64,000 bases of DNA. Source: Paraburkholderia caballeronis. GTDB lineage: Bacteria > Pseudomonadota > Gammaproteobacteria > Burkholderiales > Burkholderiaceae. The notes below the pieces were generated by a model. It ran no database searches. It was not told where the DNA came from and worked only from the letters and a program-made list of their open reading frames with translations. A program made the translations under genes and the position numbers. The stretch spans positions 1,024,779 to 1,088,778 of the forward strand of contig NZ_FNSR01000003.1 in the NCBI RefSeq assembly GCF_900104845.1, written 5' to 3'. Shown piece after piece: positions 1 through 64,000 of this stretch (its first letter is position 1; each line of letters opens with the position of its first letter).

Positions 1-132
1 GCCGCGATGGATGAAATCATCGACTGGCTTGGCTTCTACAATGCCCGCCGACTGCATTCGACATTGAACTACGTCAGCCCCATGACGTTCGAGAAGAATT
101 GGGCCGCCGCTCAGCGAGGGCGAGCGGCCTGA
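1..132 (+). pseudogene. IS3-family transposase, C-terminal fragment (5' end outside window)
   Basis: The open frame from base 1 to the TGA at 130-132 encodes the last 43 residues of an IS3-family OrfB transposase. The C-terminal signature is FYNARRLHSTLNYVSPM, the stretch that follows the catalytic glutamate in this family. The DDE residues themselves lie outside the window, so it cannot be said whether the element is intact. It abuts the 3' end of tssJ and marks the left edge of the T6SS-1 block. It belongs to a different subgroup from the transposase fragment at 24.3-24.9 kb, whose equivalent motif is YNRKRPHSSL. No confident terminal inverted repeat was found between 133 and 206. Confidence 0.85.
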
Positions 133-206
133 TGGCTTCAGCTATGGGATAACTGGCGTCTGGATGCGAGGCCACCCGTCCGGTGTAACGAACAGTCTTG
201 CGATTT

Positions 207-743
207 TCACTGTGCCGGACGCGTCTTCTGTGCGTCGCCCGCGGCAACAAGATCATTGCCCACCAGTTCAAGCTTCAGCGGATCATCTGGCGACAGGCTC
301 TTCTTCGGAAACACCCGGCGCCATGTGGTGGCACCGGTCGGATCCCGGAAGAACGCCACCACCGCAACATACTGCGTATCGGTCTTCATCGGCTGGGTGA
401 CGTTCACCGCGCCCCCCGGCGTCACGATGACACTGGTCATATCCTGAAGATCCTGGCCAAGCACCGTGCGGTCATTGTCCAGAAGATCGTAGTACGACGC
501 AGCATCCAGACCCTTCCAGTCCTTGAGCTGGTAGATCCGCACGGCAACCGAGAACGGCTGGGTGCCCGAGGTACTGTTCAGTGCCGGGCGCGCGCTCAGG
601 TCGATATTGAGCGTCTTGACCGTCTTGTGGAACACCGCGTTGTACGCGTTTGCCGTACCGTCCGACACGGATTGCCACGCGCCACACGCCGACAGGATGA
701 GGCACAGACCCGCTGTGGCCATTACAGGAAATATCCGCACGGT
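207..743 (-). CDS. tssJ: T6SS outer-membrane lipoprotein TssJ
   Basis: TssJ anchors the T6SS membrane complex (TssJLM) to the outer membrane and binds the periplasmic part of TssM. The product has a short lipoprotein signal peptide ending in the lipobox LSAC, followed by a domain of about 155 residues with typical TssJ motifs such as VRIYQLKD and a late LELVG stretch. It is the last gene of the leftward T6SS-1 operon. An ATG at 758 overlaps the tssG stop as ATGA. A GTG at 743 is preceded by GGAGG four bases upstream and gives a cleaner signal peptide, so GTG is preferred; the ATG start would add five residues. Length fits the family. Confidence 0.9.
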   Translation of the reverse strand, partial: TVRIFPVMATAGLCLILSACGAWQSVSDGTANAYNAVFHKTVKTLNIDLSARPALNSTSGTQPFSVAVRIYQLKDWKGLDAASYYDLLDNDRTVLGQDLQDMTSVIVTPGGAVNVTQPMKTDTQYVAVVAFFRDPTGATTWRRVFPKKSLSPDDPLKLELVGNDLVAAGDAQKTRPAQ

Positions 744-754
744 TCCTCCGTGAT

Positions 755-1837
755 TCATGGGTTCAGTGAGTTGTAGCGGCCCAGATTGATCGTGACCGTC
801 TGGTTTGCCGCAGGAGTGAGTAGTGCGGTCCAGGCCAGCCGCGGCCGATGCACACCAGCTGGCGCGGCACCGCCTGTCAGGGTAAGGGTAGGCGCAGCGG
901 TTGCAGGAATCTCCATGCGCAATATTGCGTCGGACCTGTTGCCGAGATAGAGGCCGACCAGACGCATCAGATCCTCATGGAATACCTCGCCCGGTAGTAG
1001 CGCATGCGCCTGGGTGTTATCGAGCGGCCGGATCGTCACGAGAATCGCCTGCGAGCGATCCAGTACGCGGGAGCCGAGCACATGGCCATCACCCAGGCCG
1101 CTCAAAGGAGGACCGTTGGCACGTCGGGCGCGCCGTCCCGCAGTCAGCCCCTGCTGCTGGCCGGCTGGCGTCCACTGCGGGTAGAACTCGCGCACCGTGA
1201 CCTTCGCGCCATCGAGCAGATGCGTTACAACGCCCTCCAAGCCTTCGGCCGGGCGCGTGCGCTGCATGAAGAGCCCGACCAGAGCCAGAAGTCGCGACGG
1301 CGCCAAGCCGGATTTGCCGGCCGGATCCCCGATACCCAGTCCTGCCAGCGACAGGAGATATTTCGAGATCTCGTCGGTACCGCCCGGGCGGAAATTGACC
1401 GGGTAGTGATACTTGAGCCAGGCCCGGTAAAGCAGCGTGACGATGCGATGGTTGAAGATGTCGAGAAAGGCCGTCACCTTCTCGTGCCCTTCCTTGCGCA
1501 GCACGATGTCGTCGATCAGGTGCGGCGGCATCGCCGCATCCACGCCGTAGAGGCCAAGGAAAGTGGTCTGCACCAACGGCAGCGCATCCTCGTCCTCCTC
1601 GTCGAACGCCACACCCGCAACTTCGGATCCCGGAAACCCAACCCTTGCGCGCGGCTGAAAGCGCACCGGCTCATGCTCGGGTGTGTCCTGGGTTCCGAAG
1701 CCGGGTTTGTCAGGCGTCTGCAATTCGAGCAAGCGCAGCAGCTGGAACACATTCATCTGCGGCGCCGCGGACAGCAGTGCGCGGACAAACGGCGCGAGCT
1801 TTGGCCGACGGATCCGCATGGTATTCATCCCGCTCAT
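755..1837 (-). CDS. tssG: T6SS baseplate subunit TssG
   Basis: TssG is a baseplate wedge protein that works with TssE, TssF and TssK under the contractile sheath in the cytoplasm. The N-terminal half carries the family pattern FVRALLSAAPQMNVFQLLRLLE, interrupted only by small differences, and the middle has the conserved HRIVTLLYRAWLKYHY stretch. The chosen ATG at 1837 overlaps the tssF stop as ATGA. A longer reading from 1870 would overlap tssF by 37 bases and is less likely. The protein is about 360 aa, normal for the family. The stop overlaps the upstream tssJ ATG option, so the genes are translationally coupled. Confidence 0.93.
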   Translation of the reverse strand: MSGMNTMRIRRPKLAPFVRALLSAAPQMNVFQLLRLLELQTPDKPGFGTQDTPEHEPVRFQPRARVGFPGSEVAGVAFDEEDEDALPLVQTTFLGLYGVDAAMPPHLIDDIVLRKEGHEKVTAFLDIFNHRIVTLLYRAWLKYHYPVNFRPGGTDEISKYLLSLAGLGIGDPAGKSGLAPSRLLALVGLFMQRTRPAEGLEGVVTHLLDGAKVTVREFYPQWTPAGQQQGLTAGRRARRANGPPLSGLGDGHVLGSRVLDRSQAILVTIRPLDNTQAHALLPGEVFHEDLMRLVGLYLGNRSDAILRMEIPATAAPTLTLTGGAAPAGVHRPRLAWTALLTPAANQTVTINLGRYNSLNP

Positions 1838-3612
1838 AGCGGCGACCTGTCCGACTTGCTCGCCGGCCACTCGATGCGCTCCTGCGAGGGGAGGCTGACG
1901 ATCACGAGCTGCGTGAAGTGATTCACGTCGGCATAGAGTTCGAAGAAGCGGTGCAACATCTCGCCGAAGAGCATCATGTCACCCTCGCCGGCAAACGCGT
2001 GGCTGTCGAGCGTCACCTCGATCAGCGTGCCCCGCTCCACGGCGCCCTGCATCACCTTGCGCAGGCCCTTGCGGATGACCTTCTGGATGCCGTCGAGGCG
2101 TCGCCGGTTCATCTCGCCATTGGTCCAGTCGTACAGCGCGAGTGTGCCACGCAGGATTTCCGCGTCGAGCTGCGACAGGTAGTTCGGGGCGAGATGGGAA
2201 AGAATGCGCCATTGATAGCGGTCACCCGTCGGCGGATGTAGCGGCAGCGTGGGCGACACGAGATTGCGAACGCGTGCGACGTTCGAGATCCCCTTGCCCA
2301 TCTCGTTGATGCCGGCTTCACGCAGGCTCTTGCGGGGCAGCATGCCGTTCGTGCCCGTGACGCGCAGCGACAGCGTTTCGCGCGGCAGCGCCTCGGCGTT
2401 CTCCCACGCCTGGCCGCCAAGCACCAGCCACGTTTCGTAGAGCCCCTTTACGCCCTGCTGGACACGCGTGTGGTAGTAGCGCTCAGGCGCCTCGTGCCGG
2501 AGCATGCCGCCCCGGTGCTTGAAACTTGAGAACGGCACATAATCGACACGGTCACCGGTCAGGTGGTCATGCGCGTCGACCGCATCAACCGAGTACGTTT
2601 CGACGTGCTCGCCGTGGCGCAGCCGTGGCCGCACGACATAGGACGTCGCGTGATGGTCAACGCGGATCGGCTCGGCGTCCATGCGGAAAAGGTTGATGAT
2701 CGGCGTGCAGAACAACCGGATGTTCTTTTCCGAAAAACGCAGCTCGGACGGATAGGTTTGATTCAGCACCACCTCGACTTCGAACTCGGTCACGCTCGGC
2801 GCGAGCGCGGCGAGATCGATGCCGTGGAGGTCAAGGAAAAGGAACTTCTCGGTGAAGCTGAAGTATTCGAGGAGGAGCTGATAGCCGCCAAAGGAATTAT
2901 CGGCCTTGGGCCACAGGCGCTCGTCGGCGCCGAATCCGGCCGTCGCGAAGTAAGCGTCCGGCAACGAACGCGGTTCGCCATCGCGCACGGAAGGAAGGCG
3001 CAACAGGATGTCGTCGACATGACGGGTCAGTGCCAGGTGCAGGGCCGTGGCCACCGGCCGGTCGGCGTTCAGATAGAGTCGCAGATGCGAAACGCTAAGC
3101 GTGTTCTGTCGCGACTGTGCTTCGATCTGGAACGTCAGTCGAATGGTCGAGCGCCCGTCTTCCCGCATGCCCGCACTGGCCGACTTCAACTGCAGCGGCA
3201 GCAGGTCCACTGGCCACGTCGTGCGGTAGGTGCACCGGGTGCCGTCCGGGCCAATCGGATCGGAGCGCACCTCGATATCCGCCGGAATCGTCTCGCGCTT
3301 CTGCAGCGTGCCAAAGTCGGGGACGAGCTCGAGGATGGAGAGCGAAGGAAGCGTGCGCAGATAGTGTGGCCAGAGCAGGCTCACCAGTGCCTCGGTGATC
3401 TCCGGCAGTTCGTCATCGAGTTTCTGGCGCAGGCGCCCGATCATAAAGGCGAAGCCTTCGAACAGGCGTTCGACGTAGGGGTCGCGCTCGCCCACGCGAT
3501 CGAGATTGAGCATCCGTGCGCGATCCGGATTCGCTTTCGCAAACTCCCGACCGGCCTCGGTCAGATAGCGCATCTCGGATTCGTAATAGCGCAGCGTGGA
3601 ATCGTCGTCCAT
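1834..3612 (-). CDS. tssF: T6SS baseplate subunit TssF
   Basis: TssF is the main wedge protein of the T6SS baseplate. The 592-aa product begins with the diagnostic pattern LRYYESEMRYL, followed by EAGREFAKANPD and DPYVERLFEGFAF near residues 20-55, then LWPHYLRTLPS, all hallmarks of TssF. An AGGA Shine-Dalgarno lies upstream of the ATG. The gene sits between tssA (22-bp gap) and tssG (4-bp overlap) in the leftward T6SS-1 operon. Length is normal and no break is visible. Confidence 0.95.
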   Translation of the reverse strand: MDDDSTLRYYESEMRYLTEAGREFAKANPDRARMLNLDRVGERDPYVERLFEGFAFMIGRLRQKLDDELPEITEALVSLLWPHYLRTLPSLSILELVPDFGTLQKRETIPADIEVRSDPIGPDGTRCTYRTTWPVDLLPLQLKSASAGMREDGRSTIRLTFQIEAQSRQNTLSVSHLRLYLNADRPVATALHLALTRHVDDILLRLPSVRDGEPRSLPDAYFATAGFGADERLWPKADNSFGGYQLLLEYFSFTEKFLFLDLHGIDLAALAPSVTEFEVEVVLNQTYPSELRFSEKNIRLFCTPIINLFRMDAEPIRVDHHATSYVVRPRLRHGEHVETYSVDAVDAHDHLTGDRVDYVPFSSFKHRGGMLRHEAPERYYHTRVQQGVKGLYETWLVLGGQAWENAEALPRETLSLRVTGTNGMLPRKSLREAGINEMGKGISNVARVRNLVSPTLPLHPPTGDRYQWRILSHLAPNYLSQLDAEILRGTLALYDWTNGEMNRRRLDGIQKVIRKGLRKVMQGAVERGTLIEVTLDSHAFAGEGDMMLFGEMLHRFFELYADVNHFTQLVIVSLPSQERIEWPASKSDRSPL

Positions 3613-3634
3613 GCAATTTTTCCTGGGTATCTTT

Positions 3635-5233
3635 TTACAGAACGGCGATGGCCCGGGCGGGATCGAGGACGGTCATTTCGTGGCCGAGCTTTTCGATCTG
3701 GCGGGTGATGGCCGGCTTGTCGGCATCCTTGCGGTTCATGGATGCCTTGAGCGTCTTGAGCAGCTGGTGCTTGACCTTGAACGTCAGCGATGGCTCCCAT
3801 CCGGCGAGCCGGAACTGAGGGCCACCGGCGTCCAGCTCGGCCAGCAGGCGAAGGCAGATATCCGGTCGGCTGGCATTGTCTGCGACGCGCGCCATGACCC
3901 AGCGCTGCAGGTAGCGTTGGCGATCCGTGCGGATTCCGGGCAACCCGTCAATCCACGCAAAGGCAGCTTCAATGCCCTCTGACTGCGCAAGCTCGCGCGC
4001 CTGTGCTTCCATTATTTCCTGCCAGTTTGCGACAGCACCATCTTCGTCATCGGTGGATACCGGCAACTCGGCGAGCGCCTCGCCCTGGTCAAGATTGCGG
4101 ACGACCGCATTACCAGCGATCCATTCGAGCGTCGCATCGTCAGCGAATGGCGTACCGTCATTGAAGGCGAGCCGCTGGATGCCTGGCATGCGCTCGAGGA
4201 AGAGTGCGAAGTCGGTCTTCAGGATGTCCCGCGATTCCGTGTATGGCGATCCGGCGTGATCGAGCGCGACGTGCTGGTAGTACTGCAGGTCCGGCCACAG
4301 ATGGTTGACGCCTTCCATGTAGCCGCCTTCGACGCGTTCGAGGAGTTCTGGCCACTGCTTCTGCAGGACGAGCCGTTTGAACTGCTGGCGCAACTCGGCG
4401 CGTGGTGGTGCGAGGCGCGTGTGCCCCTTCGGATCGGCCGGCGGCACCTCATGAACGGTATCCGAGCGCATGCAGCGCACGAGACGCGCTGCAGGCAGAT
4501 AGCCATGCTCCTCATCGCGCAGATATTTCGCCAGCACGCGGGTGTACTCGAGCGCGTCACGCGTCGAGGCGATTGTCGTGACGCCAGTGGGAAGCGAGCC
4601 CGATCCGCCCGGCATCGCCGTTGAACTGTCCGTCACCGGCCGCACGACGTCTTCGCCGCCTTCGAAACGGGAAACCAGCGCCTGGAGGTTCGGGTGGGCC
4701 GCCTCTGGCCAGTCTGCAGTTTTACCGATCAGCAGGTTCAATGCCGCCGTCGCCCGCTCGAGCTCCGCGGGTGCGAACTCGCCGTGGCGGTCAAGCTGTT
4801 CCAGTACGCGTGCCGTCGCCACCCATTCGATCGCCAAACGCTTCGCTTCGTCACGGCCAGGCAACAGAGCATGTCCAAAACGATCGACGAGCGCAACAAG
4901 AAGCTCGATACCGTCGGCAAGGCCTGCCGCACCATCCTGACGGGCCCGTGCAAACGCAAAATAGCCCGCGAGACGCAAATCTTTGCCGACCTCGCAGAGC
5001 ATCTGCTGGCAGGACTGGACAATCAGCACGTCGTCAATATCGGAGAGCTTGCCGATCTCCTCTTTGACTGCAATGAAGGCGTCGTCGTATCCGGGGTCGC
5101 AGCCCACGCCCTTCCCGTCAGCAAATGACAGTGGCTTGAGCCAGTCTTCCCACGCACTGAACCGCTCGCGCGCGCGATCATCCGGGTTGCGCGCGCCGAA
5201 GAGCTGCTTGATGAAACTTGCAAACATGGTCAT
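3635..5233 (-). CDS. tssA: T6SS protein TssA (ImpA N-terminal / VasJ C-terminal type), T6SS-1
   Basis: TssA proteins prime or stabilise the distal end of the growing sheath-tube. The 532-aa product has an ImpA-type N-terminal domain (DPGYDDAF, GKDLRLAGYFAFARARQDG within the first 110 residues), a central variable region, and a VasJ-like C-terminal domain with RQRYLQRWVMARV and closing DPARAI. The ATG at 5233 overlaps the tssM stop as ATGA; a second ATG lies two codons downstream. A clear paralogue lies at 24929-26509 in T6SS-2; the N-terminal domains align well but the linkers differ. Confidence 0.93.
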   Translation of the reverse strand: MTMFASFIKQLFGARNPDDRARERFSAWEDWLKPLSFADGKGVGCDPGYDDAFIAVKEEIGKLSDIDDVLIVQSCQQMLCEVGKDLRLAGYFAFARARQDGAAGLADGIELLVALVDRFGHALLPGRDEAKRLAIEWVATARVLEQLDRHGEFAPAELERATAALNLLIGKTADWPEAAHPNLQALVSRFEGGEDVVRPVTDSSTAMPGGSGSLPTGVTTIASTRDALEYTRVLAKYLRDEEHGYLPAARLVRCMRSDTVHEVPPADPKGHTRLAPPRAELRQQFKRLVLQKQWPELLERVEGGYMEGVNHLWPDLQYYQHVALDHAGSPYTESRDILKTDFALFLERMPGIQRLAFNDGTPFADDATLEWIAGNAVVRNLDQGEALAELPVSTDDEDGAVANWQEIMEAQARELAQSEGIEAAFAWIDGLPGIRTDRQRYLQRWVMARVADNASRPDICLRLLAELDAGGPQFRLAGWEPSLTFKVKHQLLKTLKASMNRKDADKPAITRQIEKLGHEMTVLDPARAIAVL

Positions 5234-8200
5234 TCAGAATCCGGCACCGTGCCATGGGGAAGTGAAATCGCGGCATGGCGAGCCGCCGCAACGGCCGACG
5301 CTGGCAGAGGGGGCGGTCCCGCGTTCTTCATCACTCCCACCCCCGATGCGGCCGCCGGCAGGAAGATTTTCGTTGGCATCGAGAAGCCGCGAAGGGCGAG
5401 CAGTTCCAGCGGACCCTTGCCCGAGTCGGTACGCATCACGTAGGTGAGCGGATGCGTCACGTTCTTCGGCACCGTCGTCTCAGGGGCCTTCGTCGTCAGC
5501 GTTGTGGGGTCGCTGGCCATCGTGGGCGCTGAGGCCGCAACCGGACCTGAGGCATCGGCTGCGGCTGCCACGGTGGTTGGCACCGGACCGGGCATGGCCA
5601 TCCAGGTCAGCTTGTATCGCGTATCCGAGAGCGGTTCGACGTTGGCCGACGCCAGCATCCGCACGAACGCCCAGCGCCCCTGCTTCTCGAAACCCTTGTT
5701 GAGTCCCGACTGCACGGTCTGCCATTCCAGTCGTGTTCCGGTGACGAGCAGGTCATTGCCCGGCCAGACGAACGGCTGCCAGCGATCGGCCGAATTCAGG
5801 TATTTCATCGTCTGACCATCGACGGTGATCTGTGTCTCGGTCACGTCGGCACCCGGTTGCGGCATCAGGTCGAAGCGGTACTGCGCGGCACCCGAAGCGA
5901 GCATATGCGACGCAATGCCCTGCAGCACATTGATCGCCTTCAGGAAGGCCGGATCGAACCGCAGTCCCGTGGCTGCACTGCCCGGGACCCATTGATCGCC
6001 GTGCAGTTCGAGCGCGCCGGCGAGCTGCTGGTTGATGAACGCGGGAACGAGGCCGGTTTGATCGCGCAGGAAACGCACGAGCTCCGGAAACGACGCGTCG
6101 TCATCGCTCGACGCAAACGGGTAGCGGCCCTGGAACGCACGCGTCCATGGTTCGACGATGGTTTGTCGCCATGCGTCGTTCAGGCTTGCCTGAGCCGGTT
6201 GCATAACCGCCTGCATCGCCTGGTCGACAGGACGCAGGAAGAGTGCATCCCCAAGGCCGGACCACTGTTCGCCAAGGCTTGCTGCAACGAGGCTTGCATA
6301 GGTGCGGGTGTCGGACAGTTCGGAACTCTTGCCCTGGAATTGTGCCTGTGCGACCCGCTTCGCCTGGTCATCCATGCTGCCGCTGTTGGTCATGGCCTCG
6401 ATTTTCAGACGCAGCGTGGTCACCGCGTCGAGGTAGCGCTGCAGGCTGAGATTCGAGTCAGCAGCCTTGCCTTGCGGCTGGGCAGCGCTCACAAGACGCA
6501 GGACAGGCCCGAAGGACGCATCCAGCGGAGCTGCCGGAATGACGGCCTGCGCGGCGCCTTCCACTGCTCCAGCGTAGGCACGGCCCCCCATCAGGCTTTG
6601 GGCTTTTGCGACGAGCGTATCGGAGAGAGACGTAATGTTCTCCCCCGCGCGCCCCTGATACTCGAATGCCTTCATCAAGGCGATCATGGGCGACTGGCGG
6701 GAATCGGCGAAGAGGCGCAACTGCTCGGCAATCGCAGGCAATGTAGGTGCGCTAACCCACTGGATCGAATTGGCGAACGCCTGCCACTGTCTGCCGTATT
6801 CGTCGAAGTACATGTCGCGCAGCGCCTTGCGGAGCTCATCGACCGGCTGCGCTGGCTGTGTACTTGCGGATGCGTTCAACACCCAGTCGGTCGTCACGTT
6901 CTGGCGTTGCGCAGCATCGTCGATGGCTTGCGAGATCTGGCCGTCCCACGCCTGCCTTGTATAGACACCCGGCACCGTGGCGCCCGTGCGGAACAGTCCG
7001 CGCGCATCGGTTCCGGCCAGCAGCGTGGCCAGCGTCTGATCGCCGTACTTGCCGGTCGCCGCGTCAATAATCGAGTGATAGATCGTGTCCGTCGAGTTGC
7101 TCGTGCCAATCAGCGCGAGCAGTACCTGTCGCGTGTTGTTCACGAGATCGGTTCGGGGCTGGATCGCCCATTCAGGGTGAGCCGGGAGATGCTGTGCAAA
7201 GAACGGGAAAAACTGGTGAGCCAGGTCCTGTCGTTCACCAACGCTCAGACCGGCGTTCGTGATCCAGTTCCACGTGAGCTCGGGCACCATTACCTTCGCA
7301 TCGGCGCGCTTCGGTTCTGCCAGCATCAGGTAGGCGCGAAGTGTCTTGTGCCCGGCGAGCGCCTGCTTGCTGGTTGCATCGTCCGAAACATCCGTACGCA
7401 TCGTGGCGACATTTCCTAACGACGATTCGAGTCCCTGCTGCGTCGGTGAGACGAGCAGACGCCGACTCGCTGGGGTATAGGCCTGCCAAAGGCCAGCAAG
7501 AATCGCCTTGTCGCGGTTCAGGCCGAAGCGTGAATACCACGGCGCGCCGGCCGAAGCACGATATTCGAAGCGCTCGATATCGTGCTGGACATCAAGTAGC
7601 GCGTGCAGACCTGAGCGACCATCAGAGGCCGACACTTGCTGTCGGGCTAACTGGTTTGCATAGACCAGTTCACGCGTGTTAGATCCGCCGGAGACGAACA
7701 TGCCGGCAATCCAGATGCACGCGCATGCGCTGACTATCGACGCGCCGACGGTACTGGGGTGAAAGCCGACCCGGCGTCCTGTAGCTCGCCGACTGGATGC
7801 ACCGACGTGTTGCCACAGTGCAGATGGGACATCATCGTAGGACGGTGCTGCTTTACGCACTGGATCCGCGGGTACAAACCACGTGCCTCTAACTTCGAGT
7901 GGCAGTCGATGTGTTGACGCGAGACCAGAGACGAACCGCGCGAGCGGCGCTGACCATGTCTCAAGGTTCCTGGAAAGGTCTGCGAAATACCTGTTCCGCT
8001 TGTTCTCGCTAAGGGCTTTCGTACCCGACACAGCGAGACGATCGCCAAGGACAGAGAGCGCATCAGCCGTCGTAGCATCATCCTCCCGCCGAGATAGAGA
8101 GCAACCGACAACAGCATCGGCATCGCGTCCCGTAGCGGCCAGGCCGGTGTCAGTCACGATATGCACGGGCGCGGACCAGTGAAGTCCCAGTGCGATTTGC

Positions 8201-8817
8201 GAAAGCACCGGTCTCCCAGCGAGCACGGCCCGCTGCGCAGTTAGCATGTCGCTCATGGCATCATTGAACAGTACAACACCATCGATCGGGCGGCGCCGCC
8301 TGAGCTTTGCGAGTTGCCGGAGCCAGTCGCTGTCCGGCTGGCCGCTCGCATTAACCGGGCAATGCAGCAGCACCGTGTCACCCTCGACGTGCCAGTCCTG
8401 CGTCGCAAGATTCGAAATATGTGCGGCAACAGACCGGGCCGGTCCGACGAGAAGCAGCCACGATTCCCGATACTTCCAGAAGAAGCCGTGCTTCAAACGC
8501 AATCGCTGTGTGAGATCGGCGAGCGTCATCGGTTGCTGTGTCAGCTCTCCTTCGTCCATTCGCGTTGCACTCGCGAGGTCTGGCGCCTCGCTCGACGTGG
8601 CGCCGTTCGTGTCAGCCGACAATCGATTCGCGATGAGATAGCCGACCACCGCGATCAACATGACGCAGAGAAAGCCCAGCTCTACGGTCAGCAACTGATT
8701 GTCACTCCAGCCGAGTTGCCTTCCAGCGATCCAGAAGATGCCGGCAGTACAGAGCAGAGCGACAAAGAACCACACCAACACTCGTAAAGATAGATTCTTA
8801 CGTTGAGTCGTACTCAT
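5230..8817 (-). CDS. tssM: T6SS inner-membrane protein TssM (IcmF family), T6SS-1
   Basis: TssM spans the inner membrane and periplasm, linking TssL and the baseplate to TssJ. The product is 1195 aa with two N-terminal membrane segments (about residues 11-33 and 41-63), a cytoplasmic NTPase-like domain, a third membrane segment near 355-380 and a large periplasmic region. The start at 8817 (MSTTQRKN) follows an AGGTGG-type ribosome site; a longer in-frame reading to 8937 would overlap the neighbour and adds a non-conserved leader. The place where many TssM proteins have a Walker A motif reads VGPARSVAAH (residues 124-133), with no GKT, so nucleotide binding is doubtful. Confidence 0.94.
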   Translation of the reverse strand: MSTTQRKNLSLRVLVWFFVALLCTAGIFWIAGRQLGWSDNQLLTVELGFLCVMLIAVVGYLIANRLSADTNGATSSEAPDLASATRMDEGELTQQPMTLADLTQRLRLKHGFFWKYRESWLLLVGPARSVAAHISNLATQDWHVEGDTVLLHCPVNASGQPDSDWLRQLAKLRRRRPIDGVVLFNDAMSDMLTAQRAVLAGRPVLSQIALGLHWSAPVHIVTDTGLAATGRDADAVVGCSLSRREDDATTADALSVLGDRLAVSGTKALSENKRNRYFADLSRNLETWSAPLARFVSGLASTHRLPLEVRGTWFVPADPVRKAAPSYDDVPSALWQHVGASSRRATGRRVGFHPSTVGASIVSACACIWIAGMFVSGGSNTRELVYANQLARQQVSASDGRSGLHALLDVQHDIERFEYRASAGAPWYSRFGLNRDKAILAGLWQAYTPASRRLLVSPTQQGLESSLGNVATMRTDVSDDATSKQALAGHKTLRAYLMLAEPKRADAKVMVPELTWNWITNAGLSVGERQDLAHQFFPFFAQHLPAHPEWAIQPRTDLVNNTRQVLLALIGTSNSTDTIYHSIIDAATGKYGDQTLATLLAGTDARGLFRTGATVPGVYTRQAWDGQISQAIDDAAQRQNVTTDWVLNASASTQPAQPVDELRKALRDMYFDEYGRQWQAFANSIQWVSAPTLPAIAEQLRLFADSRQSPMIALMKAFEYQGRAGENITSLSDTLVAKAQSLMGGRAYAGAVEGAAQAVIPAAPLDASFGPVLRLVSAAQPQGKAADSNLSLQRYLDAVTTLRLKIEAMTNSGSMDDQAKRVAQAQFQGKSSELSDTRTYASLVAASLGEQWSGLGDALFLRPVDQAMQAVMQPAQASLNDAWRQTIVEPWTRAFQGRYPFASSDDDASFPELVRFLRDQTGLVPAFINQQLAGALELHGDQWVPGSAATGLRFDPAFLKAINVLQGIASHMLASGAAQYRFDLMPQPGADVTETQITVDGQTMKYLNSADRWQPFVWPGNDLLVTGTRLEWQTVQSGLNKGFEKQGRWAFVRMLASANVEPLSDTRYKLTWMAMPGPVPTTVAAAADASGPVAASAPTMASDPTTLTTKAPETTVPKNVTHPLTYVMRTDSGKGPLELLALRGFSMPTKIFLPAAASGVGVMKNAGPPPLPASAVAAARHAAISLPHGTVPDSE

Positions 8818-8893
8818 GGTGCCACCTGCCACGACGTCGCGGACGTCACATACATCGTGAAAATATTTTGCTTTCTTGAAATTGACATTGTCT

Positions 8894-10321
8894 TCATGCG
8901 TCGGTGGGCAGGCGACCGCCGGCGTCCTGAAGGTCACGCTCTGCTCTTGTCTGCACGATCAATGGGTGAATGAACATCAGCAAAATGGCAAGTAATCCCG
9001 CTGCGCCGATTCCGCCAAGAGTCCAGGCGAAGGCGTTCGCAGGACTGGCAATGGCTGCGAGCAGCGCAGCTACCCATGGCGACATGCACACGAGAACTGC
9101 GGCCGCACCGAGATTGCGGCTTACTTCGCCGGGGGCTTCCAGTGCCCCAGATCCTCCGGCTAGTGCCGCAACAGCGAGACGTACCGAGTTCGCTTCGCGG
9201 AGCGCTATCAGTTGCGCACCCTGCCCGTAACCTGTGAGTTCGGTGACAAGTGCCAGCGAGATCCACGGACTGATTGGCCCTACTGGTCCGATACAGTCGT
9301 CCAGATTAATCAGGCCGTTGGCCCCGCCCTTGAGCGCTAGTCCACTGTCAGTAATCGCCTGAGTGAGGGCATATTTTTCGGGCTTCCCCAAGCCACAGCT
9401 CCAGCCCATGCGCAGCTTCGCAAGTTCTACAGCGCCAGCATCGCCGAGCTGGCGCAGATCAGCCGCCATGGACTCAATCGCGGTCGGCATTGATCGGAAA
9501 AGACGTACCGGCGTGGCACCCGGGCGACGAGCCGACATAATGGGCTCAAAAAGAAGTCCGACGGCAGTTTCGGTAAACTGCTGCGCCTCTTCACTGGCGT
9601 CGTGAAGTTGTGTACAAAGCAGAAGCACTGCACGGCGTTGTTGCCGAACGTAACGTTCGACGTCAAGCCACGACACGTCCGGTACTACTTCTACCTGGGC
9701 ATGAGGAAGAATCAAGCTCGAACGCCAGTGCCGGTTAACTGCATCTCCAAGACCCTCTGACTCGTCACTTCTCCCGCACCATACGACCACCCGCAGAACT
9801 TGGCGAGAGCCCATCTGATCGAGCGTCGGCTTGAGGTCATCGAGCAGCCGTGTGATCACGATTTCGGTACGACTCGCGTGCAAATCCGCATCGAACCCCT
9901 GGAGCGTTTTTACCTCTAATTTGTTCGATGGGGCATTGCCTGCAAGGCCAGCAATCCGCTCCGCTAGTTCCAGCTCCGGCGTGAGCGTTGTGAATGCCGT
10001 AATCGCCACGTTTGCCCTCGCCCAACGACGCCACGCGAGATCGATCACGAGGCTTCTCACACTCCAGAACGCCCAATAAAGTGCATCCATCAAATACCAA
10101 TGAAAGATGACGGCCACCAAAACGACGACAGCTACCGTCGGTGCGCCAACAATACATGCCCAAAACCGCGGATTTCGGGCGGTTCCACTCGCAGACGGCC
10201 ATAGAAGTAACGTCAGTACGGCACCGACAAGAAAACAAAAAACACAGAGCCCGATAATCAGCCACCCCGAGGGCGCCTTCGATTCACGGGCTGCTGGTAT
10301 GCACGGAATTGGCCAACCCAT
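8894..10321 (-). CDS. T6SS-associated membrane protein of unknown function
   Basis: I do not recognise a named family. The 475-aa product has two hydrophobic segments near the N-terminus (about 18-40 and 52-75), a soluble central part of some 300 residues, and two more hydrophobic segments near 405-425 and 430-452, so both large termini may face the cytoplasm with a central domain between membrane pairs. It lies 3 bp after the PAAR stop and 76 bp before tssM in the same operon, which ties it to the T6SS. It could be an assembly factor or cargo-linked protein. The location suggests a role but the sequence does not specify it. Confidence 0.6.
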   Translation of the reverse strand: MGWPIPCIPAARESKAPSGWLIIGLCVFCFLVGAVLTLLLWPSASGTARNPRFWACIVGAPTVAVVVLVAVIFHWYLMDALYWAFWSVRSLVIDLAWRRWARANVAITAFTTLTPELELAERIAGLAGNAPSNKLEVKTLQGFDADLHASRTEIVITRLLDDLKPTLDQMGSRQVLRVVVWCGRSDESEGLGDAVNRHWRSSLILPHAQVEVVPDVSWLDVERYVRQQRRAVLLLCTQLHDASEEAQQFTETAVGLLFEPIMSARRPGATPVRLFRSMPTAIESMAADLRQLGDAGAVELAKLRMGWSCGLGKPEKYALTQAITDSGLALKGGANGLINLDDCIGPVGPISPWISLALVTELTGYGQGAQLIALREANSVRLAVAALAGGSGALEAPGEVSRNLGAAAVLVCMSPWVAALLAAIASPANAFAWTLGGIGAAGLLAILLMFIHPLIVQTRAERDLQDAGGRLPTDA

Positions 10322-10324
10322 CGG

Positions 10325-10594
10325 CTAGATCTCGAATTCGTCTGTACTGGCGAGCACCTCAGCGCCGCACGTGGTCTTGCAGCGGTGGACGATCAGGTAG
10401 CGTCCGTTCTCGACGTAGCCATCGTTGCCCCCTACCAGTTGGACCCTTCCGTGCTTCGGGCAGTCGACGAAATCGCCGTCAAGTGCCGCAGCAAGATTGT
10501 CGATGATGAGGGTTGACGAGGCAGTGACCACTCGCCCGGTGTCCTGCCCATTGTGGGTTGAAAAATCGTTGTATCTGATGGGTGCCTTCTTCAT
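10325..10594 (-). CDS. PAAR-domain spike-tip protein
   Basis: PAAR proteins sharpen the VgrG spike and bind a metal ion at the tip. The 89-aa product is essentially one PAAR domain: MKKAPIRYNDFSTHNG at the start, GRVVTASSTLIIDN in the middle and CPKHG plus HRCKTTCG near the end, which supply His and Cys ligands. The start at 10594 gives a canonical PAAR N-terminus; a longer reading would add 13 residues overlapping the hairpin region upstream. It carries no toxin extension, so the cargo is probably loaded through VgrG. Its neighbour 3 bp downstream is the unknown membrane protein. Confidence 0.88.
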   Translation of the reverse strand: MKKAPIRYNDFSTHNGQDTGRVVTASSTLIIDNLAAALDGDFVDCPKHGRVQLVGGNDGYVENGRYLIVHRCKTTCGAEVLASTDEFEI

Positions 10595-10636
10595 ATTTAG
10601 AACTCTGGATAAACCCTGGTGTGAGCACGTCAATGA

Positions 10637-10673
10637 GGATTCTGTATCTCCGCTACCCGGAGATACAGAATCC
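10637..10673. repeat. Perfect 16-bp inverted repeat with 5-nt loop (strong stem-loop)
   Basis: The left arm GGATTCTGTATCTCCG at 10637-10652 is exactly complementary to the right arm at 10658-10673, with the loop CTACC between them. It lies about 43 bp upstream of the PAAR start on the minus strand. No T-run follows on either strand, so it is not a classic intrinsic terminator. It could be an attenuator, an RNA-processing site or a remnant of a small mobile repeat. Confidence 0.85.
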
Positions 10674-10794
10674 GGCTTCGCGATTAGTGTCCGACAACAG
10701 CGAGAGCATCATGGATGCCCCATCATGAACTCTATCGACACCCGCCTTCGTTTGCCGCTGTGTATGGCTCGATTGTGATGTGTCGGATCCGTAT

Positions 10795-11208
10795 TCAAAT
10801 CGCTTTCGACCTCGGGTTGTCACGGTCGGCGTGATCGATTGTTAAGGCGGTTTGATTGTCGACAATGTTGACCGCGGTAACGACTCGTCCACGGTTTGTT
10901 CTGGAACGTCTGTTCGGAACCGAATGCGACACGACACAATCTTGATGGCCTTTGGTCTGGCTTAACTTTTCAGTTTTTCCCTGATCCGCGCGGCGCAGAT
11001 AGAACGAAGAAGCACCTCCTCCAACGAGCCCTCCTGCGACACCACCGATAGCAAGCGGCTGTATGAATCCGCCAAGGATCCATGCAAGACCGCCAAAGGG
11101 CCCTGATTGATTAGCTTGAACGAGTGACATAACACCTGCTATCACTAGTCCGATTAAGCCGCCCACCGCCATTCCAGGGAGGTACTTCATATGTAATTTC
11201 GTGTTCAT
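10795..11208 (-). CDS. Small glycine-rich membrane protein, hypothetical
   Basis: The 137-aa ORF lies between the immunity gene and the PAAR gene, on the operon strand. Residues 10-75 form two hydrophobic, glycine-rich segments (GMAVGGLIGLVIAGVM and GGVAGGLVGGGASS), typical of glycine-zipper membrane insertion modules. The C-terminal 60 residues are polar and contain GRVVTA followed by a DN-rich stretch, faintly like the PAAR core of the downstream gene. It may be a degenerate or truncated zipper-PAAR protein, or a true small membrane protein. The lower GC content matches the surrounding cargo region. Coding status is moderately supported. Confidence 0.5.
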   Translation of the reverse strand: MNTKLHMKYLPGMAVGGLIGLVIAGVMSLVQANQSGPFGGLAWILGGFIQPLAIGGVAGGLVGGGASSFYLRRADQGKTEKLSQTKGHQDCVVSHSVPNRRSRTNRGRVVTAVNIVDNQTALTIDHADRDNPRSKAI

Positions 11209-11269
11209 GGCGCGCTAGCCCTGTTGAGTGGTGACGCTGTCGTGCCTGTCTAGCAATACCGATTCACCA

Positions 11270-12151
11270 CTAACCGTTCACGTCCGAGGCAGGTTTGTGG
11301 AGATGCTTATACGCTCGCCAGCCCCAAAAAACAGGCGCTCCGATAGAGTACGCTTCAACTGAATAAATTAGGCCGGGCACACCGGCGAGGCTGGTTTTCG
11401 GAGGCACAATACCTACGTTCGGGTCGCACTTCATGTGCGTCCAACCCGTGTAGCCCTTTACCTCGGGCGCCTTCGACTTCATATCCTGGAAACCGGGCTG
11501 ATCGTAGAGCGTCATGGTCTCGTCGCTTGGCGCCCACGGATAGTCAATGTAGGCTAGCCCCCAATAGTCACCAATCGGCAGCGAGCTTTGCAGCACCCGT
11601 CCGTTCTTCGTTTCGATATAGCCACGATCATCGACAACCACAAACTGCTTTACGTCTTCGGGATGAGGACGTTCTTCGCCATACCGGTTCCTGAATCCAA
11701 TGGCTATTTGCCCGAAGGCTGACTCAAACGTCCTACCACCGTCGCGCGAGATTAGGATGCCGCTCAAATCGTCCAGTGGGATAGCAATGTAGCGTTCCGA
11801 TGGGTGGATATATGGGAAAAATACGATGCGGTAAAACTGTGGCGCCGCTTCCGTCCGGATACCCTGTTTCGCGTCCACATATGTCAGTGCGCCTTCGCAC
11901 ATCCAGCCCTTCAGTTCCAGCCACCTGTGATCGCCGAACCGGTAAACCACCTGGGTTGGCGGCTCATGAACACGCTGGGCCGCGAGGGCTGGGATCAGTG
12001 GAATCGCGGCAATCACTGCGAGCACCGTCAAAATCATTGCCCCACGCTTTTCCCGACCGCGGGTCCACAGTCTGATCGCAAGATATGCAATCAGTCCAGC
12101 GCTCCATAACGGAACGAGCCACCATACGACCGAAGAGAGAGGATGTTCCAT
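11270..12151 (-). CDS. Tli3-like T6SS immunity protein (membrane-anchored, periplasmic)
   Basis: The 293-aa product has two membrane segments in the first 58 residues and then a polar domain of about 230 residues containing DDLSGILISRDGGRTF and similar beta-rich motifs. It starts one base after the stop of the Tle3-type effector, the usual effector-immunity coupling. Tli3 proteins neutralise Tle3 phospholipases in the periplasm, and the predicted topology places the main domain there. The family assignment rests mainly on partner and topology; the fold itself is only weakly recognisable. Confidence 0.7.
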   Translation of the reverse strand: MEHPLSSVVWWLVPLWSAGLIAYLAIRLWTRGREKRGAMILTVLAVIAAIPLIPALAAQRVHEPPTQVVYRFGDHRWLELKGWMCEGALTYVDAKQGIRTEAAPQFYRIVFFPYIHPSERYIAIPLDDLSGILISRDGGRTFESAFGQIAIGFRNRYGEERPHPEDVKQFVVVDDRGYIETKNGRVLQSSLPIGDYWGLAYIDYPWAPSDETMTLYDQPGFQDMKSKAPEVKGYTGWTHMKCDPNVGIVPPKTSLAGVPGLIYSVEAYSIGAPVFWGWRAYKHLHKPASDVNG

Positions 12152-12152
12152 A

Positions 12153-14240
12153 TCATCCCCTCACATCAGGTTGCGGAAGCGGCCACAGCCCAGATCCGCC
12201 TGGCGGAGTCGTCACAGCATTCCACGCTTCAACCATTGCACTTCCCGGCAACGCGTGCAGAATGCTGCCAATGACATCACCGCTAGCGGTCACAACCTCG
12301 CTTATGACGTCTTTCGGGAGCTTCGGCGTGCTCATCTGCAATTTGATCAAACGCGGCAAGATCCCGCTGTTGTAATATGTTCTAGCATCCTGGTCCGGAT
12401 TTCTTCGGTTACGCCAGTCAGCCTGTCGTATTAGGTCCCACCACAGACTTTGATTGTCAAAAGCTACACATAGCCCGATTGCCAGATCGTAGGCCATGCA
12501 TTTTTCGATCGTTTCGGCATGCAATGTAATCGCCGAGTGCTGACTCCACGGCGCCGTACGCTTCCCAAGTCGTGCGGTCGCTTCATCCGGTGTCTCATAT
12601 CGTTGAACCAGATATTGGGTTTGCTCCGACGTCGGAATTCCCATGAACCATGCTTTGAGCACCTGATTCTTGTAACCTGCAGCGGCAAGTTGGGCTTGTA
12701 CCTGTTGAGTGCTTGCCTGCACACCTGACGGGTAGACAATTGAAGATATCGATTCCGCCCCCGTATGAGTATCCACTAGTCTCAATAGCTTTTTCGGGCC
12801 TTCCTGCGCAAGGGTGGTGCCTGCTAAATGCTCACCAACATGGTCTGCGTGCTGCGAATCATTCGACAGCGTGCGGAATATATACGGCTCCGGTAATTTA
12901 GGCCCGTCGATCGTTCGATTCCTGTCGCGGGACATGAACGTGCCAGCGATAGGGGCTTCTCCCTGACGGCCGAACTGGAACGTTTCCGTTCCTTTGCCAA
13001 CCGTGTGCCCGTCTGAAAACACTCGTTGAAAAAAATTGGGAGCTTTTGCAGCAATCGCTTGCTTCCCCTCACTATCCACGCCCTGCCAGCCAATACCCTG
13101 GATGTTAGGCAGGGAAACGACCCCGTCTTGCGGGCAAAAATAATTGTAGACGTGCCCGAAATTGTCACGTGCGTAGTCTGGATTATCCCAAGCCTTTTTG
13201 TTTGCCACTCCTTTGAGCACTATCTGTTCAGCGGACACCTGATTTCTTTTTTCGTACATTAGTGTCGCGAAATTCGCTAGCGTCTTCACCCTCGCGTCGC
13301 GCGACTGATGCTTGCCTGGTAGGACGAGTTCAGCGGCAGCGGGATCAAGAGCGTACGGCGAGTTACACATAATCACGCAATCGACTGGCCGCTCGTCAGC
13401 CTCTTTTACGAGGAAGTTGGCGAGCATGGAAATTTCAGTCCCTTGACTATGTGCGACGATGTTGATCGTGTCCGGGCCTGCATCCTTTTCCCGACGAATC
13501 CGAAGGATCAGACCGGCCAGCCGTTGCGCAGCATGCACGTAATAGATACGGTGCGGATTGGGATACATCGGGCTCGACGTGTCGGTGAACTGTCGCTTCG
13601 CCCACGCGATCGCATCATATATGCCACCGTTTGCTGACGGTCCCCACATATCTACCAAATTCGTAGTCGCATTCGCAAATGGTCCCCCCTCCTTGGCCTG
13701 CGATTCATCCAGCCAGTTTCCAAGATTGTCCTTGTTTGCATATTTCCCCTGGTTCTCAAGGTAGTACGTGCTGTACGGAAGATCTGGGTTCGAATTGCGC
13801 GCGTCAAGTTGCTCCTTATAACGCACCTGGTCTCGATGATATTCTTGGGGGTTAACAGGATGGTAGCCCCAATGGAACGGGATGACCGGTGAGCGTCCTT
13901 CCTCCGCAATCCGTGTCAGGCAGTCGGACGAAGAAACAGAGGTGTCGGCATTATCAAGAGTAGGGAGTTTTCCTTCTGGAGTCCACTTTTCCCACTTATG
14001 GGGGAAAAGATCGTCGCGACCAAGGCGTTTGTTTAGCCCGTCACAGATATGCTGGTCCACAACTGGAAAGAATTGCCCATCATCGTTGACGCCATGAATG
14101 ACGATCACAATGCATGGCATAGGAGGTTTAACTGGCACTTTGCAGGTCAGCATCGCGCCACTACCCGACGGCATCGGCATCGCTTCTTGCCCCTGCTTTG
14201 AATTTCTCAACGTATTGTTAGGTGTTTTTGTATCAGCCAT
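12153..14240 (-). CDS. T6SS phospholipase effector, Tle3 type (alpha/beta hydrolase, DUF3274-like)
   Basis: Tle3 effectors are lipases delivered by T6SS that attack phospholipids from the periplasm. The 695-aa product has an alpha/beta-hydrolase core: an oxyanion-type stretch VIVIHGVNDDGQ near residue 45 and the nucleophile elbow VAHSQGTE with Ser265. The remaining two thirds are the long C-terminal region expected of this family. There is no signal peptide. The ATG at 14240 lies inside the end of vgrG (8-bp overlap) and has a GGGAG ribosome site; the longer in-frame reading to 14471 lies wholly in vgrG and is rejected. The gene is followed one base later by its presumed immunity gene. Confidence 0.85.
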   Translation of the reverse strand: MADTKTPNNTLRNSKQGQEAMPMPSGSGAMLTCKVPVKPPMPCIVIVIHGVNDDGQFFPVVDQHICDGLNKRLGRDDLFPHKWEKWTPEGKLPTLDNADTSVSSSDCLTRIAEEGRSPVIPFHWGYHPVNPQEYHRDQVRYKEQLDARNSNPDLPYSTYYLENQGKYANKDNLGNWLDESQAKEGGPFANATTNLVDMWGPSANGGIYDAIAWAKRQFTDTSSPMYPNPHRIYYVHAAQRLAGLILRIRREKDAGPDTINIVAHSQGTEISMLANFLVKEADERPVDCVIMCNSPYALDPAAAELVLPGKHQSRDARVKTLANFATLMYEKRNQVSAEQIVLKGVANKKAWDNPDYARDNFGHVYNYFCPQDGVVSLPNIQGIGWQGVDSEGKQAIAAKAPNFFQRVFSDGHTVGKGTETFQFGRQGEAPIAGTFMSRDRNRTIDGPKLPEPYIFRTLSNDSQHADHVGEHLAGTTLAQEGPKKLLRLVDTHTGAESISSIVYPSGVQASTQQVQAQLAAAGYKNQVLKAWFMGIPTSEQTQYLVQRYETPDEATARLGKRTAPWSQHSAITLHAETIEKCMAYDLAIGLCVAFDNQSLWWDLIRQADWRNRRNPDQDARTYYNSGILPRLIKLQMSTPKLPKDVISEVVTASGDVIGSILHALPGSAMVEAWNAVTTPPGGSGLWPLPQPDVRG

Positions 14241-16737
14241 GGCTTGCTCCCAAAACTTCAATCCGAAGATTTTCGATATCGGCGCGGTTAAACAGCGTGC
14301 TTGTGCCGTTAGCGTCAGTGAGCCCTTCCGTCGTTGAGCCGTCGGGCATGTGAAGACGGAAGCGCTGACCGGAGAGCGGTGTCTCCTGATCGCCTTCCGG
14401 GTGCAGGAAGAATTTACGTGCGAACGAGCTCTGCTGAAAACTGGGCATTGCGCTCGAAACACTCGCAGCACCAGCCTTCGAAATTGAAGGTGTTTTGACT
14501 GTCAAATTACTTGTCCCGCCGACCTCCGGCACACTACCAGCTACCTTGTAGTAGGCGCCACCGCCGCTCGACATCAAAACCTGATCCTGACCCGCGAGAA
14601 TGACTCGTTTCCCCTTGATGATGACGTCACCACTAGCAGTCATCTCAATGGGGCCGTCTTGCGCCTGAATCTGAACTTTGCCCTTGATGGCAAACAGTAA
14701 AACGCCAAGCTTGTGCGCAATAATCGACACGACCTCACCGGCACCGACGATGAACTTCTTTGCGATGCTAAATTCGGCGTTGCCTCCGGCCGTCGACGTG
14801 AGATGGCGGCCGCTGGAGAACTGGATGTCCTCCGGTGTTGCGCCAACGATCCCGTGCGGGGCGGACAGCATGATGATTGACTGTTTCAGTTCTTTATAGG
14901 CGCTTTCGAGTCGTGTCTGCTGAGACTTGACGTCTACGAGTTCGGCCTGTGCCGCTTGGGCAATCGCGCGCAGTGTAGTCGCATCATCGAGTGCCGCCTG
15001 CAGTTGCTTGACGGCTTCCCAGGTATCCAGTTGCTGTCCGTTCGCCCGCGTCTGCTCGTCGCCCGAAATCAGTACGCCTTTGCCACCGCGCACGGCTACA
15101 TGCTCATCACTGCGCAACTCAGCTCCGCTACCCCGCTTCTCGCGGCTAGCGTTGACCATGTTCCCGAGAGTCAACTGACTCTTGCCACCGCCCTCGGTTG
15201 CAATCTTGATATGCTCTTCCCCTTCAAAGTCTTCCATCTGAAGGGTATTATTCGACTGCGTGTGAATAACGTTGCGCGTCATCCAGCGATCGTCGCTTGT
15301 GATCACATCCGGATTCACGCTGTCGTGCATCACATGAGCGATATACGGAAAATCTGGATTGCCGTTCTCGAAACCGACTTCGACGCCCGAGCCGTCTAGT
15401 GCCGGGAAATGAGTTCCGGTGGTCTTGGGCCCAGCAAAGGACTTTGCGATGCGCATCCAGCAACTCGTCAACCCGCCCGTACGCTGTTCGCGGTCGAAGT
15501 CGAACGAGACCATATAGTGGCCGTCCTTGTTGACGTAGCTATATTTGTATCGGTTCGGAGATGTGATACGTCCGCTGATGGTGCCGTGGATTTTGGGCCA
15601 CGTCTCCTCGAGCAGGGGCATACGGTAGATCAGGTGTGACGGGATCGCCGTATAAGTGTTGTGGTAGGCCTTGTCGCGCGATCCAACGTGTTCAACGCGC
15701 GTGATCAGCTGACCGTACTCGGCCTCAGGCAGCGTCCGGTTGGTGAAGCGGAAAACGCGGCCGGGCGCGACACACAAAACGTTACCTTCGCCCGTATAAA
15801 CGATTTTTTCGCACAGCAGCGCTTCGTGCCGCAACTGGGCTTCCCATTCAGCCTGATCGTCGCTCAGGTGTCCCGCTGCCCAGACATCTGGTGTACCCCA
15901 CGTGGTCTTGTCGTCCGGCGCGGCGTTGGCTTCCCCATCAATGGGCCGCGGCGCCTTACGGTGGTTGTAGTGGCGTACGGTGACCGCCTGGGCGATCGTC
16001 TTTGTGCGGGTCTCGAACTTCTCGACCGACTCGGCACCGGTGCTTTCGAGACCCGAGGCCGGCCTGAAGGGCGCGACGAATGTGTCGCTGCGCTCGTAGT
16101 GCGTGAAGTCATCGCCGAAGTGTGTCACTTCGCCGTATTCGCCCTGGCGAATCGCAAACCAGATACCGGAGCGTCGCGCGAGACGGGTAAAAAACTCGAG
16201 GTCAGTCTCGTTCCACTGCATCACGAAGTCGCGCTTTGGGTACTCACGACGAAGCGTGAATTCAAAGTCACTCGTGCCGGCGCCGAACCCCTGCTCGCGG
16301 AATATCTGCTCGATGATCTCGGGATCAGTCTGCCCCAGGAAGATGCGGCAGCGTTTGACGTTTCTCAGCAACGCGATACGCGATTCGAGTACGGCCTCGT
16401 AGGTCGTCTCGTCCTTGCTGCTGGAAAGCTGGTTAAACTCTGTAATGACACCCTGAAACTGCCGGCCGGGGCCCGCTGGCAACGTCACGCCAGCGAGGGT
16501 AGGCGGCAGGATTGAAAAGACCGCCGTCTTCGTCAGGATATCGTCTACAGGCAGATCAGCGACCCGGTGGGTCACCTTCATCCTGAAACGCGTGGGCGCA
16601 CCCGCCTCCTCGACACCGGTAAAATCGACGACATCGAAACCCGGCGCGGACTTGCTGCCGGTGACATCAAGATGATAGGCCTGCAGGCCACCCCTCTTGA
16701 GGGATCCAATTGCTTCGTTGACACCCACCTTCGACAC
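14233..16737 (-). CDS. vgrG: T6SS spike protein VgrG with C-terminal cargo-binding extension
   Basis: VgrG trimers cap the Hcp tube and carry effectors. The 834-aa product has the gp27/gp5-like N-terminal region, the OB-fold region and a long beta-helix with a DUF2345-like segment (VIIKGKRVILAGQD). About 65 residues at the C-terminus (from FARKFFLHPEG) form a separate beta-rich domain with TTEGLTDANGTST, resembling the transthyretin-like domains that dock Tle lipases; that assignment is inference. The start codon is GTG behind GGGAG. The stop overlaps the tle3 start, which supports VgrG-Tle3 pairing. An inverted repeat separates it from tssC. Confidence 0.92.
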   Translation of the reverse strand: MSKVGVNEAIGSLKRGGLQAYHLDVTGSKSAPGFDVVDFTGVEEAGAPTRFRMKVTHRVADLPVDDILTKTAVFSILPPTLAGVTLPAGPGRQFQGVITEFNQLSSSKDETTYEAVLESRIALLRNVKRCRIFLGQTDPEIIEQIFREQGFGAGTSDFEFTLRREYPKRDFVMQWNETDLEFFTRLARRSGIWFAIRQGEYGEVTHFGDDFTHYERSDTFVAPFRPASGLESTGAESVEKFETRTKTIAQAVTVRHYNHRKAPRPIDGEANAAPDDKTTWGTPDVWAAGHLSDDQAEWEAQLRHEALLCEKIVYTGEGNVLCVAPGRVFRFTNRTLPEAEYGQLITRVEHVGSRDKAYHNTYTAIPSHLIYRMPLLEETWPKIHGTISGRITSPNRYKYSYVNKDGHYMVSFDFDREQRTGGLTSCWMRIAKSFAGPKTTGTHFPALDGSGVEVGFENGNPDFPYIAHVMHDSVNPDVITSDDRWMTRNVIHTQSNNTLQMEDFEGEEHIKIATEGGGKSQLTLGNMVNASREKRGSGAELRSDEHVAVRGGKGVLISGDEQTRANGQQLDTWEAVKQLQAALDDATTLRAIAQAAQAELVDVKSQQTRLESAYKELKQSIIMLSAPHGIVGATPEDIQFSSGRHLTSTAGGNAEFSIAKKFIVGAGEVVSIIAHKLGVLLFAIKGKVQIQAQDGPIEMTASGDVIIKGKRVILAGQDQVLMSSGGGAYYKVAGSVPEVGGTSNLTVKTPSISKAGAASVSSAMPSFQQSSFARKFFLHPEGDQETPLSGQRFRLHMPDGSTTEGLTDANGTSTLFNRADIENLRIEVLGASHG

Positions 16738-16810
16738 TCCCGGAAAGACCTGCTGCCGAATGCACGGGTTCGAACTGCAACCGGTGCGTGGCGGCTGGCA
16801 AATGACAAGT

Positions 16811-16842
16811 GGTTGCCGGCACGCTCATGCGCGCCGGCAACC
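16811..16842. repeat. 10-bp inverted repeat between tssC and vgrG (possible attenuator)
   Basis: GGTTGCCGGC at 16811-16820 pairs perfectly with 16833-16842 around a 12-nt loop. It sits directly downstream of the tssC stop on the minus strand. There is no T-tract, so it is more likely an attenuator or 3'-end stabiliser for tssBC mRNA than an efficient terminator. Confidence 0.6.
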
Positions 16843-16847
16843 GATCC

Positions 16848-18398
16848 TCAGTTCTTGGCTTTGGGCATCTGCGACACCAGCGACAGGCCGATGTCCATAC
16901 CCTCGATCTGGAAGTGCGGGATGATGAAGAGCTTGACGCGGAAGAAGCCCGGGTTGTCCTCAATATCCTCGACCGAGACCCTGGCCTCGCGCAGCGGGTG
17001 CGAAGCCTGAAGCTCGTCACCGGGGTCCTTCATCTCGGTCACGAGCCCCTTGATCCAGTTGTTCAGCTCTAGCTCCAGCACACGCCGGTCCTTGGTCGTG
17101 CCGATGTTCTCGCGCTGGATCAGCTTCAGGTAATGCGCGATCCGCGACAGCAGGAAGATGTACGGCAAACGCGCGTTGATGCGGCTGTTGGCCGTCGCCT
17201 CCCTGGTCTCGTACAGTGCCGGCTTCTGCGCCGAGTTGGCCGAGAAGAAACACGCGTAGTCGTGGTTCTTGTAAAACGACAGCGGGATGAAACCGAGGTT
17301 GGCAAACTCAAATTCGCGCGTCTCCGGAATCAGCACTTCAGTCGGGATCTTCGGCTGAACACCAGTGCCAAGGTCGTAAAGATGAACCGGCAGGTCTTCG
17401 ACCTTCCCGCCCGCCTGGGGGCCTCGCACCTGGACACACCAGCCGCTATCCATGAAGCTGCGCGCCATGTTCGCCGAGAAGGCGAACGAAGCGTTGACCC
17501 ACAGGTACTTGTCGTTGTCCGGGCCCTTGACTTTTTCCTGATAGTTGAAGCTGCGCACGGGTGTCGTGTCGGGACCGTACGGCAGACGGCCGAGCACGCG
17601 CGGCATCGTCAGACCGATGTAGCGCGCGTCATCGGTATCGCGGAAGCTCTTCCACTTGATGTATTCGGCACGGTCTAAGTAGTTGCCGATATCCTGGATC
17701 GCGGCCACTTCTTCCATCGTCTGCTTGTCGAAGAATGCGGGGCCCACCGAACCGATGAACGGCATATGAGCTGCGGCCGCCACCTTCGAGATGTTGCGAA
17801 GGAGCGCGATATCCTGCGGCGAGTTCGTGAACTCGTAGTCGGCGATCATCGCGCTGATGGGCTGTCCACCCGGCGTGTCGTACTCTTCGATATAGGTGTG
17901 ACGGTAGAGACCACTCTGGATAATTTCAGTGCAATCCTCGAAGTCACGCAGGAGGGCTTCCTTCGACAGGTCGAGCATTTCGACGCGTACGTTGCGCCGG
18001 AAATCGATGCGATCGATGTTGAACTTCACTCCGCGCCAGCGTGCCTCGACCGCCTGAAACTCGGGGTGATGCATGACTGCGTCGAGCTGTCGGCTGATCT
18101 GCTCGTCGAGCTGGCCGATATGGAAGTCGAGCAGCGACTTGTCCAGTCGCTCGACCGGCTTGTCGCCCTTGCCTACCAGTTCGAGGAATGCGCTCATGCC
18201 GCGCGCAATACGCTCGCTTGCCGACGATTCGGAAAGCAGGTCGATGTTCAGGAATGCCTCAAGCGGTCGCGCTTCGCGTACCGGCGCGAGATTGATCTTT
18301 TCGCACAGCGCCTGATAGACGCTGTTGCTGTCGGCTTCGGGAGCGTGCAGCACGACGCTTTCGCCTGCGCCCGTCTGCTGGGATTCGTTGTGTTCCAT
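16848..18398 (-). CDS. tssC: T6SS sheath large subunit TssC, T6SS-1
   Basis: TssC forms the contractile sheath with TssB. The 516-aa product shows the full family pattern: RPLEAFLNIDLLSE, LLDFHIGQLDEQISRQLD, DEYDTPGGQP-type loop, AAHMPFIGSVGPAFF and LGRLPYGPDT, ending PHFQIEGMDIGLSLVSQMPKA in two blocks. The ATG at 18398 follows AGGA; a longer reading to 18476 would enter tssB and is rejected. It lies 70 bp after tssB. The T6SS-2 paralogue at 26606-28138 is very similar throughout. Confidence 0.96.
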   Translation of the reverse strand: MEHNESQQTGAGESVVLHAPEADSNSVYQALCEKINLAPVREARPLEAFLNIDLLSESSASERIARGMSAFLELVGKGDKPVERLDKSLLDFHIGQLDEQISRQLDAVMHHPEFQAVEARWRGVKFNIDRIDFRRNVRVEMLDLSKEALLRDFEDCTEIIQSGLYRHTYIEEYDTPGGQPISAMIADYEFTNSPQDIALLRNISKVAAAAHMPFIGSVGPAFFDKQTMEEVAAIQDIGNYLDRAEYIKWKSFRDTDDARYIGLTMPRVLGRLPYGPDTTPVRSFNYQEKVKGPDNDKYLWVNASFAFSANMARSFMDSGWCVQVRGPQAGGKVEDLPVHLYDLGTGVQPKIPTEVLIPETREFEFANLGFIPLSFYKNHDYACFFSANSAQKPALYETREATANSRINARLPYIFLLSRIAHYLKLIQRENIGTTKDRRVLELELNNWIKGLVTEMKDPGDELQASHPLREARVSVEDIEDNPGFFRVKLFIIPHFQIEGMDIGLSLVSQMPKAKN

Positions 18399-18468
18399 GT
18401 GATGTCCTGTCGACCGCTTTGCGGCCAGCGAGATTCGTGATGCGGTGAAAGCCTGTTTAGCCTTTGTC

Positions 18469-18984
18469 TCAGGCATGACCTTCGGGGCGCATTCCCGCCG
18501 TCGCGATCTGCGACAGTTCTTCGCGCAGTTGCGCCGTCAACGCCGAATCCTTCTGGATCTTCTCGAATTCACGGCGGAAGGTACCGTTGTCGAGCAGATT
18601 GGATTTGAGGTCGCGCAACAGATTACGCATCGCAAGCATGGCTTGCGGTTGTGGGATTTGACGTGCAACCTGTTCGGGCTCAAAATCCTTCATCGAACGG
18701 AAGCTCAGATTGACCGGCAACTCGGTACCATCGTCGGCCAGCGTTTTTTCCGCCGCGATCTTCAGTTCGGGATTGAAGTCAGCCAGGGCGCTGTCAAAAT
18801 TATTCTTGTTGATCGAGACTTTCTTGCGTTCGGCGAGCGAGCCCGTCGCCTTGCCGGCACTGAAGTCCCCTCCCACAAGCAATTTCAGTGGCAGCTTGGT
18901 CCTCTTCTGCGCACCGCCTGTGTGCAGGTCGGCAGAAATATTAATTCTGCTTGACGGAATTTCTTTCTGGAAACTGTCAGCCAT
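18469..18984 (-). CDS. tssB: T6SS sheath small subunit TssB, T6SS-1
   Basis: TssB pairs with TssC in the sheath. The 171-aa product starts MADSFQKEIPSSR and contains the conserved ELPVNLSFRSMKDFEPEQVA block and LLRDLKSNLLDN. The ATG at 18984 has GGGAAAAGG upstream; an alternative ATG four codons earlier lacks a ribosome site. It is the first gene of the leftward T6SS-1 operon, divergent from tssK across an AT-rich region. Confidence 0.95.
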   Translation of the reverse strand: MADSFQKEIPSSRINISADLHTGGAQKRTKLPLKLLVGGDFSAGKATGSLAERKKVSINKNNFDSALADFNPELKIAAEKTLADDGTELPVNLSFRSMKDFEPEQVARQIPQPQAMLAMRNLLRDLKSNLLDNGTFRREFEKIQKDSALTAQLREELSQIATAGMRPEGHA

Positions 18985-19543
18985 ACCTTTTCCCATAAGT
19001 GGTCAATCAAACCACCGTAGCTGGTGCCGTCCGGCAGGCGCAGCAAGTGCCTACCATCCTTGGGCGTTCAGGTACCGCATGCCATCAGGATTCCTACGCA
19101 CGCGCCCGCTAACTCTTTTCAAGCAGACGATCACGCTCACCAACCATATCCGGGTTGCATTAGAACTCTTATTATTCAATTCGTCAAAGGGGATTTTTCG
19201 TCACTGAATTTTTCAATTGTCATTCTTTGTTAATTTCAGATCTATCCGATTGACGCGGATAAATTATTTGCATTGGAAAACCGCGAAGTTGACGCAATGT
19301 CGCGCCCGGAAAATCATGGAAACGCCTACTGGATGAGGCTTTTCTAGCCAATACACATAATTCCCTATTAAATTGATATTTTTCAATATTTTAATTTCGA
19401 GATAAGTGCAAGAGAGACAACTTTCGAAAGATTATCTCCATGCATGTCGGGTATGCGTGTAACATTAATTGGTAGACGACACCTGACGGTGTGTGTTTAA
19501 AATCCGGCCTCACTGATGTTCAGTAAACCTCATTGATAAGAAT
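18985..19543. promoter_or_regulatory. AT-rich divergent promoter region of T6SS-1 (tssB / tssK)
   Basis: This 559-bp stretch separates the two T6SS-1 operons and must hold both promoters. The part from about 19180 to 19520 is strikingly AT-rich, with runs such as AATTTTTCAATTG and TTGATATTTTTC, against the GC-rich background. Such tracts often bind H-NS-type silencers in Burkholderia accessory islands; that is inference. No convincing ORF, and no clear sigma-54 -24/-12 match, was seen. Confidence 0.55.
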
Positions 19544-20905
19544 ATGCGGACATTCAAACCTCTCTGGCAAGAGGGCGCTGTACTCTCGCCGCATCACTTC
19601 CAGCAACAGGGCCTGTGGTGGCAATTTGCCCAGCAACAATTCGTCCCGCTCGCGGTCGCCGAGCCGTGGGGCGTACTGGACGTCCGTGTGGACGAGGAGC
19701 TGCTGCTCAACGGACGCGTAAAGCTCGCTGGGCTAAAGTTGCGCTTCGGAGATGGCACGCCCATCGACACGTCCATTGCAGATGTACTTCCACCGGCACG
19801 TGACCTCGCACGCGATGTTGGGTCGGACGTTCAGAGCGTGATTGTGTACGCTGGGCTCCCCCTGTTCGATGCAGTCGGCAACAACTGTCGCGTGGACGGA
19901 GAAACGGTTTCGCGCCCGCGACGCTACTTCCGTGAGTTCGTCGAGGTCCCGGATCTGCTCGGCACGATAGACGCAGAACTTGCTGTCGAGCGCCATGCGC
20001 TCCAGTTGCTGTTCGATTTCGAATCTCACGCGGACTACATCGTTTGCCCGATTGCGCGCCTTGTGCGTGGACAGCGCAGCGTATTCGAGTTGGACCACAA
20101 CTGGGTGCCCCCGTGCCTTGCGCTCTCCGGTCATCCCCGGCACGAGGAACGGGTCTCCCGCATTGCCGACATTCTCCAGGCGAAAAGCATTGCGCTCGCT
20201 GCACGCCGCAGCGAGCGCATTGACGATGTCGCGGAATTCGGTGTTGCGGACGTCTCGCTCTTCTGGCTCCTTCACTGCCTGAACACGCACTGGCCAGAAC
20301 TGCGCTTTCTCGCAAGCCACCCGTACCAGCCGCCCGAGCGGCTCTACCATGTACTCGCGCAACTCACTGGTGCGCTGATGACTTTCTCGACGCGAGTCAA
20401 CCTCGCCGAGATTCCGGCATACGACCATGAACGTCAGGACGAGGTTTTCTCGAAACTGGAAGATCTCATCCGCGACCTGCTCAACGCCGTCATTCCGTCG
20501 CGTGTCGTGCCGATCGGACTGCTGAAGAAAGGTCCGACGTACTGGAATGGCCAGATTCACGACGATCGTCTGCTCGAGGGCGCGGACTGGTACCTGTCGG
20601 TCAGCGCGGCGAAGCCCGCGTTCGAACTGGTGGAACTGATTCCGCGCCTTTGCAAGATTGGCGCGCCGGACGATATTGCCCATATCGTCAATTCCGCACT
20701 TCCTGCCGTGCCGCTTCGCGCAGTGCAGCGGGTACCTGCGGCTATCCCTGTACGGCTTGAGAACCAGTATTTCGCGCTCGATTCGAAGGATCCCCTGTTT
20801 GCGGGCATGCTCGCCGCGCGCACCTGCCAGATCTACCTGCCAGCAAGCGTTCCCGAAGCATCGCTTGAGCTCTATGCCGTGCTGACATCGCAGGGAGACA
20901 AATGA
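19544..20905 (+). CDS. tssK: T6SS baseplate subunit TssK, T6SS-1
   Basis: TssK connects the baseplate to the membrane complex. The 453-aa product opens with the diagnostic LWQEGAVLSPHHFQQQ and has WLLHCLNTHWPELRFL and HPERLYHVLAQL-like motifs (here HPYQPPERLYHVLAQL). The length matches the family. It is the first gene of the rightward operon, and its stop region overlaps the tssL start by 4 bp. It is the only tssK in the window. Confidence 0.95.
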   Translation: MRTFKPLWQEGAVLSPHHFQQQGLWWQFAQQQFVPLAVAEPWGVLDVRVDEELLLNGRVKLAGLKLRFGDGTPIDTSIADVLPPARDLARDVGSDVQSVIVYAGLPLFDAVGNNCRVDGETVSRPRRYFREFVEVPDLLGTIDAELAVERHALQLLFDFESHADYIVCPIARLVRGQRSVFELDHNWVPPCLALSGHPRHEERVSRIADILQAKSIALAARRSERIDDVAEFGVADVSLFWLLHCLNTHWPELRFLASHPYQPPERLYHVLAQLTGALMTFSTRVNLAEIPAYDHERQDEVFSKLEDLIRDLLNAVIPSRVVPIGLLKKGPTYWNGQIHDDRLLEGADWYLSVSAAKPAFELVELIPRLCKIGAPDDIAHIVNSALPAVPLRAVQRVPAAIPVRLENQYFALDSKDPLFAGMLAARTCQIYLPASVPEASLELYAVLTSQGDK

Positions 20906-21567
20906 CAATCAACGGCCCGCTCCCGCTTTCCGCCCTGCTCCGCAATACGGCGCTCGAGATCTCGCAGTTCGCACAGGGCACCACGACAGACGATGTCGAG
21001 GATCTGCGCGCGCAGTGCCGCAAGCTGACCGAAGACTTTGCATCCGCGATGGAGGCGCGCAAGGTACCGGTTAATGTTGCGCGCGATGCACTCTACATGC
21101 AATGCGGCCTGCTCGATGAATCGGTTCTTGCCCATCTCCCGGCTCAGAGCCGCCCTCTCTGGGAAGCCACGCCGTTGCAGGTCGAGCGGTACGGCGAGCA
21201 CGACGCCGGTGAACAGGTGTACAGCCGCCTCGCTGAGCGCATGCGTGAAGCACGGCCCAACGTGGAGCTGCTCGAGTGTTATGCGACGGTGCTTGGTCTT
21301 GGCTTCCAGGGAAAGTTTGCCCGCGAAGGTGCCTCCCAGCGTGCAGCGATCATCCGGTCGCTCAACGAGCGTCTGGAGAAACTGTCTCCGTCGTCTGATT
21401 CGGGGCTCGTCGTTGACGCAACACGTACGCATCGCTTCGACTGGTTCTACCGGCTCTCCCCGTGGGCGATCGCCGGGCTCGTGTGTGCCGCTGGCGCCAT
21501 CGTCTTCGTACTGATCGGGCAAGGCCTGGATCTGCAGGTCTCCCATCTGCTGTCGGCGAAAACCTGA
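20902..21567 (+). CDS. tssL: T6SS inner-membrane protein TssL (DotU type), T6SS-1
   Basis: TssL is the cytoplasmic hook of the T6SS membrane complex. The 221-aa product has the DotU cytoplasmic domain (DALYMQCGLLDESVLAHLP, VELLECYATVLGLGFQGKF) and a single C-terminal membrane segment near residues 190-212. It has no OmpA/peptidoglycan-binding extension; in the paralogous cluster that function is carried by the next gene. It overlaps tssK by 4 bp and the next ORF as TGATG. Confidence 0.94.
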   Translation: MTINGPLPLSALLRNTALEISQFAQGTTTDDVEDLRAQCRKLTEDFASAMEARKVPVNVARDALYMQCGLLDESVLAHLPAQSRPLWEATPLQVERYGEHDAGEQVYSRLAERMREARPNVELLECYATVLGLGFQGKFAREGASQRAAIIRSLNERLEKLSPSSDSGLVVDATRTHRFDWFYRLSPWAIAGLVCAAGAIVFVLIGQGLDLQVSHLLSAKT

Positions 21568-23750
21568 TGTTTACGGGTTTCGACGCCTCATGGCAGATCT
21601 TTCACGGCGGCTATCCCCATCGGAGAGTGGTGGGGATAACCACCGTACTGGTCATCGCGTTTGCACTCGCGTGGTGGGTTGCGGCCGGATCGCTTCTTCT
21701 GGGGGCGGCATTCGTGCTGTTCCGGACATGGCGTCTTCATGAGCGTCAAGACGAGCAGCAGGCAGTCATGGCTGCACTGGGGGCTACGACGGCTGACCTT
21801 CCAGCAAGCATGCGTACGCGCATGGCTGAAGACACCGTGCCGAACGTCATCCGCGACGTGCGCATCCTCACCCTCGACATGGGCCTGCTGCAGGCAGGCG
21901 CCGGCGTCAAGGGCGAGTTCGAACAGCGACTGAAAAACGTGATCGACGAAGTGCAGGCATCCAGTGTGCCGATCCTGCTATTCATTGACGAAGCCCACAC
22001 CCTGATTGGTGCGGGCAATTCGGCGGGGGACGCCGACGCCGCGAACCTGCTCAAGCCAGTGCTTGCGCGCGGCGAGCTGCGCACCATTGCCGCGACGACC
22101 TGGTCCAAGTGCAAGGAATATTTCGAGCGCGACGCCGCGCTCGAGCGTCGCTTCCAGATGATCAAGGTGGACGAGCCGGAGGACGACGCAGCCTGTCTGA
22201 TGCTCCGTGGCCTGAAAGACCGCTATGCGAAGTACCACGACGTGCACATCCGCGATGAGGCGCTGGTGGCCGCGGTCAAGCTCTCGCGCCGGTACATCCC
22301 CGCGCGCCAGCTTCCGGACAAGGCCGTCAACCTGGTCGACACGGCGGCAGCACGCGTGCGCATGGGACTCGAATCGCCGCCGGCGGAAGTGCAGCGCGCG
22401 AAAGCTGCGGTCTCAGCCATCGAACTCGAACTCACCACGGTTGAAGACGATGCGCGTGCTGGCCTCGGCGATATACAAAAGCGCCGGGCCGTGCTCGCTA
22501 CCGCACTCGCCGAAGCGCAAACCCGGATGGAGACGCTGCAACAGCGATACGGCCAGGAACTCGCCTTGGTGCAGTCACTGCTCCTGCAACGTGAAGCTGC
22601 GACTATGGTCGCGGCGGCCGATGCCGTAACACTGGCAGGGACACGTGAAGCACTCGCGCTTGCGCAGGGTAAGGCGCCCCTGATCTTCGCAAATGTGGAC
22701 GCACAGGCGATCGCACGCGTGGTGGCCGAATGGACCGGCGTGCCTGTGGGCAATCTTCTCGAAGACGAGCTGAATGGACTGCTCACACTGGAAGCCGAAC
22801 TCGCGAAGCGCGTCGTCGCGCAGGACGATGCCCTCGCTACGCTCGCGGAAAGCCTGCGCACCGCGAAGGCAGGCCTGAAGAACGAACAGGCGCCGCTCGG
22901 CGTCTTTCTGCTCGCGGGCCCATCCGGCGTTGGCAAGACCGAGACTGCGCTCGCGCTGGCCGACCTGCTCTTCGGCGGCGAGGCGGCGTTAACCACGATC
23001 AACATGTCGGAGTATCAGGAATCGCACACGGTGTCGCAGCTCAAGGGATCGCCCCCGGGCTACGTCGGTTACGGCCGCGGTGGCATCCCGACCGAGGCCG
23101 TGCGTCAGCGCCCATACAGCGTTGTGCTGCTCGATGAGGTCGAAAAGGCTCACCGCGACGTGCTCGACATCTTCTACCAGGTGTTCGACCGCGGCACGAT
23201 GCGCGACGGTGAAGGACGTAAGATCAACTTCCGCAATTGCGTGATCCTGATGACGTCCAACCTCGGCAGTGCGATGATCGACGAGGTCACAACCGGCAGC
23301 CCGGATGTCGCACAGGCAGCGCTTCTCAAGGCCATCCATCCGCAACTGCTCGCCCATTTCCAGCCGGCCCTGCTCGCGCGCTTTCAGACACTGGCGTACC
23401 GGCCGCTCGACGCGGCGGCTCTCGCCAGCATCGTGCGTCTGAAGCTGGCGAAGGTCGCTGAACGCCTGCGCCGGCAGCATGACGTCGAACTGGTCTGTGA
23501 CGATTCACTGGTCGCCGCAATGGCCGAGCGCTGCCTCACGCGGGAATCGGGTATGCGTAACGTCGATGCGTTCCTCAACCAGCGCATCCTGCCAGCAGTC
23601 TCGCGCGAACTGCTGACGCGCATGGCCAGCGGTAAGGCACCGGCGAAGATCAGCCTGTCCAGCTCGGCCGAAGGCGGTCTGACGATTGACTTCTTCGACC
23701 ACGACACGCCGGCTGCCGCGCAAGCGGTGTCTGAATCGTCGTTCGCCTGA
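21567..23750 (+). pseudogene. OmpA/TssM-like N-terminus fused to truncated ClpV (deletion product)
   Basis: An in-frame 727-aa ORF joins two unrelated parts. Residues 1-86 carry two membrane segments and end LGATTADLPASMRTRM, matching LGAATADIPLRLRTRM near residue 104 of the OmpA-type protein at 30079. From residue 87 (AEDTVPNVIRDV) it matches ClpV from just after its first Walker A motif. The AAA1 Walker B (IDEAH, 141-144) and the AAA2 Walker A (GPSGVGKT, 451-458) remain, but the ClpV N-domain and first Walker A are lost. The conserved TTWSEYKEY stretch reads TTWSKCKEY, suggesting relaxed selection. It could be a membrane-tethered remnant or simply non-functional. The start overlaps the tssL stop. 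Confidence 0.88.
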
Positions 23751-23765
23751 GAGGAGACCAGCACC

Positions 23766-24197
23766 ATGCCCGCGGGACCGTCCCTGTACGACATGCTGCT
23801 TGGCCACATTGATGGCGAAGCACTTGAAGATCACGACGACAACACGCTCGAAATCCTGAGCGTCCAGGCGAACATCCGTCGCATCCTCAATACACGCGCT
23901 GGGGCACTAAAACACGTCCCGGACTACGGGCTGCCCGATCTCACCGAGGTGTACAAAAACCTGCCGGCGTCGGTCCACGATCTGCGCAACCAGATGGAAG
24001 GCACGCTATTGAAGTTCGAACCGCGCCTGCGTTCGGTAGGAATTGAGATCAATGACAATCTGGATCCCGGCCTGCTCGTGAGTTTCACGATGGTCTGCCA
24101 TCTGAAAAAGGCGGGCCTCGTTCGCTTCGGAACCTATTTCGAGCCACCTGGACGCATGCGAGTTGAGCGAATCGTCAATCGCAGTCGCGACCGGTAG
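23766..24197 (+). CDS. tssE: T6SS baseplate subunit TssE (gp25-like)
   Basis: TssE is the gp25-like wedge protein that seeds sheath assembly. The 143-aa product has SVQANIRRILNTRAG, DYGLPDLTEVYKN and the C-terminal gp25 core ending near FSFTMVCH-type residues (here VSFTMVCHLKK). A strong GAGGAGA ribosome site precedes the ATG. It follows the clpV remnant by 15 bp and is the last T6SS-1 gene before the IS fragment. It is the only tssE in the window. Confidence 0.93.
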   Translation: MPAGPSLYDMLLGHIDGEALEDHDDNTLEILSVQANIRRILNTRAGALKHVPDYGLPDLTEVYKNLPASVHDLRNQMEGTLLKFEPRLRSVGIEINDNLDPGLLVSFTMVCHLKKAGLVRFGTYFEPPGRMRVERIVNRSRDR

Positions 24198-24294
24198 CGA
24201 ATCTGGTTTGACCATATCGAAAAGATAGTGGTGAGAGATGGCGCCGCTTGTTCGGACAGGATCCCGAGATTTTTAAGTGGGACGTCCGGGGCGA

Positions 24295-24894
24295 TCATGC
24301 TGCCGATTTGATCGCTGGCAGCGTCGCGAAGTGTGCCTCATCGGGCGTCTGATCCGCCAGGCTCGAATGAGGACGTTTGCGGTTGTACAGATCAATGTAT
24401 TGGCCAATGGAACGCCGGGCGTGGTTGACCGACTCGTAGGCTCTCAAATAAATCTCTTCGTACTTGATGCTGCGCCACACGCGTTCGACGAACACGTTGT
24501 CGCGCCAGGCCCCTTTGCCGTCCATCGACAGCCGAATGCCTCGGCCCAGCACCACCTCGGTGAAGGCTCCCGCCGTGAACTGGCTGCCCTGATCGGTGTT
24601 CACGATGCCGGGGTTCCCATAGCGGGCGAACGCTTCTTCCAGCGCTTCAACCGCATGCACGGCCTCCAGCGTGATCGCCACGCGGTGCGCGAGGATCGTG
24701 CGGCTGGTCCAGTCCACCACCGCCGTCAGATACACGAATCCGCGCGCCATCGGGATATAGCTCGTATCCAGTGCCCAGACCTGGTTTGCCCGATTGATCG
24801 TCATGCCGCGCAGCAGATACGGCCAGATCTTGTGCTGCGCATTGCATCGGCTCGTGTTCGGCTTACAGTACCGGGTGATCGCGCGCTCGGCGTA
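24295..24894 (-). pseudogene. IS3-family transposase fragment (5'-truncated)
   Basis: The frame is open from 24894 to the stop at 24295 and encodes the catalytic part of an IS3-family OrfB. It has the first Asp in WALDTSYIP, the second in NTDQGSQF and the Glu in FVERVWRSIKYEE, then the C-terminal YNRKRPHSSL motif. OrfA and the OrfB N-terminus are absent; the frame meets a TAA at 24895-24897, and tssA-2 ends 32 bp beyond. The stretch 24198-24294 shows no gene and may hold the element's terminal repeat, though I could not pair it. The fragment marks the boundary between the two T6SS clusters. Confidence 0.88.
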
Positions 24895-24928
24895 TTACGA
24901 CGAGTGATCCGGAACGAAGGGCAAACCT

Positions 24929-26509
24929 TCACGGCAAACCGAGCGCCCGCGCCGGATCCAGCACCGCGAGTTCGGCCTGCAACTCGCCCATGCGGCGCAC
25001 AAGCGCGGGCTTGTCCGCATCCTTGCGGCTGCTCGCCGCCTTCAGCGCGCGCACCAGTTGCAGCTTCACCTCGAACACCAGCGCCGGATCCCAGCGCACG
25101 AGCGGCAGCGTTCTCGCGGCCGCATCCAGTTCGAGCAACAGCGCCGTCGCGGTATCCGCACGCCCGGAAAGGTCGGCGAGACGCGCCATCACGAAACGTT
25201 GCAGATAACGATGCCGCTCCGTCTTCAGGCCCGGCAGCGCATCGAGCCACGCGAACGCCGCCTCGATGCCCTCCCGCGCGGCCATCTCCCTCGCCTGCGC
25301 CTCGATTTCCGGCCAGTCGCCCGTACCTCCTTCTTCGCCGTCGGCCGACACCGGCAAAGGCGCGACCGTTTCCCCGGCTTCCAGGTCGCGCACGACCGCA
25401 TGCCGCGCAATCCATTCGAGCGTCGTATCGTCCGCGAACGGCGTGCCGTCGTTGAACGACAGTCGTTCGATACCGGGCAGGCGCTCCAGGAAAAGCGCAA
25501 AGTCCGCGCGCAGCAGTTCGCGCCATGCGTTATACGGCGCGCCCACGTGATCGAGCGCGACGTGCTGGAAATACTGCAGGTCGAACCACAGGTGATTGAC
25601 GCCTTCCATGAACGCCCCCTCGGCGCGTTCGAGCAGTTCGTTCCACTGCTTCTGCAACACGAGACGTTTTAGCTGCTGACGCAGTTCCGGCCGCGGCGCG
25701 ACAAGACGCGTATGCGACGCGGCGTTGGCCGGCGGCACCTCATGCAGCGTATCCCAGCGAATGCAGCGCACGAGCCGCACCGACGGCAGGTACCCCTGCT
25801 CCTGATCGCGCAGCCACGCAGCCATCGCTCGCGCCTGCTCAAGCAGATCGCGCGTCGAGGCGATCGTGCCCGCCGGCGTCCCTGCTGTCACGGGAGAAAA
25901 TGACGCCTGCGGGATGTCGGCGGCGGCGTCAGCGGAGTCCCCTTTGCGCTCGAAGCGGGAAATGAGCGGCTGCAGATTCGGGCGCGCGGCTTCCGGCCAG
26001 GCGGCGGTCTGCGAGACGATCACGTCGAGCGCCGCGAGCGCGCGTTCGAGTTCGGACGAAACGAGCCCGCCGCGACTGTCGAACAACTCCATCATGCGCG
26101 GCGTGGCCAGCATTTCGAGCGCGCCCTTCTTCGCTTCCGCGCGCGCCGGCAGCACCGCATCCGCAAAACGCTCAAGCAGCGCCGCGGTCAGTTCCAGCCC
26201 GTCGGCGAACCCGGACGGACCGTCCTGCCGCAACCGCGCGCCGGCGTAGTAGCCGGCCAGACGCAGATCCTTGCCGGTCTCTTTTATCAACTGCTCGCAT
26301 GCGAGCAGGATCAGCGGTTCATCGATGCCGGAAAGTTTCCCCGCCTCGTCCTTCAACTGGAAAAACGCGTCTTCATAACCGGGATCGCGCCCGACCCCGG
26401 TGTCGCCCGGCAGCGGCTGCACCCAGGCGCTCCAGGTATCAAGCCGCGAGCGCGTGAGCTGTTCTGCATCACGCGAAGGAAACAGAGCCTTGAGCAGCCC
26501 GGACAGCAT
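24929..26509 (-). CDS. tssA: T6SS protein TssA (VasJ C-terminal type), T6SS-2
   Basis: This is a paralogue of the T6SS-1 TssA with the same layout: ImpA-type N-terminus (DPGYEDAFFQLKDEAGKL, GKDLRLAGYYAGARLRQDG), a central linker and a VasJ-like C-terminus (RHRYLQRFVMARL, ending DPARALGLP). The 526-aa length is normal, so the gene looks intact even though the IS fragment begins 34 bp after its stop. It lies downstream of tssC-2 beyond a terminator-like hairpin. No other T6SS-2 gene follows it before the IS. Confidence 0.93.
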   Translation of the reverse strand: MLSGLLKALFPSRDAEQLTRSRLDTWSAWVQPLPGDTGVGRDPGYEDAFFQLKDEAGKLSGIDEPLILLACEQLIKETGKDLRLAGYYAGARLRQDGPSGFADGLELTAALLERFADAVLPARAEAKKGALEMLATPRMMELFDSRGGLVSSELERALAALDVIVSQTAAWPEAARPNLQPLISRFERKGDSADAAADIPQASFSPVTAGTPAGTIASTRDLLEQARAMAAWLRDQEQGYLPSVRLVRCIRWDTLHEVPPANAASHTRLVAPRPELRQQLKRLVLQKQWNELLERAEGAFMEGVNHLWFDLQYFQHVALDHVGAPYNAWRELLRADFALFLERLPGIERLSFNDGTPFADDTTLEWIARHAVVRDLEAGETVAPLPVSADGEEGGTGDWPEIEAQAREMAAREGIEAAFAWLDALPGLKTERHRYLQRFVMARLADLSGRADTATALLLELDAAARTLPLVRWDPALVFEVKLQLVRALKAASSRKDADKPALVRRMGELQAELAVLDPARALGLP

Positions 26510-26548
26510 CGGCGGATCTCCCGTTGCGCCCCGCCTTGCAGGGCTTCA

Positions 26549-26583
26549 GAAACAAAAACGCCGGGGCGAACCGATGCCCCGGC
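26549..26583 (-). terminator. Intrinsic terminator between tssC-2 and tssA-2
   Basis: On the minus strand GCCGGGGC and GCCCCGGC (26583-26576 and 26567-26560) form an 8-bp perfect GC-rich stem with an 8-nt loop, followed directly by GTTTTTGTTT. It should end or attenuate the abundant tssBC transcript before tssA. Confidence 0.8.
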
Positions 26584-26605
26584 AGTTCACAGCAGCGACG
26601 TCGGA

Positions 26606-28138
26606 TCAGCTCTTGGCCTTCGGCATCTGCGACACGAGCGACAGCCCGATGTCCATCCCCTCGACCTGGAAGTGCGGAATGATGAAGAGCTTGATGCGGA
26701 AGAAACCGGGGTTGTCCTCGATGTCCTCGACCGTCACCTTCGCCTCGCGCAACGGGTGCGACGCCTGCAATTCGTCGCCCGGATCCTTCATCTCGGTCAC
26801 CAGACCCTTGATCCAGTTGTTGAGTTCCAGTTCGAGCAGGCGGCGGTCCTTGGTGGTGCCGATGTTTTCGCGCTGGATCAGCTTCAGGTAATGCGCGATG
26901 CGCGACAGCAGGAAGATGTACGGCAGGCGCGCGTTGATGCGGCTGTTCGCCGTCGCTTCCTTCGTTTCGTACAGCGAGGGCTTCTGCGTCGAGTTGGCCG
27001 AGAAGAAGCACGCGAAGTCGTGATTCTTGTAGAACGACAGCGGAATGAAGCCCAGATTCGCGAACTCGAACTCGCGCGTCTCGGGAATCAGCACTTCGGT
27101 CGGGATCTTGGCCTGCGCACCGGTACCGAGGTCATACAGGTGAACCGGCAGGTCCTCGACCTTGCCGCCGGCCTGCGGACCGCGAATCTGCACGCACCAG
27201 CCGTTGTTCACGAAGCTGCGGCTCATGTTGGCCGCGAACGCAAACGACGCGTTGACCCACAGGTACTTGTCGTGGTCCGGGCCTTTCACCGCTTCCTCGT
27301 AACCGAAGGCGCGCACCGGCACCGTGTCCTTGCCGTACGGCAGACGACCCAGCACGCGCGGCATCGTCAGGCCCACATAACGGGCGTCGTCGGTGTCGCG
27401 GAAGCTCTTCCACTTGATGTACTCGGCGCGATCGAAGTAGTTGCCGATATCCTGGATCGCGGCCACTTCCTCCATCGACGTCTTGCCGAAGAACGCCGCG
27501 CCCACCGAACCGATGAACGGCATGTGCGCCGCGGCCGCGACCTTCGAGATATTGCGCAGCAGCGCGATATCGATCGGCGAGTTCTCGAATTCGAAATCGC
27601 TGATCAGCGCGCTGATCGGCTGGCCGCCCGGCGTGTCGTATTCCTCGACGTACGTGAGGCGATACAGCCCGCTCTGGATCACTTCCGGCGTGTCCTCGAA
27701 GTCCCGCTGCAGCGCGTCCTTCGACACGTCGAGCACTTCGATCCGCGCGTTGCGGCGGAAGTCGGTGCGCGAAACCAGCATCTTCAGACCGCGCCAGCGC
27801 CCTTCGAGCGCCTGGAATTCCGGCGAGTGCATCACCGCATCGAGCTGGCGGCTGATCTGCCGGTCGATCTGGCCGATATGGAAGTCCAGCAGCGACTTGT
27901 CCAGCCGCTCGACCGGCTGGCTCGACTTCGCGACGAGATCGAGAAACGCGCTCATGCCGCGCGCGATCCGCTCGTCGGCGGACGCTTCGGAAAGCGTGTC
28001 GTTGTCACGGAAGGCTTCGAGCGGCCGCGCCTCGGTGACGGGTTTCAGGTTGATCTTGCTGCACAGCGATTCGTACACGCTGCCCTGTTCGAGCACGACG
28101 GTTTGTGTCGCGCCCTGTTGCGATTCATTCTGTTTCAT
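26606..28138 (-). CDS. tssC: T6SS sheath large subunit TssC, T6SS-2
   Basis: The 510-aa sheath protein is nearly colinear with TssC-1. It contains LLDFHIGQIDRQISRQLD, AAHMPFIGSVGAAFFGK, LGRLPYGKDT and the same C-terminal MDIGLSLVSQMPKAKS. The ATG at 28138 follows AGGACA, as in T6SS-1. The gene lies 72 bp after tssB-2. High similarity of both sheath subunits suggests a shared ancestry of the clusters and possible cross-assembly. Confidence 0.96.
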   Translation of the reverse strand: MKQNESQQGATQTVVLEQGSVYESLCSKINLKPVTEARPLEAFRDNDTLSEASADERIARGMSAFLDLVAKSSQPVERLDKSLLDFHIGQIDRQISRQLDAVMHSPEFQALEGRWRGLKMLVSRTDFRRNARIEVLDVSKDALQRDFEDTPEVIQSGLYRLTYVEEYDTPGGQPISALISDFEFENSPIDIALLRNISKVAAAAHMPFIGSVGAAFFGKTSMEEVAAIQDIGNYFDRAEYIKWKSFRDTDDARYVGLTMPRVLGRLPYGKDTVPVRAFGYEEAVKGPDHDKYLWVNASFAFAANMSRSFVNNGWCVQIRGPQAGGKVEDLPVHLYDLGTGAQAKIPTEVLIPETREFEFANLGFIPLSFYKNHDFACFFSANSTQKPSLYETKEATANSRINARLPYIFLLSRIAHYLKLIQRENIGTTKDRRLLELELNNWIKGLVTEMKDPGDELQASHPLREAKVTVEDIEDNPGFFRIKLFIIPHFQVEGMDIGLSLVSQMPKAKS

Positions 28139-28210
28139 TGACTGTCCTGTGCTGGTCTCTAACGCCACCTGACTGCGAAATGCGGTGAAAATCCGGGCGG
28201 CCTTTGGCGC

Positions 28211-28723
28211 TTAAGCGTGGCCTTCGGGCTGCGTGGCCGCGGTCGCCACCTGCGCGAGTTCGCTGCGCAGCTTTTCGGAAAGCCCCTTGTCCTTCAGGAC
28301 TTTTTCGAGTTCGCGACGGAACGTGGCGTTATCGAGCAGGTTCGACTTCAGGTCGCGCAGCAGATTGCGCATCGCGAGCAGCGCACGCAGTTCCGGAACC
28401 TGGCGGGCGACCTGCTCCGGCTCGAAGTCCTTCATCGAACGGAACGACAGGTTGACCGGCAGTTCCGAGCCGTCGCCGACCAGCGTGTTTTCCGCCGCGT
28501 ACTTCAGGTCCGGCGCATGGTCGGCGAGCACGGAGTCGAAGTTGTTCTTGTCGATATTGACTTTCTTGCGTTCGGCCAGCGGCGACTGCTCGCGGCCCGC
28601 GCTGAAGTCTCCCGCCACCAGCAACTTGAGCGGCAGTTCCATCTTTTTCTGCGCGCCGCCCGTATGCAGGTCGAGTGTTATCGAGACCCGGCTTTTAGGA
28701 ATTTCCCGCTGGAAGCTGTCCAT
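28211..28723 (-). CDS. tssB: T6SS sheath small subunit TssB, T6SS-2
   Basis: The 170-aa product starts MDSFQREIPKSR and carries the family block ELPVNLSFRSMKDFEPEQVA and LLRDLKSNLLDNATFRREL. An AAGGA ribosome site precedes the ATG. It heads the leftward T6SS-2 operon, mirroring T6SS-1. Confidence 0.95.
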   Translation of the reverse strand: MDSFQREIPKSRVSITLDLHTGGAQKKMELPLKLLVAGDFSAGREQSPLAERKKVNIDKNNFDSVLADHAPDLKYAAENTLVGDGSELPVNLSFRSMKDFEPEQVARQVPELRALLAMRNLLRDLKSNLLDNATFRRELEKVLKDKGLSEKLRSELAQVATAATQPEGHA

Positions 28724-29350
28724 CTATTTTCCTTAACAATGAGGGAGGTTCACCATCTCCGCACGAATCAACCGCCACCACGCTGAAGCTCCGGCACGCG
28801 CAACGCGAATACCTTTTCTGACAGCGTGCATGCCGTGGTTTCATTCTTGCGACTCTCTTTACCGGGCGCCATTAAACATGTTTACCGGAATTACGTCAAA
28901 GCCCGCCAACGAGAATCCGAAATACATCAACCATCAAATACTCCCAGCCTCATCGGGGAAATTTTTTGCACAACCCCTTCAACCACGCCAGCCCCAGCCC
29001 ATTCGACCCACGACCTTATTGGCCGCATAAAACCACAAAATATCATTCATAATCAATAAACTACAATAATTCAAATTGATTTTCATCAATAAACATCGGC
29101 ATGCGATATGCGGGATATCTATCTCATTAATTTTATTTTTCAGAATTAACAATCCTGCAACCCTTTATTTACCCGACTCTTTAAAAATTCGCTATGCTTC
29201 GCGGAAATAAACCGCATCCACCTTAAGACCGACGATAACAATACACAGACCAAACTTTTCAGACCGGGCACCTGTTCGAACATTAAACGGCGACAAAGCC
29301 GCATACGGGAGCATCGAGTTAGCCGGGTCTGCATTTACCTATGTGCGTGC
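28724..29350. promoter_or_regulatory. AT-rich divergent promoter region of T6SS-2
   Basis: This 627-bp region separates tssB-2 from tssL-2. From about 28910 to 29180 it is much more AT-rich than the flanks, including TAATTTTATTTTTC. I see no remnant of tssK here, although tssK occupies the equivalent place in T6SS-1. Both promoters must lie within it, and the AT tract resembles the one at 19.2-19.5 kb. No ORF here is convincing. Confidence 0.5.
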
Positions 29351-30082
29351 ATGATGAGATTGCCCCTGGGCCGCAACCGGCGTACCCCTGTCACCCCCGC
29401 ATCGGACATCGCGGCCTCGCGAGAAGCGGGGATGCGTGATCTGCTGCGCGATACCGCGCTGCTGGTGACGTCGCTCGCGAGCGGCGGCGCCGTGCCGGAC
29501 GCCACTTCGTTTCGCCAGCGCTGCCGGCAGATCACGGGGCTGTTGGCCGAAGCCCTGGAGCGCCTCGGTTATCCCGAAGACGTGCGGCGCGAGGCGCTGG
29601 TCGCCCAATGCGGCGTGCTCGACGAGATGGCGTTGCGCTATCTGCCCGCCGCAGCCCGAATCGACTGGGAGCAACGGCCGATGCAGGTCGAACGCTTTTC
29701 GATCCATGACGCCGGCCGGCGCGTCATCGACTGCATCGAGACGCATCTGCAAAAAGCCTCGCCCGACGTCGATCTGCTCGAATGCTACGCGGCGATTCTC
29801 GGCATGGGATTCGTGGGCCGCTACGCCCGCGACGGGCAGGCAAAGCGCGCCGCGTTGATCGCGACGCTCAATGCCCGGTTGCAGGAGCTTCGCGCGCCGA
29901 CGGACGAACCTTTCCTGACCGATCCGGCGGGGACGCAGCTTGCCACCGGCTTTTACCGGTCGGCGCCGTGGATCATCGGCGCGCTCGCGTGCATCGCGGC
30001 CATGGCCGTATGGATTGCCGCGAACCGAACCCTCGATACGCAGTTCGCGCACATGACGCCTGCCAAGGTCGGACAGCCATGA
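29351..30082 (+). CDS. tssL: T6SS inner-membrane protein TssL (DotU type), T6SS-2
   Basis: The 243-aa product has a DotU domain (EALVAQCGVLDEMALRYLP, VDLLECYAAILGMGFVGRY) and one C-terminal membrane segment near 210-230. The N-terminus is about 25 residues longer than in TssL-1, and overall similarity to TssL-1 is only moderate, lower than for the sheath genes. It has no OmpA extension. The stop overlaps the next start as ATGA. Confidence 0.93.
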   Translation: MMRLPLGRNRRTPVTPASDIAASREAGMRDLLRDTALLVTSLASGGAVPDATSFRQRCRQITGLLAEALERLGYPEDVRREALVAQCGVLDEMALRYLPAAARIDWEQRPMQVERFSIHDAGRRVIDCIETHLQKASPDVDLLECYAAILGMGFVGRYARDGQAKRAALIATLNARLQELRAPTDEPFLTDPAGTQLATGFYRSAPWIIGALACIAAMAVWIAANRTLDTQFAHMTPAKVGQP

Positions 30083-31890
30083 AGTCCGATCTGCCCGAAC
30101 TCGCCGCGCGTTCCACCCCGTCACAGGCAACCGGCCATGCGGGCCTCGGTTATCCGCTGCGCCTGATGATCGCGTTGGCGATCGCGCTGGCGATCGCCGT
30201 GATCTGGCTGGTGGCCAAACCCGGCTCCGGTATCGCGTCGGCGATCACGGCTGCCGTCGTCATCGTGGGCCTCGCGCCGATACTCTGGCGCACCCGGCTG
30301 CTGGCCAGCGCGCGCAGCGACAACGATCACGTGCTGGCCGCACTGGGCGCGGCAACCGCCGACATTCCGCTGCGCCTGCGCACCCGTATGCCGCTCGTGC
30401 TGGTCACGGGCGACGACCTGCCCGCGCTGTTCGACCGGCACGACGGCAAGCGGTTTGCGCACGTCGGCGACGGCGCTGTCTGGCTGCGCGTCGACCGGCC
30501 TCAGGATCTGCCCGGCATGGCGGTCGCCGTCAGACAGTGGCGTGATGGGCGCGCGCCAGACGGTGTCGTGCTGTCCGTCGCGCCCGCCCGTTATCCGGAC
30601 GCGGATCTGCTCACGCAGTCACTGCGCGTGGTGCGGCAGGCGGCGGCGGACGCCGCGCGCAGGCTCGGCTCGCGCCCGCTGCCTGGCTACGTCGCGGTCT
30701 ATCAACGGCTCTCGGCTGCAAGTGTTCCCGGCGTTTCAACCGAACTGCGGCTGGAAACAGCATCGGCCGATCTGCTCACCCCGCAGTGGTACGGCGTCTC
30801 GTCCGCTGCGGGCAGCGTGGACCCGCAGCGTTTCGAAACCGTGATACGCGCAGCCGAAAACGACGCGTGGAACGACACGCAAACCGGTGTGCCGGCCACC
30901 CGGGCGGCGGCGCTCGCGTCGGTCATCGGCTGGACGCAGCGGACGGTCATTCACGCGCTCACCGATTCGCGGCAACCCGCGACGCCGTGGCTGCTCCACG
31001 GCGTGGGCTGGATCGACTGCGGACCGGCCTGCGGGCCGGGCCATCCGTGGGAGCGCGACGTGCAGATGCGAACCGAGGTAGCTCGCGCGCACGGCGCCGC
31101 GTCGCCGCTGCCGTGGCCCCTTCCGCAGCCGCTGATCCGCACGATGCCCCGGCGGTTCTGGATGTCGCCGCGCGTCGTCGCCGTCGCTCACGCGCTCGCG
31201 TTGCTCGCGTGCGCCGCCGCCGTCGCGTTCTTCTTTTCGATGCGGCACAACCAGGCGCTGCTTGCGCGCATCGATGCGGATCTCGGCCGTTATTCGATGA
31301 TCCCGGCCGACCACGATGCCGCGAAACGCGATGCGCTGAAAGCGCTGGTGGCCGACCGGAACGAGCTACAGCGCTACGCCCGCTCGGGCGTTCCGTTGCC
31401 GCTGTCGTTCGGCATGTATCGCGGCGACCGGATGATCCCGCCGCTGAACAGCGCGATCGCGTCGTACCAGCCGCCGCCTCCGCCGCCGGAGATCGTGACG
31501 CTCGACAGCATGTCGCTCTTCGACAGCGGCAAGGCGCAGCTCAAGGACGGCTCGACCCGGGTGATGGTCAACGCGCTCGAAATGATCCGGGTGAATCCGG
31601 GCAAACGCGTGCTCGTCGCCGGTCATACGGACAACGTGGGCAATCCGGACCGCAATCTGAAGCTGTCGGCGGCGCGCGCCGAAGCCGTGCGCGACTGGCT
31701 AGTCGACGCGTCGGGCATGTCGTCCACGCAGTTCGCGATCCAGGGTTACGGCGATACGCGCCCGATTGCGGACAACGACAGCGAAGCCGGCCGGGCGAAA
31801 AACAGGCGCGTGGAAATCACGCTGGTGCCGGATGCGCAGCAGGCTCTCCCGCCGGGCGCCGCGCCGGCGGAAAAAGACCCCACGCGCTGA
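30079..31890 (+). CDS. TssM-like/OmpA chimeric T6SS protein (peptidoglycan binding)
   Basis: The 603-aa protein has two membrane segments near residues 28-72, a cytoplasmic region resembling the degenerate NTPase-like domain of TssM (LVLVTGDDLPALF, APDGVVLSVAP), a third membrane segment near 366-388, a short TssM-like periplasmic piece, and a C-terminal OmpA domain from about 474 (FDSGKAQLKDGS, VAGHTDNVGN, KNRRVEITL). OmpA domains bind peptidoglycan and anchor T6SS membrane complexes. The start overlaps the tssL-2 stop. A matching N-terminus survives in the T6SS-1 fusion at 21567. The alternative reading is an extended TagL-like anchor protein. Confidence 0.85.
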   Translation: MKSDLPELAARSTPSQATGHAGLGYPLRLMIALAIALAIAVIWLVAKPGSGIASAITAAVVIVGLAPILWRTRLLASARSDNDHVLAALGAATADIPLRLRTRMPLVLVTGDDLPALFDRHDGKRFAHVGDGAVWLRVDRPQDLPGMAVAVRQWRDGRAPDGVVLSVAPARYPDADLLTQSLRVVRQAAADAARRLGSRPLPGYVAVYQRLSAASVPGVSTELRLETASADLLTPQWYGVSSAAGSVDPQRFETVIRAAENDAWNDTQTGVPATRAAALASVIGWTQRTVIHALTDSRQPATPWLLHGVGWIDCGPACGPGHPWERDVQMRTEVARAHGAASPLPWPLPQPLIRTMPRRFWMSPRVVAVAHALALLACAAAVAFFFSMRHNQALLARIDADLGRYSMIPADHDAAKRDALKALVADRNELQRYARSGVPLPLSFGMYRGDRMIPPLNSAIASYQPPPPPPEIVTLDSMSLFDSGKAQLKDGSTRVMVNALEMIRVNPGKRVLVAGHTDNVGNPDRNLKLSAARAEAVRDWLVDASGMSSTQFAIQGYGDTRPIADNDSEAGRAKNRRVEITLVPDAQQALPPGAAPAEKDPTR

Positions 31891-31903
31891 TCGCTTTTTT
31901 TGG

Positions 31904-31953
31904 TCCCGAAGTCATCGCTTCGGGAATGGGTAGCCCGGTAGCTGATGCCGGGC
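31904..31953. repeat. Two consecutive stem-loops upstream of hcp
   Basis: TCCCGAAG/CTTCGGGA (31904-31911 and 31918-31925, 6-nt loop) is followed by GCCCGG/CCGGGC (31933-31938 and 31948-31953, 9-nt loop). Both lie between the OmpA-type gene and the hcp ribosome site. They may be processing or stabilising structures for hcp mRNA, or a leaky terminator of the upstream transcript. Confidence 0.6.
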
Positions 31954-31982
31954 GATTGTCGCAGTAGAAATGGAGTGAAGAA

Positions 31983-32468
31983 ATGGCAATTCCGGCATAC
32001 CTGTGGCTCAAGGACGATGGCGGCGCAGACATCAAGGGTTCCGTGACCGTCCAGGGGCGTGAAGGCAGCGTCGAGATCACCGCGTTCAAGCACGACCTGC
32101 ATATTCCGACCGATGGCAACACCGGCAAGCTGACCGGCACGCGCGTTCACGCGCCGATCACGCTGACCAAGGAAACCGACGCGGCGACGCCGTATCTCTA
32201 CAAGGCCGTCACGAGCGGGCAGACGTTGAAGTCGGCCGAGATCAAGTGGTACAGGATCGACGACGCCGGCAAGGAAAAGGAGTACTTCAACACGAAACTC
32301 GAAGACGTGAAGGTCGTCTCGGTCAAGCCGGTGATGCACGACATCAAGAACCCGGACTACGAGAAGCACAACCACCTCGAAGAAGTCGAGCTGCGCTACG
32401 AGAAGATCACGTGGTCGTACAAGGACGGCAACATCATCCACGCCGACACCTGGAACGAGCGTTCCTGA
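31983..32468 (+). CDS. hcp: T6SS tube protein Hcp, T6SS-2
   Basis: Hcp hexamers stack into the tube expelled by the T6SS. The 161-aa product starts MAIPAYLWLKDDGGADIKG and has the conserved HDLHIPTD, HAPITLTKETD and VSVKPVMHDIK motifs. A GGAG ribosome site precedes the ATG. It is the only hcp in the window; the T6SS-1 copy seems lost to the deletion at 21.8 kb. Hairpins flank it on both sides. Confidence 0.96.
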   Translation: MAIPAYLWLKDDGGADIKGSVTVQGREGSVEITAFKHDLHIPTDGNTGKLTGTRVHAPITLTKETDAATPYLYKAVTSGQTLKSAEIKWYRIDDAGKEKEYFNTKLEDVKVVSVKPVMHDIKNPDYEKHNHLEEVELRYEKITWSYKDGNIIHADTWNERS

Positions 32469-32485
32469 TCGGCGCCACGATGTCC

Positions 32486-32580
32486 GGACGCCGCCGCACA
32501 AGGCGGCGTCCCCTGCCGGTTCGCCCCGCGCGAGCCGGTCTTTTCTCCTCCACGGGGGGCGCGTTCAACAGGCGCGCCCC
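32486..32580. repeat. Two stem-loops between hcp and clpV
   Basis: GGACGCCGCC at 32486-32495 pairs with 32502-32511 (10-bp perfect stem, 6-nt loop). GGGGCGCG at 32556-32563 pairs with 32573-32580 (9-nt loop). The first lies 17 bp after the hcp stop and has no T-tract. They probably define the 3' end or the stability of the hcp message and lower clpV expression relative to hcp. Confidence 0.6.
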
Positions 32581-32610
32581 GCTTCATTCCTGCGTGCCAG
32601 CAGCCAGAAC

Positions 32611-35343
32611 ATGATCCTGCACAACGACCGAAACCCCGCTTCCCGGGACGCCAGCCAGCTTCTGCAAAGGCTCAATCCTCATTGCGCGAAAACGCTTGAG
32701 GCCGCGGCAAGCCTGTGCCAGACGCGGTTCGCGGACGAGATTTCGGTCGAACACTGGCTGCTCAAGCTGATCGAGGCCGGAGATGGCGATATCCCGGCCA
32801 TCATGAACCACTACGAGCTGAACGTCGATGCCGTATGGGATGCGCTGCTCAACGCGATCGAACACACGCCGCGCAACCTGCGCGGCCGCCCCAGCATTTC
32901 GCTGCAACTCGCGTCGGTGCTGCAGGATGCCTGGTCTCATGCGCTGTCCCGCGATGTCAGCGGCGAAGCGACCATCCGTTCCGGCCACGTCATGCAGGCG
33001 ATCATCGAGGCGCCCTACGTGCTGCGCACGACCAACGCGTGGCAGTTGCTGTCGGTAAGCAGCGCGCAGATCGATCGCCTGCTGCCGCGCCTTGGCGCGC
33101 GAACCTGCGAGAGCCAGCCGGAGGAGCCGGACGAGGCAGCCGCTCCCGCGCATCTTGCGACGGCGACTGAAAACGCTGCCGTCATTCCCGCATCGGAACA
33201 GAAAGGCGGGCAAACGGCGAAGCGCAACGTGGAAGGCGACGCGCTCGGCCGCTTCGCGCTCGACCTGACCGAAAAAGCACGTCGCGGCGACATCGATCCC
33301 GTGTTCGGACGCGACCGCGAGATCCAGCAGATGGTCGACGTGCTCGCGCGCCGCCGCAAGAACAACCCTATTCTCGTGGGCGAGCCGGGTGTCGGTAAAA
33401 CCGCGCTCGTCGAGGGCCTGGCGCTTCGCGTGGCCGAGGGCACGGTGCCGAACGCGATCCGCGACGTGCGCATCCTCACGCTCGATCTGGGCCTGTTGCA
33501 GGCAGGCGCGGGCGTCAAGGGCGAGTTCGAGCAGCGGCTGAAGAATGTGATCGACGAAGTGCAGGCCTCGCCCACGCCGATCCTGCTGTTCATCGACGAA
33601 GCCCACACGTTGATCGGCGCGGGCAACACCGCGGGCGGCTCGGATGCGGCCAACCTGCTCAAGCCCGCGCTCGCGCGCGGCGAACTGCGCACGATCGCCG
33701 CGACCACCTGGTCCGAATACAAGGAATACTTCGAGCGCGACGCCGCGCTCGAACGGCGCTTCCAGATGATCAAGGTCGACGAGCCTGATGATGCGGCCGC
33801 CTGCCTGATGCTGCGGGGCCTGAAGGAACGCTACGCGAAGTATCACGACGTGCACATCCGCGACGAGGCGCTGGTCGCCGCCGTGAAGCTGTCGCGCCGC
33901 TATATCCCGGCCCGGCAGTTGCCGGACAAGGCGGTCGACCTGATCGACACGGCCGCTGCGCGCGTGCGCATGGGGCTGGAATCGCCGCCGGCCGAATTGC
34001 AGCGCGCCCGCGCCACGGTCGCCGCGCTTGAGCTGGAACGCACCACGCTCGAAGACGACGAACGCGCCGGGATCGAAGGCGTGCAGGAACGTCGTGCGGA
34101 ACTGGACGCGGCACTCGTCGACGCCAGGGCCGAACAGGAGAGCCTGAAGGATCGTTACGGCGAAGAACTTGGCCTCGTGCAGAGGCTGCTCGAACAGCGC
34201 GATGCCGCGGCGGCCGGCGGCCATGCCGCCCTGGCGCAGACGCAGAACGCGCTCGCGCGCGCACAGGGAAAATCGCCGCTGATCTTCGCGGACGTGGACG
34301 CCCAGGCGATTGCGCGGGTCGTCGCCGAATGGACCGGCGTGCCGGTCGGCAACCTCATGGAAGACGAACTCCAGGGACTCCTCGCGCTCGAAACCCAGCT
34401 TGCGACACGCGTCGTCGCGCAGGACGACGCGCTCGCCGCGCTCGCACAAAGCCTGCGCACCGCGAAGGCCGGCCTGAAAAACGAGCACTCGCCGCTCGGC
34501 GTGTTCCTGCTCTCGGGGCCGTCGGGTGTCGGCAAGACGGAGACCGCGCTGGCGCTCGCCGACCTGCTCTTCGGCGGCGAGGCCGCGCTCACGACGATCA
34601 ACATGTCGGAGTATCAGGAATCGCATACCGTCTCGCAACTCAAGGGGTCGCCGCCGGGTTATGTGGGTTACGGGCGCGGCGGCATCCTGACCGAAGCCGT
34701 GCGCCAGCGACCCTACAGCGTGGTGCTGCTCGACGAGGTCGAAAAGGCGCATCGCGACGTGCTGGACATCTTCTACCAGGTGTTCGACCGCGGCACGATG
34801 CGCGACGGCGAGGGCCGCGAGATCGACTTCAGCAACTGCGTGATCCTGATGACGTCGAACCTCGGCAGCGCGGACATTCATGAACAGGTGGCAGCCGAAC
34901 CCGCGATTGCTCAAGCCGCGCTCCTCGATGCGATCCATCCGCAGCTCGTCGCGCATTTCCAGCCCGCGCTGCTCGCGCGATTCCAGACACTGGTCTATCG
35001 CCCGCTCGACGTCGAGGCGCTGAAGGCCATCGTGCGCATGAAACTGGACAAGATTGGCGAACGCCTGCGCCGGCAGCACGACGTCGAACTGGTTTGCGAA
35101 GATTCGCTCATCGGCGCGATGGCCGAATTGAGCTTCGCGCGCGAGTCCGGCGCGCGCAACGTGGACGCGTTCCTGAACCAGCGCGTGCTGCCTGAAGTCT
35201 CGCGCGAACTGTTGACGCGTTTGGTCAGCGGTATCGCGCCGGCGAAGATCGCACTCTCCAGTTCGGCCGAAGGCAGCCTGACGATCGATTTCGTCGATCG
35301 CGGTGTCCAGGCCGCGCAGGTGTCGGAGATGCGGACGGCTTGA
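32611..35343 (+). CDS. clpV: T6SS sheath-recycling ATPase ClpV (TssH), T6SS-2
   Basis: ClpV disassembles contracted TssBC sheaths. The 910-aa product has a Clp N-domain (about 20-160), a first AAA+ module with Walker A GEPGVGKT (257-264) and Walker B LLFIDEAH, a middle coiled-coil region near 430-550, and a second AAA+ module with Walker A GPSGVGKT (636-643), followed by the D2-small domain. Length is normal and the gene is intact. The start has only a weak ribosome site behind two hairpins. It closes the T6SS-2 rightward operon. The T6SS-1 copy is the truncated fusion at 21567. Confidence 0.96.
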   Translation: MILHNDRNPASRDASQLLQRLNPHCAKTLEAAASLCQTRFADEISVEHWLLKLIEAGDGDIPAIMNHYELNVDAVWDALLNAIEHTPRNLRGRPSISLQLASVLQDAWSHALSRDVSGEATIRSGHVMQAIIEAPYVLRTTNAWQLLSVSSAQIDRLLPRLGARTCESQPEEPDEAAAPAHLATATENAAVIPASEQKGGQTAKRNVEGDALGRFALDLTEKARRGDIDPVFGRDREIQQMVDVLARRRKNNPILVGEPGVGKTALVEGLALRVAEGTVPNAIRDVRILTLDLGLLQAGAGVKGEFEQRLKNVIDEVQASPTPILLFIDEAHTLIGAGNTAGGSDAANLLKPALARGELRTIAATTWSEYKEYFERDAALERRFQMIKVDEPDDAAACLMLRGLKERYAKYHDVHIRDEALVAAVKLSRRYIPARQLPDKAVDLIDTAAARVRMGLESPPAELQRARATVAALELERTTLEDDERAGIEGVQERRAELDAALVDARAEQESLKDRYGEELGLVQRLLEQRDAAAAGGHAALAQTQNALARAQGKSPLIFADVDAQAIARVVAEWTGVPVGNLMEDELQGLLALETQLATRVVAQDDALAALAQSLRTAKAGLKNEHSPLGVFLLSGPSGVGKTETALALADLLFGGEAALTTINMSEYQESHTVSQLKGSPPGYVGYGRGGILTEAVRQRPYSVVLLDEVEKAHRDVLDIFYQVFDRGTMRDGEGREIDFSNCVILMTSNLGSADIHEQVAAEPAIAQAALLDAIHPQLVAHFQPALLARFQTLVYRPLDVEALKAIVRMKLDKIGERLRRQHDVELVCEDSLIGAMAELSFARESGARNVDAFLNQRVLPEVSRELLTRLVSGIAPAKIALSSSAEGSLTIDFVDRGVQAAQVSEMRTA

Positions 35344-35362
35344 GGAGAGCAGCGCCGGGTTC

Positions 35363-35399
35363 ACCGGCCTGCTGCTTGTCGTGCCGCACACAGGCCGGT
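35363..35399. terminator. Candidate bidirectional terminator after clpV (weak)
   Basis: ACCGGCCTG at 35363-35371 pairs with CAGGCCGGT at 35391-35399 across 19 nt, between convergent clpV and lysR. A second small GC stem (CGGGGG/CCCCCG) lies at 35424-35444. No T-run follows, so efficiency is doubtful. The rest of 35344-35647 shows no gene. Confidence 0.4.
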
Positions 35400-35647
35400 C
35401 AGCGATGTTCCATTCTGCGGCAACGGGGGTGCTCGTCCCCCCCGCTCAATGTCAAAACCAACGCCCTCGTCTATCGGATATCAACGGGATGCTTGCGAGC
35501 GCCTCGGCGCCCCGTCCTGATCGCCCCCCAACCTGCAAAGCGAGTAAGCCACCGGACCGGACGACGTAGGCCGAAGCCTCGTTCATTGCTAGTGGTCGCC
35601 AGGTCGGCTTGACAGTTAGTTGCGATTCTAAAAGGCCGTCCACAGCC

Positions 35648-36550
35648 TCACCCCTGCATCTCCGTCCCCGCCACCGCCTTCGCCAGATAATCGACAAACG
35701 AAGCGATCCGCGACGAAATCGCCGTATTCCGGTAATACACCGCGTTGATCGGCTGCCGCACGTCCTGCGTCTGCTGCGCGAACAGCGGCACGAGCCGCCC
35801 GGTGTCGCGGTCCTCGCGCGTCATGAAATCCGACAGGCACACGATCCCCACGCCTTCCAGCGCAAGATGCCGCAGCGTCTCGCCGCTCGACGCCCAGATC
35901 GTCGGGACGACCCGGTAAGGCTCGTTGTCCGGCCCGAGCAGCGGCCACACGTTCAGCGACTCTGGCTGGTTGAAGCCGAGCCGCACGTGCCGTCCGAGTT
36001 CCTCGACGCGGCGCGGCTGCCCGTACCGGTCCAGGTACGCGGGGCTCGCGAGCACCCGCAGCCGGCTCACGCCGATCGGCCGGCTGTGCAGCGTCGAATC
36101 CTTCAGCGGCCCGATGCGGATCGCGACGTCGGTGCGCCGCTCCAGCAGGTCGATGATCCCTTCGTTGCTGTTCAGCTCCAGTTCCACCTGCGGATACCGC
36201 TCGCGATACCCGGCCACGAGCGGCGCGATCACGTGCAGCACGAACGGCGTCGCCGCATCGACGCGCAGCCGGCCGGACGGCCGCTCGCGGCGCGCGACCA
36301 TCTGCTCCTCCGCGCCCTCGACGGCCTCGATGATCTCCCGCGCGCTGCCGAGGAACGCGCGCCCCTCCTCGGTCAGTTCCAGCCGGCGCGTGGTCCGGCG
36401 CAGCAGCGTCGTCTGCAGCTTCTCTTCGAGCCGCCCGAGCGTGCGGCTCGTGCCGGACACGGTCTGCCCAAGCTGCTGCGCGGCGGCGGTGATCGAACCG
36501 GCGTCGACGACCGTCGCGAAAGTCTGCAATTCGTCCAGCGTCACCTTCAT
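35648..36550 (-). CDS. LysR-family transcriptional regulator
   Basis: The 300-aa product has an N-terminal winged helix (TFATVVDAGSITAAAQQLGQTVSGTSRTL, shown here in parts) and a periplasmic-binding-like effector domain from about residue 90 (SGRLRVDAATPFVL). It is divergent from the MFS exporter gene across 112 bp, the usual LysR/target layout, so it probably controls that exporter and the following reductase. The ligand is unknown. A TTGACTC-C-GAGTCAA repeat lies just upstream of its start and may mediate autoregulation. Confidence 0.92.
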   Translation of the reverse strand: MKVTLDELQTFATVVDAGSITAAAQQLGQTVSGTSRTLGRLEEKLQTTLLRRTTRRLELTEEGRAFLGSAREIIEAVEGAEEQMVARRERPSGRLRVDAATPFVLHVIAPLVAGYRERYPQVELELNSNEGIIDLLERRTDVAIRIGPLKDSTLHSRPIGVSRLRVLASPAYLDRYGQPRRVEELGRHVRLGFNQPESLNVWPLLGPDNEPYRVVPTIWASSGETLRHLALEGVGIVCLSDFMTREDRDTGRLVPLFAQQTQDVRQPINAVYYRNTAISSRIASFVDYLAKAVAGTEMQG

Positions 36551-36552
36551 TC

Positions 36553-36567
36553 TTGACTCCGAGTCAA
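36553..36567. promoter_or_regulatory. Inverted repeat operator candidate at lysR start
   Basis: TTGACTC, one base, GAGTCAA form a perfect 7-bp inverted repeat 3-17 bp upstream of the lysR ATG. A dimeric regulator bound here would overlap the lysR ribosome site. Confidence 0.55.
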
Positions 36568-36662
36568 AAGTATTTCCTTTATAGATCAGTTTTTCGGAAA
36601 AATTAAAGCGGGCAAACTTCGTCCGGTCAAGATCCGGACCGATTCAACCAGGAGATTCCCGC

Positions 36663-37877
36663 ATGTCCTCATCCACCCGCCCCGCCGCGCCGCCGGCCGC
36701 CGCACCCGCCGGCGGCTCGACGCTGCCGCTGCTCGCGCTGGCCGTCGGCGCGTTCGGCATCGGCACCACCGAGTTCGCGCCGATGGGCCTGCTGCCGGTC
36801 ATCGCGAACGGCGTCCACGTATCGATCCCCAGCGCGGGGATGCTCGTCAGCGCGTACGCGATCGGCGTGATGGTCGGCGCGCCGCTGATGACGCTCGCGC
36901 TCGCGCGCACGTCGCGCCGCACGGCGCTGGTGCTGCTGATGAGCATCTTCACGATCGGCAACCTGCTGTCCGCGCTCGCGCCGGACTACACGACGCTGCT
37001 GCTCGCACGGCTCGTCACGAGCCTGAACCACGGCGCGTTTTTCGGTCTCGGCTCGGTCGTCGCGGCGAGCGTCGTGCCGCGCCACCGCCAGGCAAGCGCG
37101 GTCGCGACGATGTTCATGGGCCTCACGATCGCGAACGTCGGCGGCGTGCCGGCGATGACGTGGCTCGGCCAGACGATCGGCTGGCGCATGTCGTTCGTGG
37201 CGACCGCCGCGCTCGGCGTCGTCGCAATGATCGGGCTGTGGTCGGCGCTGCCGAAGGGCGAATCGGGCCGCATGCCGGACGTGCGCGGCGAACTCGCGGT
37301 GCTCGGCCGCCCGGTCGTGCTGACCGCGCTCGCGACCACCGTGCTCGGCGCGGGCGCGATGTTCACGCTGTACACGTACGTGTCGCCGACGCTCGCGCAG
37401 CTCACCGGCGCGTCGCCCGGCTTCGTCACCGCGATGCTGGTGCTGATCGGCGTCGGCTTCTCGATCGGCAACGTCGCGGGCGGGCGGCTCGCGGACCGCT
37501 CGCTCGACGGCAGCCTGATCGGCTTCCTCACGCTGCTGATCGTCGTGATGCTCGCGTTCCCGCTGCTCGCGACGAGCCACGTCGGCGCGGCGATCGGCCT
37601 GCTCGTATGGGGCGTCGCGACGTTCGCGGTCGTGCCGCCGCTGCAGATGCGCGTGATGCGCGCCGCGCACGAAGCGCCGGGCCTCGCGTCGTCGGTCAAC
37701 GTCGGCGCGTTCAACCTCGGCAACGCGCTCGGCGCGGCGGCCGGCGGCGCGGCGATCTCGGCCGGGCTCGGCTACAAGGCGGTGCCGATCGCCGGCGCGC
37801 TGATCGCGGCCGCGGGCCTCGCGCTGGTGCTGGTCCAGGCCGCTCGGCAGCGCCGCAGCAGCGCCGCACTGTGCTGA
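36663..37877 (+). CDS. MFS transporter, DHA1 family (drug or metabolite exporter)
   Basis: The 404-aa protein is almost entirely hydrophobic, with about 12 membrane segments after a Pro/Ala-rich start of some 20 residues. It has motifs typical of AraJ/YdhP-type exporters: [18 protein letters not shown] in the first helix and a [14 protein letters not shown] loop between helices 6 and 8. The substrate cannot be read from the sequence. AGGAG precedes the ATG. It is divergent from lysR and 65 bp ahead of dkgB on the same strand, so the two may be cotranscribed. Confidence 0.9.
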
Positions 37878-37942
37878 AACGGCGCGCCGCTCCTCATTTG
37901 CCGCTCATTTCATCGACTCATTCAATACGAGGCAATCACACC

Positions 37943-38749
37943 ATGAACCGCGTTCCTCCATTCGGCGTCGGCACGTTCCGGTTGCAAGGCCAGGTAGTCG
38001 TCGACTCCGTGCGCAACGCCATCGAACTCGGCTATCGCGCGATCGACACCGCGCAGATCTACCGCAACGAAGCGGAAGTGGGCGAAGCGATCGCCGCATC
38101 GGGCATCGCACGCGACGAGCTGTTCGTCACGACGAAAATCTGGGTCGACAACTACGCGAAGTCGAAGCTGGTGCCGAGCCTGAAGGAAAGTCTCGCGAAG
38201 CTGCGCACCGACTACGTGGACCTGACGCTGATCCACTGGCCCGCGCCGGACAACGGCGTGCCGCTCGAAGAATTCGTCGCGGCGCTCGCGGACGCGAAGG
38301 CGCAAGGTCTCACGCACGAAATCGGCGTGTCGAACTTCAACATCGAGCAGACGCAACGCGCGATCGCGGTGGCCGGCCAGGGCGAGATCGCGACGAACCA
38401 GATCGAGCTGAGCCCGTACCTGCAGAACCGCAAGCTCGCGCGTTTCCTGCAGGACGAGGACATCGCGGTCACGTCGTACATGACGCTCGCGTACGGCAAG
38501 GTGCTCGCGGACCCGGTGATCGGCGAGATCGCGCGCCGGCACGACTCGACGCCCGCGCAGGTCGCGCTCGCGTGGGCGATGCAGCTCGGCTACTCGGTGA
38601 TCCCGTCGTCGACGAAGCGCGAAAACCTCGCGAGCAACCTGCTGGCGCAACAGCTTCGGCTGACCGACGACGACATGGCGCAGATCGCGACGCTCGAACG
38701 CAACGGCCGCGAAGTGAGCCCCGCCGGACTCGCGCCGGTCTGGGACTGA
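37943..38749 (+). CDS. dkgB: Aldo-keto reductase, 2,5-diketo-D-gluconate reductase B type
   Basis: The 268-aa product closely follows E. coli Dkg[34 protein letters not shown] with catalytic Asp/Tyr, LTLIHWPAP with the active His, the [15 protein letters not shown] block, and [12 protein letters not shown] for NADPH binding. AKR enzymes of this group reduce 2,5-diketogluconate, methylglyoxal and other carbonyls in the cytosol. The start at 37943 follows a GAGG-like site. It sits behind the MFS gene and before an OsmC protein, a common detoxification grouping. Confidence 0.93.
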
Positions 38750-38867
38750 CGCCGCCCGCGCCGCGATGCTACGCTGACGGCAACCCGGCAGGACCGGCGA
38801 CGGCGCGTCATGACGCCACCGCCGACGCCGCCGCCGGCCGCCGCTCCACCGCTCAGCGAGGACTCCG

Positions 38868-39272
38868 ATGAACCTGGCCACCGCCCATGCCGTGCTGCGC
38901 GCCGACGCGCCGAACTACGTCGTCGATCTGAACGCCGGCAGCCATGCGCTGCAAGGCGACGAAGGCCCGCACGAGGGCGGCGCGAATCGCGGACCGACGC
39001 CGTTCGAATTCGTGCTCGCCGGGCTCGCGCAATGCACGGCCGCGACGCTGCGGATGTACATGCAGCGCAAGGCGTGGCCGGCCGGCACGGTATCGGTCGA
39101 TGTCGAACTGCACGTCGAGCCGGACCGCACGCAGACGATCCGGCGCACGGTATCCGTCGATGCGGCGCTCGACGACAGCCAGTGGACGCGGCTCGCGGAA
39201 ATCTGCGAAAAGACGCCGGTCACGCTGTTCGTGAAGCGCGGCACGCGGATCGACACGACGATGCGGCGCTAA
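38868..39272 (+). CDS. OsmC-family peroxiredoxin-like protein
   Basis: The 134-aa product has the OsmC layout: GPTPFEFVLAGLAQCTAATL with the first redox Cys and AEICEKTPVTLFVKRG with the second. OsmC/Ohr proteins reduce organic hydroperoxides. Both cysteines are present, so activity is plausible, but the OsmC-versus-YhfA subgroup is not decided. GAGG lies upstream. It follows dkgB by 118 bp. Confidence 0.88.
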   Translation: MNLATAHAVLRADAPNYVVDLNAGSHALQGDEGPHEGGANRGPTPFEFVLAGLAQCTAATLRMYMQRKAWPAGTVSVDVELHVEPDRTQTIRRTVSVDAALDDSQWTRLAEICEKTPVTLFVKRGTRIDTTMRR

Positions 39273-39508
39273 CGCAGCCGCGTGCGTCGCCGGCAACACG
39301 ACACGCCGTTGTCCACACACGCGTCTCCGCCGTCCGGCGCGACGCCCTCCCTTTTCCCCGTTCGCGGTCCCCGTTGTTGTGCGCTGCACCAGCGCGTGCC
39401 GACCGTCCCGGTGCACGGGCGCGTCCGGGCATGCCGCCGTTCCCGCCAAACCCTTGTATTTAAAAGCCTGCTTCAGGCTGGCACGTTTCGCGCATAGGCC
39501 CCACCGGT

Positions 39509-39520
39509 CCTACCGGTAGG
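39509..39520. promoter_or_regulatory. 12-bp palindrome overlapping the gntR ribosome site (operator candidate)
   Basis: CCTACCGGTAGG is a perfect palindrome whose end merges with the AGGAG ribosome site of the GntR-family gene at 39532. The core CTACCGGTA recurs at 40304-40312 at the start of the ABC transporter operon, which suggests a shared site for this regulator. Confidence 0.55.
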
Positions 39521-39531
39521 AGTGCGCGTCG

Positions 39532-40197
39532 ATGAACACCCCGAATCTCGTCGCCCAGACGTTGCAGCAGCGAATCCTGTCCGGCGCGTATGCGCCCGGC
39601 GGCGCGCTGCCGGGTCAGCGCGAACTCGCGATCCAGCTCGGCGTGAGCCGAGGCGCGCTGCGCGAGGCGGTATCGGTGCTGACCGCGCTCGGGCTGCTGC
39701 GCTCGGTGCCGGGCAAAGGCATGTTCGTCGCGCCGCACGAAGGACACGCGCGCACGCATCCGCTCGCGAGCCGCGGCGCGGGACAGACGATGCAGTTGCG
39801 CTACATCGTCGAGCCGTCGTCGGCCGCGCTCGCCGCGCGCACCGCCGGCACCGGCATCGCGGCCGGCCTGCGCGACCTGCAACGGCACTTCCAGCGCGCA
39901 TTGCTCGACAACGACCTCGTCGCCGCCGCGAGCAGCGATCTGGCGTTTCATCAGGCGATCGCGGCCGGCTCCGGCAACGACATCATCGTCGCGATCTCGC
40001 GCTCGTTCGAGGATCGCATCGGCCACAGCCAGCGTTATCCGCTCGCGAACACGCCGCGCCTGATCGAGGCGTTCGACGAGCACGAGGACATCGTCGCCGC
40101 GATCGTCGACGGCGACCCGGCCGCCGCGTGCGCGGCGATGCAGCGCCATCTGCGCCGCGCCGCCGAACGCGCGGGCGTCGCGTTCACGATCCCCTGA
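39532..40197 (+). CDS. GntR-family regulator, FCD/FadR subfamily
   Basis: The 221-aa product has an N-terminal winged helix (LQQRILSGAYAPGGALPGQRELA, LGVSRGALREAVSVLTALGLL, given here as parts) and a C-terminal FCD ligand domain of about 140 residues with FHQAIAAGSGN and EHEDIVAAI, which supply the metal-binding Asp/His pattern. FCD regulators usually sense small carboxylates or amino acids. It precedes the ABC transporter/amidase operon by 114 bp and probably controls it. Confidence 0.9.
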   Translation: MNTPNLVAQTLQQRILSGAYAPGGALPGQRELAIQLGVSRGALREAVSVLTALGLLRSVPGKGMFVAPHEGHARTHPLASRGAGQTMQLRYIVEPSSAALAARTAGTGIAAGLRDLQRHFQRALLDNDLVAAASSDLAFHQAIAAGSGNDIIVAISRSFEDRIGHSQRYPLANTPRLIEAFDEHEDIVAAIVDGDPAAACAAMQRHLRRAAERAGVAFTIP

Positions 40198-40220
40198 TCC
40201 GCGGCGAACGCGCCCCCGTC

Positions 40221-40270
40221 GCCCTGATCGGCCCTGATCGGCCCTGATTGCCCCTGATTGCCCCTGATTG
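40221..40270. repeat. Five tandem copies of a 10-bp repeat
   Basis: The unit (G/C)CCCTGAT(C/T)G is repeated five times without gaps between the GntR gene stop and the start of the transporter operon. Ten bp is one helical turn, so loss or gain of copies would change promoter spacing without changing face. Replication slippage is likely. Confidence 0.9.
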
Positions 40271-40302
40271 CCCCCGTTACGACCACCCACTCGCAGAGGA
40301 TC

Positions 40303-40312
40303 CCTACCGGTA
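40303..40312. promoter_or_regulatory. Second copy of the CTACCGGTA palindrome at the SBP start
   Basis: CCTACCGGTA ends exactly on the A of the ATG at 40312. It matches 10 bp of the palindrome upstream of gntR. Binding here would block translation initiation or early transcription of the transporter operon. Confidence 0.5.
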
Positions 40313-41964
40313 TGAACTTCACGACCAAAAGCCTGCTCACGCTAAGCGGCGCGCTGATGTTCGGCGCGCTCGCCACTCCGGCTGCATACGCCCAGGAAAA
40401 GGTGCTGCGCATCGCGATGACCGCAGGCGACATCCCGCGCACGCTCGGCCAGCCCGACCAGGGTTACGAAGGCAACCGCTTCACCGGCATCACGATGTAC
40501 GACGGACTCACGCAGTGGGACCTGAGCCACGCGGACAAACCGAGCGAACTGATTCCGGACCTCGCCGTGTCGTGGCAGGTCGATCCGAAGGACCACACGA
40601 AATGGGTGTTCAAGCTGCGCCCGAACGTGAAGTTCCATGACGGCTCGCCGTTCAACGCGGACGCGGTCGTCTGGAACGTGAACAAGGTGCTCGACAAGAA
40701 CGCGCCGAACTACGACCCGAGCCAGGTCGGCGTGACGGCGTCGCGGATGCCGACGCTGCGCTCCGCGCGCAAGATCGACGACCTGACGGTCGAACTGACG
40801 ACGTCCGAGCCCGATTCGTTCCTGCCGATCAACCTGGCGAACCTGTACATGGCATCGCCGGCGCAATGGCAGAAGAAGCTTGCGGCGGTGCCCGCGTCCG
40901 TCACCGATCCGGCCGAGCGCGACAAGCAGGCGTGGATCGCGTTCGCGGCCGACGCGTCCGGCACGGGGCCGTTCAGGATGGCGCGCTTCGTGCCGCGCGA
41001 GCGGCTGGAGATGGTGAAGAACACCGACTACTGGGACCCGGCGCGCCGCCCGAAGATCGACCGGGTGGTGCTGCTGCCGCTGCCGGAGGCGAACTCGCGC
41101 ACGGCCGCGCTGCTGTCGGGCCAGGTGGACTGGATCGAGGCGCCCGCGCCCGACGCGATGCAGACGATAGAGGCGCGCGGCTTCAAGATCTATTCGAACC
41201 CGCAGCCGCACGTGTGGCCGTGGCAGGTGTCGTTCCTGCCGGGCTCGCCGTGGCTCGACAAGCGCGTGCGCTACGCGGCGAACCTGTGCGTGAACCGCTC
41301 CGCGCTGAAGCAGCTGCTCGGCGGCATGATGAGCGAGGCGACCGGCACGTTCGAGCCGGGCGACCCGTGGCGCGGCAACCCGACGTTCCAGATCAAGTAC
41401 GACCCGGACGCCGCGCGCAAGCTGATGACGGAAGCCGGCTACTCGGCCGCGAAGCCGCTGAAGGTCAAGGTGCAGATTTCCGCATCGGGCTCGGGCCAGA
41501 TGCAGCCGCTGCCGATGAACGAGTTCATCCAGCAGAACCTGAAGGCGTGCTACATCGACGTGACGTTCGACGTGGTCGAATGGAACACGCTGTACACGAA
41601 CTGGCGGCTCGGCGCGAAGGACCCGTCCGCGCACGGCGCGAACGCGACGAACGTGAGCTTCGCGTCGATGGACCCGTTCTTCGCGATGGTCCGCTTCGTC
41701 AGCACGGAGGCGTTCCCGCCGGTGTCGAACAACTGGGGCTATTACAGCAACCCGAAGATCGACGCGATGATCAAGGAGGCCCGCACGACGTTCGACCCGA
41801 AGCAGCGCGACGTGCTGCTCGCGCAACTGCACGCGGCGATCGTCGACGACGCGCCGTTCGTGTGGATCGCGCACGACACCGGCCCGCGCGCGATCGCGTC
41901 GAAGGTGCACGGCGTCGTGCAGCCGAAGAGCTGGTTCATCGACATCGCGACCATGTCGATGTGA
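40312..41964 (+). CDS. ABC transporter substrate-binding protein, family 5 (peptide/opine/nickel type)
   Basis: The 550-aa protein has a signal peptide ending ATPAAYAQ and a family-5 solute-binding fold (GLTQWDLSHADKPSELIPDLAVSW, WVFKLRPNVKFHDGSPFNADAVVWN, in parts). The mature protein is periplasmic. Family 5 covers peptides, opines, oligosaccharides and glutathione; the exact ligand is not evident. The start at 40312 is chosen because it gives a proper signal peptide; an upstream in-frame ATG at 40258 lies in the tandem repeat. It is the first gene of a seven-gene operon. Confidence 0.92.
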   Translation: MNFTTKSLLTLSGALMFGALATPAAYAQEKVLRIAMTAGDIPRTLGQPDQGYEGNRFTGITMYDGLTQWDLSHADKPSELIPDLAVSWQVDPKDHTKWVFKLRPNVKFHDGSPFNADAVVWNVNKVLDKNAPNYDPSQVGVTASRMPTLRSARKIDDLTVELTTSEPDSFLPINLANLYMASPAQWQKKLAAVPASVTDPAERDKQAWIAFAADASGTGPFRMARFVPRERLEMVKNTDYWDPARRPKIDRVVLLPLPEANSRTAALLSGQVDWIEAPAPDAMQTIEARGFKIYSNPQPHVWPWQVSFLPGSPWLDKRVRYAANLCVNRSALKQLLGGMMSEATGTFEPGDPWRGNPTFQIKYDPDAARKLMTEAGYSAAKPLKVKVQISASGSGQMQPLPMNEFIQQNLKACYIDVTFDVVEWNTLYTNWRLGAKDPSAHGANATNVSFASMDPFFAMVRFVSTEAFPPVSNNWGYYSNPKIDAMIKEARTTFDPKQRDVLLAQLHAAIVDDAPFVWIAHDTGPRAIASKVHGVVQPKSWFIDIATMSM

Positions 41965-42022
41965 CCTTCGTTGCAGCAGCGCCGCCCGTGCAGCGCGCGG
42001 GCGGCGCGCCCCGGACGACATC

Positions 42023-42976
42023 ATGACCTTCTATCTCCTGCGCCGCGTCGTCTATGCCCTGCCGATCATGCTGGGCGTCGCGTTCCTGTGCTTCATGCTG
42101 GTCCACATCGCGCCCGGCGATCCGCTCGTCTCGATCCTGCCGCCCGACGCGTCGGCGGAACTGCAACGGCAGTTGATGGAGCTGTACGGCTTCAACCGGC
42201 CGCTGCCGGTGCAGTTCGCAAGCTGGGTGTGGCGCGCGCTGCACGGCGACCTCGGCACGTCGATCGCGACCGGCCGTCCGGTCGCGGGCGAAGTGTTCAA
42301 GGCCGTGGGCAACACCGTGCTGATCGCCGCGCTCGCGACGCTGATCGGCTTCGCGATCGGCTCGCTGCTCGGCTTCGTCGCCGGCTACCGCCGCGATACG
42401 TGGATCGACCGCATCGCGTCGCTCGTGTCGGTGACCGGCGTGAGCGTGCCGCACTACTGGCTCGGCATGGTGCTGGTGATCGTGTTTTCCGCGCAGCTCG
42501 CGTGGCTGCCGGCGACCGGCGCGGGACCGGACGGCTCCAGCGACTGGCATTGGGACTGGGCGCACGTGCAGTACCTGATCCTGCCGGCGGTCACGATGTC
42601 GTTCATTCCGATGGGGATCATCGCGCGCACGGTCCGCGCGCTCGTCGCGGAAACGCTGTCGCAGGAATTCATGACCGGGCTGCGCGCGCGCGGCCTCGGC
42701 GAAACGTCGCTGCTGCGGCACGTCGTGAAGAACTGCGCGCCGACCGCGCTCGCGGTGATGGGCCTGCAGCTCGGTTATCTGCTCGGCGGCTCGATCCTGA
42801 TCGAGACGGTGTTCTCGTGGCCCGGCACCGGCTTCCTGCTGAACGCGGCGATCTTCCAGCGCGACCTGCCGCTGTTGCAGGGGACCATCCTGATCCTCGC
42901 CTTGTTCTTCGTCGTGCTGAACCTGCTGGTCGACATCCTGCAAACCGTGTTCGATCCGCGCATCGAACGAAGCTGA
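42023..42976 (+). CDS. ABC transporter permease, DppB type
   Basis: The 317-aa permease starts MTFYLLRRVVYALPIMLGV and has the DppB/OppB signature FMLVHIAPGDP, six membrane segments, and the EAA loop RARGLGETSLLRHVVKN that docks the ATPase. It pairs with the next permease to form the membrane channel. It lies 58 bp after the binding protein and 20 bp before its partner. Confidence 0.93.
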   Translation: MTFYLLRRVVYALPIMLGVAFLCFMLVHIAPGDPLVSILPPDASAELQRQLMELYGFNRPLPVQFASWVWRALHGDLGTSIATGRPVAGEVFKAVGNTVLIAALATLIGFAIGSLLGFVAGYRRDTWIDRIASLVSVTGVSVPHYWLGMVLVIVFSAQLAWLPATGAGPDGSSDWHWDWAHVQYLILPAVTMSFIPMGIIARTVRALVAETLSQEFMTGLRARGLGETSLLRHVVKNCAPTALAVMGLQLGYLLGGSILIETVFSWPGTGFLLNAAIFQRDLPLLQGTILILALFFVVLNLLVDILQTVFDPRIERS

Positions 42977-42996
42977 TTCCACCCGGGAGCCGATCC

Positions 42997-43884
42997 ATGA
43001 CCTCGACCGCCACCGTCTCCACGAACCCCGGCGCAGCGCCGGTCCGCTCGCGCGGCCACCTCGCGAACGTGCTGCGGCGCGTGCTGCGCAACCCGCAGGC
43101 GATGCTCGGCGCCGCCGTGATCCTGCTGCTCGTGTTCGTCGCGCTCGCCGCGCCGCTGCTGACGCCGGCCGATCCGTTCGCCGCGTCGATGTTCGACCGG
43201 CTCAAGCCGGTCGGCACGCCGGGCCATCTGCTCGGCACCGACGAACTCGGCCGCGACATGCTGTCGAGGCTGATCCTCGGCGCGCGGCTGTCGCTGTTCA
43301 TGGGCGTGACGCCGGTGCTGCTCGCGTTCGCGATCGGCGGCGCGATCGGCATCGCGGCCGGTTATGCGGGCGGCGTCGTGAACGCGGCGGTGATGCGCAC
43401 GATCGACGTGTTCTACGCGTTCCCGTCGGTGCTGCTCGCGATCGCGCTGTCCGGCGCGCTCGGCACCGGCATCGGCAACGCGCTGGTGTCGCTGACCGTG
43501 GTGTTCGTGCCGCAGATCGCGCGGATCGCGGAAAGCGTGACGACCCAGGTGCGGCGCAGCGACTACGTGGACGCCGCGCGCGCGTCCGGCGCGGGGGCGT
43601 TCACGATCGTCCGCGCGCACGTGCTCGGCAACGTGATCGGCCCGATCTTCGTGTTCTCGACGAGCCTCATCTCGGTGTCGATGATCCTCGCGTCCGGGCT
43701 GTCGTTCCTCGGCCTCGGCGTCACGCCGCCGAACCCCGAGTGGGGCTTGATGCTGAACACGCTGCGCACCGCGATCTACATCCAGCCGATGCTCGCCGCG
43801 CTGCCCGGCCTCTTCATCTTCGCGACGTCGATCGCGTTCAACGTGCTGTCCGACGGCCTGCGCGCCGCGATGGAGATCCGCTGA
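42997..43884 (+). CDS. ABC transporter permease, DppC type
   Basis: The 295-aa permease has a short N-terminal tail, the DppC hallmark HLLGTDELGRDMLSRLI, six membrane segments and the EAA loop YVDAARASGAGAFTIVRAH. The ATG at 42997 follows CGGGAG. Its stop overlaps the next ATG as TGATG. Confidence 0.93.
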   Translation: MTSTATVSTNPGAAPVRSRGHLANVLRRVLRNPQAMLGAAVILLLVFVALAAPLLTPADPFAASMFDRLKPVGTPGHLLGTDELGRDMLSRLILGARLSLFMGVTPVLLAFAIGGAIGIAAGYAGGVVNAAVMRTIDVFYAFPSVLLAIALSGALGTGIGNALVSLTVVFVPQIARIAESVTTQVRRSDYVDAARASGAGAFTIVRAHVLGNVIGPIFVFSTSLISVSMILASGLSFLGLGVTPPNPEWGLMLNTLRTAIYIQPMLAALPGLFIFATSIAFNVLSDGLRAAMEIR

Positions 43885-44936
43885 TGACCCGCCTGTTCCA
43901 GACGATTCCCGATGTCGGCGGCCCCGCGCAGCCGCTGTTGAGCGTGCGCCGGCTCGTCAAGCACTTCCCGCTCGGCCAGCGCGGGCTGCCGTTCGTCGGC
44001 CGCGCGCGGCACGCGGTGCACGCGGTCGACGGCGTGTCGTTCGACATCCAGAAGGGCGAGACGCTCGGCGTGGTCGGCGAGTCCGGCTGCGGCAAGTCGA
44101 CGACCGCGCGCCTGCTGATGCAACTGCTCGCGCAGGACAGCGGCGAGCTGGTATTCGACGGCCAGACGGTCGGCTCGCGCGAGCTGCCGCTGCGCGAATT
44201 CCGCCGCCAGGTGCAGATGGTGTTCCAGGACAGCTTCTCGTCGCTGAACCCGCGGATGACGATCGAGGATTCGATCGCGTTCGGCGCGACCGTGCACGGC
44301 GTGCCGGCGAAACAGGCGATCGCGCGCGGCCGCGACCTGCTCGCGCGCGTCGGCCTCGATCCCGTGCGTTTCGCGGGCCGTTATCCGCACGAACTGTCGG
44401 GCGGCCAGCGGCAGCGCGTGAACATCGCGCGCGCGCTCGCGCTGGAGCCGCGCCTCGTGATCCTCGACGAAGCGGTATCCGCGCTCGACAAGTCCGTCGA
44501 GGCGCAGGTGCTGAACCTGCTCGCGGACCTGAAGGCCGATTTCGGCCTCACCTACGTGTTCATCTCGCACGACCTGAACGTCGTGCGCTACATGTCGGAT
44601 CGCGTCGTCGTGATGTATCTCGGCGAAGTCGTCGAGGTCGGCAGCGCGGAGTCGGTGTTCGACGCGCCGCGCCATCCGTACACGCGCGCGCTGCTGCAAT
44701 CGATGCCGAGCGTCGATCCGCTGCATCGCACGACGGTCGCGCCGCTGTCCGGCGATCCGCCGAATCCGGTCGATCCGCCCACCGGCTGCCGCTTCCACAC
44801 GCGTTGCCCGCAGGCGCGCGAGGTCTGCGGCAAGCGCGCGCCGCTCAGCACGAAGGTAAACGGCGGAACGGTCCGCTGCCTCGCGTGGGAACACGCGAGC
44901 GGTTATGCGCCCGAGGCGGAGGAGACCACGGCATGA
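43884..44936 (+). CDS. ABC transporter ATPase, DppF/OppF type
   Basis: The 350-aa ATPase has Walker A GESGCGKST, the signature LSGGQRQRV, Walker B LVILDEAVSALD and the C-terminal oligopeptide-transporter tail with PTGCRFHTRCPQA, whose cysteines resemble the Fe-S or Cys motif seen in Dpp/Opp ATPases. Note that the Walker B region reads EAVSALD rather than EPTSALD, a common variation. The start overlaps the permease stop and the stop overlaps the next start. Confidence 0.92.
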   Translation: MTRLFQTIPDVGGPAQPLLSVRRLVKHFPLGQRGLPFVGRARHAVHAVDGVSFDIQKGETLGVVGESGCGKSTTARLLMQLLAQDSGELVFDGQTVGSRELPLREFRRQVQMVFQDSFSSLNPRMTIEDSIAFGATVHGVPAKQAIARGRDLLARVGLDPVRFAGRYPHELSGGQRQRVNIARALALEPRLVILDEAVSALDKSVEAQVLNLLADLKADFGLTYVFISHDLNVVRYMSDRVVVMYLGEVVEVGSAESVFDAPRHPYTRALLQSMPSVDPLHRTTVAPLSGDPPNPVDPPTGCRFHTRCPQAREVCGKRAPLSTKVNGGTVRCLAWEHASGYAPEAEETTA

Positions 44937-45952
44937 GCGGCAACGAAACACGTGCGGTCAGCCTGCGCAACCTGACCGTCCGCTTCGAGCGCAACGGGCG
45001 CACCGTGCATGCGGTGAACGGCGTCGATCTCGACGTCGCGCGCGGCGAAGTGGTCGCGCTGCTCGGCGAATCCGGCTCCGGCAAAAGCGTGACGCTGCGC
45101 TCGATCATGCGGCTGCATCCACCGAAGACGACGCGCATCGACGGCGCGATCGACATCGACGGCCGCGACGTGCTCGCGATGAACGACGCGGCGCTTGCCG
45201 CGCTGCGCGGCAAGGTCGTGTCGATGGTGTTCCAGGAACCGCTGCTCGCGCTCGATCCGGTCTATACGCTCGGCGCGCAGATCGTCGAGATGATCCGCCG
45301 CCATCTGCGCGTGCCGAAGGCCGAAGCGCGCCGGCGCGCGCTCGCGCTGTTCGAGACGGTGCGCATTCCGAGCCCCGAGCGGCGGCTCGACGCGTATCCG
45401 CACGAGATGTCCGGCGGCATGCGCCAGCGCGCGATGATCGCGCTCGCGCTGTCGTGCGACCCGCAGGTGCTGCTCGCGGACGAGCCGACCACCGCGCTCG
45501 ACGCGACCGTGCAGATCCAGATCCTGCTGTTGCTGCGCGAACTGCAACAGGAACTGAAGCTGTCGATCGTGTTCGTCACGCACGACATCGGCGCGGCGAC
45601 CGAAGTCGCGGACCGCATCGCGGTGATGTACGCGGGCCGCATCGTCGAACAGGGGCCGGCCGCGGCACTGCTGACGCGGCCGCGCCATCCGTACACGATC
45701 GCGCTGCTCGCCGGCCGCGCGCACGGCGCGATGCGCAAGGGCGAACGGCTCGCGACGATCCCCGGCGCGCCGCCGGACCTCGCCGCGCTGCCGCCCGGCT
45801 GCGCGTTCGCGCCGCGCTGCCCGCACGCGGCCGAACGCTGCCTCGACACCCAGCCCGACGCGCGCGTCGTCGGCGCGGACCACACCGCACGCTGCCTGCG
45901 CGTCGACGAAATCGGCGCGCCCGTCCCCATCGAACCCGCCTCCACTCACTGA
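44933..45952 (+). CDS. ABC transporter ATPase, DppD/OppD type
   Basis: The 339-aa ATPase has Walker A GESGSGKS, signature MSGGMRQRA, Walker B LLADEPTTALD and a C-terminal Cys-containing tail PPGCAFAPRCPHAAERC. Together with the preceding ATPase it forms the heterodimeric motor of the transporter. It overlaps the previous gene by 4 bp and ends 6 bp before the amidase. Confidence 0.92.
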   Translation: MSGNETRAVSLRNLTVRFERNGRTVHAVNGVDLDVARGEVVALLGESGSGKSVTLRSIMRLHPPKTTRIDGAIDIDGRDVLAMNDAALAALRGKVVSMVFQEPLLALDPVYTLGAQIVEMIRRHLRVPKAEARRRALALFETVRIPSPERRLDAYPHEMSGGMRQRAMIALALSCDPQVLLADEPTTALDATVQIQILLLLRELQQELKLSIVFVTHDIGAATEVADRIAVMYAGRIVEQGPAAALLTRPRHPYTIALLAGRAHGAMRKGERLATIPGAPPDLAALPPGCAFAPRCPHAAERCLDTQPDARVVGADHTARCLRVDEIGAPVPIEPASTH

Positions 45953-45958
45953 CCGCCC

Positions 45959-47158
45959 ATGAATGCTCCGCTCCCCGCGCCGCTGCCCCGCTCCGCTTGT
46001 CGCGCGTTCGTCCCGTATCCGGACGCGGCCGTGCCGAACGCCCCGCAAGGCCCGCTCGCCGGGCTTACGTTCGGCGTGAAGGACATCTTCGACGTGGCCG
46101 GTTATCCGACCGGCTGCGGCAACCCGCACATGCTCGCGCTGTCCGGCATCAAGACAGCGCACGCGCCGGTCGTCGCCGCGCTGCTCGCCGCGGGCGCGGT
46201 CTTCGCCGGCAAGACGTACACCGAGGAACTCGCGTTTTCGATGACCGGCAAGAACGCGCATTTCGGCACGCCGGTCAACGGCGCGGCGCCGGACCGCGTG
46301 TGCGGCGGATCGAGTTCGGGCTCGGCGTCGGCGGTATCGAACGGGCTGTGCGACTTCGCGCTCGGCACCGATACCGGCGGCTCGGTGCGCGCGCCCGCGA
46401 GCCACTGCGGGCTGCTCGGGCTGCGGCCGACTCACGCGCGGATCAGCCTCGACGGCTGCATGCCGCTGTCGCCCGGCTTCGACACGTGCGGCTGGTTCGC
46501 GCGCGACATCGACACGTTCGCGCGCGTCGGCGACGTGCTGCTCGGCCCCGACACGACGACGCTCGCCGCGAAACCCGACGTGATCCTGCCCGCCGAAGTG
46601 TTCGCGGAACTGGAGCCGCCGGTCGCCGCCGCGTTCGCCGCGACGCTCGACCGGGTGGCGGCCCGCTTCGGCACGGTCACGCAACAGCCCGTGATGACGC
46701 CGTCCACCGACGCGCTTTACTGGGCGTTCCGCCATCTGCAGGGCTACCAGGCATGGCAAAGCCTCGGCGCGATCATCGACGAGCACGATCTTCAGTTGGG
46801 ACCGGGCGTGAAGGAGCGTTTCGCGTGGTCGCGCCACGTCACCGAAGAACAGAACGAGACCGACGAACGCGTACGCGCGGCATTTCGCCACGAACTGCTG
46901 ACCCGGCTCGGCACCAACGGCATCATTGCGATGCCGACGATGCCGGGCGTCGCGCCGCGCGTGTCCGACACCGACGACGCGCTCGACGCATATCGCAACC
47001 GCGCGATCCGGATGCTGTGCATCGCCGGGCTGTCCGGCTGCCCGCAGTTGTCGCTGCCGCTGATGCGCATCGACGGCGTGCCGCTCGGCTTCTCGCTCGT
47101 CGGGCCGCCGGGCAGCGACCGCGCGCTGCTCGACCTCGGGCGCGCATTGATGGATTGA
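45959..47158 (+). CDS. Amidase-signature-family hydrolase
   Basis: The 399-aa product has the amidase-signature triad: Lys41 in GVKDIFD, the cis-Ser118 in GGSSSGSA and the nucleophile Ser142 in GTDTGGSVRAP. These enzymes hydrolyse amides or ureido compounds in the cytosol. There is no signal peptide. Placement after a family-5 ABC transporter suggests that the imported compound is an amide, peptide-like or acylated molecule, though which one is not known. It is 6 bp after the ATPase and 19 bp before a cupin. Confidence 0.9.
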   Translation: MNAPLPAPLPRSACRAFVPYPDAAVPNAPQGPLAGLTFGVKDIFDVAGYPTGCGNPHMLALSGIKTAHAPVVAALLAAGAVFAGKTYTEELAFSMTGKNAHFGTPVNGAAPDRVCGGSSSGSASAVSNGLCDFALGTDTGGSVRAPASHCGLLGLRPTHARISLDGCMPLSPGFDTCGWFARDIDTFARVGDVLLGPDTTTLAAKPDVILPAEVFAELEPPVAAAFAATLDRVAARFGTVTQQPVMTPSTDALYWAFRHLQGYQAWQSLGAIIDEHDLQLGPGVKERFAWSRHVTEEQNETDERVRAAFRHELLTRLGTNGIIAMPTMPGVAPRVSDTDDALDAYRNRAIRMLCIAGLSGCPQLSLPLMRIDGVPLGFSLVGPPGSDRALLDLGRALMD

Positions 47159-47177
47159 ACGTTTTCGGAGAGCAATC

Positions 47178-47462
47178 ATGAACCGCAAACAGGCCGTGCC
47201 GACCTTGCAACTGGACAACGACCGCACGGTCGTCACCGAATGGCGCTTCGAGCCGGGAGCGGAAACCGGCTGGCACGTGCACGGGCACGACTATGTGATC
47301 GTGCCGATGACCGACGGCGAACTGTCGATCGAGACCAGCAGCGGCACCCGCACGTCGCGCCTGACGGCCGGCAGGAGCTACTCGGGCTCGAAAGGCGTCG
47401 AGCACAACGTCGTGAACGCGGGCGGCGAGCCGGTCGTGTTCGTCGAGATCGAAATCCTGTAG
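47178..47462 (+). CDS. Small cupin-domain protein
   Basis: The 94-aa product is one cupin barrel: GAETGWHVHGHDYVIVP with His ligands, then a G-SYSGSKGVEHNVVN stretch and FVEIEIL at the end. The metal-binding His pattern of cupin motif 1 is present. Function is unknown; such single cupins often act as isomerases or sensors in catabolic operons. It ends the transporter/amidase operon. Confidence 0.85.
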   Translation: MNRKQAVPTLQLDNDRTVVTEWRFEPGAETGWHVHGHDYVIVPMTDGELSIETSSGTRTSRLTAGRSYSGSKGVEHNVVNAGGEPVVFVEIEIL

Positions 47463-47499
47463 GCCGGCGGCGGGCGCGGCGCGCGTATAGAATCGCCGC

Positions 47500-48207
47500 A
47501 TGAGCCCGCGCCCCGACGACCCGCCCGCTGTCGACACCGAACTGCCGCTGCGCACGCCGAGCGTCGCGTCGCGCTCGATGGCCGCCGCGATCGCGGTGGT
47601 CGCGTGGATCGCGTTCGGCGCGCAGACGAACGTGACGGTCCACCGGCTGCTGATGCGCGGCTTCGGCGTCGTCGAGGGCGTCGAGCGGCTGACCAGCTAC
47701 CTGACCAACCTGACCGTGCTCGCGGTGGCGATCGGCTTCACCTGCATCGCGATGCGCGCGCGCTCGCGGCCCGGCCGCTTCTTCCGCCATCCGCCGGTCG
47801 TCACCGCGATCGTCGTGTACATCGTGTTCGTCGGCATCGCGTACAACGCGCTGCTGCGTTATCTGTGGACGCCGTCCGGCCTGCGCGCGCTGCTGAACGA
47901 GACGCTGCACACGGTCCTGCCGCTGCTGTGCACGCTGTACTGGCTGCTGTTCGTGCCGCGCTTCCGGCTCGTGCTGCGCGACTGCCTGCTGTGGCTCGTT
48001 TATCCGCTGTGTTATCTGTTCGTCACGCTGTGGCGCGGCAGTACCACCGACTTCTATCCGTATCCGTTCATCGACGTCGACCGGCTCGGTTATGCGCACG
48101 TGCTCGTCAATGCGCTGTTGCTGCTGCTCGGCTTCGTCGTGCTGATGTCGATCTTCGTGGCGATCAACGCGCGGCGGCCGCAGCCGCCCGCCGGCGAAGA
48201 GGCCTGA
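47500..48207 (+). CDS. Pr6Pr-family membrane protein
   Basis: The 235-aa protein has about six membrane segments and family motifs LTSYLTNLTVLAV, HTVLPLLCTLYWLLFVPR and TDFYPYPFIDVDRLGY. Pr6Pr proteins are widespread bacterial membrane proteins of unknown function related to the FAR-17a/AIG1 group. It is 37 bp after the cupin but probably not functionally tied to it. Confidence 0.85.
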   Translation: MSPRPDDPPAVDTELPLRTPSVASRSMAAAIAVVAWIAFGAQTNVTVHRLLMRGFGVVEGVERLTSYLTNLTVLAVAIGFTCIAMRARSRPGRFFRHPPVVTAIVVYIVFVGIAYNALLRYLWTPSGLRALLNETLHTVLPLLCTLYWLLFVPRFRLVLRDCLLWLVYPLCYLFVTLWRGSTTDFYPYPFIDVDRLGYAHVLVNALLLLLGFVVLMSIFVAINARRPQPPAGEEA

Positions 48208-48244
48208 GCCGACGCCATATCACTTCCAACCGGGAACCCCCTCC

Positions 48245-49345
48245 ATGCCGATTCGCATGAGCGGCCTGTGCGCCGCGCTGCTGCTTGCCGCGTTCGCTTC
48301 CGCCTGCACCTCCTCATCCACGCCGCCGGCACCGCGCGCGGAGACGAACGCGCCCGCGCCGGCCGGCTTCGCGCAGACCGCCGATGCCGCGCACGGACGG
48401 CCGGTGAAGGTGATGATCGTGTCGATGTTCGCGCCGGAAGCGAAGGTGTGGCTCGACCGCCTCGGGCCATGGGACGAGATCCGCGTGGCCGGCCTGCCAC
48501 CCGACTATCCGGTCGTGCATTGCAACCGCGACGACGTCTGCGTGATGACGACCGGCATGGGCCACGCGAACGCCGCTGCTTCGACCATGGCGGTCGCGTT
48601 CGCGCCGCAGTTCGATCTGCGGCGCACGTACTTCGTGATCGCGGGCATTGCGGGAGTGAATCCGCGCGTCGGCACGCTCGGTTCGGCCGCGTGGTCGAAG
48701 TACCTGGTGGACTTCGGCATCCAGTGGGAAATCGACGCACGCGAGAAGCCGCGCGGCTGGCGCTCCGGTTATCTCGGCATCAACACGAAAGGCCCGGCGG
48801 ACAAGCCGCCGCTCGACTATCGGACCGAGGTGTTCACACTGAACGCAACGCTTGCCGGCGCCGCGTATGCGCTGTCACGCGACGCGGCGCTCGCGGACAG
48901 CGCCGAGGCAAAAACCGCGCGCGCGAAGTACCGCTACGCGCCGGCGAACCAGCCGCCCGCGGTGCTCGAATGCGATTCGGTCGCGAGCGACACGTGGTGG
49001 TCGGGCACCGCGCTCGGCGAACGCGCGGCCGAATGGACGCAGCAACTGACCGACGGCCACGGCGTGTACTGCATGACGCAGCAGGAGGACAACGCGACGT
49101 ACGAGGCGCTGACACGCGCGGCGAATGCGCAGCGCGTCGATCTCGCGCGCGTCGCGGTATTGCGCACCGGCTCGGACTTCGACCGGCCGTATCGCGGGCA
49201 GCCGGCGGCGGACAATCTGCTGCATTACGCGGATCAGGGCGGTTTTGCGCCGGCCGTCGAGAATCTGTATCGCGCGGGCGATCCGCTCGTGCGGGACGTC
49301 GTCGCGCACTGGAGCGAGTGGCAGGCGGGCGTGCCGCAGCGTTAG
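48245..49345 (+). CDS. Purine nucleoside permease (NUP)-family lipoprotein
   Basis: The 366-aa product has a lipoprotein signal peptide with lipobox ASAC, then the NUP-family domain with VKVMIVSMFAPEAKVW, TTGMGHANAAASTMAV, AGIAGVNPRVGTLGS and CDSVASDTWWSG. The fold resembles nucleoside phosphorylases, so a binding or enzymatic role at the membrane is plausible. It is 37 bp after the Pr6Pr gene. No transporter partner lies beside it. Confidence 0.85.
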   Translation: MPIRMSGLCAALLLAAFASACTSSSTPPAPRAETNAPAPAGFAQTADAAHGRPVKVMIVSMFAPEAKVWLDRLGPWDEIRVAGLPPDYPVVHCNRDDVCVMTTGMGHANAAASTMAVAFAPQFDLRRTYFVIAGIAGVNPRVGTLGSAAWSKYLVDFGIQWEIDAREKPRGWRSGYLGINTKGPADKPPLDYRTEVFTLNATLAGAAYALSRDAALADSAEAKTARAKYRYAPANQPPAVLECDSVASDTWWSGTALGERAAEWTQQLTDGHGVYCMTQQEDNATYEALTRAANAQRVDLARVAVLRTGSDFDRPYRGQPAADNLLHYADQGGFAPAVENLYRAGDPLVRDVVAHWSEWQAGVPQR

Positions 49346-49400
49346 GACTTGCGGCGACGCGCGCGGCGCACCGATGCGCGCCGATACGCCCATCGCCGCG

Positions 49401-49880
49401 CTACGAATGCACCGCGATCACCGCCTCGATCTCGACGGTGATGTTCCCCGGCAGCGAGCCAACGCCGACCGCGGAGCGCGCATGACGCCCGGCGTCGCCG
49501 AGAATGTCGACGAACAGGTCGGAGCAGCCGTTGATCACCTGCGAATGCGCGGTGAAGTCGTGCACCGCGTTGACCATGCCGAACAGCTTCACGACCCGCT
49601 TCACGCGGGACAGGTCGCCGAGTTCGTGATGCAGCACGGACAGCAGGTTCAGGCCGACGCATTGCGCGTGCCGGTACGCCTCTTCGGTCGACACGGTGCC
49701 GCCGACCTTGCCCTTCAGCAACTGGCCGCGCTCGTCGAGCGGCCCCTGGCCCGACAGGAACACGAGACTGCCCTCGCGCACGCAATGCTGGAAGTTGCCG
49801 ATCGCGGTCGGCACCGGCTGGAGGATCAGCCCGCGCGCGCGCAGGCGTTCATAACAACGGGTGGAATTCGGGAACGTCAT
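49401..49880 (-). CDS. RidA (YjgF/YER057c/UK114)-family protein
   Basis: RidA-family proteins hydrolyse reactive enamine or imine intermediates made by PLP-dependent dehydratases. The 159-aa product has the family core FQHCVREGSLVFLSGQGPLD, GTVSTEEAYRHAQ and a C-terminal EIEAVIAVH. It belongs to the longer YjgF-like branch; the catalytic Arg expected near the RNCP-like motif of true RidA is not obvious. It lies 34 bp after iclR on the same strand and near a PLP enzyme, which makes a protective role attractive. Confidence 0.85.
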   Translation of the reverse strand: MTFPNSTRCYERLRARGLILQPVPTAIGNFQHCVREGSLVFLSGQGPLDERGQLLKGKVGGTVSTEEAYRHAQCVGLNLLSVLHHELGDLSRVKRVVKLFGMVNAVHDFTAHSQVINGCSDLFVDILGDAGRHARSAVGVGSLPGNITVEIEAVIAVHS

Positions 49881-49914
49881 GTCGATGAGAAGCGAACGGA
49901 TTCGGACGTGTCGT

Positions 49915-50766
49915 TCATGCGCCGGCGCGCCAGCCGAGCCGGTCTTCGATGCGCGCCGCCGCGTCGCGCACCGCTGCGGAATAGCGGTCGATGCCCTGCT
50001 TCGCCTTGTTTTCCGGCATCACGATCGAGATGGTGATGACGCATTCGCCACCCACGTTGCACACCGGCGACGCGAGACACGCAACCGATGCTTCAGACTC
50101 GCCGATCTGCAGCGCGAAGCGCGCCGCGAACGACTCCTGCGCGATGCGCGACAGCACGTCCGGCCGCGTTTCGGCGAGGCCGGTCGGCGACGGCTGGCCG
50201 TAGCGGCGAAAGAAGTCCTCGCGCTCGCCGTCGTCGAGATGGCCGACCAGCAGCCGGCCCGACGCGGCCCAGTTGATCGGCACGCGCGAGCCGACGCGCG
50301 ACGTCACGCGAAAATGCCCCGGCCCTTCGGCCATCTGCAGCACGATCATCATGCCGTCCTCGCGGCCGCAGATCTGCACGGTCTCCTCGACGTCGGCGGA
50401 CAGCCGCTGCATTTCCTCGGCCGCGATCGCGAGATAGTCGAGCGAGTGCGCATACGTGAGGCCGTACCGGTACAGGCGCGGGCCGAACCAGATCGTGCCG
50501 TCGGCGGCGCGGGTCAGCAGCGACTTGTCGACGAGATCGTTGATGATCGTGTACATCGTCGAGGCCGGCGCACCCGCCGTCTGCGCGATTTCATAGGCGG
50601 TCATCGGCCGGTTCGCGTGCTGGAGTCCGTCGAGAATCTGCAGCACGCGGTCGATCGCGCCGGTGCGCGAGCGCGGCGCGTTCGCCGCCTCGTCCTTCGG
50701 CGGCGCGGCCGGTTGCGTTTGGTGATCGGTGTTGCCGGGCGTTCCGGTGTTCCTGCTACGAGCCAT
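49915..50766 (-). CDS. IclR-family transcriptional regulator
   Basis: The product has an N-terminal winged helix (LQILDGLQHANRPMTAYEIA, GAPASTMYTIINDLV) and a C-terminal effector domain of about 170 residues with INWAASGRLLVGHLDD and VACLASPVCN. A start at 50766 behind GGGGA is preferred; a longer reading begins at 50820. It is divergent from the SelA/DgaE-like gene across 125 bp containing an inverted repeat, so it probably regulates that gene and ridA. Confidence 0.9.
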   Translation of the reverse strand: MARSRNTGTPGNTDHQTQPAAPPKDEAANAPRSRTGAIDRVLQILDGLQHANRPMTAYEIAQTAGAPASTMYTIINDLVDKSLLTRAADGTIWFGPRLYRYGLTYAHSLDYLAIAAEEMQRLSADVEETVQICGREDGMMIVLQMAEGPGHFRVTSRVGSRVPINWAASGRLLVGHLDDGEREDFFRRYGQPSPTGLAETRPDVLSRIAQESFAARFALQIGESEASVACLASPVCNVGGECVITISIVMPENKAKQGIDRYSAAVRDAAARIEDRLGWRAGA

Positions 50767-50834
50767 CCTTTCCCCAACATTGCCGGCAGCCGGCTTTTTG
50801 AGCGTTTGACGTCCCTGCATTATATGCCTATATT

Positions 50835-50872
50835 ATTCCGCTATGAAGTATTTTATTCCTTTATTGCGGAAT
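50835..50872. promoter_or_regulatory. ATTCCGC / GCGGAAT inverted repeat between iclR and the PLP-enzyme gene
   Basis: ATTCCGC at 50835-50841 and GCGGAAT at 50866-50872 form a 7-bp inverted repeat with a 24-bp AT-rich spacer, ending 19 bp before the PLP-enzyme ATG. The region is AT-rich and could hold both divergent promoters. It is a good candidate IclR operator. Confidence 0.5.
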
Positions 50873-50891
50873 CCTTAGCAGGGAAAGCGAC

Positions 50892-52100
50892 ATGGCGACG
50901 ATGGACATCCGGTCTCGATACGCACTGCGCCCCGTCATCAACGTGTCGGGAACGATGACCAGCCTCGGCGCATCGATGGCGGTCGCGCCGGCCGTCGATG
51001 CGGTGGCCGAAATCCTGCCGCAGTTCGTCGAGATCGACGACCTGCAGCGCCGCGCATCGGCCGCGATTGCCGCCGCGTGCGGCAGCGAGGCGGGTTACGT
51101 GACCGCGTCATGCTCCGCGGCGATCACGCTGACGATCGCCGCGACGATGACGGGCGACGACCTCGGCCTGATCGAACGGCTGCCCGACACGCGCGGGCTG
51201 AAGAACGAAGTCGTCGTGCAGACCGGCCACCTCGTCAACTACGGCGCGCCGCTCGACCAGGCCATCCGCCTGTCCGGCGCGAAAGTCGTGCCGGTCGGCG
51301 CGGCCACCGAGGCGCACGGCTACCAGCTCGCCGCCGCGATCAACGACGCGACGGCCGCCGCGCTGTTCGTCGTGTCGCATCACACGCAGCAGTATGGCAT
51401 GGTCCCGTTCGAGGAATTCGTCGCGGTCGCGCACGACAAGGGCGTGCCGGTGATCGTCGATGCGGCGTCCGAATACGATCTCACCAGCTTCATCCGGCGC
51501 GGCGCGGACATCGTGCTCTATTCCGCGCACAAGTTCCTCGGCGGCCCGACCGCGGGCATCGTCGCCGGGCGCAAGCCGCTGGTGCGCGCCGCGTGGCTGC
51601 AGAACGGCGGCATCGGCCGCGGCTTCAAGGTCGGCAAGGAAGGCATCGCCGGCGCGATCGCCGCGCTGCACGCCTGGGCGACCCGCGACCACGCCGCGGT
51701 GCGCGCGCGCGAACGCGGTTATCTCGATCTGTGGCTCGCGACGCTGAACACGTTCAACGGCATTCGCGCGTCGATCGACCCGGACCCGACCGGCAATCCG
51801 CTCGACCGGCTGAAGGTGCACGTCGATGCGGGCGCCGCGCGCATCACCGCATGGGATCTGGTCGATGCGCTCGCGAATCCGCGCAACGGCGAACGCCCGG
51901 TGATCGCGCGCGACCACGAAGTCGAACAGCACTTCTTTTTCCTCGATCCGTGCAACCTCAAGCCGGGCGAAGAAGCGGTCGTGATGGAACGGCTCGTCGC
52001 CGAACTGACCGACGCGCGCCACGCGGATACGCCCCGCGTGACGCCGTTCGCGACGCGCGACGCGCGCCGCACCGCTTCGCGCCTGCGCTGGCCCGACTGA
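50892..52100 (+). CDS. SelA/DgaE-like PLP-dependent enzyme (possible amino-sugar-acid ammonia-lyase)
   Basis: The 402-aa product is a type-I PLP-fold enzyme: [16 protein letters not shown] at the start, [11 protein letters not shown] near 72, Asp190 in [10 protein letters not shown] and the PLP lysine Lys214 in [12 protein letters not shown]. The closest named types are selenocysteine synthase-like proteins and D-glucosaminate-6-phosphate ammonia-lyase (DgaE). The short length and context favour an ammonia-lyase or dehydratase over SelA. AGGGAAAG lies upstream. RidA and the sugar-acid dehydratase nearby support a role in amino-sugar-acid breakdown; this is inference. Confidence 0.8.
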
Positions 52101-52203
52101 AGCGCGCCGGCCGCTCGCACCGCCCGCCGCTCCGTTCGAGACCCGCGCAGGGCCGTTCGCGGATGCGCCGCCGGTTCGATGACGCATCCGCTTCATGCCG
52201 CGC

Positions 52204-53319
52204 TCAGAACTTGTGACGCAGACCGGCGACCGCCGCGAACTGCCCCGCGTTGCTCGACGCCTGGCCGATCCCTTCGATCCACGCGTTCGCACCCGACGCG
52301 CGCTGATAGATGCCGTTCAGGTAGAGGTCGGTGGTCTTCGACAGGAAGTATTCGCCGCCGACCGCGAGCTGGTTGTAGTGCGCGTTCGTCGCGGCCGCTT
52401 CGGAGCTGCGCTGGGTCGTGTAGATGTAGCCGACCGTCAGCAGCGTCGCCGGCGTCAGCTGGTAACGCACGCTCGCTTCGTAGTTCGCGAAGCGCAGGCT
52501 GCCGCCCGCGATGATGTCGAACGTCGAGTTCGTGTACAGCAGCGCGAGCGTCGCCGGCCCGATCGCATACGTGCCGCCGAGGCCCCAGACCTGGTTGCGC
52601 GACACGTTGCTGATGATCGACGACGACAGCGAATAATAGTTATCCGAAGGAGCCGCGCCGGTGGTGTTCGTCGCCGGGCTGTTCACGAGCGAGTACGCCG
52701 CGTCGAGGCGCAGCGGGCCGTTCGCGTAGTCCGCGCCGACGCTCCATGCGCGGTTGTTCGCGAATTCGCCGGCCGTGTTCGAGAACGCGTACATCGCGTT
52801 CGCGGTGAAGCCCGAGATCGTCGGTGTCGTGTACTTGAGGCCGTTGTTCGTGCGATAGGTGTTGTTCAGGTCGTCGTTGTCGAACACCGCGTTCGCGTAT
52901 TGCGACAGCGCGCCGACGCCGTTCGTCTGCTCCTGCCACAGGAAGTCCTGCACGCTGTTGTACTGGCGGCCGAGCGTCACCGTCCCCCAGCGGTTGTTGC
53001 CGAGCGCGACCCACGCGCTGCGGCCGAACATCCGGCCCGCCTGGCCCGCCGCGCCCGATTCGAGCGAGAAGCCGTTTTCGAGCCGGAAGGTGGCCTTCGT
53101 GCCGCCGCCGAGGTCCTCGGTGCCGAGCAGGCCCCAGCGCGAGCCCTGCACGTTGCCCTGGGTCGCCTGGTACGCGGAGTTGCCTTTCTGGTTGTTCGTG
53201 TAGGTGAAGCCGGCGTCGACGACGCCGTACAGCGTGACGTTGCTCTGCGCGTGAGCGGCGCCAGCGCAAACCCCTGCGACCGCGGCGGACATGATGCTGC
53301 GGACGATGTGCTTGTTCAT
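52204..53319 (-). CDS. Gram-negative trimeric porin (Burkholderia OmpC-like)
   Basis: The 371-aa protein has a signal peptide ending in AGAAHAQ, then SNVTLYGVVDAGFTY typical of beta-proteobacterial porins, alternating beta-strand patterns throughout, and the terminal Phe in GLRHKF that is required for BAM recognition. An AAGGA site precedes the ATG at 53319. The longer in-frame reading far upstream only crosses the symporter gene and is rejected. It lies 86 bp after the symporter and probably opens the outer membrane for the same substrate. Confidence 0.93.
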   Translation of the reverse strand: MNKHIVRSIMSAAVAGVCAGAAHAQSNVTLYGVVDAGFTYTNNQKGNSAYQATQGNVQGSRWGLLGTEDLGGGTKATFRLENGFSLESGAAGQAGRMFGRSAWVALGNNRWGTVTLGRQYNSVQDFLWQEQTNGVGALSQYANAVFDNDDLNNTYRTNNGLKYTTPTISGFTANAMYAFSNTAGEFANNRAWSVGADYANGPLRLDAAYSLVNSPATNTTGAAPSDNYYSLSSSIISNVSRNQVWGLGGTYAIGPATLALLYTNSTFDIIAGGSLRFANYEASVRYQLTPATLLTVGYIYTTQRSSEAAATNAHYNQLAVGGEYFLSKTTDLYLNGIYQRASGANAWIEGIGQASSNAGQFAAVAGLRHKF

Positions 53320-53405
53320 TGTGGTTTCCTTGAGTCCGGATCGATGTGGAACGAGTGGAACGCCGGCAAACGCGAACGGCTGCCGGCAGGCCGGAAGGCG
53401 CGACG

Positions 53406-54869
53406 TCAGTGAACCAGCTGCGCGCCTTCCATTTGCTTGCGCTCCTGTGCGAGAAGTGCGAGCGCTTCTTCGGACGTGACCCGCACGGGCGGCGTCACGA
53501 GACTGACGACTACGCCGGCCGCGAACGCGGCGACGACCGAAGGAATGCAGGGATTGCCCCAGAAGCTGCTCCACGACGGCACCGCCATCACCGCGAGCGA
53601 CGTGCCGGACGCGCTGACGAGCGTCGCGAGCGCGCCCTGCCACGTGAAGCGCGGCCAGAAGCGGCCGAGCACGCCGCATGCGAAGAGGCCCGACAGCACG
53701 GTCGCGATCATCTTCGTGATGTAGCTGATGATGTCGCTCGACGGCAGCGCGAGCAGCAACGCGACGCCGATCACCGCGACGAGCGCGATCCGCGAATGCG
53801 CGACGGCCTTGCGCGGGTCCGGCTGGCGGCGGGTCAGCATCGAGCGGATGTCGACGAGCAGGATCGACACGGCGGCCACCGAATCGGCGCTCGACGTGGA
53901 CAGCGTGGACGACATGCCGGCCGTCAGCACGATCAGGCCGAGCCACACCGGCAGCACCTGCGACGCGAGGAACGGGAACGCGAAGTCGGCGTTCGGCAGC
54001 TTCGGATCGAGCGCGTGCGCGGCCATGCCGATCACTGCGGGCAGCAGCGAGAAGAACAGGTACAGCACGCCGGAGATCAGGAACGAGCGGCGCACCGTGC
54101 CCGCGTCGCGGCCCGCGTAGATCCGCTGGCGATACGACGGCGTCGCGAGCACGCCGACCGCGACGACGACGGACAGCGACAGCGCGTGCAGCGGCCCGAT
54201 CTTGTCGAGCGCGAGGAACGTCACGGCGGCCGGGTCCATCTGCGCCTGGATGTGGCCGAGACCGCCCGCGAGCGTGACCGAGAAGAACGCGATCAGCACG
54301 AAGCCGATGAACAGCACGATCGCCTGCAGCGTGTCGGTCCACACCATCGCGGTATAGCCGCCGATCACGACGTACGCGGCGAAACCCGCGGCGATCAGCA
54401 CCTTCGCGAGCGTCAGGTCGATGTGCGCGATCCACGCGAGATAGAGGCCGCCGCCGAGAATGTGCGAGCCGAGCCAGCCGAGCGACGCGATCAGCATCAG
54501 CACCGCGGACACGTTCTTCACGATGCGATTCGCGCCGACGTAATACGACAGTTCCTCGCTCATCGTCATGAACTGGAACTTGCGGATCGGCGCGAACATC
54601 CACGCGAGCAGCAGGATGCCGACCGCGCCGCCGAGCCCGTAGAGCACGCCGGCCCAGCCGTTTTTGTACGCGAAGCCGACCGCGCCGATGCTCGAACCGG
54701 TGCCGACCATGGTCGCGACGGTGCTGCCGAGCGTGAGGAACAGCGGAAATGAGCGGCCGCCCAGCAGGAACTCGACGCCGGACTTCTGCCGGCGGCTGAG
54801 AATCGCGCTGATGACGACCATCAGTACGACGTAAGAAATGAATCCTGTCAGGAAGATTTCGTTTTTCAT
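53406..54869 (-). CDS. Sodium:solute symporter (SSS family)
   Basis: The 487-aa protein has about 13 membrane segments and SSS-family motifs: FLLGGRSFPLFLTLGSTVATMVGTGS in two parts near residues 35-60, GGYTAMVWTDTLQA near 170-185, and LTAGMSSTLSTSSADSVAA near 320-340. It imports a small organic solute with Na+. The substrate is not evident. The ATG at 54869 is chosen over an in-frame GTG two codons upstream. It is followed by a porin. Confidence 0.92.
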   Translation of the reverse strand: MKNEIFLTGFISYVVLMVVISAILSRRQKSGVEFLLGGRSFPLFLTLGSTVATMVGTGSSIGAVGFAYKNGWAGVLYGLGGAVGILLLAWMFAPIRKFQFMTMSEELSYYVGANRIVKNVSAVLMLIASLGWLGSHILGGGLYLAWIAHIDLTLAKVLIAAGFAAYVVIGGYTAMVWTDTLQAIVLFIGFVLIAFFSVTLAGGLGHIQAQMDPAAVTFLALDKIGPLHALSLSVVVAVGVLATPSYRQRIYAGRDAGTVRRSFLISGVLYLFFSLLPAVIGMAAHALDPKLPNADFAFPFLASQVLPVWLGLIVLTAGMSSTLSTSSADSVAAVSILLVDIRSMLTRRQPDPRKAVAHSRIALVAVIGVALLLALPSSDIISYITKMIATVLSGLFACGVLGRFWPRFTWQGALATLVSASGTSLAVMAVPSWSSFWGNPCIPSVVAAFAAGVVVSLVTPPVRVTSEEALALLAQERKQMEGAQLVH

Positions 54870-55364
54870 GGTCACTCTGATAGCAGGACTAAAGGGACGC
54901 CTTGCTCCCGTCGCAAGCGGTCGGCGATGGCGCGTGGTTTTCGGATCGGGGAAACGGACGGCCCGCGGACAACGTGCATCCGGCAGGCGTGCGCCGACAC
55001 GGGCCGCATTGCGCCCGCCTGCGCTCTCTTCGCCACCCCGTATTACTTAATTACGTATCAAATAACTTAATTATGAATTAGTCTAGGGACGGTCAGATGG
55101 GGCGTCAAGGGCGTCAAAATTAATCGGCGGCCCCCGCAGAAGGCTTGGCGTGCGGGTGTGCGCGCATCGAAAGCGAAGGGAAAAAACGACGTGAAAACGC
55201 CGCGCGCCTGTTCAGGCGCGGCGCACGGCGAGATGGACGAAGGGGAGAGAAGGAATCCGGAGCGCGCGGGCTAAACGACGCCGCATACGCCGTATAGGCG
55301 GGTAAACGTTAATGAACGACTGTTGCGCGCAGCGCGAATTCGCAACAGAGGGGCTTGCGCCGGG
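54870..55364. promoter_or_regulatory. Intergenic region with 20-bp-spaced ACTTAATTA repeats upstream of the symporter
   Basis: No gene is evident. ACTTAATTA occurs at 55045-55053 and again at 55065-55073, exactly 20 bp apart (two helical turns), inside a short AT-rich island. The symporter/porin operon starts about 175 bp to the left on the minus strand. This is a likely promoter/operator. The 3' end of the dehydratase gene lies at 55365. Confidence 0.5.
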
Positions 55365-57518
55365 TCACTGCGCCGGCGGCTGCGGACTGTTGGCCGGATT
55401 CGTGTCGAATTTCGTGACGGCCGTGATGCCTTCGGGCTCGACCAGTTTGCGCAACTCCGCTTCGAGCGCGTCGGCGACATCGCGCGGATAGACCTGCTCG
55501 CCGCCGACATACACCGTGAACGACCGCAGATAACGCGCCTGCTTGTCCGGGTTCCCGATCGTCGCGCGCGTCCACCGGTAAAGCGGATAACCGTCCGGCC
55601 CGTTTTGTTCCGCTTCGCGCACGTAACCGGCGAACGCATCGAGCTGGCAGACCAGCGTCGCGCGAAACCGGCGCAGCACGTCGCCGAGCGGCGGATGAAC
55701 GCTGGCCGCGTGGTCGCCGCGCAGCGCGCCCGCGAGCGCCTCCGATACGGTGAGCCGCAACTGGTACCGCCAAGCTTCGTCCTCCGGTTCGCGAGGCACG
55801 GTTGCGACCACGCGCGGCGCCTTCAGGAAATCGAAATCGCAGCCCTCGTCGGCCTGCGTGATCGTCGCGAGAAACAGCTTGCGATAACCGCGCGCATCGG
55901 GGTCCTCGACACGCGGCGGCAGCGCGGCCACGCGCGCCGCGATCTCGTCCGCGCCGACCAGCAGGTCGAGCGAGCGCCGCGCGACGCTCAAGCGAATCCG
56001 GTCGCCGTCGCGCACGATCGCGAGCGGCCCGCCGATCGCCGCCTCCGGCGTCACGTGCAGCACGATCGTGCCGGCCGCGGTGCCGCTCATGCGGCCGTCC
56101 GAGATCCGCACCATGTCCTTCACCCCCTGCCGCGCGAGCTTGCGCGGAACCGGAATGTAGCCCGCCTCCGGCATCCCCGGCGCGCCGACCGGGCCGATCC
56201 GCTTCAACACCAGCACGTCGTCCGCGCGCACGTCGAGGTCGGGGTCGTCGATCCGGCGCGCGAGATCCTCCGCGTCCTCGAACACGACCGCGCGCCCCTC
56301 GTGCTCCATCAGCGCCGCGCTCGCGGCCGACTGCTTGACGATCGCGCCGCCCGGCGCGAGATTGCCGCGCAGCACTGCGAGCCCGCCCTGCGGATAGATC
56401 GGCCGCGCGAGCGGCCGCACGACGTCCTGCCCGAACGGCGCCGGCGCGGCGTCCAGTTCCTCGCCGAGCGTGCGGCCGGTGACGGTCAACGCATCCAGAT
56501 GCAGCAGCGGCTTCAGCTCGCGCATCACGACCGCGAGACCGCCCGCGCGATGCAGGTCCTCCATGTAGTGCTGGCCCGACGGCTTCAGATCGACGAGCAC
56601 CGGCGTGTCGCGCGCGATCCGGTCCAGCGCGTCGAGGTCGATGCGGATGCCGAGCCGCCCCGCGATCGCGGTCAGATGGATGAGCCCGTTGGTCGAGCCG
56701 CCGATCGCGAGCAGCACGCGCAGCGCGTTTTCGATCGCGTGCGGCGTGAGGATCCTGGCGGGCGTCAGTTGCGCGCCGATCATCGCGACCGCCTGCGCGC
56801 CGGTGCGCTCCGCGATACGGATGCGATCCGCGCTGACCGCCGGCGGCGACGCGCCGCCCGGCAGCATGATGCCCAGCGCCTCCGCGATGCACGCCATCGT
56901 GCTCGCGGTTCCCATCACCGAGCAGGTGCCGACCGTCGGCACGAGCCGGTCGTTCACGGCGTCGATCTCCTCGGCGTCGATCTGGTCGCCGCGAAAACTC
57001 GCCCAGAAGCGCCGGCAATCGGTGCACGCGCCGACCCGCTCGCCGCGATGCGAGCCGGTCAGCATCGCGCCGGTCACGAGCTGGATCGCCGGCACGCCGG
57101 CCGCGGCCGCGCCCATCAGTTGCGCGGGCACCGTCTTGTCGCAGCCGCCGATCAGCACGACTGCGTCCATCGGCTGCGCGCGGATCATCTCCTCGGTATC
57201 CATCGACATCAGGTTGCGCAGGTACATGCTGGTCGGGTGCGAGAAACTCTCCGCGATCGAGATCGTCGGGAACTCGACCGGCAGGCCGCCCGCGAGCATC
57301 ACGCCGCGCCGGATCGCGTCGATCAGTTGCGGCGCGTTGCCATGGCACGGGTTGTACGCGCTGCCCGTATTCGCGATCGCGACGATCGGGCGCGACAGCG
57401 CGTCGTCGGTGTAACCCGCGCCCTTGATGAACGCCTTGCGCAGAAACAGCGAGAAGCCTTCGTCGCCGTAATTCGTCAGCCCCTGGCGCAGGCCCGTGCG
57501 GTTCGAACCGTTCGGCAT
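55365..57518 (-). CDS. Sugar-acid dehydratase, IlvD/Edd family, with C-terminal extension
   Basis: The 717-aa product has the IlvD/Edd dehydratase core (about 1-570) with Fe-S ligands Cys58 (YNPCHGN), Cys126 (GGCDKTVPAQ, with the adjacent Lys128) and Cys199 (GTCSVMGTASTM). The GTCSVMGTAS form is seen in aldonic-acid dehydratases rather than in IlvD. About 150 extra residues (from near 565) follow the core, with YPLYRWTRATIGNPDKQARY and FTVYVGGEQVY blocks; I do not recognise this domain. Placement near the symporter and PLP enzyme suggests sugar-acid catabolism. Confidence 0.85.
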   Translation of the reverse strand: MPNGSNRTGLRQGLTNYGDEGFSLFLRKAFIKGAGYTDDALSRPIVAIANTGSAYNPCHGNAPQLIDAIRRGVMLAGGLPVEFPTISIAESFSHPTSMYLRNLMSMDTEEMIRAQPMDAVVLIGGCDKTVPAQLMGAAAAGVPAIQLVTGAMLTGSHRGERVGACTDCRRFWASFRGDQIDAEEIDAVNDRLVPTVGTCSVMGTASTMACIAEALGIMLPGGASPPAVSADRIRIAERTGAQAVAMIGAQLTPARILTPHAIENALRVLLAIGGSTNGLIHLTAIAGRLGIRIDLDALDRIARDTPVLVDLKPSGQHYMEDLHRAGGLAVVMRELKPLLHLDALTVTGRTLGEELDAAPAPFGQDVVRPLARPIYPQGGLAVLRGNLAPGGAIVKQSAASAALMEHEGRAVVFEDAEDLARRIDDPDLDVRADDVLVLKRIGPVGAPGMPEAGYIPVPRKLARQGVKDMVRISDGRMSGTAAGTIVLHVTPEAAIGGPLAIVRDGDRIRLSVARRSLDLLVGADEIAARVAALPPRVEDPDARGYRKLFLATITQADEGCDFDFLKAPRVVATVPREPEDEAWRYQLRLTVSEALAGALRGDHAASVHPPLGDVLRRFRATLVCQLDAFAGYVREAEQNGPDGYPLYRWTRATIGNPDKQARYLRSFTVYVGGEQVYPRDVADALEAELRKLVEPEGITAVTKFDTNPANSPQPPAQ

Positions 57519-58207
57519 CGGGTGCCTCCTGATCGGTCGTCGGTGGGTGGTCCGGAAATTCTAACCGTTGCGGCGAACGGCGTTTTCCGGCGCGTTCGCG
57601 TTTCAGCGGGACGCAAACGTTTTGTCGTTCGACGCTTTATCGTTTGCGCAGTCCGCATTTAATTCGCGCATTCGAATGACGTTGCAACGAACCTTGATAT
57701 CCGGTTACGGATGCGCGATTAACACCGTTCGCAAATGCCGTTTTAAATGCCGCGCGCCGCAATGCAACGAAATTGCGTATTGTCAATCTCCGTCGAAAAA
57801 CGAGATAAGCGGCGAATCGCAAATGCGAATCGTGAAGGTAGAGTAACGCCTGCTTTGGATAGCGCGTCGCCGTCACATATCGTTCGCGCGGATCGAACCG
57901 GATGCGCAGGACGTTGCGCCGACGCCGTTCGACGAACCGCCAGCCGCAGCCGTACGCAACGCAGCACCGCCAGAAAAGCACCGACCAGAAATGTGGGCCG
58001 GGCTCGCGTGAATGCACGATGGACGCGAGCCGCGTATCGCCCGTTAAACGTATCCACTGAGAGCCGACGGCGCCGCACGCGCGGCGTCGGGCCATCGTGC
58101 CATCCGTAGTCGCCGGACCTCACTGCGCGTTCCGCTTTCGCGCTGCGCCCGCCGCCACCACGCGGCGGCCATGTCGCGAATCCAACGCCAGCCCGAACCT
58201 TCGAACC
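57519..58207. promoter_or_regulatory. Long intergenic region between dehydratase and Aer-type receptor
   Basis: No convincing gene lies here. An 8-bp inverted repeat, CGCAAACG at 57612-57619 and CGTTTGCG at 57641-57648, stands about 95-130 bp upstream of the dehydratase start and may be its operator. The part from 57650 to 57840 is AT-richer. A 152-codon minus-strand frame at 57637-58095 has an Arg-rich, low-complexity product and is not supported as coding. Confidence 0.45.
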
Positions 58208-59809
58208 ATGCGCAACAACGTGCCTGTTACCCAGCGCGAGTATCCGATCGCCGACGACACGACGCTGATGTCCGTCACCGACGTCAATGGCCGGATCGTC
58301 TACGCGAACGCCGCGTTCATCAAGACGAGCGGCTTCGACAAGAGCGAACTCATCGGCGCGCCGCACAACGTCGTGCGCCATCCCGACATGCCCGCCGAGG
58401 CGTTCGCCGACATGTGGGCGACGTTGCGCGCGGGCATTTCGTGGTCCGCCGTCGTGAAGAACCGGCGCAAGAACGGCGATCACTACTGGGTGCGCGCGAA
58501 CGCGACGCCCATCGTGCGCGACGGCGTGCCGGTCGGTTATCTGTCGGTGCGCACGCGGCCGGGCCGCGACGAGATCGACGCGGCCGCGCAGCTCTATCGG
58601 CGTTTCGTGGACGGACGCGCGACCGGCTTGCGCTTCCATCATGGCCTCGTCGTGCGCGGCGGACTGCTCGGCTGGACCGCCGTGTTCCGGACGATGCCGG
58701 TGCGCACCCGCATCCGTTACGCGCTCGCGGCAGTCGCCGCGTGCTGCATCGCGGCCGCGTATGCAGCCGGTCTGCGCGGCGCGCCGCTCGGCGCGTTCGC
58801 GGCGGCGGCCGCGCTGCTCGGCGGCGCGACGGCGAGCGTGCTCGAACGGCAGATCGCGCGGCCGCTCGAACAGATGCTGACCGCCGCGCTCGGCGTCGCG
58901 GCCGGCGAGCGCGGCGGCGAACTGCGGCTCGGCCGGGTCGACGAGATCGGCATGCTCGCGCGCGCGATCCAGCAGTCGGGGCTGAACCTGCACTCGCTCG
59001 TCGACGACGTCAGCGAGCAGATCGGCGGCCTGCAGACGACGAACGACGAGATGGTGCGCGACAACGTCGACCTGAGCCGGCGCAGCGAGGAAGCCGCGTC
59101 GAGCCTCGAACAGACCGCCGCGTCGATGCAGCAGATGACGTCGATCGTCGATCGCAACGCGCAGGCCGCGAATCGCGCGGGCGCGCTCGCCGGCTCGTCG
59201 AGCGACGCCGCCGCGCAGGGCCGCGCGTGCGTCGAACGGGTGGTCGGCATGATGAGCGGCATCACCGAGGCGAGCCGGCGGATCAACGAGATCATCGGCG
59301 TGATCGACTCGATTGCGTTTCAGACCAACATCCTCGCGCTCAACGCGGCCGTCGAGGCGGCCCGCGCGGGCAGCACCGGGCGCGGTTTCGCGGTGGTCGC
59401 GGGCGAGGTCCGCACGCTCGCGCAGAAGAGCGCGACGGCGGCGAGCGAGATCCGCCGGTTGATCGGCGACAGCGTGTGCCGCATCGACGACGGCAGCGAA
59501 GTGGTCGGCGCGGCCGGCCATGCGATGAATTCGATCGTGTCCGAAGTCGAGCGGGTCGGCGCGCTGATCGCGGAGATCGGCAGCGCGACGAAGGAGCAGG
59601 CGGATGGCATCGGCCAGATCAACACGGCCGTCGGCCAGCTCGACCAGATGACGCAGAAGAACGCCGCGCTCGTCGGGCAGTCGGCCGCGACGGCCGAGTC
59701 GCTGCGCGAGCGCACCGCGCATCTGCTGCACGCGGTCGCCGTGTTCGGGCGGCATGACACGCTCCGGTCCGCGGTTCAACCGTCATCGACGCCGCGCTCG
59801 CCGACATGA
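58208..59809 (+). CDS. Aer-type methyl-accepting chemotaxis protein (PAS sensor)
   Basis: The 533-aa receptor has an N-terminal PAS domain (about 10-120) with Aer-like [34 protein letters not shown] and [13 protein letters not shown], which in Aer holds FAD for redox/oxygen sensing. A membrane hairpin spans about 165-215, with no large periplasmic domain. The signalling domain carries the MCP hairpin tip [20 protein letters not shown]. The start at 58208 gives a standard Aer N-terminus; a longer in-frame reading to 58097 adds an unlikely leader. The stop overlaps the next gene's ATG. Confidence 0.92.
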
Positions 59810-62800
59810 GCCCGCACACGGACACGCTCGCCCGCAGCGTGCTGGCGCTCGACCAGCGGGTGCTGCGCGCGGAATGCTTCGACGCGCTGGCCGACGCGCT
59901 CGTGCACTGGGCGATGGAGGCGGGCGCGGACGGCGCGTATGTCGGCAGGCCGACGCCGAAGGGCGGTTGCTGCCGGGACCGGCCGGCGACGAACGGACGC
60001 GTGCGTATGCACAGCGGCACCGCGTTTCGATCCGGCAAACGGAACCCGAAGGACAGGGGCCGGCCGGCGACGCGTGGCGCACCCGGCAGGTGCGGATCGC
60101 CGCGCTGTCCGTCGAACAGGACAACGACGCGGACGACGGCACGCCCGACGCAACCCGCTGGCGCACCTGCGCGGCCGTGCCGTTGACATACGACGGCCAC
60201 GACGGCGGTCTGCTGTGCCTGTTCGCGCGCGAGACCGACCGTTTCGCGTCGCCCGACTGGACGCTCGCGCTCGACCACGTCGCGCTGATCGCCGGCGTCG
60301 CGCTCGACCGGCTGCGCCTCGGCGCCGAACAGAACCGTCTGCGCGAACTGGCGCTGCACGATCCGCTGACCGCCTGCCGAACATGACGGCGCTCGCGCAT
60401 CACGTCGAGCATGCGTCGGCGCGCAGCGCGCGCTCGAACGTGCCGCTCGTGATCGGCGTGCTCGACCTCGACCGCTTCAAGCCGGTCAACGACCTGTTCG
60501 GCCACGACGCGGGCGACCACGTGCTGCGCGAGGTCGCCGTGCGGTTGCAGGCGGATTGCGCGCGAGCGACTTCGTCGCGCGCCTCGCCGGCGACGAGTTC
60601 GTGCTGGTGCTCGAAGGCGCGCGCGATCCGGTGCAGGCGTTGCGGCCGCTGTTCGACCGGCTGTACGAGCGGCTCACGCAGCCGTTCGACATCGGGCACA
60701 CCGCGTGGCAATGCGGCGCGACGCTCGGGCTCGCGCTGTGGCCGAACGCGCCGGAGACGACGCTCGCGGACGTGCTGTCCGAAGCGGACCGCGCGCTGCG
60801 CGAAAGCAAGGCGCAGCGGGACCAGCGCGAGCACTGGTGGCGCTGGGCGTTGCAGGCGCCCGCGCCGCTGCCCGCGCTCGCGCGCGACGCCGATCCGTCG
60901 GGGTTGTACAGCCCTCACCTGCCGCAACTGGCGTCGCTGTCCGCCGCGTTGCAGCGCGACGCCGGAAGCATCGTCAACGAGTTTCTACGAGCGCCTGACG
61001 CGGCTGCCGAAGTCGTCCGTGATCCTCGAATCGCTGACCGACTTCGAGCTTCAGCACCTGAAGGCGCAGCAGATCCAGAACCTGTTCGTGCTCGCGGACC
61101 CGGGCCTGGCCGAAGCCGATCATCGCGCGATGGCGATGCGCGTCGGCCGCATTCACGCGATGGTCGGGCTGGAGCGCGAGGAACTGGTGCGCAGCCGTGG
61201 CCTGCTCGCGGCCGCCGTCTACGCGCGGCTCGGCGGCGAGCGCGACAGCGGCGCGCTCCAGGTGCTGAGCCGCCGCCTGAACCGTGATCTCGCGTGGCAG
61301 ACCGAAGCGTACGAACGGCTGCAGGACGAGCGCCAGCAGGTGCTGTTGAGCATCGCGCGGCTCGCGGGCACGACCGAGAACTACCCGGACCTGATCAACC
61401 GCGTCGTCGAGATTCTCGGCACCTGCGACGAGGTCGCCGGCTGCTCGATCGGCCGTCCCGACCGCGACGGCCTGTTCCGCGTCGAGGCCGCGTCGGGCCG
61501 CATTCTGGAGAAGCATCCGCGCCAGCCCGGCCCCGGCGCGGCCGGCGCGCACGACGGCATCCGGGTCGCGGACCTCGCGTGGCGGAGCGGCGCGAGCGAA
61601 CGCTGCATCAACATCGGCACCGATCCGCGCATGACGTCATGGCAGGCGGTCGCGAAACGCGAAGGACTGTGCTCCAGCGTCGCGATTCCGGTCTGCCAGC
61701 CCGGCCACCCGCCGCTCGCGATCCTGACGCTGCACAGCGCATTTCCGGGCGGTTATTCGTCGGCCGAGCAGATCGCGTTCACCGACCTGCTGCAAACGCT
61801 GCTCGCGTTCGCGATGGGGCGCATCGCGAACCTTCAGGGGCCGACGCACACGATCCCGCAGGCGACGCGGCAACGCTGGGCCGCGCTGCTCCGCTCCGAC
61901 GCATTGCAGATGCACTGCCAGCCGATCATGGACCTGCGGACCGGCAACGTGACGAAGGTCGAGATGCTCGCGCGCCTGTTCGACGGCTCGCGCCTCCTGA
62001 TGCCGAACGAGTTCCTGCCCGCGCTGACGTCCGACGACTTTTTCGAACTGTACGTGCGCGGGCTCGGCCAGGCGCTCGTGTACCGGAGGCAGTGGCTGGA
62101 CAGCGGCGTCGCGCTGAACGTGTCGCTGAACCTGCCGTCGAGCGCGCTCGGCGACATTCGCTACTTCGACGCGACCCGGCGCGGGCTCGCGACACACGAC
62201 TGTCCGCCCGCTGCGCTGACGCTCGAAATCCTCGAAACCGACGCGCTGCCGCCCGACGTCGACGTGCCGGCGGAACTGGCGCGGTTTCGCGCGCTCGGCG
62301 TCGTGCTCGCGGAGGACGATCTCGGCGCGGGGCACAGCAGCCTCGCGCGGCTGCGCGAGCTGCCGTTCGACTGGATCAAGATCGATCGCAGCATCGTGAA
62401 TCTCGCCGGCCGCAACCGGTCGAGCGTGCTGAACTTCATCTATCAGTTGACGCGGCTCGGCCATTCGCTCGGCAAGTCGGTGATCGTCGAGGGCGTCGAG
62501 GACGATGCGCTGCTCGAAGCGATCGCGATCCTGAAGGCCGATGCGGTGCAGGGCTACCGGATCGCGCGGCCGATGCCCGCGCGCCAGTTGCTCGACTGGC
62601 TCGCGAAACGTCCCGCGCCGCCCGACCCGGGCGCGCAGCCGCAAAGCGCGCTCGGCAAGCTCGCGCGGCTGCTGATCTGGGAAGAGCGGATCAACCTCGT
62701 GCTGAACGATGCGGGCGCGTTCGAGCGGCTCGCGGCGATCGTCCGGACCTCGGCCGCGACGCCGCCGGATGCCGAACCGGCGGCCGTGCCGCCGCCGTCG

Positions 62801-62992
62801 TTGTGCCATGCGTGTCCGCTGACGAAGTTCTTCGCGGACATCGAGGCCGCGCTACAGGACGACGAATCCGATTCGCTCGCGCAGCGCGCGCTGCTCGACG
62901 CGGCGCTGATCCACCGGCCGGGCAGCGCGGCTTACTGCCTGGCGCGGCAATGTCTGATCGCGACGCTCGGCGTCGGGGCCGACGCCGCGTAG
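59806..62992 (+). CDS. GAF-GGDEF-globin-GAF-EAL cyclic-di-GMP protein, with four frameshifts
   Basis: The reading frame is broken at about 59966, 60372, 60555 (each one base missing) and 60983 (one extra T). Repairing all four gives 1062 aa. Domains in order: GAF-like (1-185), GGDEF (190-350; AGDEF at the active site, [16 protein letters not shown] before it), a protoglobin-type sensor (about 390-480; [20 protein letters not shown] with a candidate haem His), a second GAF (about 530-680) and an EAL domain (about 690-950; EML in place of [27 protein letters not shown]). A Cys-containing tail (LCHACPL) follows. It likely makes or degrades c-di-GMP under oxygen control. Confidence 0.8.
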
Positions 62993-63085
62993 CGGATCGA
63001 TCCGTGGGAATGTCCTGGCGAGGCGGCGAGGCCGCCGGTCCGTTCTCCGGCAACCTCGCCCCGCCATTTCAGCGGGTCCGCCCGA

Positions 63086-64000
63086 TCACGCCGGCACGGC
63101 TTGCCATGCGTTCGCGGTCCGCGCGGGCGCGCTGGCTTCGCGCCGGCGCGTCGCCGCCGGGTCCGCGAGCTTGAAGAGGCCGACCGTCGACAGCAGCGCG
63201 TCGGCCTGCTCCTGCAACGACGCCGCGGCCGCGCCCGACTGCTCGACGAGCGCGACGTTCTGCTGGGTCGCGCGTTCCAGATGGTCGATCATGTCGCGCA
63301 CCTCGCCGATCTGCCGCGTCTGCGCGCGGCATGCGTCGTTGATCTCGCCCATGATCGACATCACGTTGCCGGACGACGTGACCACTTCCGCGATCGTGTC
63401 GCCAGCCGAATCGACTTCGCGCGTCCCTTCGTTCACGCGCGTCACGCTCTCGCCGACGAGCGCCTTCACCTCGCCCGCCGCCTCGGCGCTATGCTGCGCG
63501 AGCTTGCGCACCTCGCTCGCGACCACCGCGAAACCGCGTCCGTGCGTGCCGGCGCGCGCCGCTCGACGGCCGCGTTCAGCGCGAGGATGTTGGTCTGGAA
63601 TGCGATCGAATTGATCACCGCGATGATCTCGCCGATCCGGTCCGACGACGCGCGGATGCCGCGCATCGATTCGGTCACGCGCCCGACCGCCGCGCCGCCG
63701 TCGCCCGCCGTCGTCGACGCGCGCTTCGACAGCGAGTCCGCGTGCATCGCGTTGCTCGCGTTCGCGGCGACGCTCGCGTCGAATTCGCCGAGCGCGCTGG
63801 TCGCCTGTTCGAGCGCGCTCGCCTGACGCCCGGTGCGCTCGCCGAGATCCGCGTTGCCCTGCGCGATCTCGCGGCTCGCCATGCTCACGCCCTCGGCCGC
63901 AAGCCGCACCTGGGTGACGATGTCCGCGAGCGTGTCGCGCATCCGCGCCACCGTCGCCATCACGCTCGACGTATCGCCGGCGTGCAGCGCGACGCTGCGC
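63086..64000 (-). CDS. Methyl-accepting chemotaxis protein, partial, with one frameshift
   Basis: The gene enters from the right edge and stops at 63086. The visible part is the cytoplasmic signalling domain, with [18 protein letters not shown] at the tip, then [21 protein letters not shown]. At about 63562 one base is missing: GAG-CGGCG where the family needs GAG-GCGGCG (EAARAG). The frame is consistent on both sides. The sensor and membrane parts lie outside the window. It is convergent with the GGDEF/EAL gene. Confidence 0.82.

What the first reader, a model, noticed from the sequence alone, without database searches (positions are those of the whole stretch)
21567..23750. A ~3 kb deletion fused an OmpA/TssM-like gene to clpV and removed hcp from T6SS-1
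The ORF joins the first 86 residues of an OmpA-type T6SS protein to ClpV just past its first Walker A motif. Comparison with T6SS-2 (about 30390 to 33430) shows what is missing: most of the OmpA-type gene, hcp, the ClpV N-domain and the first P-loop. The junction near 21816-21832 (CGCGCATGGC) sits where the two parents share short CGC(A/G)TG-like microhomology. The fused frame stayed open, so a membrane-tethered half-ClpV might be made.
Basis: partly seen in the sequence, partly recalled or inferred. Interest (0 to 1): 0.82.

Follow-up and report, generated by a model that had tools for sequence, protein, structure and literature searches.

The report
Deletion scar in a merged T6SS
A soil bacterium lost about 3 kb from one of two neighbouring toxin-injection gene clusters, leaving a fused, probably dead gene, and the two incomplete clusters now look like two halves of a single machine.

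Summary
Observation confirmed. The 727-aa ORF at 21567-23750 joins aa 1-86 of a TagL/OmpA-type protein to ClpV just past its first Walker A. In three intact relatives about 3.0 kb lies between the break points (rest of tagL, hcp, ClpV N-domain, D1 P-loop). A second fusion, P0002 (716/727 identical, another source), makes misassembly unlikely.
The fusion looks like a pseudogene: it departs at 7 of 219 ClpV sites invariant in 111 intact homologues (median 0), lacks 9 aa between its two TM helices, and scores under the TssH cut-off.
Similar losses, with different break points, occur in related Paraburkholderia/Burkholderia clusters. The neighbouring "T6SS-2" is incomplete: no tssK, E, F, G, M or vgrG was found in it. 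Within this T6SS family the genome holds one tssK, E, F and M (cluster 1) and one tagL, hcp and complete clpV (module 2). Amino-acid change is raised in cassette-lost clusters for tssB1, for tssC1 (mainly one strain) and in the fusion, not in tssK, F, L, M, E or vgrG.
Best reading: a deletion scar inside a chimeric T6SS formed by reciprocal loss. Against it: 12 of 63 tssK genomes have no family ClpV. Function untested.

The parts
21567..23750 (+). fused tagL'-'clpV1 ORF (727 aa), deletion scar
   Evidence: TIGR03345 874 bits, below cut-off 884.95
21567..21824 (+). remaining N-part of tagL/OmpA-type gene (86 aa; 9 aa shorter than in four relatives)
21819..21830 (+). deletion junction (CGCATGGC); about 3.0 kb missing
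21825..23750 (+). clpV1 remnant: D1 without P-loop, complete D2
20902..21567 (+). tssL1 (DotU)
19544..20905 (+). tssK1
   Evidence: only family tssK in the genome
23766..24197 (+). tssE1; only family tssE in the genome
18469..18996 (-). tssB1 (raised amino-acid change)
16848..18476 (-). tssC1
14233..16737 (-). vgrG1
5230..8937 (-). tssM1; only family tssM (next best 40%)
3635..5233 (-). tssA1
1834..3612 (-). tssF1
755..1870 (-). tssG1
24232..24871 (.). IS3-family fragment between cluster 1 and module 2
   Evidence: 86% to a stretch annotated IS3 family transposase
24929..26509 (-). tssA2 (module 2)
26606..28168 (-). tssC2 (module 2)
28211..28723 (-). tssB2 (module 2)
29351..30082 (+). tssL2 (module 2); no tssK found between tssB2 and tssL2
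30079..31890 (+). tagL2 / OmpA-type gene (module 2)
31983..32468 (+). hcp2 (module 2)
32611..35343 (+). clpV2 (module 2), only complete family ClpV in the genome

Best explanation
(a) The fused ORF is the scar of a deletion of about 3.0 kb that removed most of tagL, all of hcp and the first part of clpV (N-domain and D1 P-loop) from cluster 1; it is a pseudogene whose frame happens to be open (by comparison with relatives; about 0.9). (b) The loss was tolerated because the adjoining module 2 carries close copies of exactly these parts. Module 2 in turn lacks tssK, tssE, tssF, tssG, tssM and vgrG, so the two now act as one chimeric T6SS: baseplate and membrane complex (TssE/F/G/K/M, VgrG) from cluster 1; tube, sheath recycling and peptidoglycan anchor (Hcp2, ClpV2, TagL2) and increasingly the sheath (TssB2/C2) from module 2 (inferred from gene content and relative change; about 0.5; no expression or secretion data).
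For: Orthologous clusters that keep the cassette in P. adhaesiva, P. sp. Tr-20389, P. antibiotica, P. solisilvae. Second fusion P0002. 7 of 219 invariant ClpV sites broken in the fusion, 10 in P0002; median 0, maximum 7 (one sequence) among 111 intact homologues. Unique aa/synonymous differences, cassette-lost versus intact cluster-1 relatives (tested): tssB1 20/11 vs 9/25 (p 0.003), tssC1 65/65 vs 12/53 (p 2e-5; 19/36, p 0.06 without P. bannensis), clpV part 29/32 vs 63/159 (p 0.006); not raised in tssK1 (13/32 vs 48/38, lower, p 0.005), tssF1 (22/86 vs 35/66, lower, p 0.03), tssL1, tssM1, vgrG1, tssE1. In the window alone, tssB+tssC+clpV 46/48 against K, L, F, G, M, VgrG, E 37/76 (p 0.02). 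One family copy each in the own genome: tssK, tssE (next 29%), tssM (next 40%), tssF (next 43%), tagL (next 36%), hcp of this type (two others at 61%), complete clpV. Six other genomes carry the same module 2 beside a module in which no tssB, tagL, hcp or clpV was found (38 for two of them in longer stretches). 7 of 7 genomes with two family tssK have exactly one family ClpV match (counted in 65). N-terminal ends of TssC1 and TssC2 nearly identical, ClpV2 N-domain 72-73% to three intact cluster-1 ClpVs.
Against: 12 of 63 genomes with a family tssK have no family ClpV match, 11 of these 12 with a full-length Hcp of this type, e.g. P. polaris, so ClpV loss is tolerated without a sibling copy. 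P. sp. CNPSo 3272 keeps cluster-1 tssG/F/A/M/K/L but has only a truncated Hcp of this type: retention need not mean function. At looser definitions of invariance one or two intact ClpVs break as many sites or more: at 99%, fusion 9 of 299, maximum of the others 10 (two sequences); at 97%, fusion 13 of 364, others up to 21 and 15. Pairwise dN/dS of the clpV part to intact orthologues is still only 0.10-0.11, against 0.07 between intact ones, so relaxation, if real, is recent. P0001/P0002 differ less in the ClpV part (6/641) than in the N-part (4/86; p 0.02), which hints that some constraint may remain, and the one-codon indel between them and the 9-aa deletion are both in frame. The unique-difference counts use four to seven sequences per gene, ignore recombination and treat sites as independent. 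tssG1 (35/38 vs 26/40) and tssA1 (43/49 vs 41/71) lean slightly towards relaxation (not significant). No TssJ was seen among the ORFs scanned.
Confidence: 0.6

Rival explanations
1. Plain decay: cluster 1 is dying after the deletion, module 2 is itself a remnant, and neither works; the retained genes are simply recent leftovers.
For: Other lineages show broader decay: in CNPSo 3272 cluster 1 has no tssC and only a scrap of tssB, its tssE and clpV lie on another contig beside a truncated hcp; in P. bannensis no tssA1 or tssB1 was found and the tssC1 start is altered; genome G060 keeps only a tssL tail.
Against: In the window tssG, F, A, M, vgrG, C, B, K, L, E are all open and tssK/F/E/VgrG show no rise in amino-acid change; tssE1 has 0 aa / 7 synonymous unique differences. 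Module 2 without tssK occurs in six other genomes, so it is not fresh debris.
Confidence: 0.3
2. The fusion is a working protein: a membrane-tethered, P-loop-less ClpV that joins ClpV2 hexamers or holds ClpV2 at the membrane.
For: Frame open in two copies (P0001, P0002); D2 domain complete; fewer changes in the ClpV part than in the N-part between them; both small indels in frame.
Against: Sites invariant in 111 ClpVs are broken in both copies, three more in P0002 alone; the TM hairpin loop is deleted; N-domain and D1 P-loop absent; other lineages lost the segment without leaving a fusion.
Confidence: 0.06
3. The ORF has no function as a protein but its frame is kept open as a translated bridge, because tssE1 (the only family tssE) lies 15 bp downstream and would suffer polarity if the scar gained an early stop.
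For: tssE1 is single in the genome and has no unique amino-acid change; gap 23750-23766; in-frame indels.
Against: P. bannensis and Burkholderia sp. L27 have a direct tssL-tssE junction instead; an open frame is compatible with chance.
Confidence: 0.2
4. Misassembly between the two related clusters.
For: Two related gene sets lie side by side.
Against: The clpV part is 81% aa identical to clpV2, so it is not a copy of it; the N-part matches cluster-1 orthologues better than module 2; P0002 is a distinct fusion from another source.
Confidence: 0.02

Closest known systems
Burkholderia T6SS-7 (also T6SS-a), TagL-dependent, related to EAEC Sci-1 (PMC6612558: section 3.2 and passages read; PMC3885511: passages read)
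   Same: TagL/OmpA-type gene in the cluster; P. tuberum STM678 (L093) has the same gene order tssB-C | tssK-L-tagL-hcp-clpV-tssE, clpV 76% to clpV2
   Different: The T6SS-7 clusters of that paper carry all core subunits; here the contents are split over two incomplete neighbours
EAEC ClpV1/ClpV2 (PMC5048182: passages read, abstract among them)
   Same: Two T6SS gene sets in one cell; the ClpV N-domain reads the TssC N-terminal helix
   Different: EAEC ClpVs are not interchangeable (the paper gives 20% identity for the N-terminal regions, residues 1-163); here the ClpV N-domains are 72-73% identical and the TssC N-termini nearly the same, so sharing is plausible
Campylobacter jejuni T6SS without ClpV (PMC3667781: passages read)
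   Same: Cluster lacking its own clpV, reported functional
   Different: There no ClpV was found elsewhere; here clpV2 lies 9 kb away
Deletion-born fusion pseudogenes in bacteria (recalled, general)
   Same: Two truncated genes joined in frame by one deletion
   Different: Here in a cluster pair where the lost parts exist next door

Membership tests
TssH/ClpV (TIGR03345) | score above curated cut-off | tested here: not met
   874 against 884.95 bits
TssH/ClpV (TIGR03345) | Clp N-domain that binds TssC | tested here: not met
   match starts at profile position 228
TssH/ClpV (TIGR03345) | Walker A in both AAA domains | tested here: not met
   only the D2 P-loop is present
TagL / OmpA-type T6SS anchor | C-terminal OmpA peptidoglycan-binding domain | tested here: not met
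   fusion has no PF00691; tagL2 does
Burkholderia T6SS-7 / T6SS-a (cluster 1 plus module 2) | TagL orthologue | tested here: inconclusive
   OmpA-domain gene at 30079 in the expected place; the name TagL comes from PMC6612558 and recall, orthology to EAEC TagL not tested
Burkholderia T6SS-7 / T6SS-a (cluster 1 plus module 2) | TssH at least 70% identical to the H111 TssH | not tested
   H111 protein not fetched; P. tuberum STM678 clpV is 76% to clpV2
Burkholderia T6SS-7 / T6SS-a (cluster 1 plus module 2) | all core tss genes in one cluster | tested here: not met
   cluster 1 lacks intact tagL/hcp/clpV; module 2 lacks tssK/E/F/G/M (window searched with cluster-1 and module-2 proteins)
Pseudogene | changes at otherwise invariant sites | tested here: met
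   7 of 219 against a median of 0 and a maximum of 7 in 111
Pseudogene | stops or frameshifts | tested here: not met
   open frame in P0001 and P0002

The most novel reading that the evidence does not exclude
In this T6SS family, two co-resident clusters repeatedly fuse functionally by reciprocal gene loss: one keeps baseplate, membrane complex and effectors, the other keeps sheath, tube, anchor and unfoldase. The window catches an early step with the scar still readable (tssB1/C1 still present but relaxing), while six other genomes show a finished form (module 1' with an N-terminally shortened TssC' and no TssB' found, beside module 2) and four more carry such a half-T6SS without a module 2 beside it, which would work in trans as a satellite.
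Probability: 0.4. Interest if true: 0.72.

Novelty: new variant of a known kind. Interest (0 to 1): 0.5.

Why it matters
T6SS clusters are usually counted as one machine each and incomplete ones as dead, and in EAEC the tail parts of different clusters do not mix (PMC5048182, passages). If two incomplete neighbours make one machine, cluster counts in genomes mislead, and the question of which interfaces must stay cognate becomes testable in natural variants: TssE-TssB/C, Hcp-TssB, ClpV-TssC, TagL-TssL.

Tried and rejected
Ordinary two-systems reading: rejected, no tssK/E/F/G/M or vgrG was found in module 2. 'Exactly one ClpV per genome' as a law: rejected, 12 of 63 tssK genomes have none, and B. 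ubonensis LMG 20358 has two. Microhomology as proof of mechanism: too short. Remnants of tssK2 or tssE2 in the window: none found; G014 keeps a tssE remnant after clpV2, which suggests module 2 came from a complete cluster. Plasmid collection: no record covers 80% of the locus. P0003 (Yersinia) matched only because its partial ClpV is duplicated. Structure prediction not run: it would not tell a scar from a working protein. Literature: the listings showed no title or abstract start on a T6SS split over two incomplete neighbours or on this fusion; passages were read in PMC8356804, PMC6612558 (also section 3.2), PMC5048182, PMC3885511, PMC10434147 and PMC3667781, no whole paper.

Full report
WHAT IS THERE. 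The ORF 21567-23750 encodes 727 aa. Its start overlaps the stop of tssL1. Residues 1-86 are the start of an OmpA-type (TagL-like) T6SS protein and residues from 85 on are ClpV beginning just behind the first Walker A motif. Pfam finds the D1 lid, complete D2 and the D2-small domain but no Clp N-domain and no OmpA domain; the TssH model scores 874 bits, under its cut-off of 884.95. Orthologous clusters with the segment present exist in P. adhaesiva, P. sp. Tr-20389, P. antibiotica and P. solisilvae; in the three measured (all but Tr-20389) the two break points are 2,977-3,040 bp apart (coordinates). The junction shares CGC, or CGCRTG with one mismatch, between the two sides as read in relatives; 3 bp or more of identity occurs in 6.8% of random junctions.

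IS IT REAL. The ClpV part is only 81% identical to clpV2, so it is no assembly echo of module 2. A protein search found P0002, a 726-aa fusion with the same junction from another source (716/727 identical; cluster of 3 sequences on 3 contigs). Which strains those three come from is not told.

IS IT A WORKING GENE. Against 111 intact ClpVs (110 of the 120 hits listed, chosen by length 880-950, plus clpV2), the fusion departs at 7 of 219 invariant sites (G155D, E181K, Y182C, D255N, D376N, L508P, A663M), P0002 at 10; the median of the others is 0, the maximum 7 (one of 111). At 99% conservation it is 9 of 299 (others up to 10), at 97% 13 of 364 (others up to 21). The reference set was chosen by similarity to residues 1-160, so it is not a random sample. 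The N-part lacks nine residues, the loop between two hydrophobic helices, that four relatives have. Against full neutrality: between P0001 and P0002 the ClpV part changed less (6/641) than the N-part (4/86, p 0.02), both small indels are in frame, and pairwise dN/dS of the clpV part to intact orthologues is 0.10-0.11, only somewhat above the 0.07 between intact ones. The open frame itself is weak evidence (2.7% of single changes make a stop). I take it as a recent pseudogene, possibly kept open because tssE1 lies 15 bp downstream.

THE NEIGHBOURHOOD. Cluster 1: tssG, F, A, M (755-8937), an unknown 475-aa gene, Tli3, Tle3, vgrG, tssC1, tssB1 on the minus strand; tssK1, tssL1, fusion, tssE1 on the plus strand. 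Then an IS3-family fragment (24232-24871). Module 2: tssA2, tssC2, tssB2 on the minus strand; tssL2, tagL2, hcp2, clpV2 on the plus strand. A tblastn of the cluster-1 proteins over the whole window found no second tssK, tssE, tssF, tssG, tssM or vgrG. In the whole genome the family has one tssK, one tssE (next 29%), one tssM (next 40%), one tssF (next 43%), one tagL (next full-length match 36%), one complete clpV, and one hcp of this type (two more at 61%). The halves are complementary.

THE SAME LOSS ELSEWHERE. Of 28 named TssL1-like loci (mapped), the hcp-clpV part of the cassette is gone from P. sp. CNPSo 3274 (which keeps a tagL stretch with two stops in the alignment), and the whole cassette from P. 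bannensis (tssL to tssE), P. sp. CNPSo 3272 and Burkholderia sp. L27 (tssL to tssE); clpV alone is gone from P. polaris; one locus (L083) is cut by a contig end before clpV; the other 22 keep tagL, hcp and clpV. Break points differ, so several losses look independent. P. solisilvae, intact in cluster 1, has lost most of clpV in a second cluster (G085_C64). Six genomes hold module 2 next to a module 1' with tssC', tssK', tssL', tssE' in which no tssB, tagL, hcp or clpV was found (P. bannensis is one of the six); in four more genomes such a module 1' stands without module 2 in the stretch fetched (L105, L106, L108, L109), and a fifth, L107, keeps tssB and tagL but no hcp or clpV. Across 144 genomes of the genus, 63 have a family tssK (at least 53% identity; one partial second row, in G100, was dropped): 44 with one tssK and one family ClpV match, 12 with one tssK and no ClpV match, 7 with two tssK and one ClpV match, none with two of each (handles typed and counted; ClpV match means E <= 1e-240, only the six best candidates per genome were scored, and a few such matches are partial or interrupted, for instance G091 residues 189-901 and G133 with one stop; the window's fusion is not counted).

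WHAT STAYS CONSTRAINED. Counting differences unique to one sequence (existing sequences only, four to seven cluster-1 relatives per gene), amino-acid changes relative to synonymous ones are raised in cassette-lost clusters in tssB1 (20/11 vs 9/25, p 0.003), tssC1 (65/65 vs 12/53; without P. bannensis 19/36, p 0.06) and the window's clpV part (29/32 vs 63/159, p 0.006), and not in tssK1 (13/32 vs 48/38), tssF1 (22/86 vs 35/66), tssL1 (22/16 vs 25/14), tssM1 (75/115 vs 59/87), vgrG1 (30/53 vs 55/79) or tssE1 (11/15 vs 14/20); tssA1 (43/49 vs 41/71) and tssG1 (35/38 vs 26/40) are slightly up, not significantly. P. solisilvae was left out as too distant. This is what a shared tail would predict: the sheath and unfoldase copies that module 2 duplicates loosen, the parts that only cluster 1 has do not.

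COULD THE PARTS FIT. In EAEC the two ClpVs are not interchangeable because each N-domain reads its own TssC N-terminal helix; the paper gives 20% identity for the N-terminal regions, residues 1-163 (PMC5048182, passages read). Here the ClpV2 N-domain is 72-73% identical to that of three intact cluster-1 ClpVs, and the TssC1 and TssC2 N-termini read SVYQALCEKINLAPVREARPLEAF and SVYESLCSKINLKPVTEARPLEAF. Sharing is plausible; it is not shown, and that this stretch is the ClpV-binding helix is inferred from its position.

AGAINST. Twelve tssK genomes have no family ClpV match and eleven of those keep Hcp; ClpV loss needs no sibling copy. CNPSo 3272 keeps cluster-1 baseplate genes with only a truncated Hcp of this type. 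Nothing here shows expression or secretion.

KNOWN OR NEW. The family corresponds best to Burkholderia T6SS-7/T6SS-a (PMC6612558 section 3.2; PMC3885511 passages), represented here by P. tuberum STM678 (L093). T6SSs without ClpV are known (PMC3667781, passages). No listing showed a T6SS split over two incomplete neighbours. The fusion itself is ordinary; the pattern around it is the interesting part.

Noticed in passing
L105, L106, L108, L109; also L057-L062: Half-T6SS modules with tssC' lacking about its first 80-90 codons (which would hold the ClpV-binding helix), tssK', tssL', tssE' and no tssB/tagL/hcp/clpV found.
   Followed up: partly
L100:5102-9744, L110:7854-12505, L111:3749-8354; 14 genomes: Recurrent islands with an Hcp lacking about its first 60-70 residues; in the three loci read it sits beside a clpV, a tssE and a truncated tssF. 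10 of the 14 genomes have a family clpV match.
   Followed up: partly
window 11270-16737: VgrG with a Tle3-type phospholipase effector and Tli3 immunity gene in cluster 1.
   Followed up: no
window 24232-24871: IS3-family transposase fragment between cluster 1 and module 2; may mark how they came together.
   Followed up: partly
L112 (own genome C3:72-78 kb): tssM and tssF homologues (40%, 43%) standing apart, a further partial T6SS.
   Followed up: no
L081 (P. polaris, G073) and G005, G015, G016, G034, G080, G089, G097, G105, G116, G121: Genomes with family tssK and hcp but no family clpV match.
   Followed up: partly
L098/L038 (P. adhaesiva): tssM with one internal stop and tle3 with two stops in the alignment, although the hcp-clpV cassette is present.
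   Followed up: no
window 8894-10321: 475-aa gene beside tssM with no family hit in Pfam or NCBIfam; diverged homologues (22-25%) lie in some related clusters.
   Followed up: no
window 36663-37877: MFS efflux transporter of the AraJ/Cmx type, below the Cmx cut-off.
   Followed up: no
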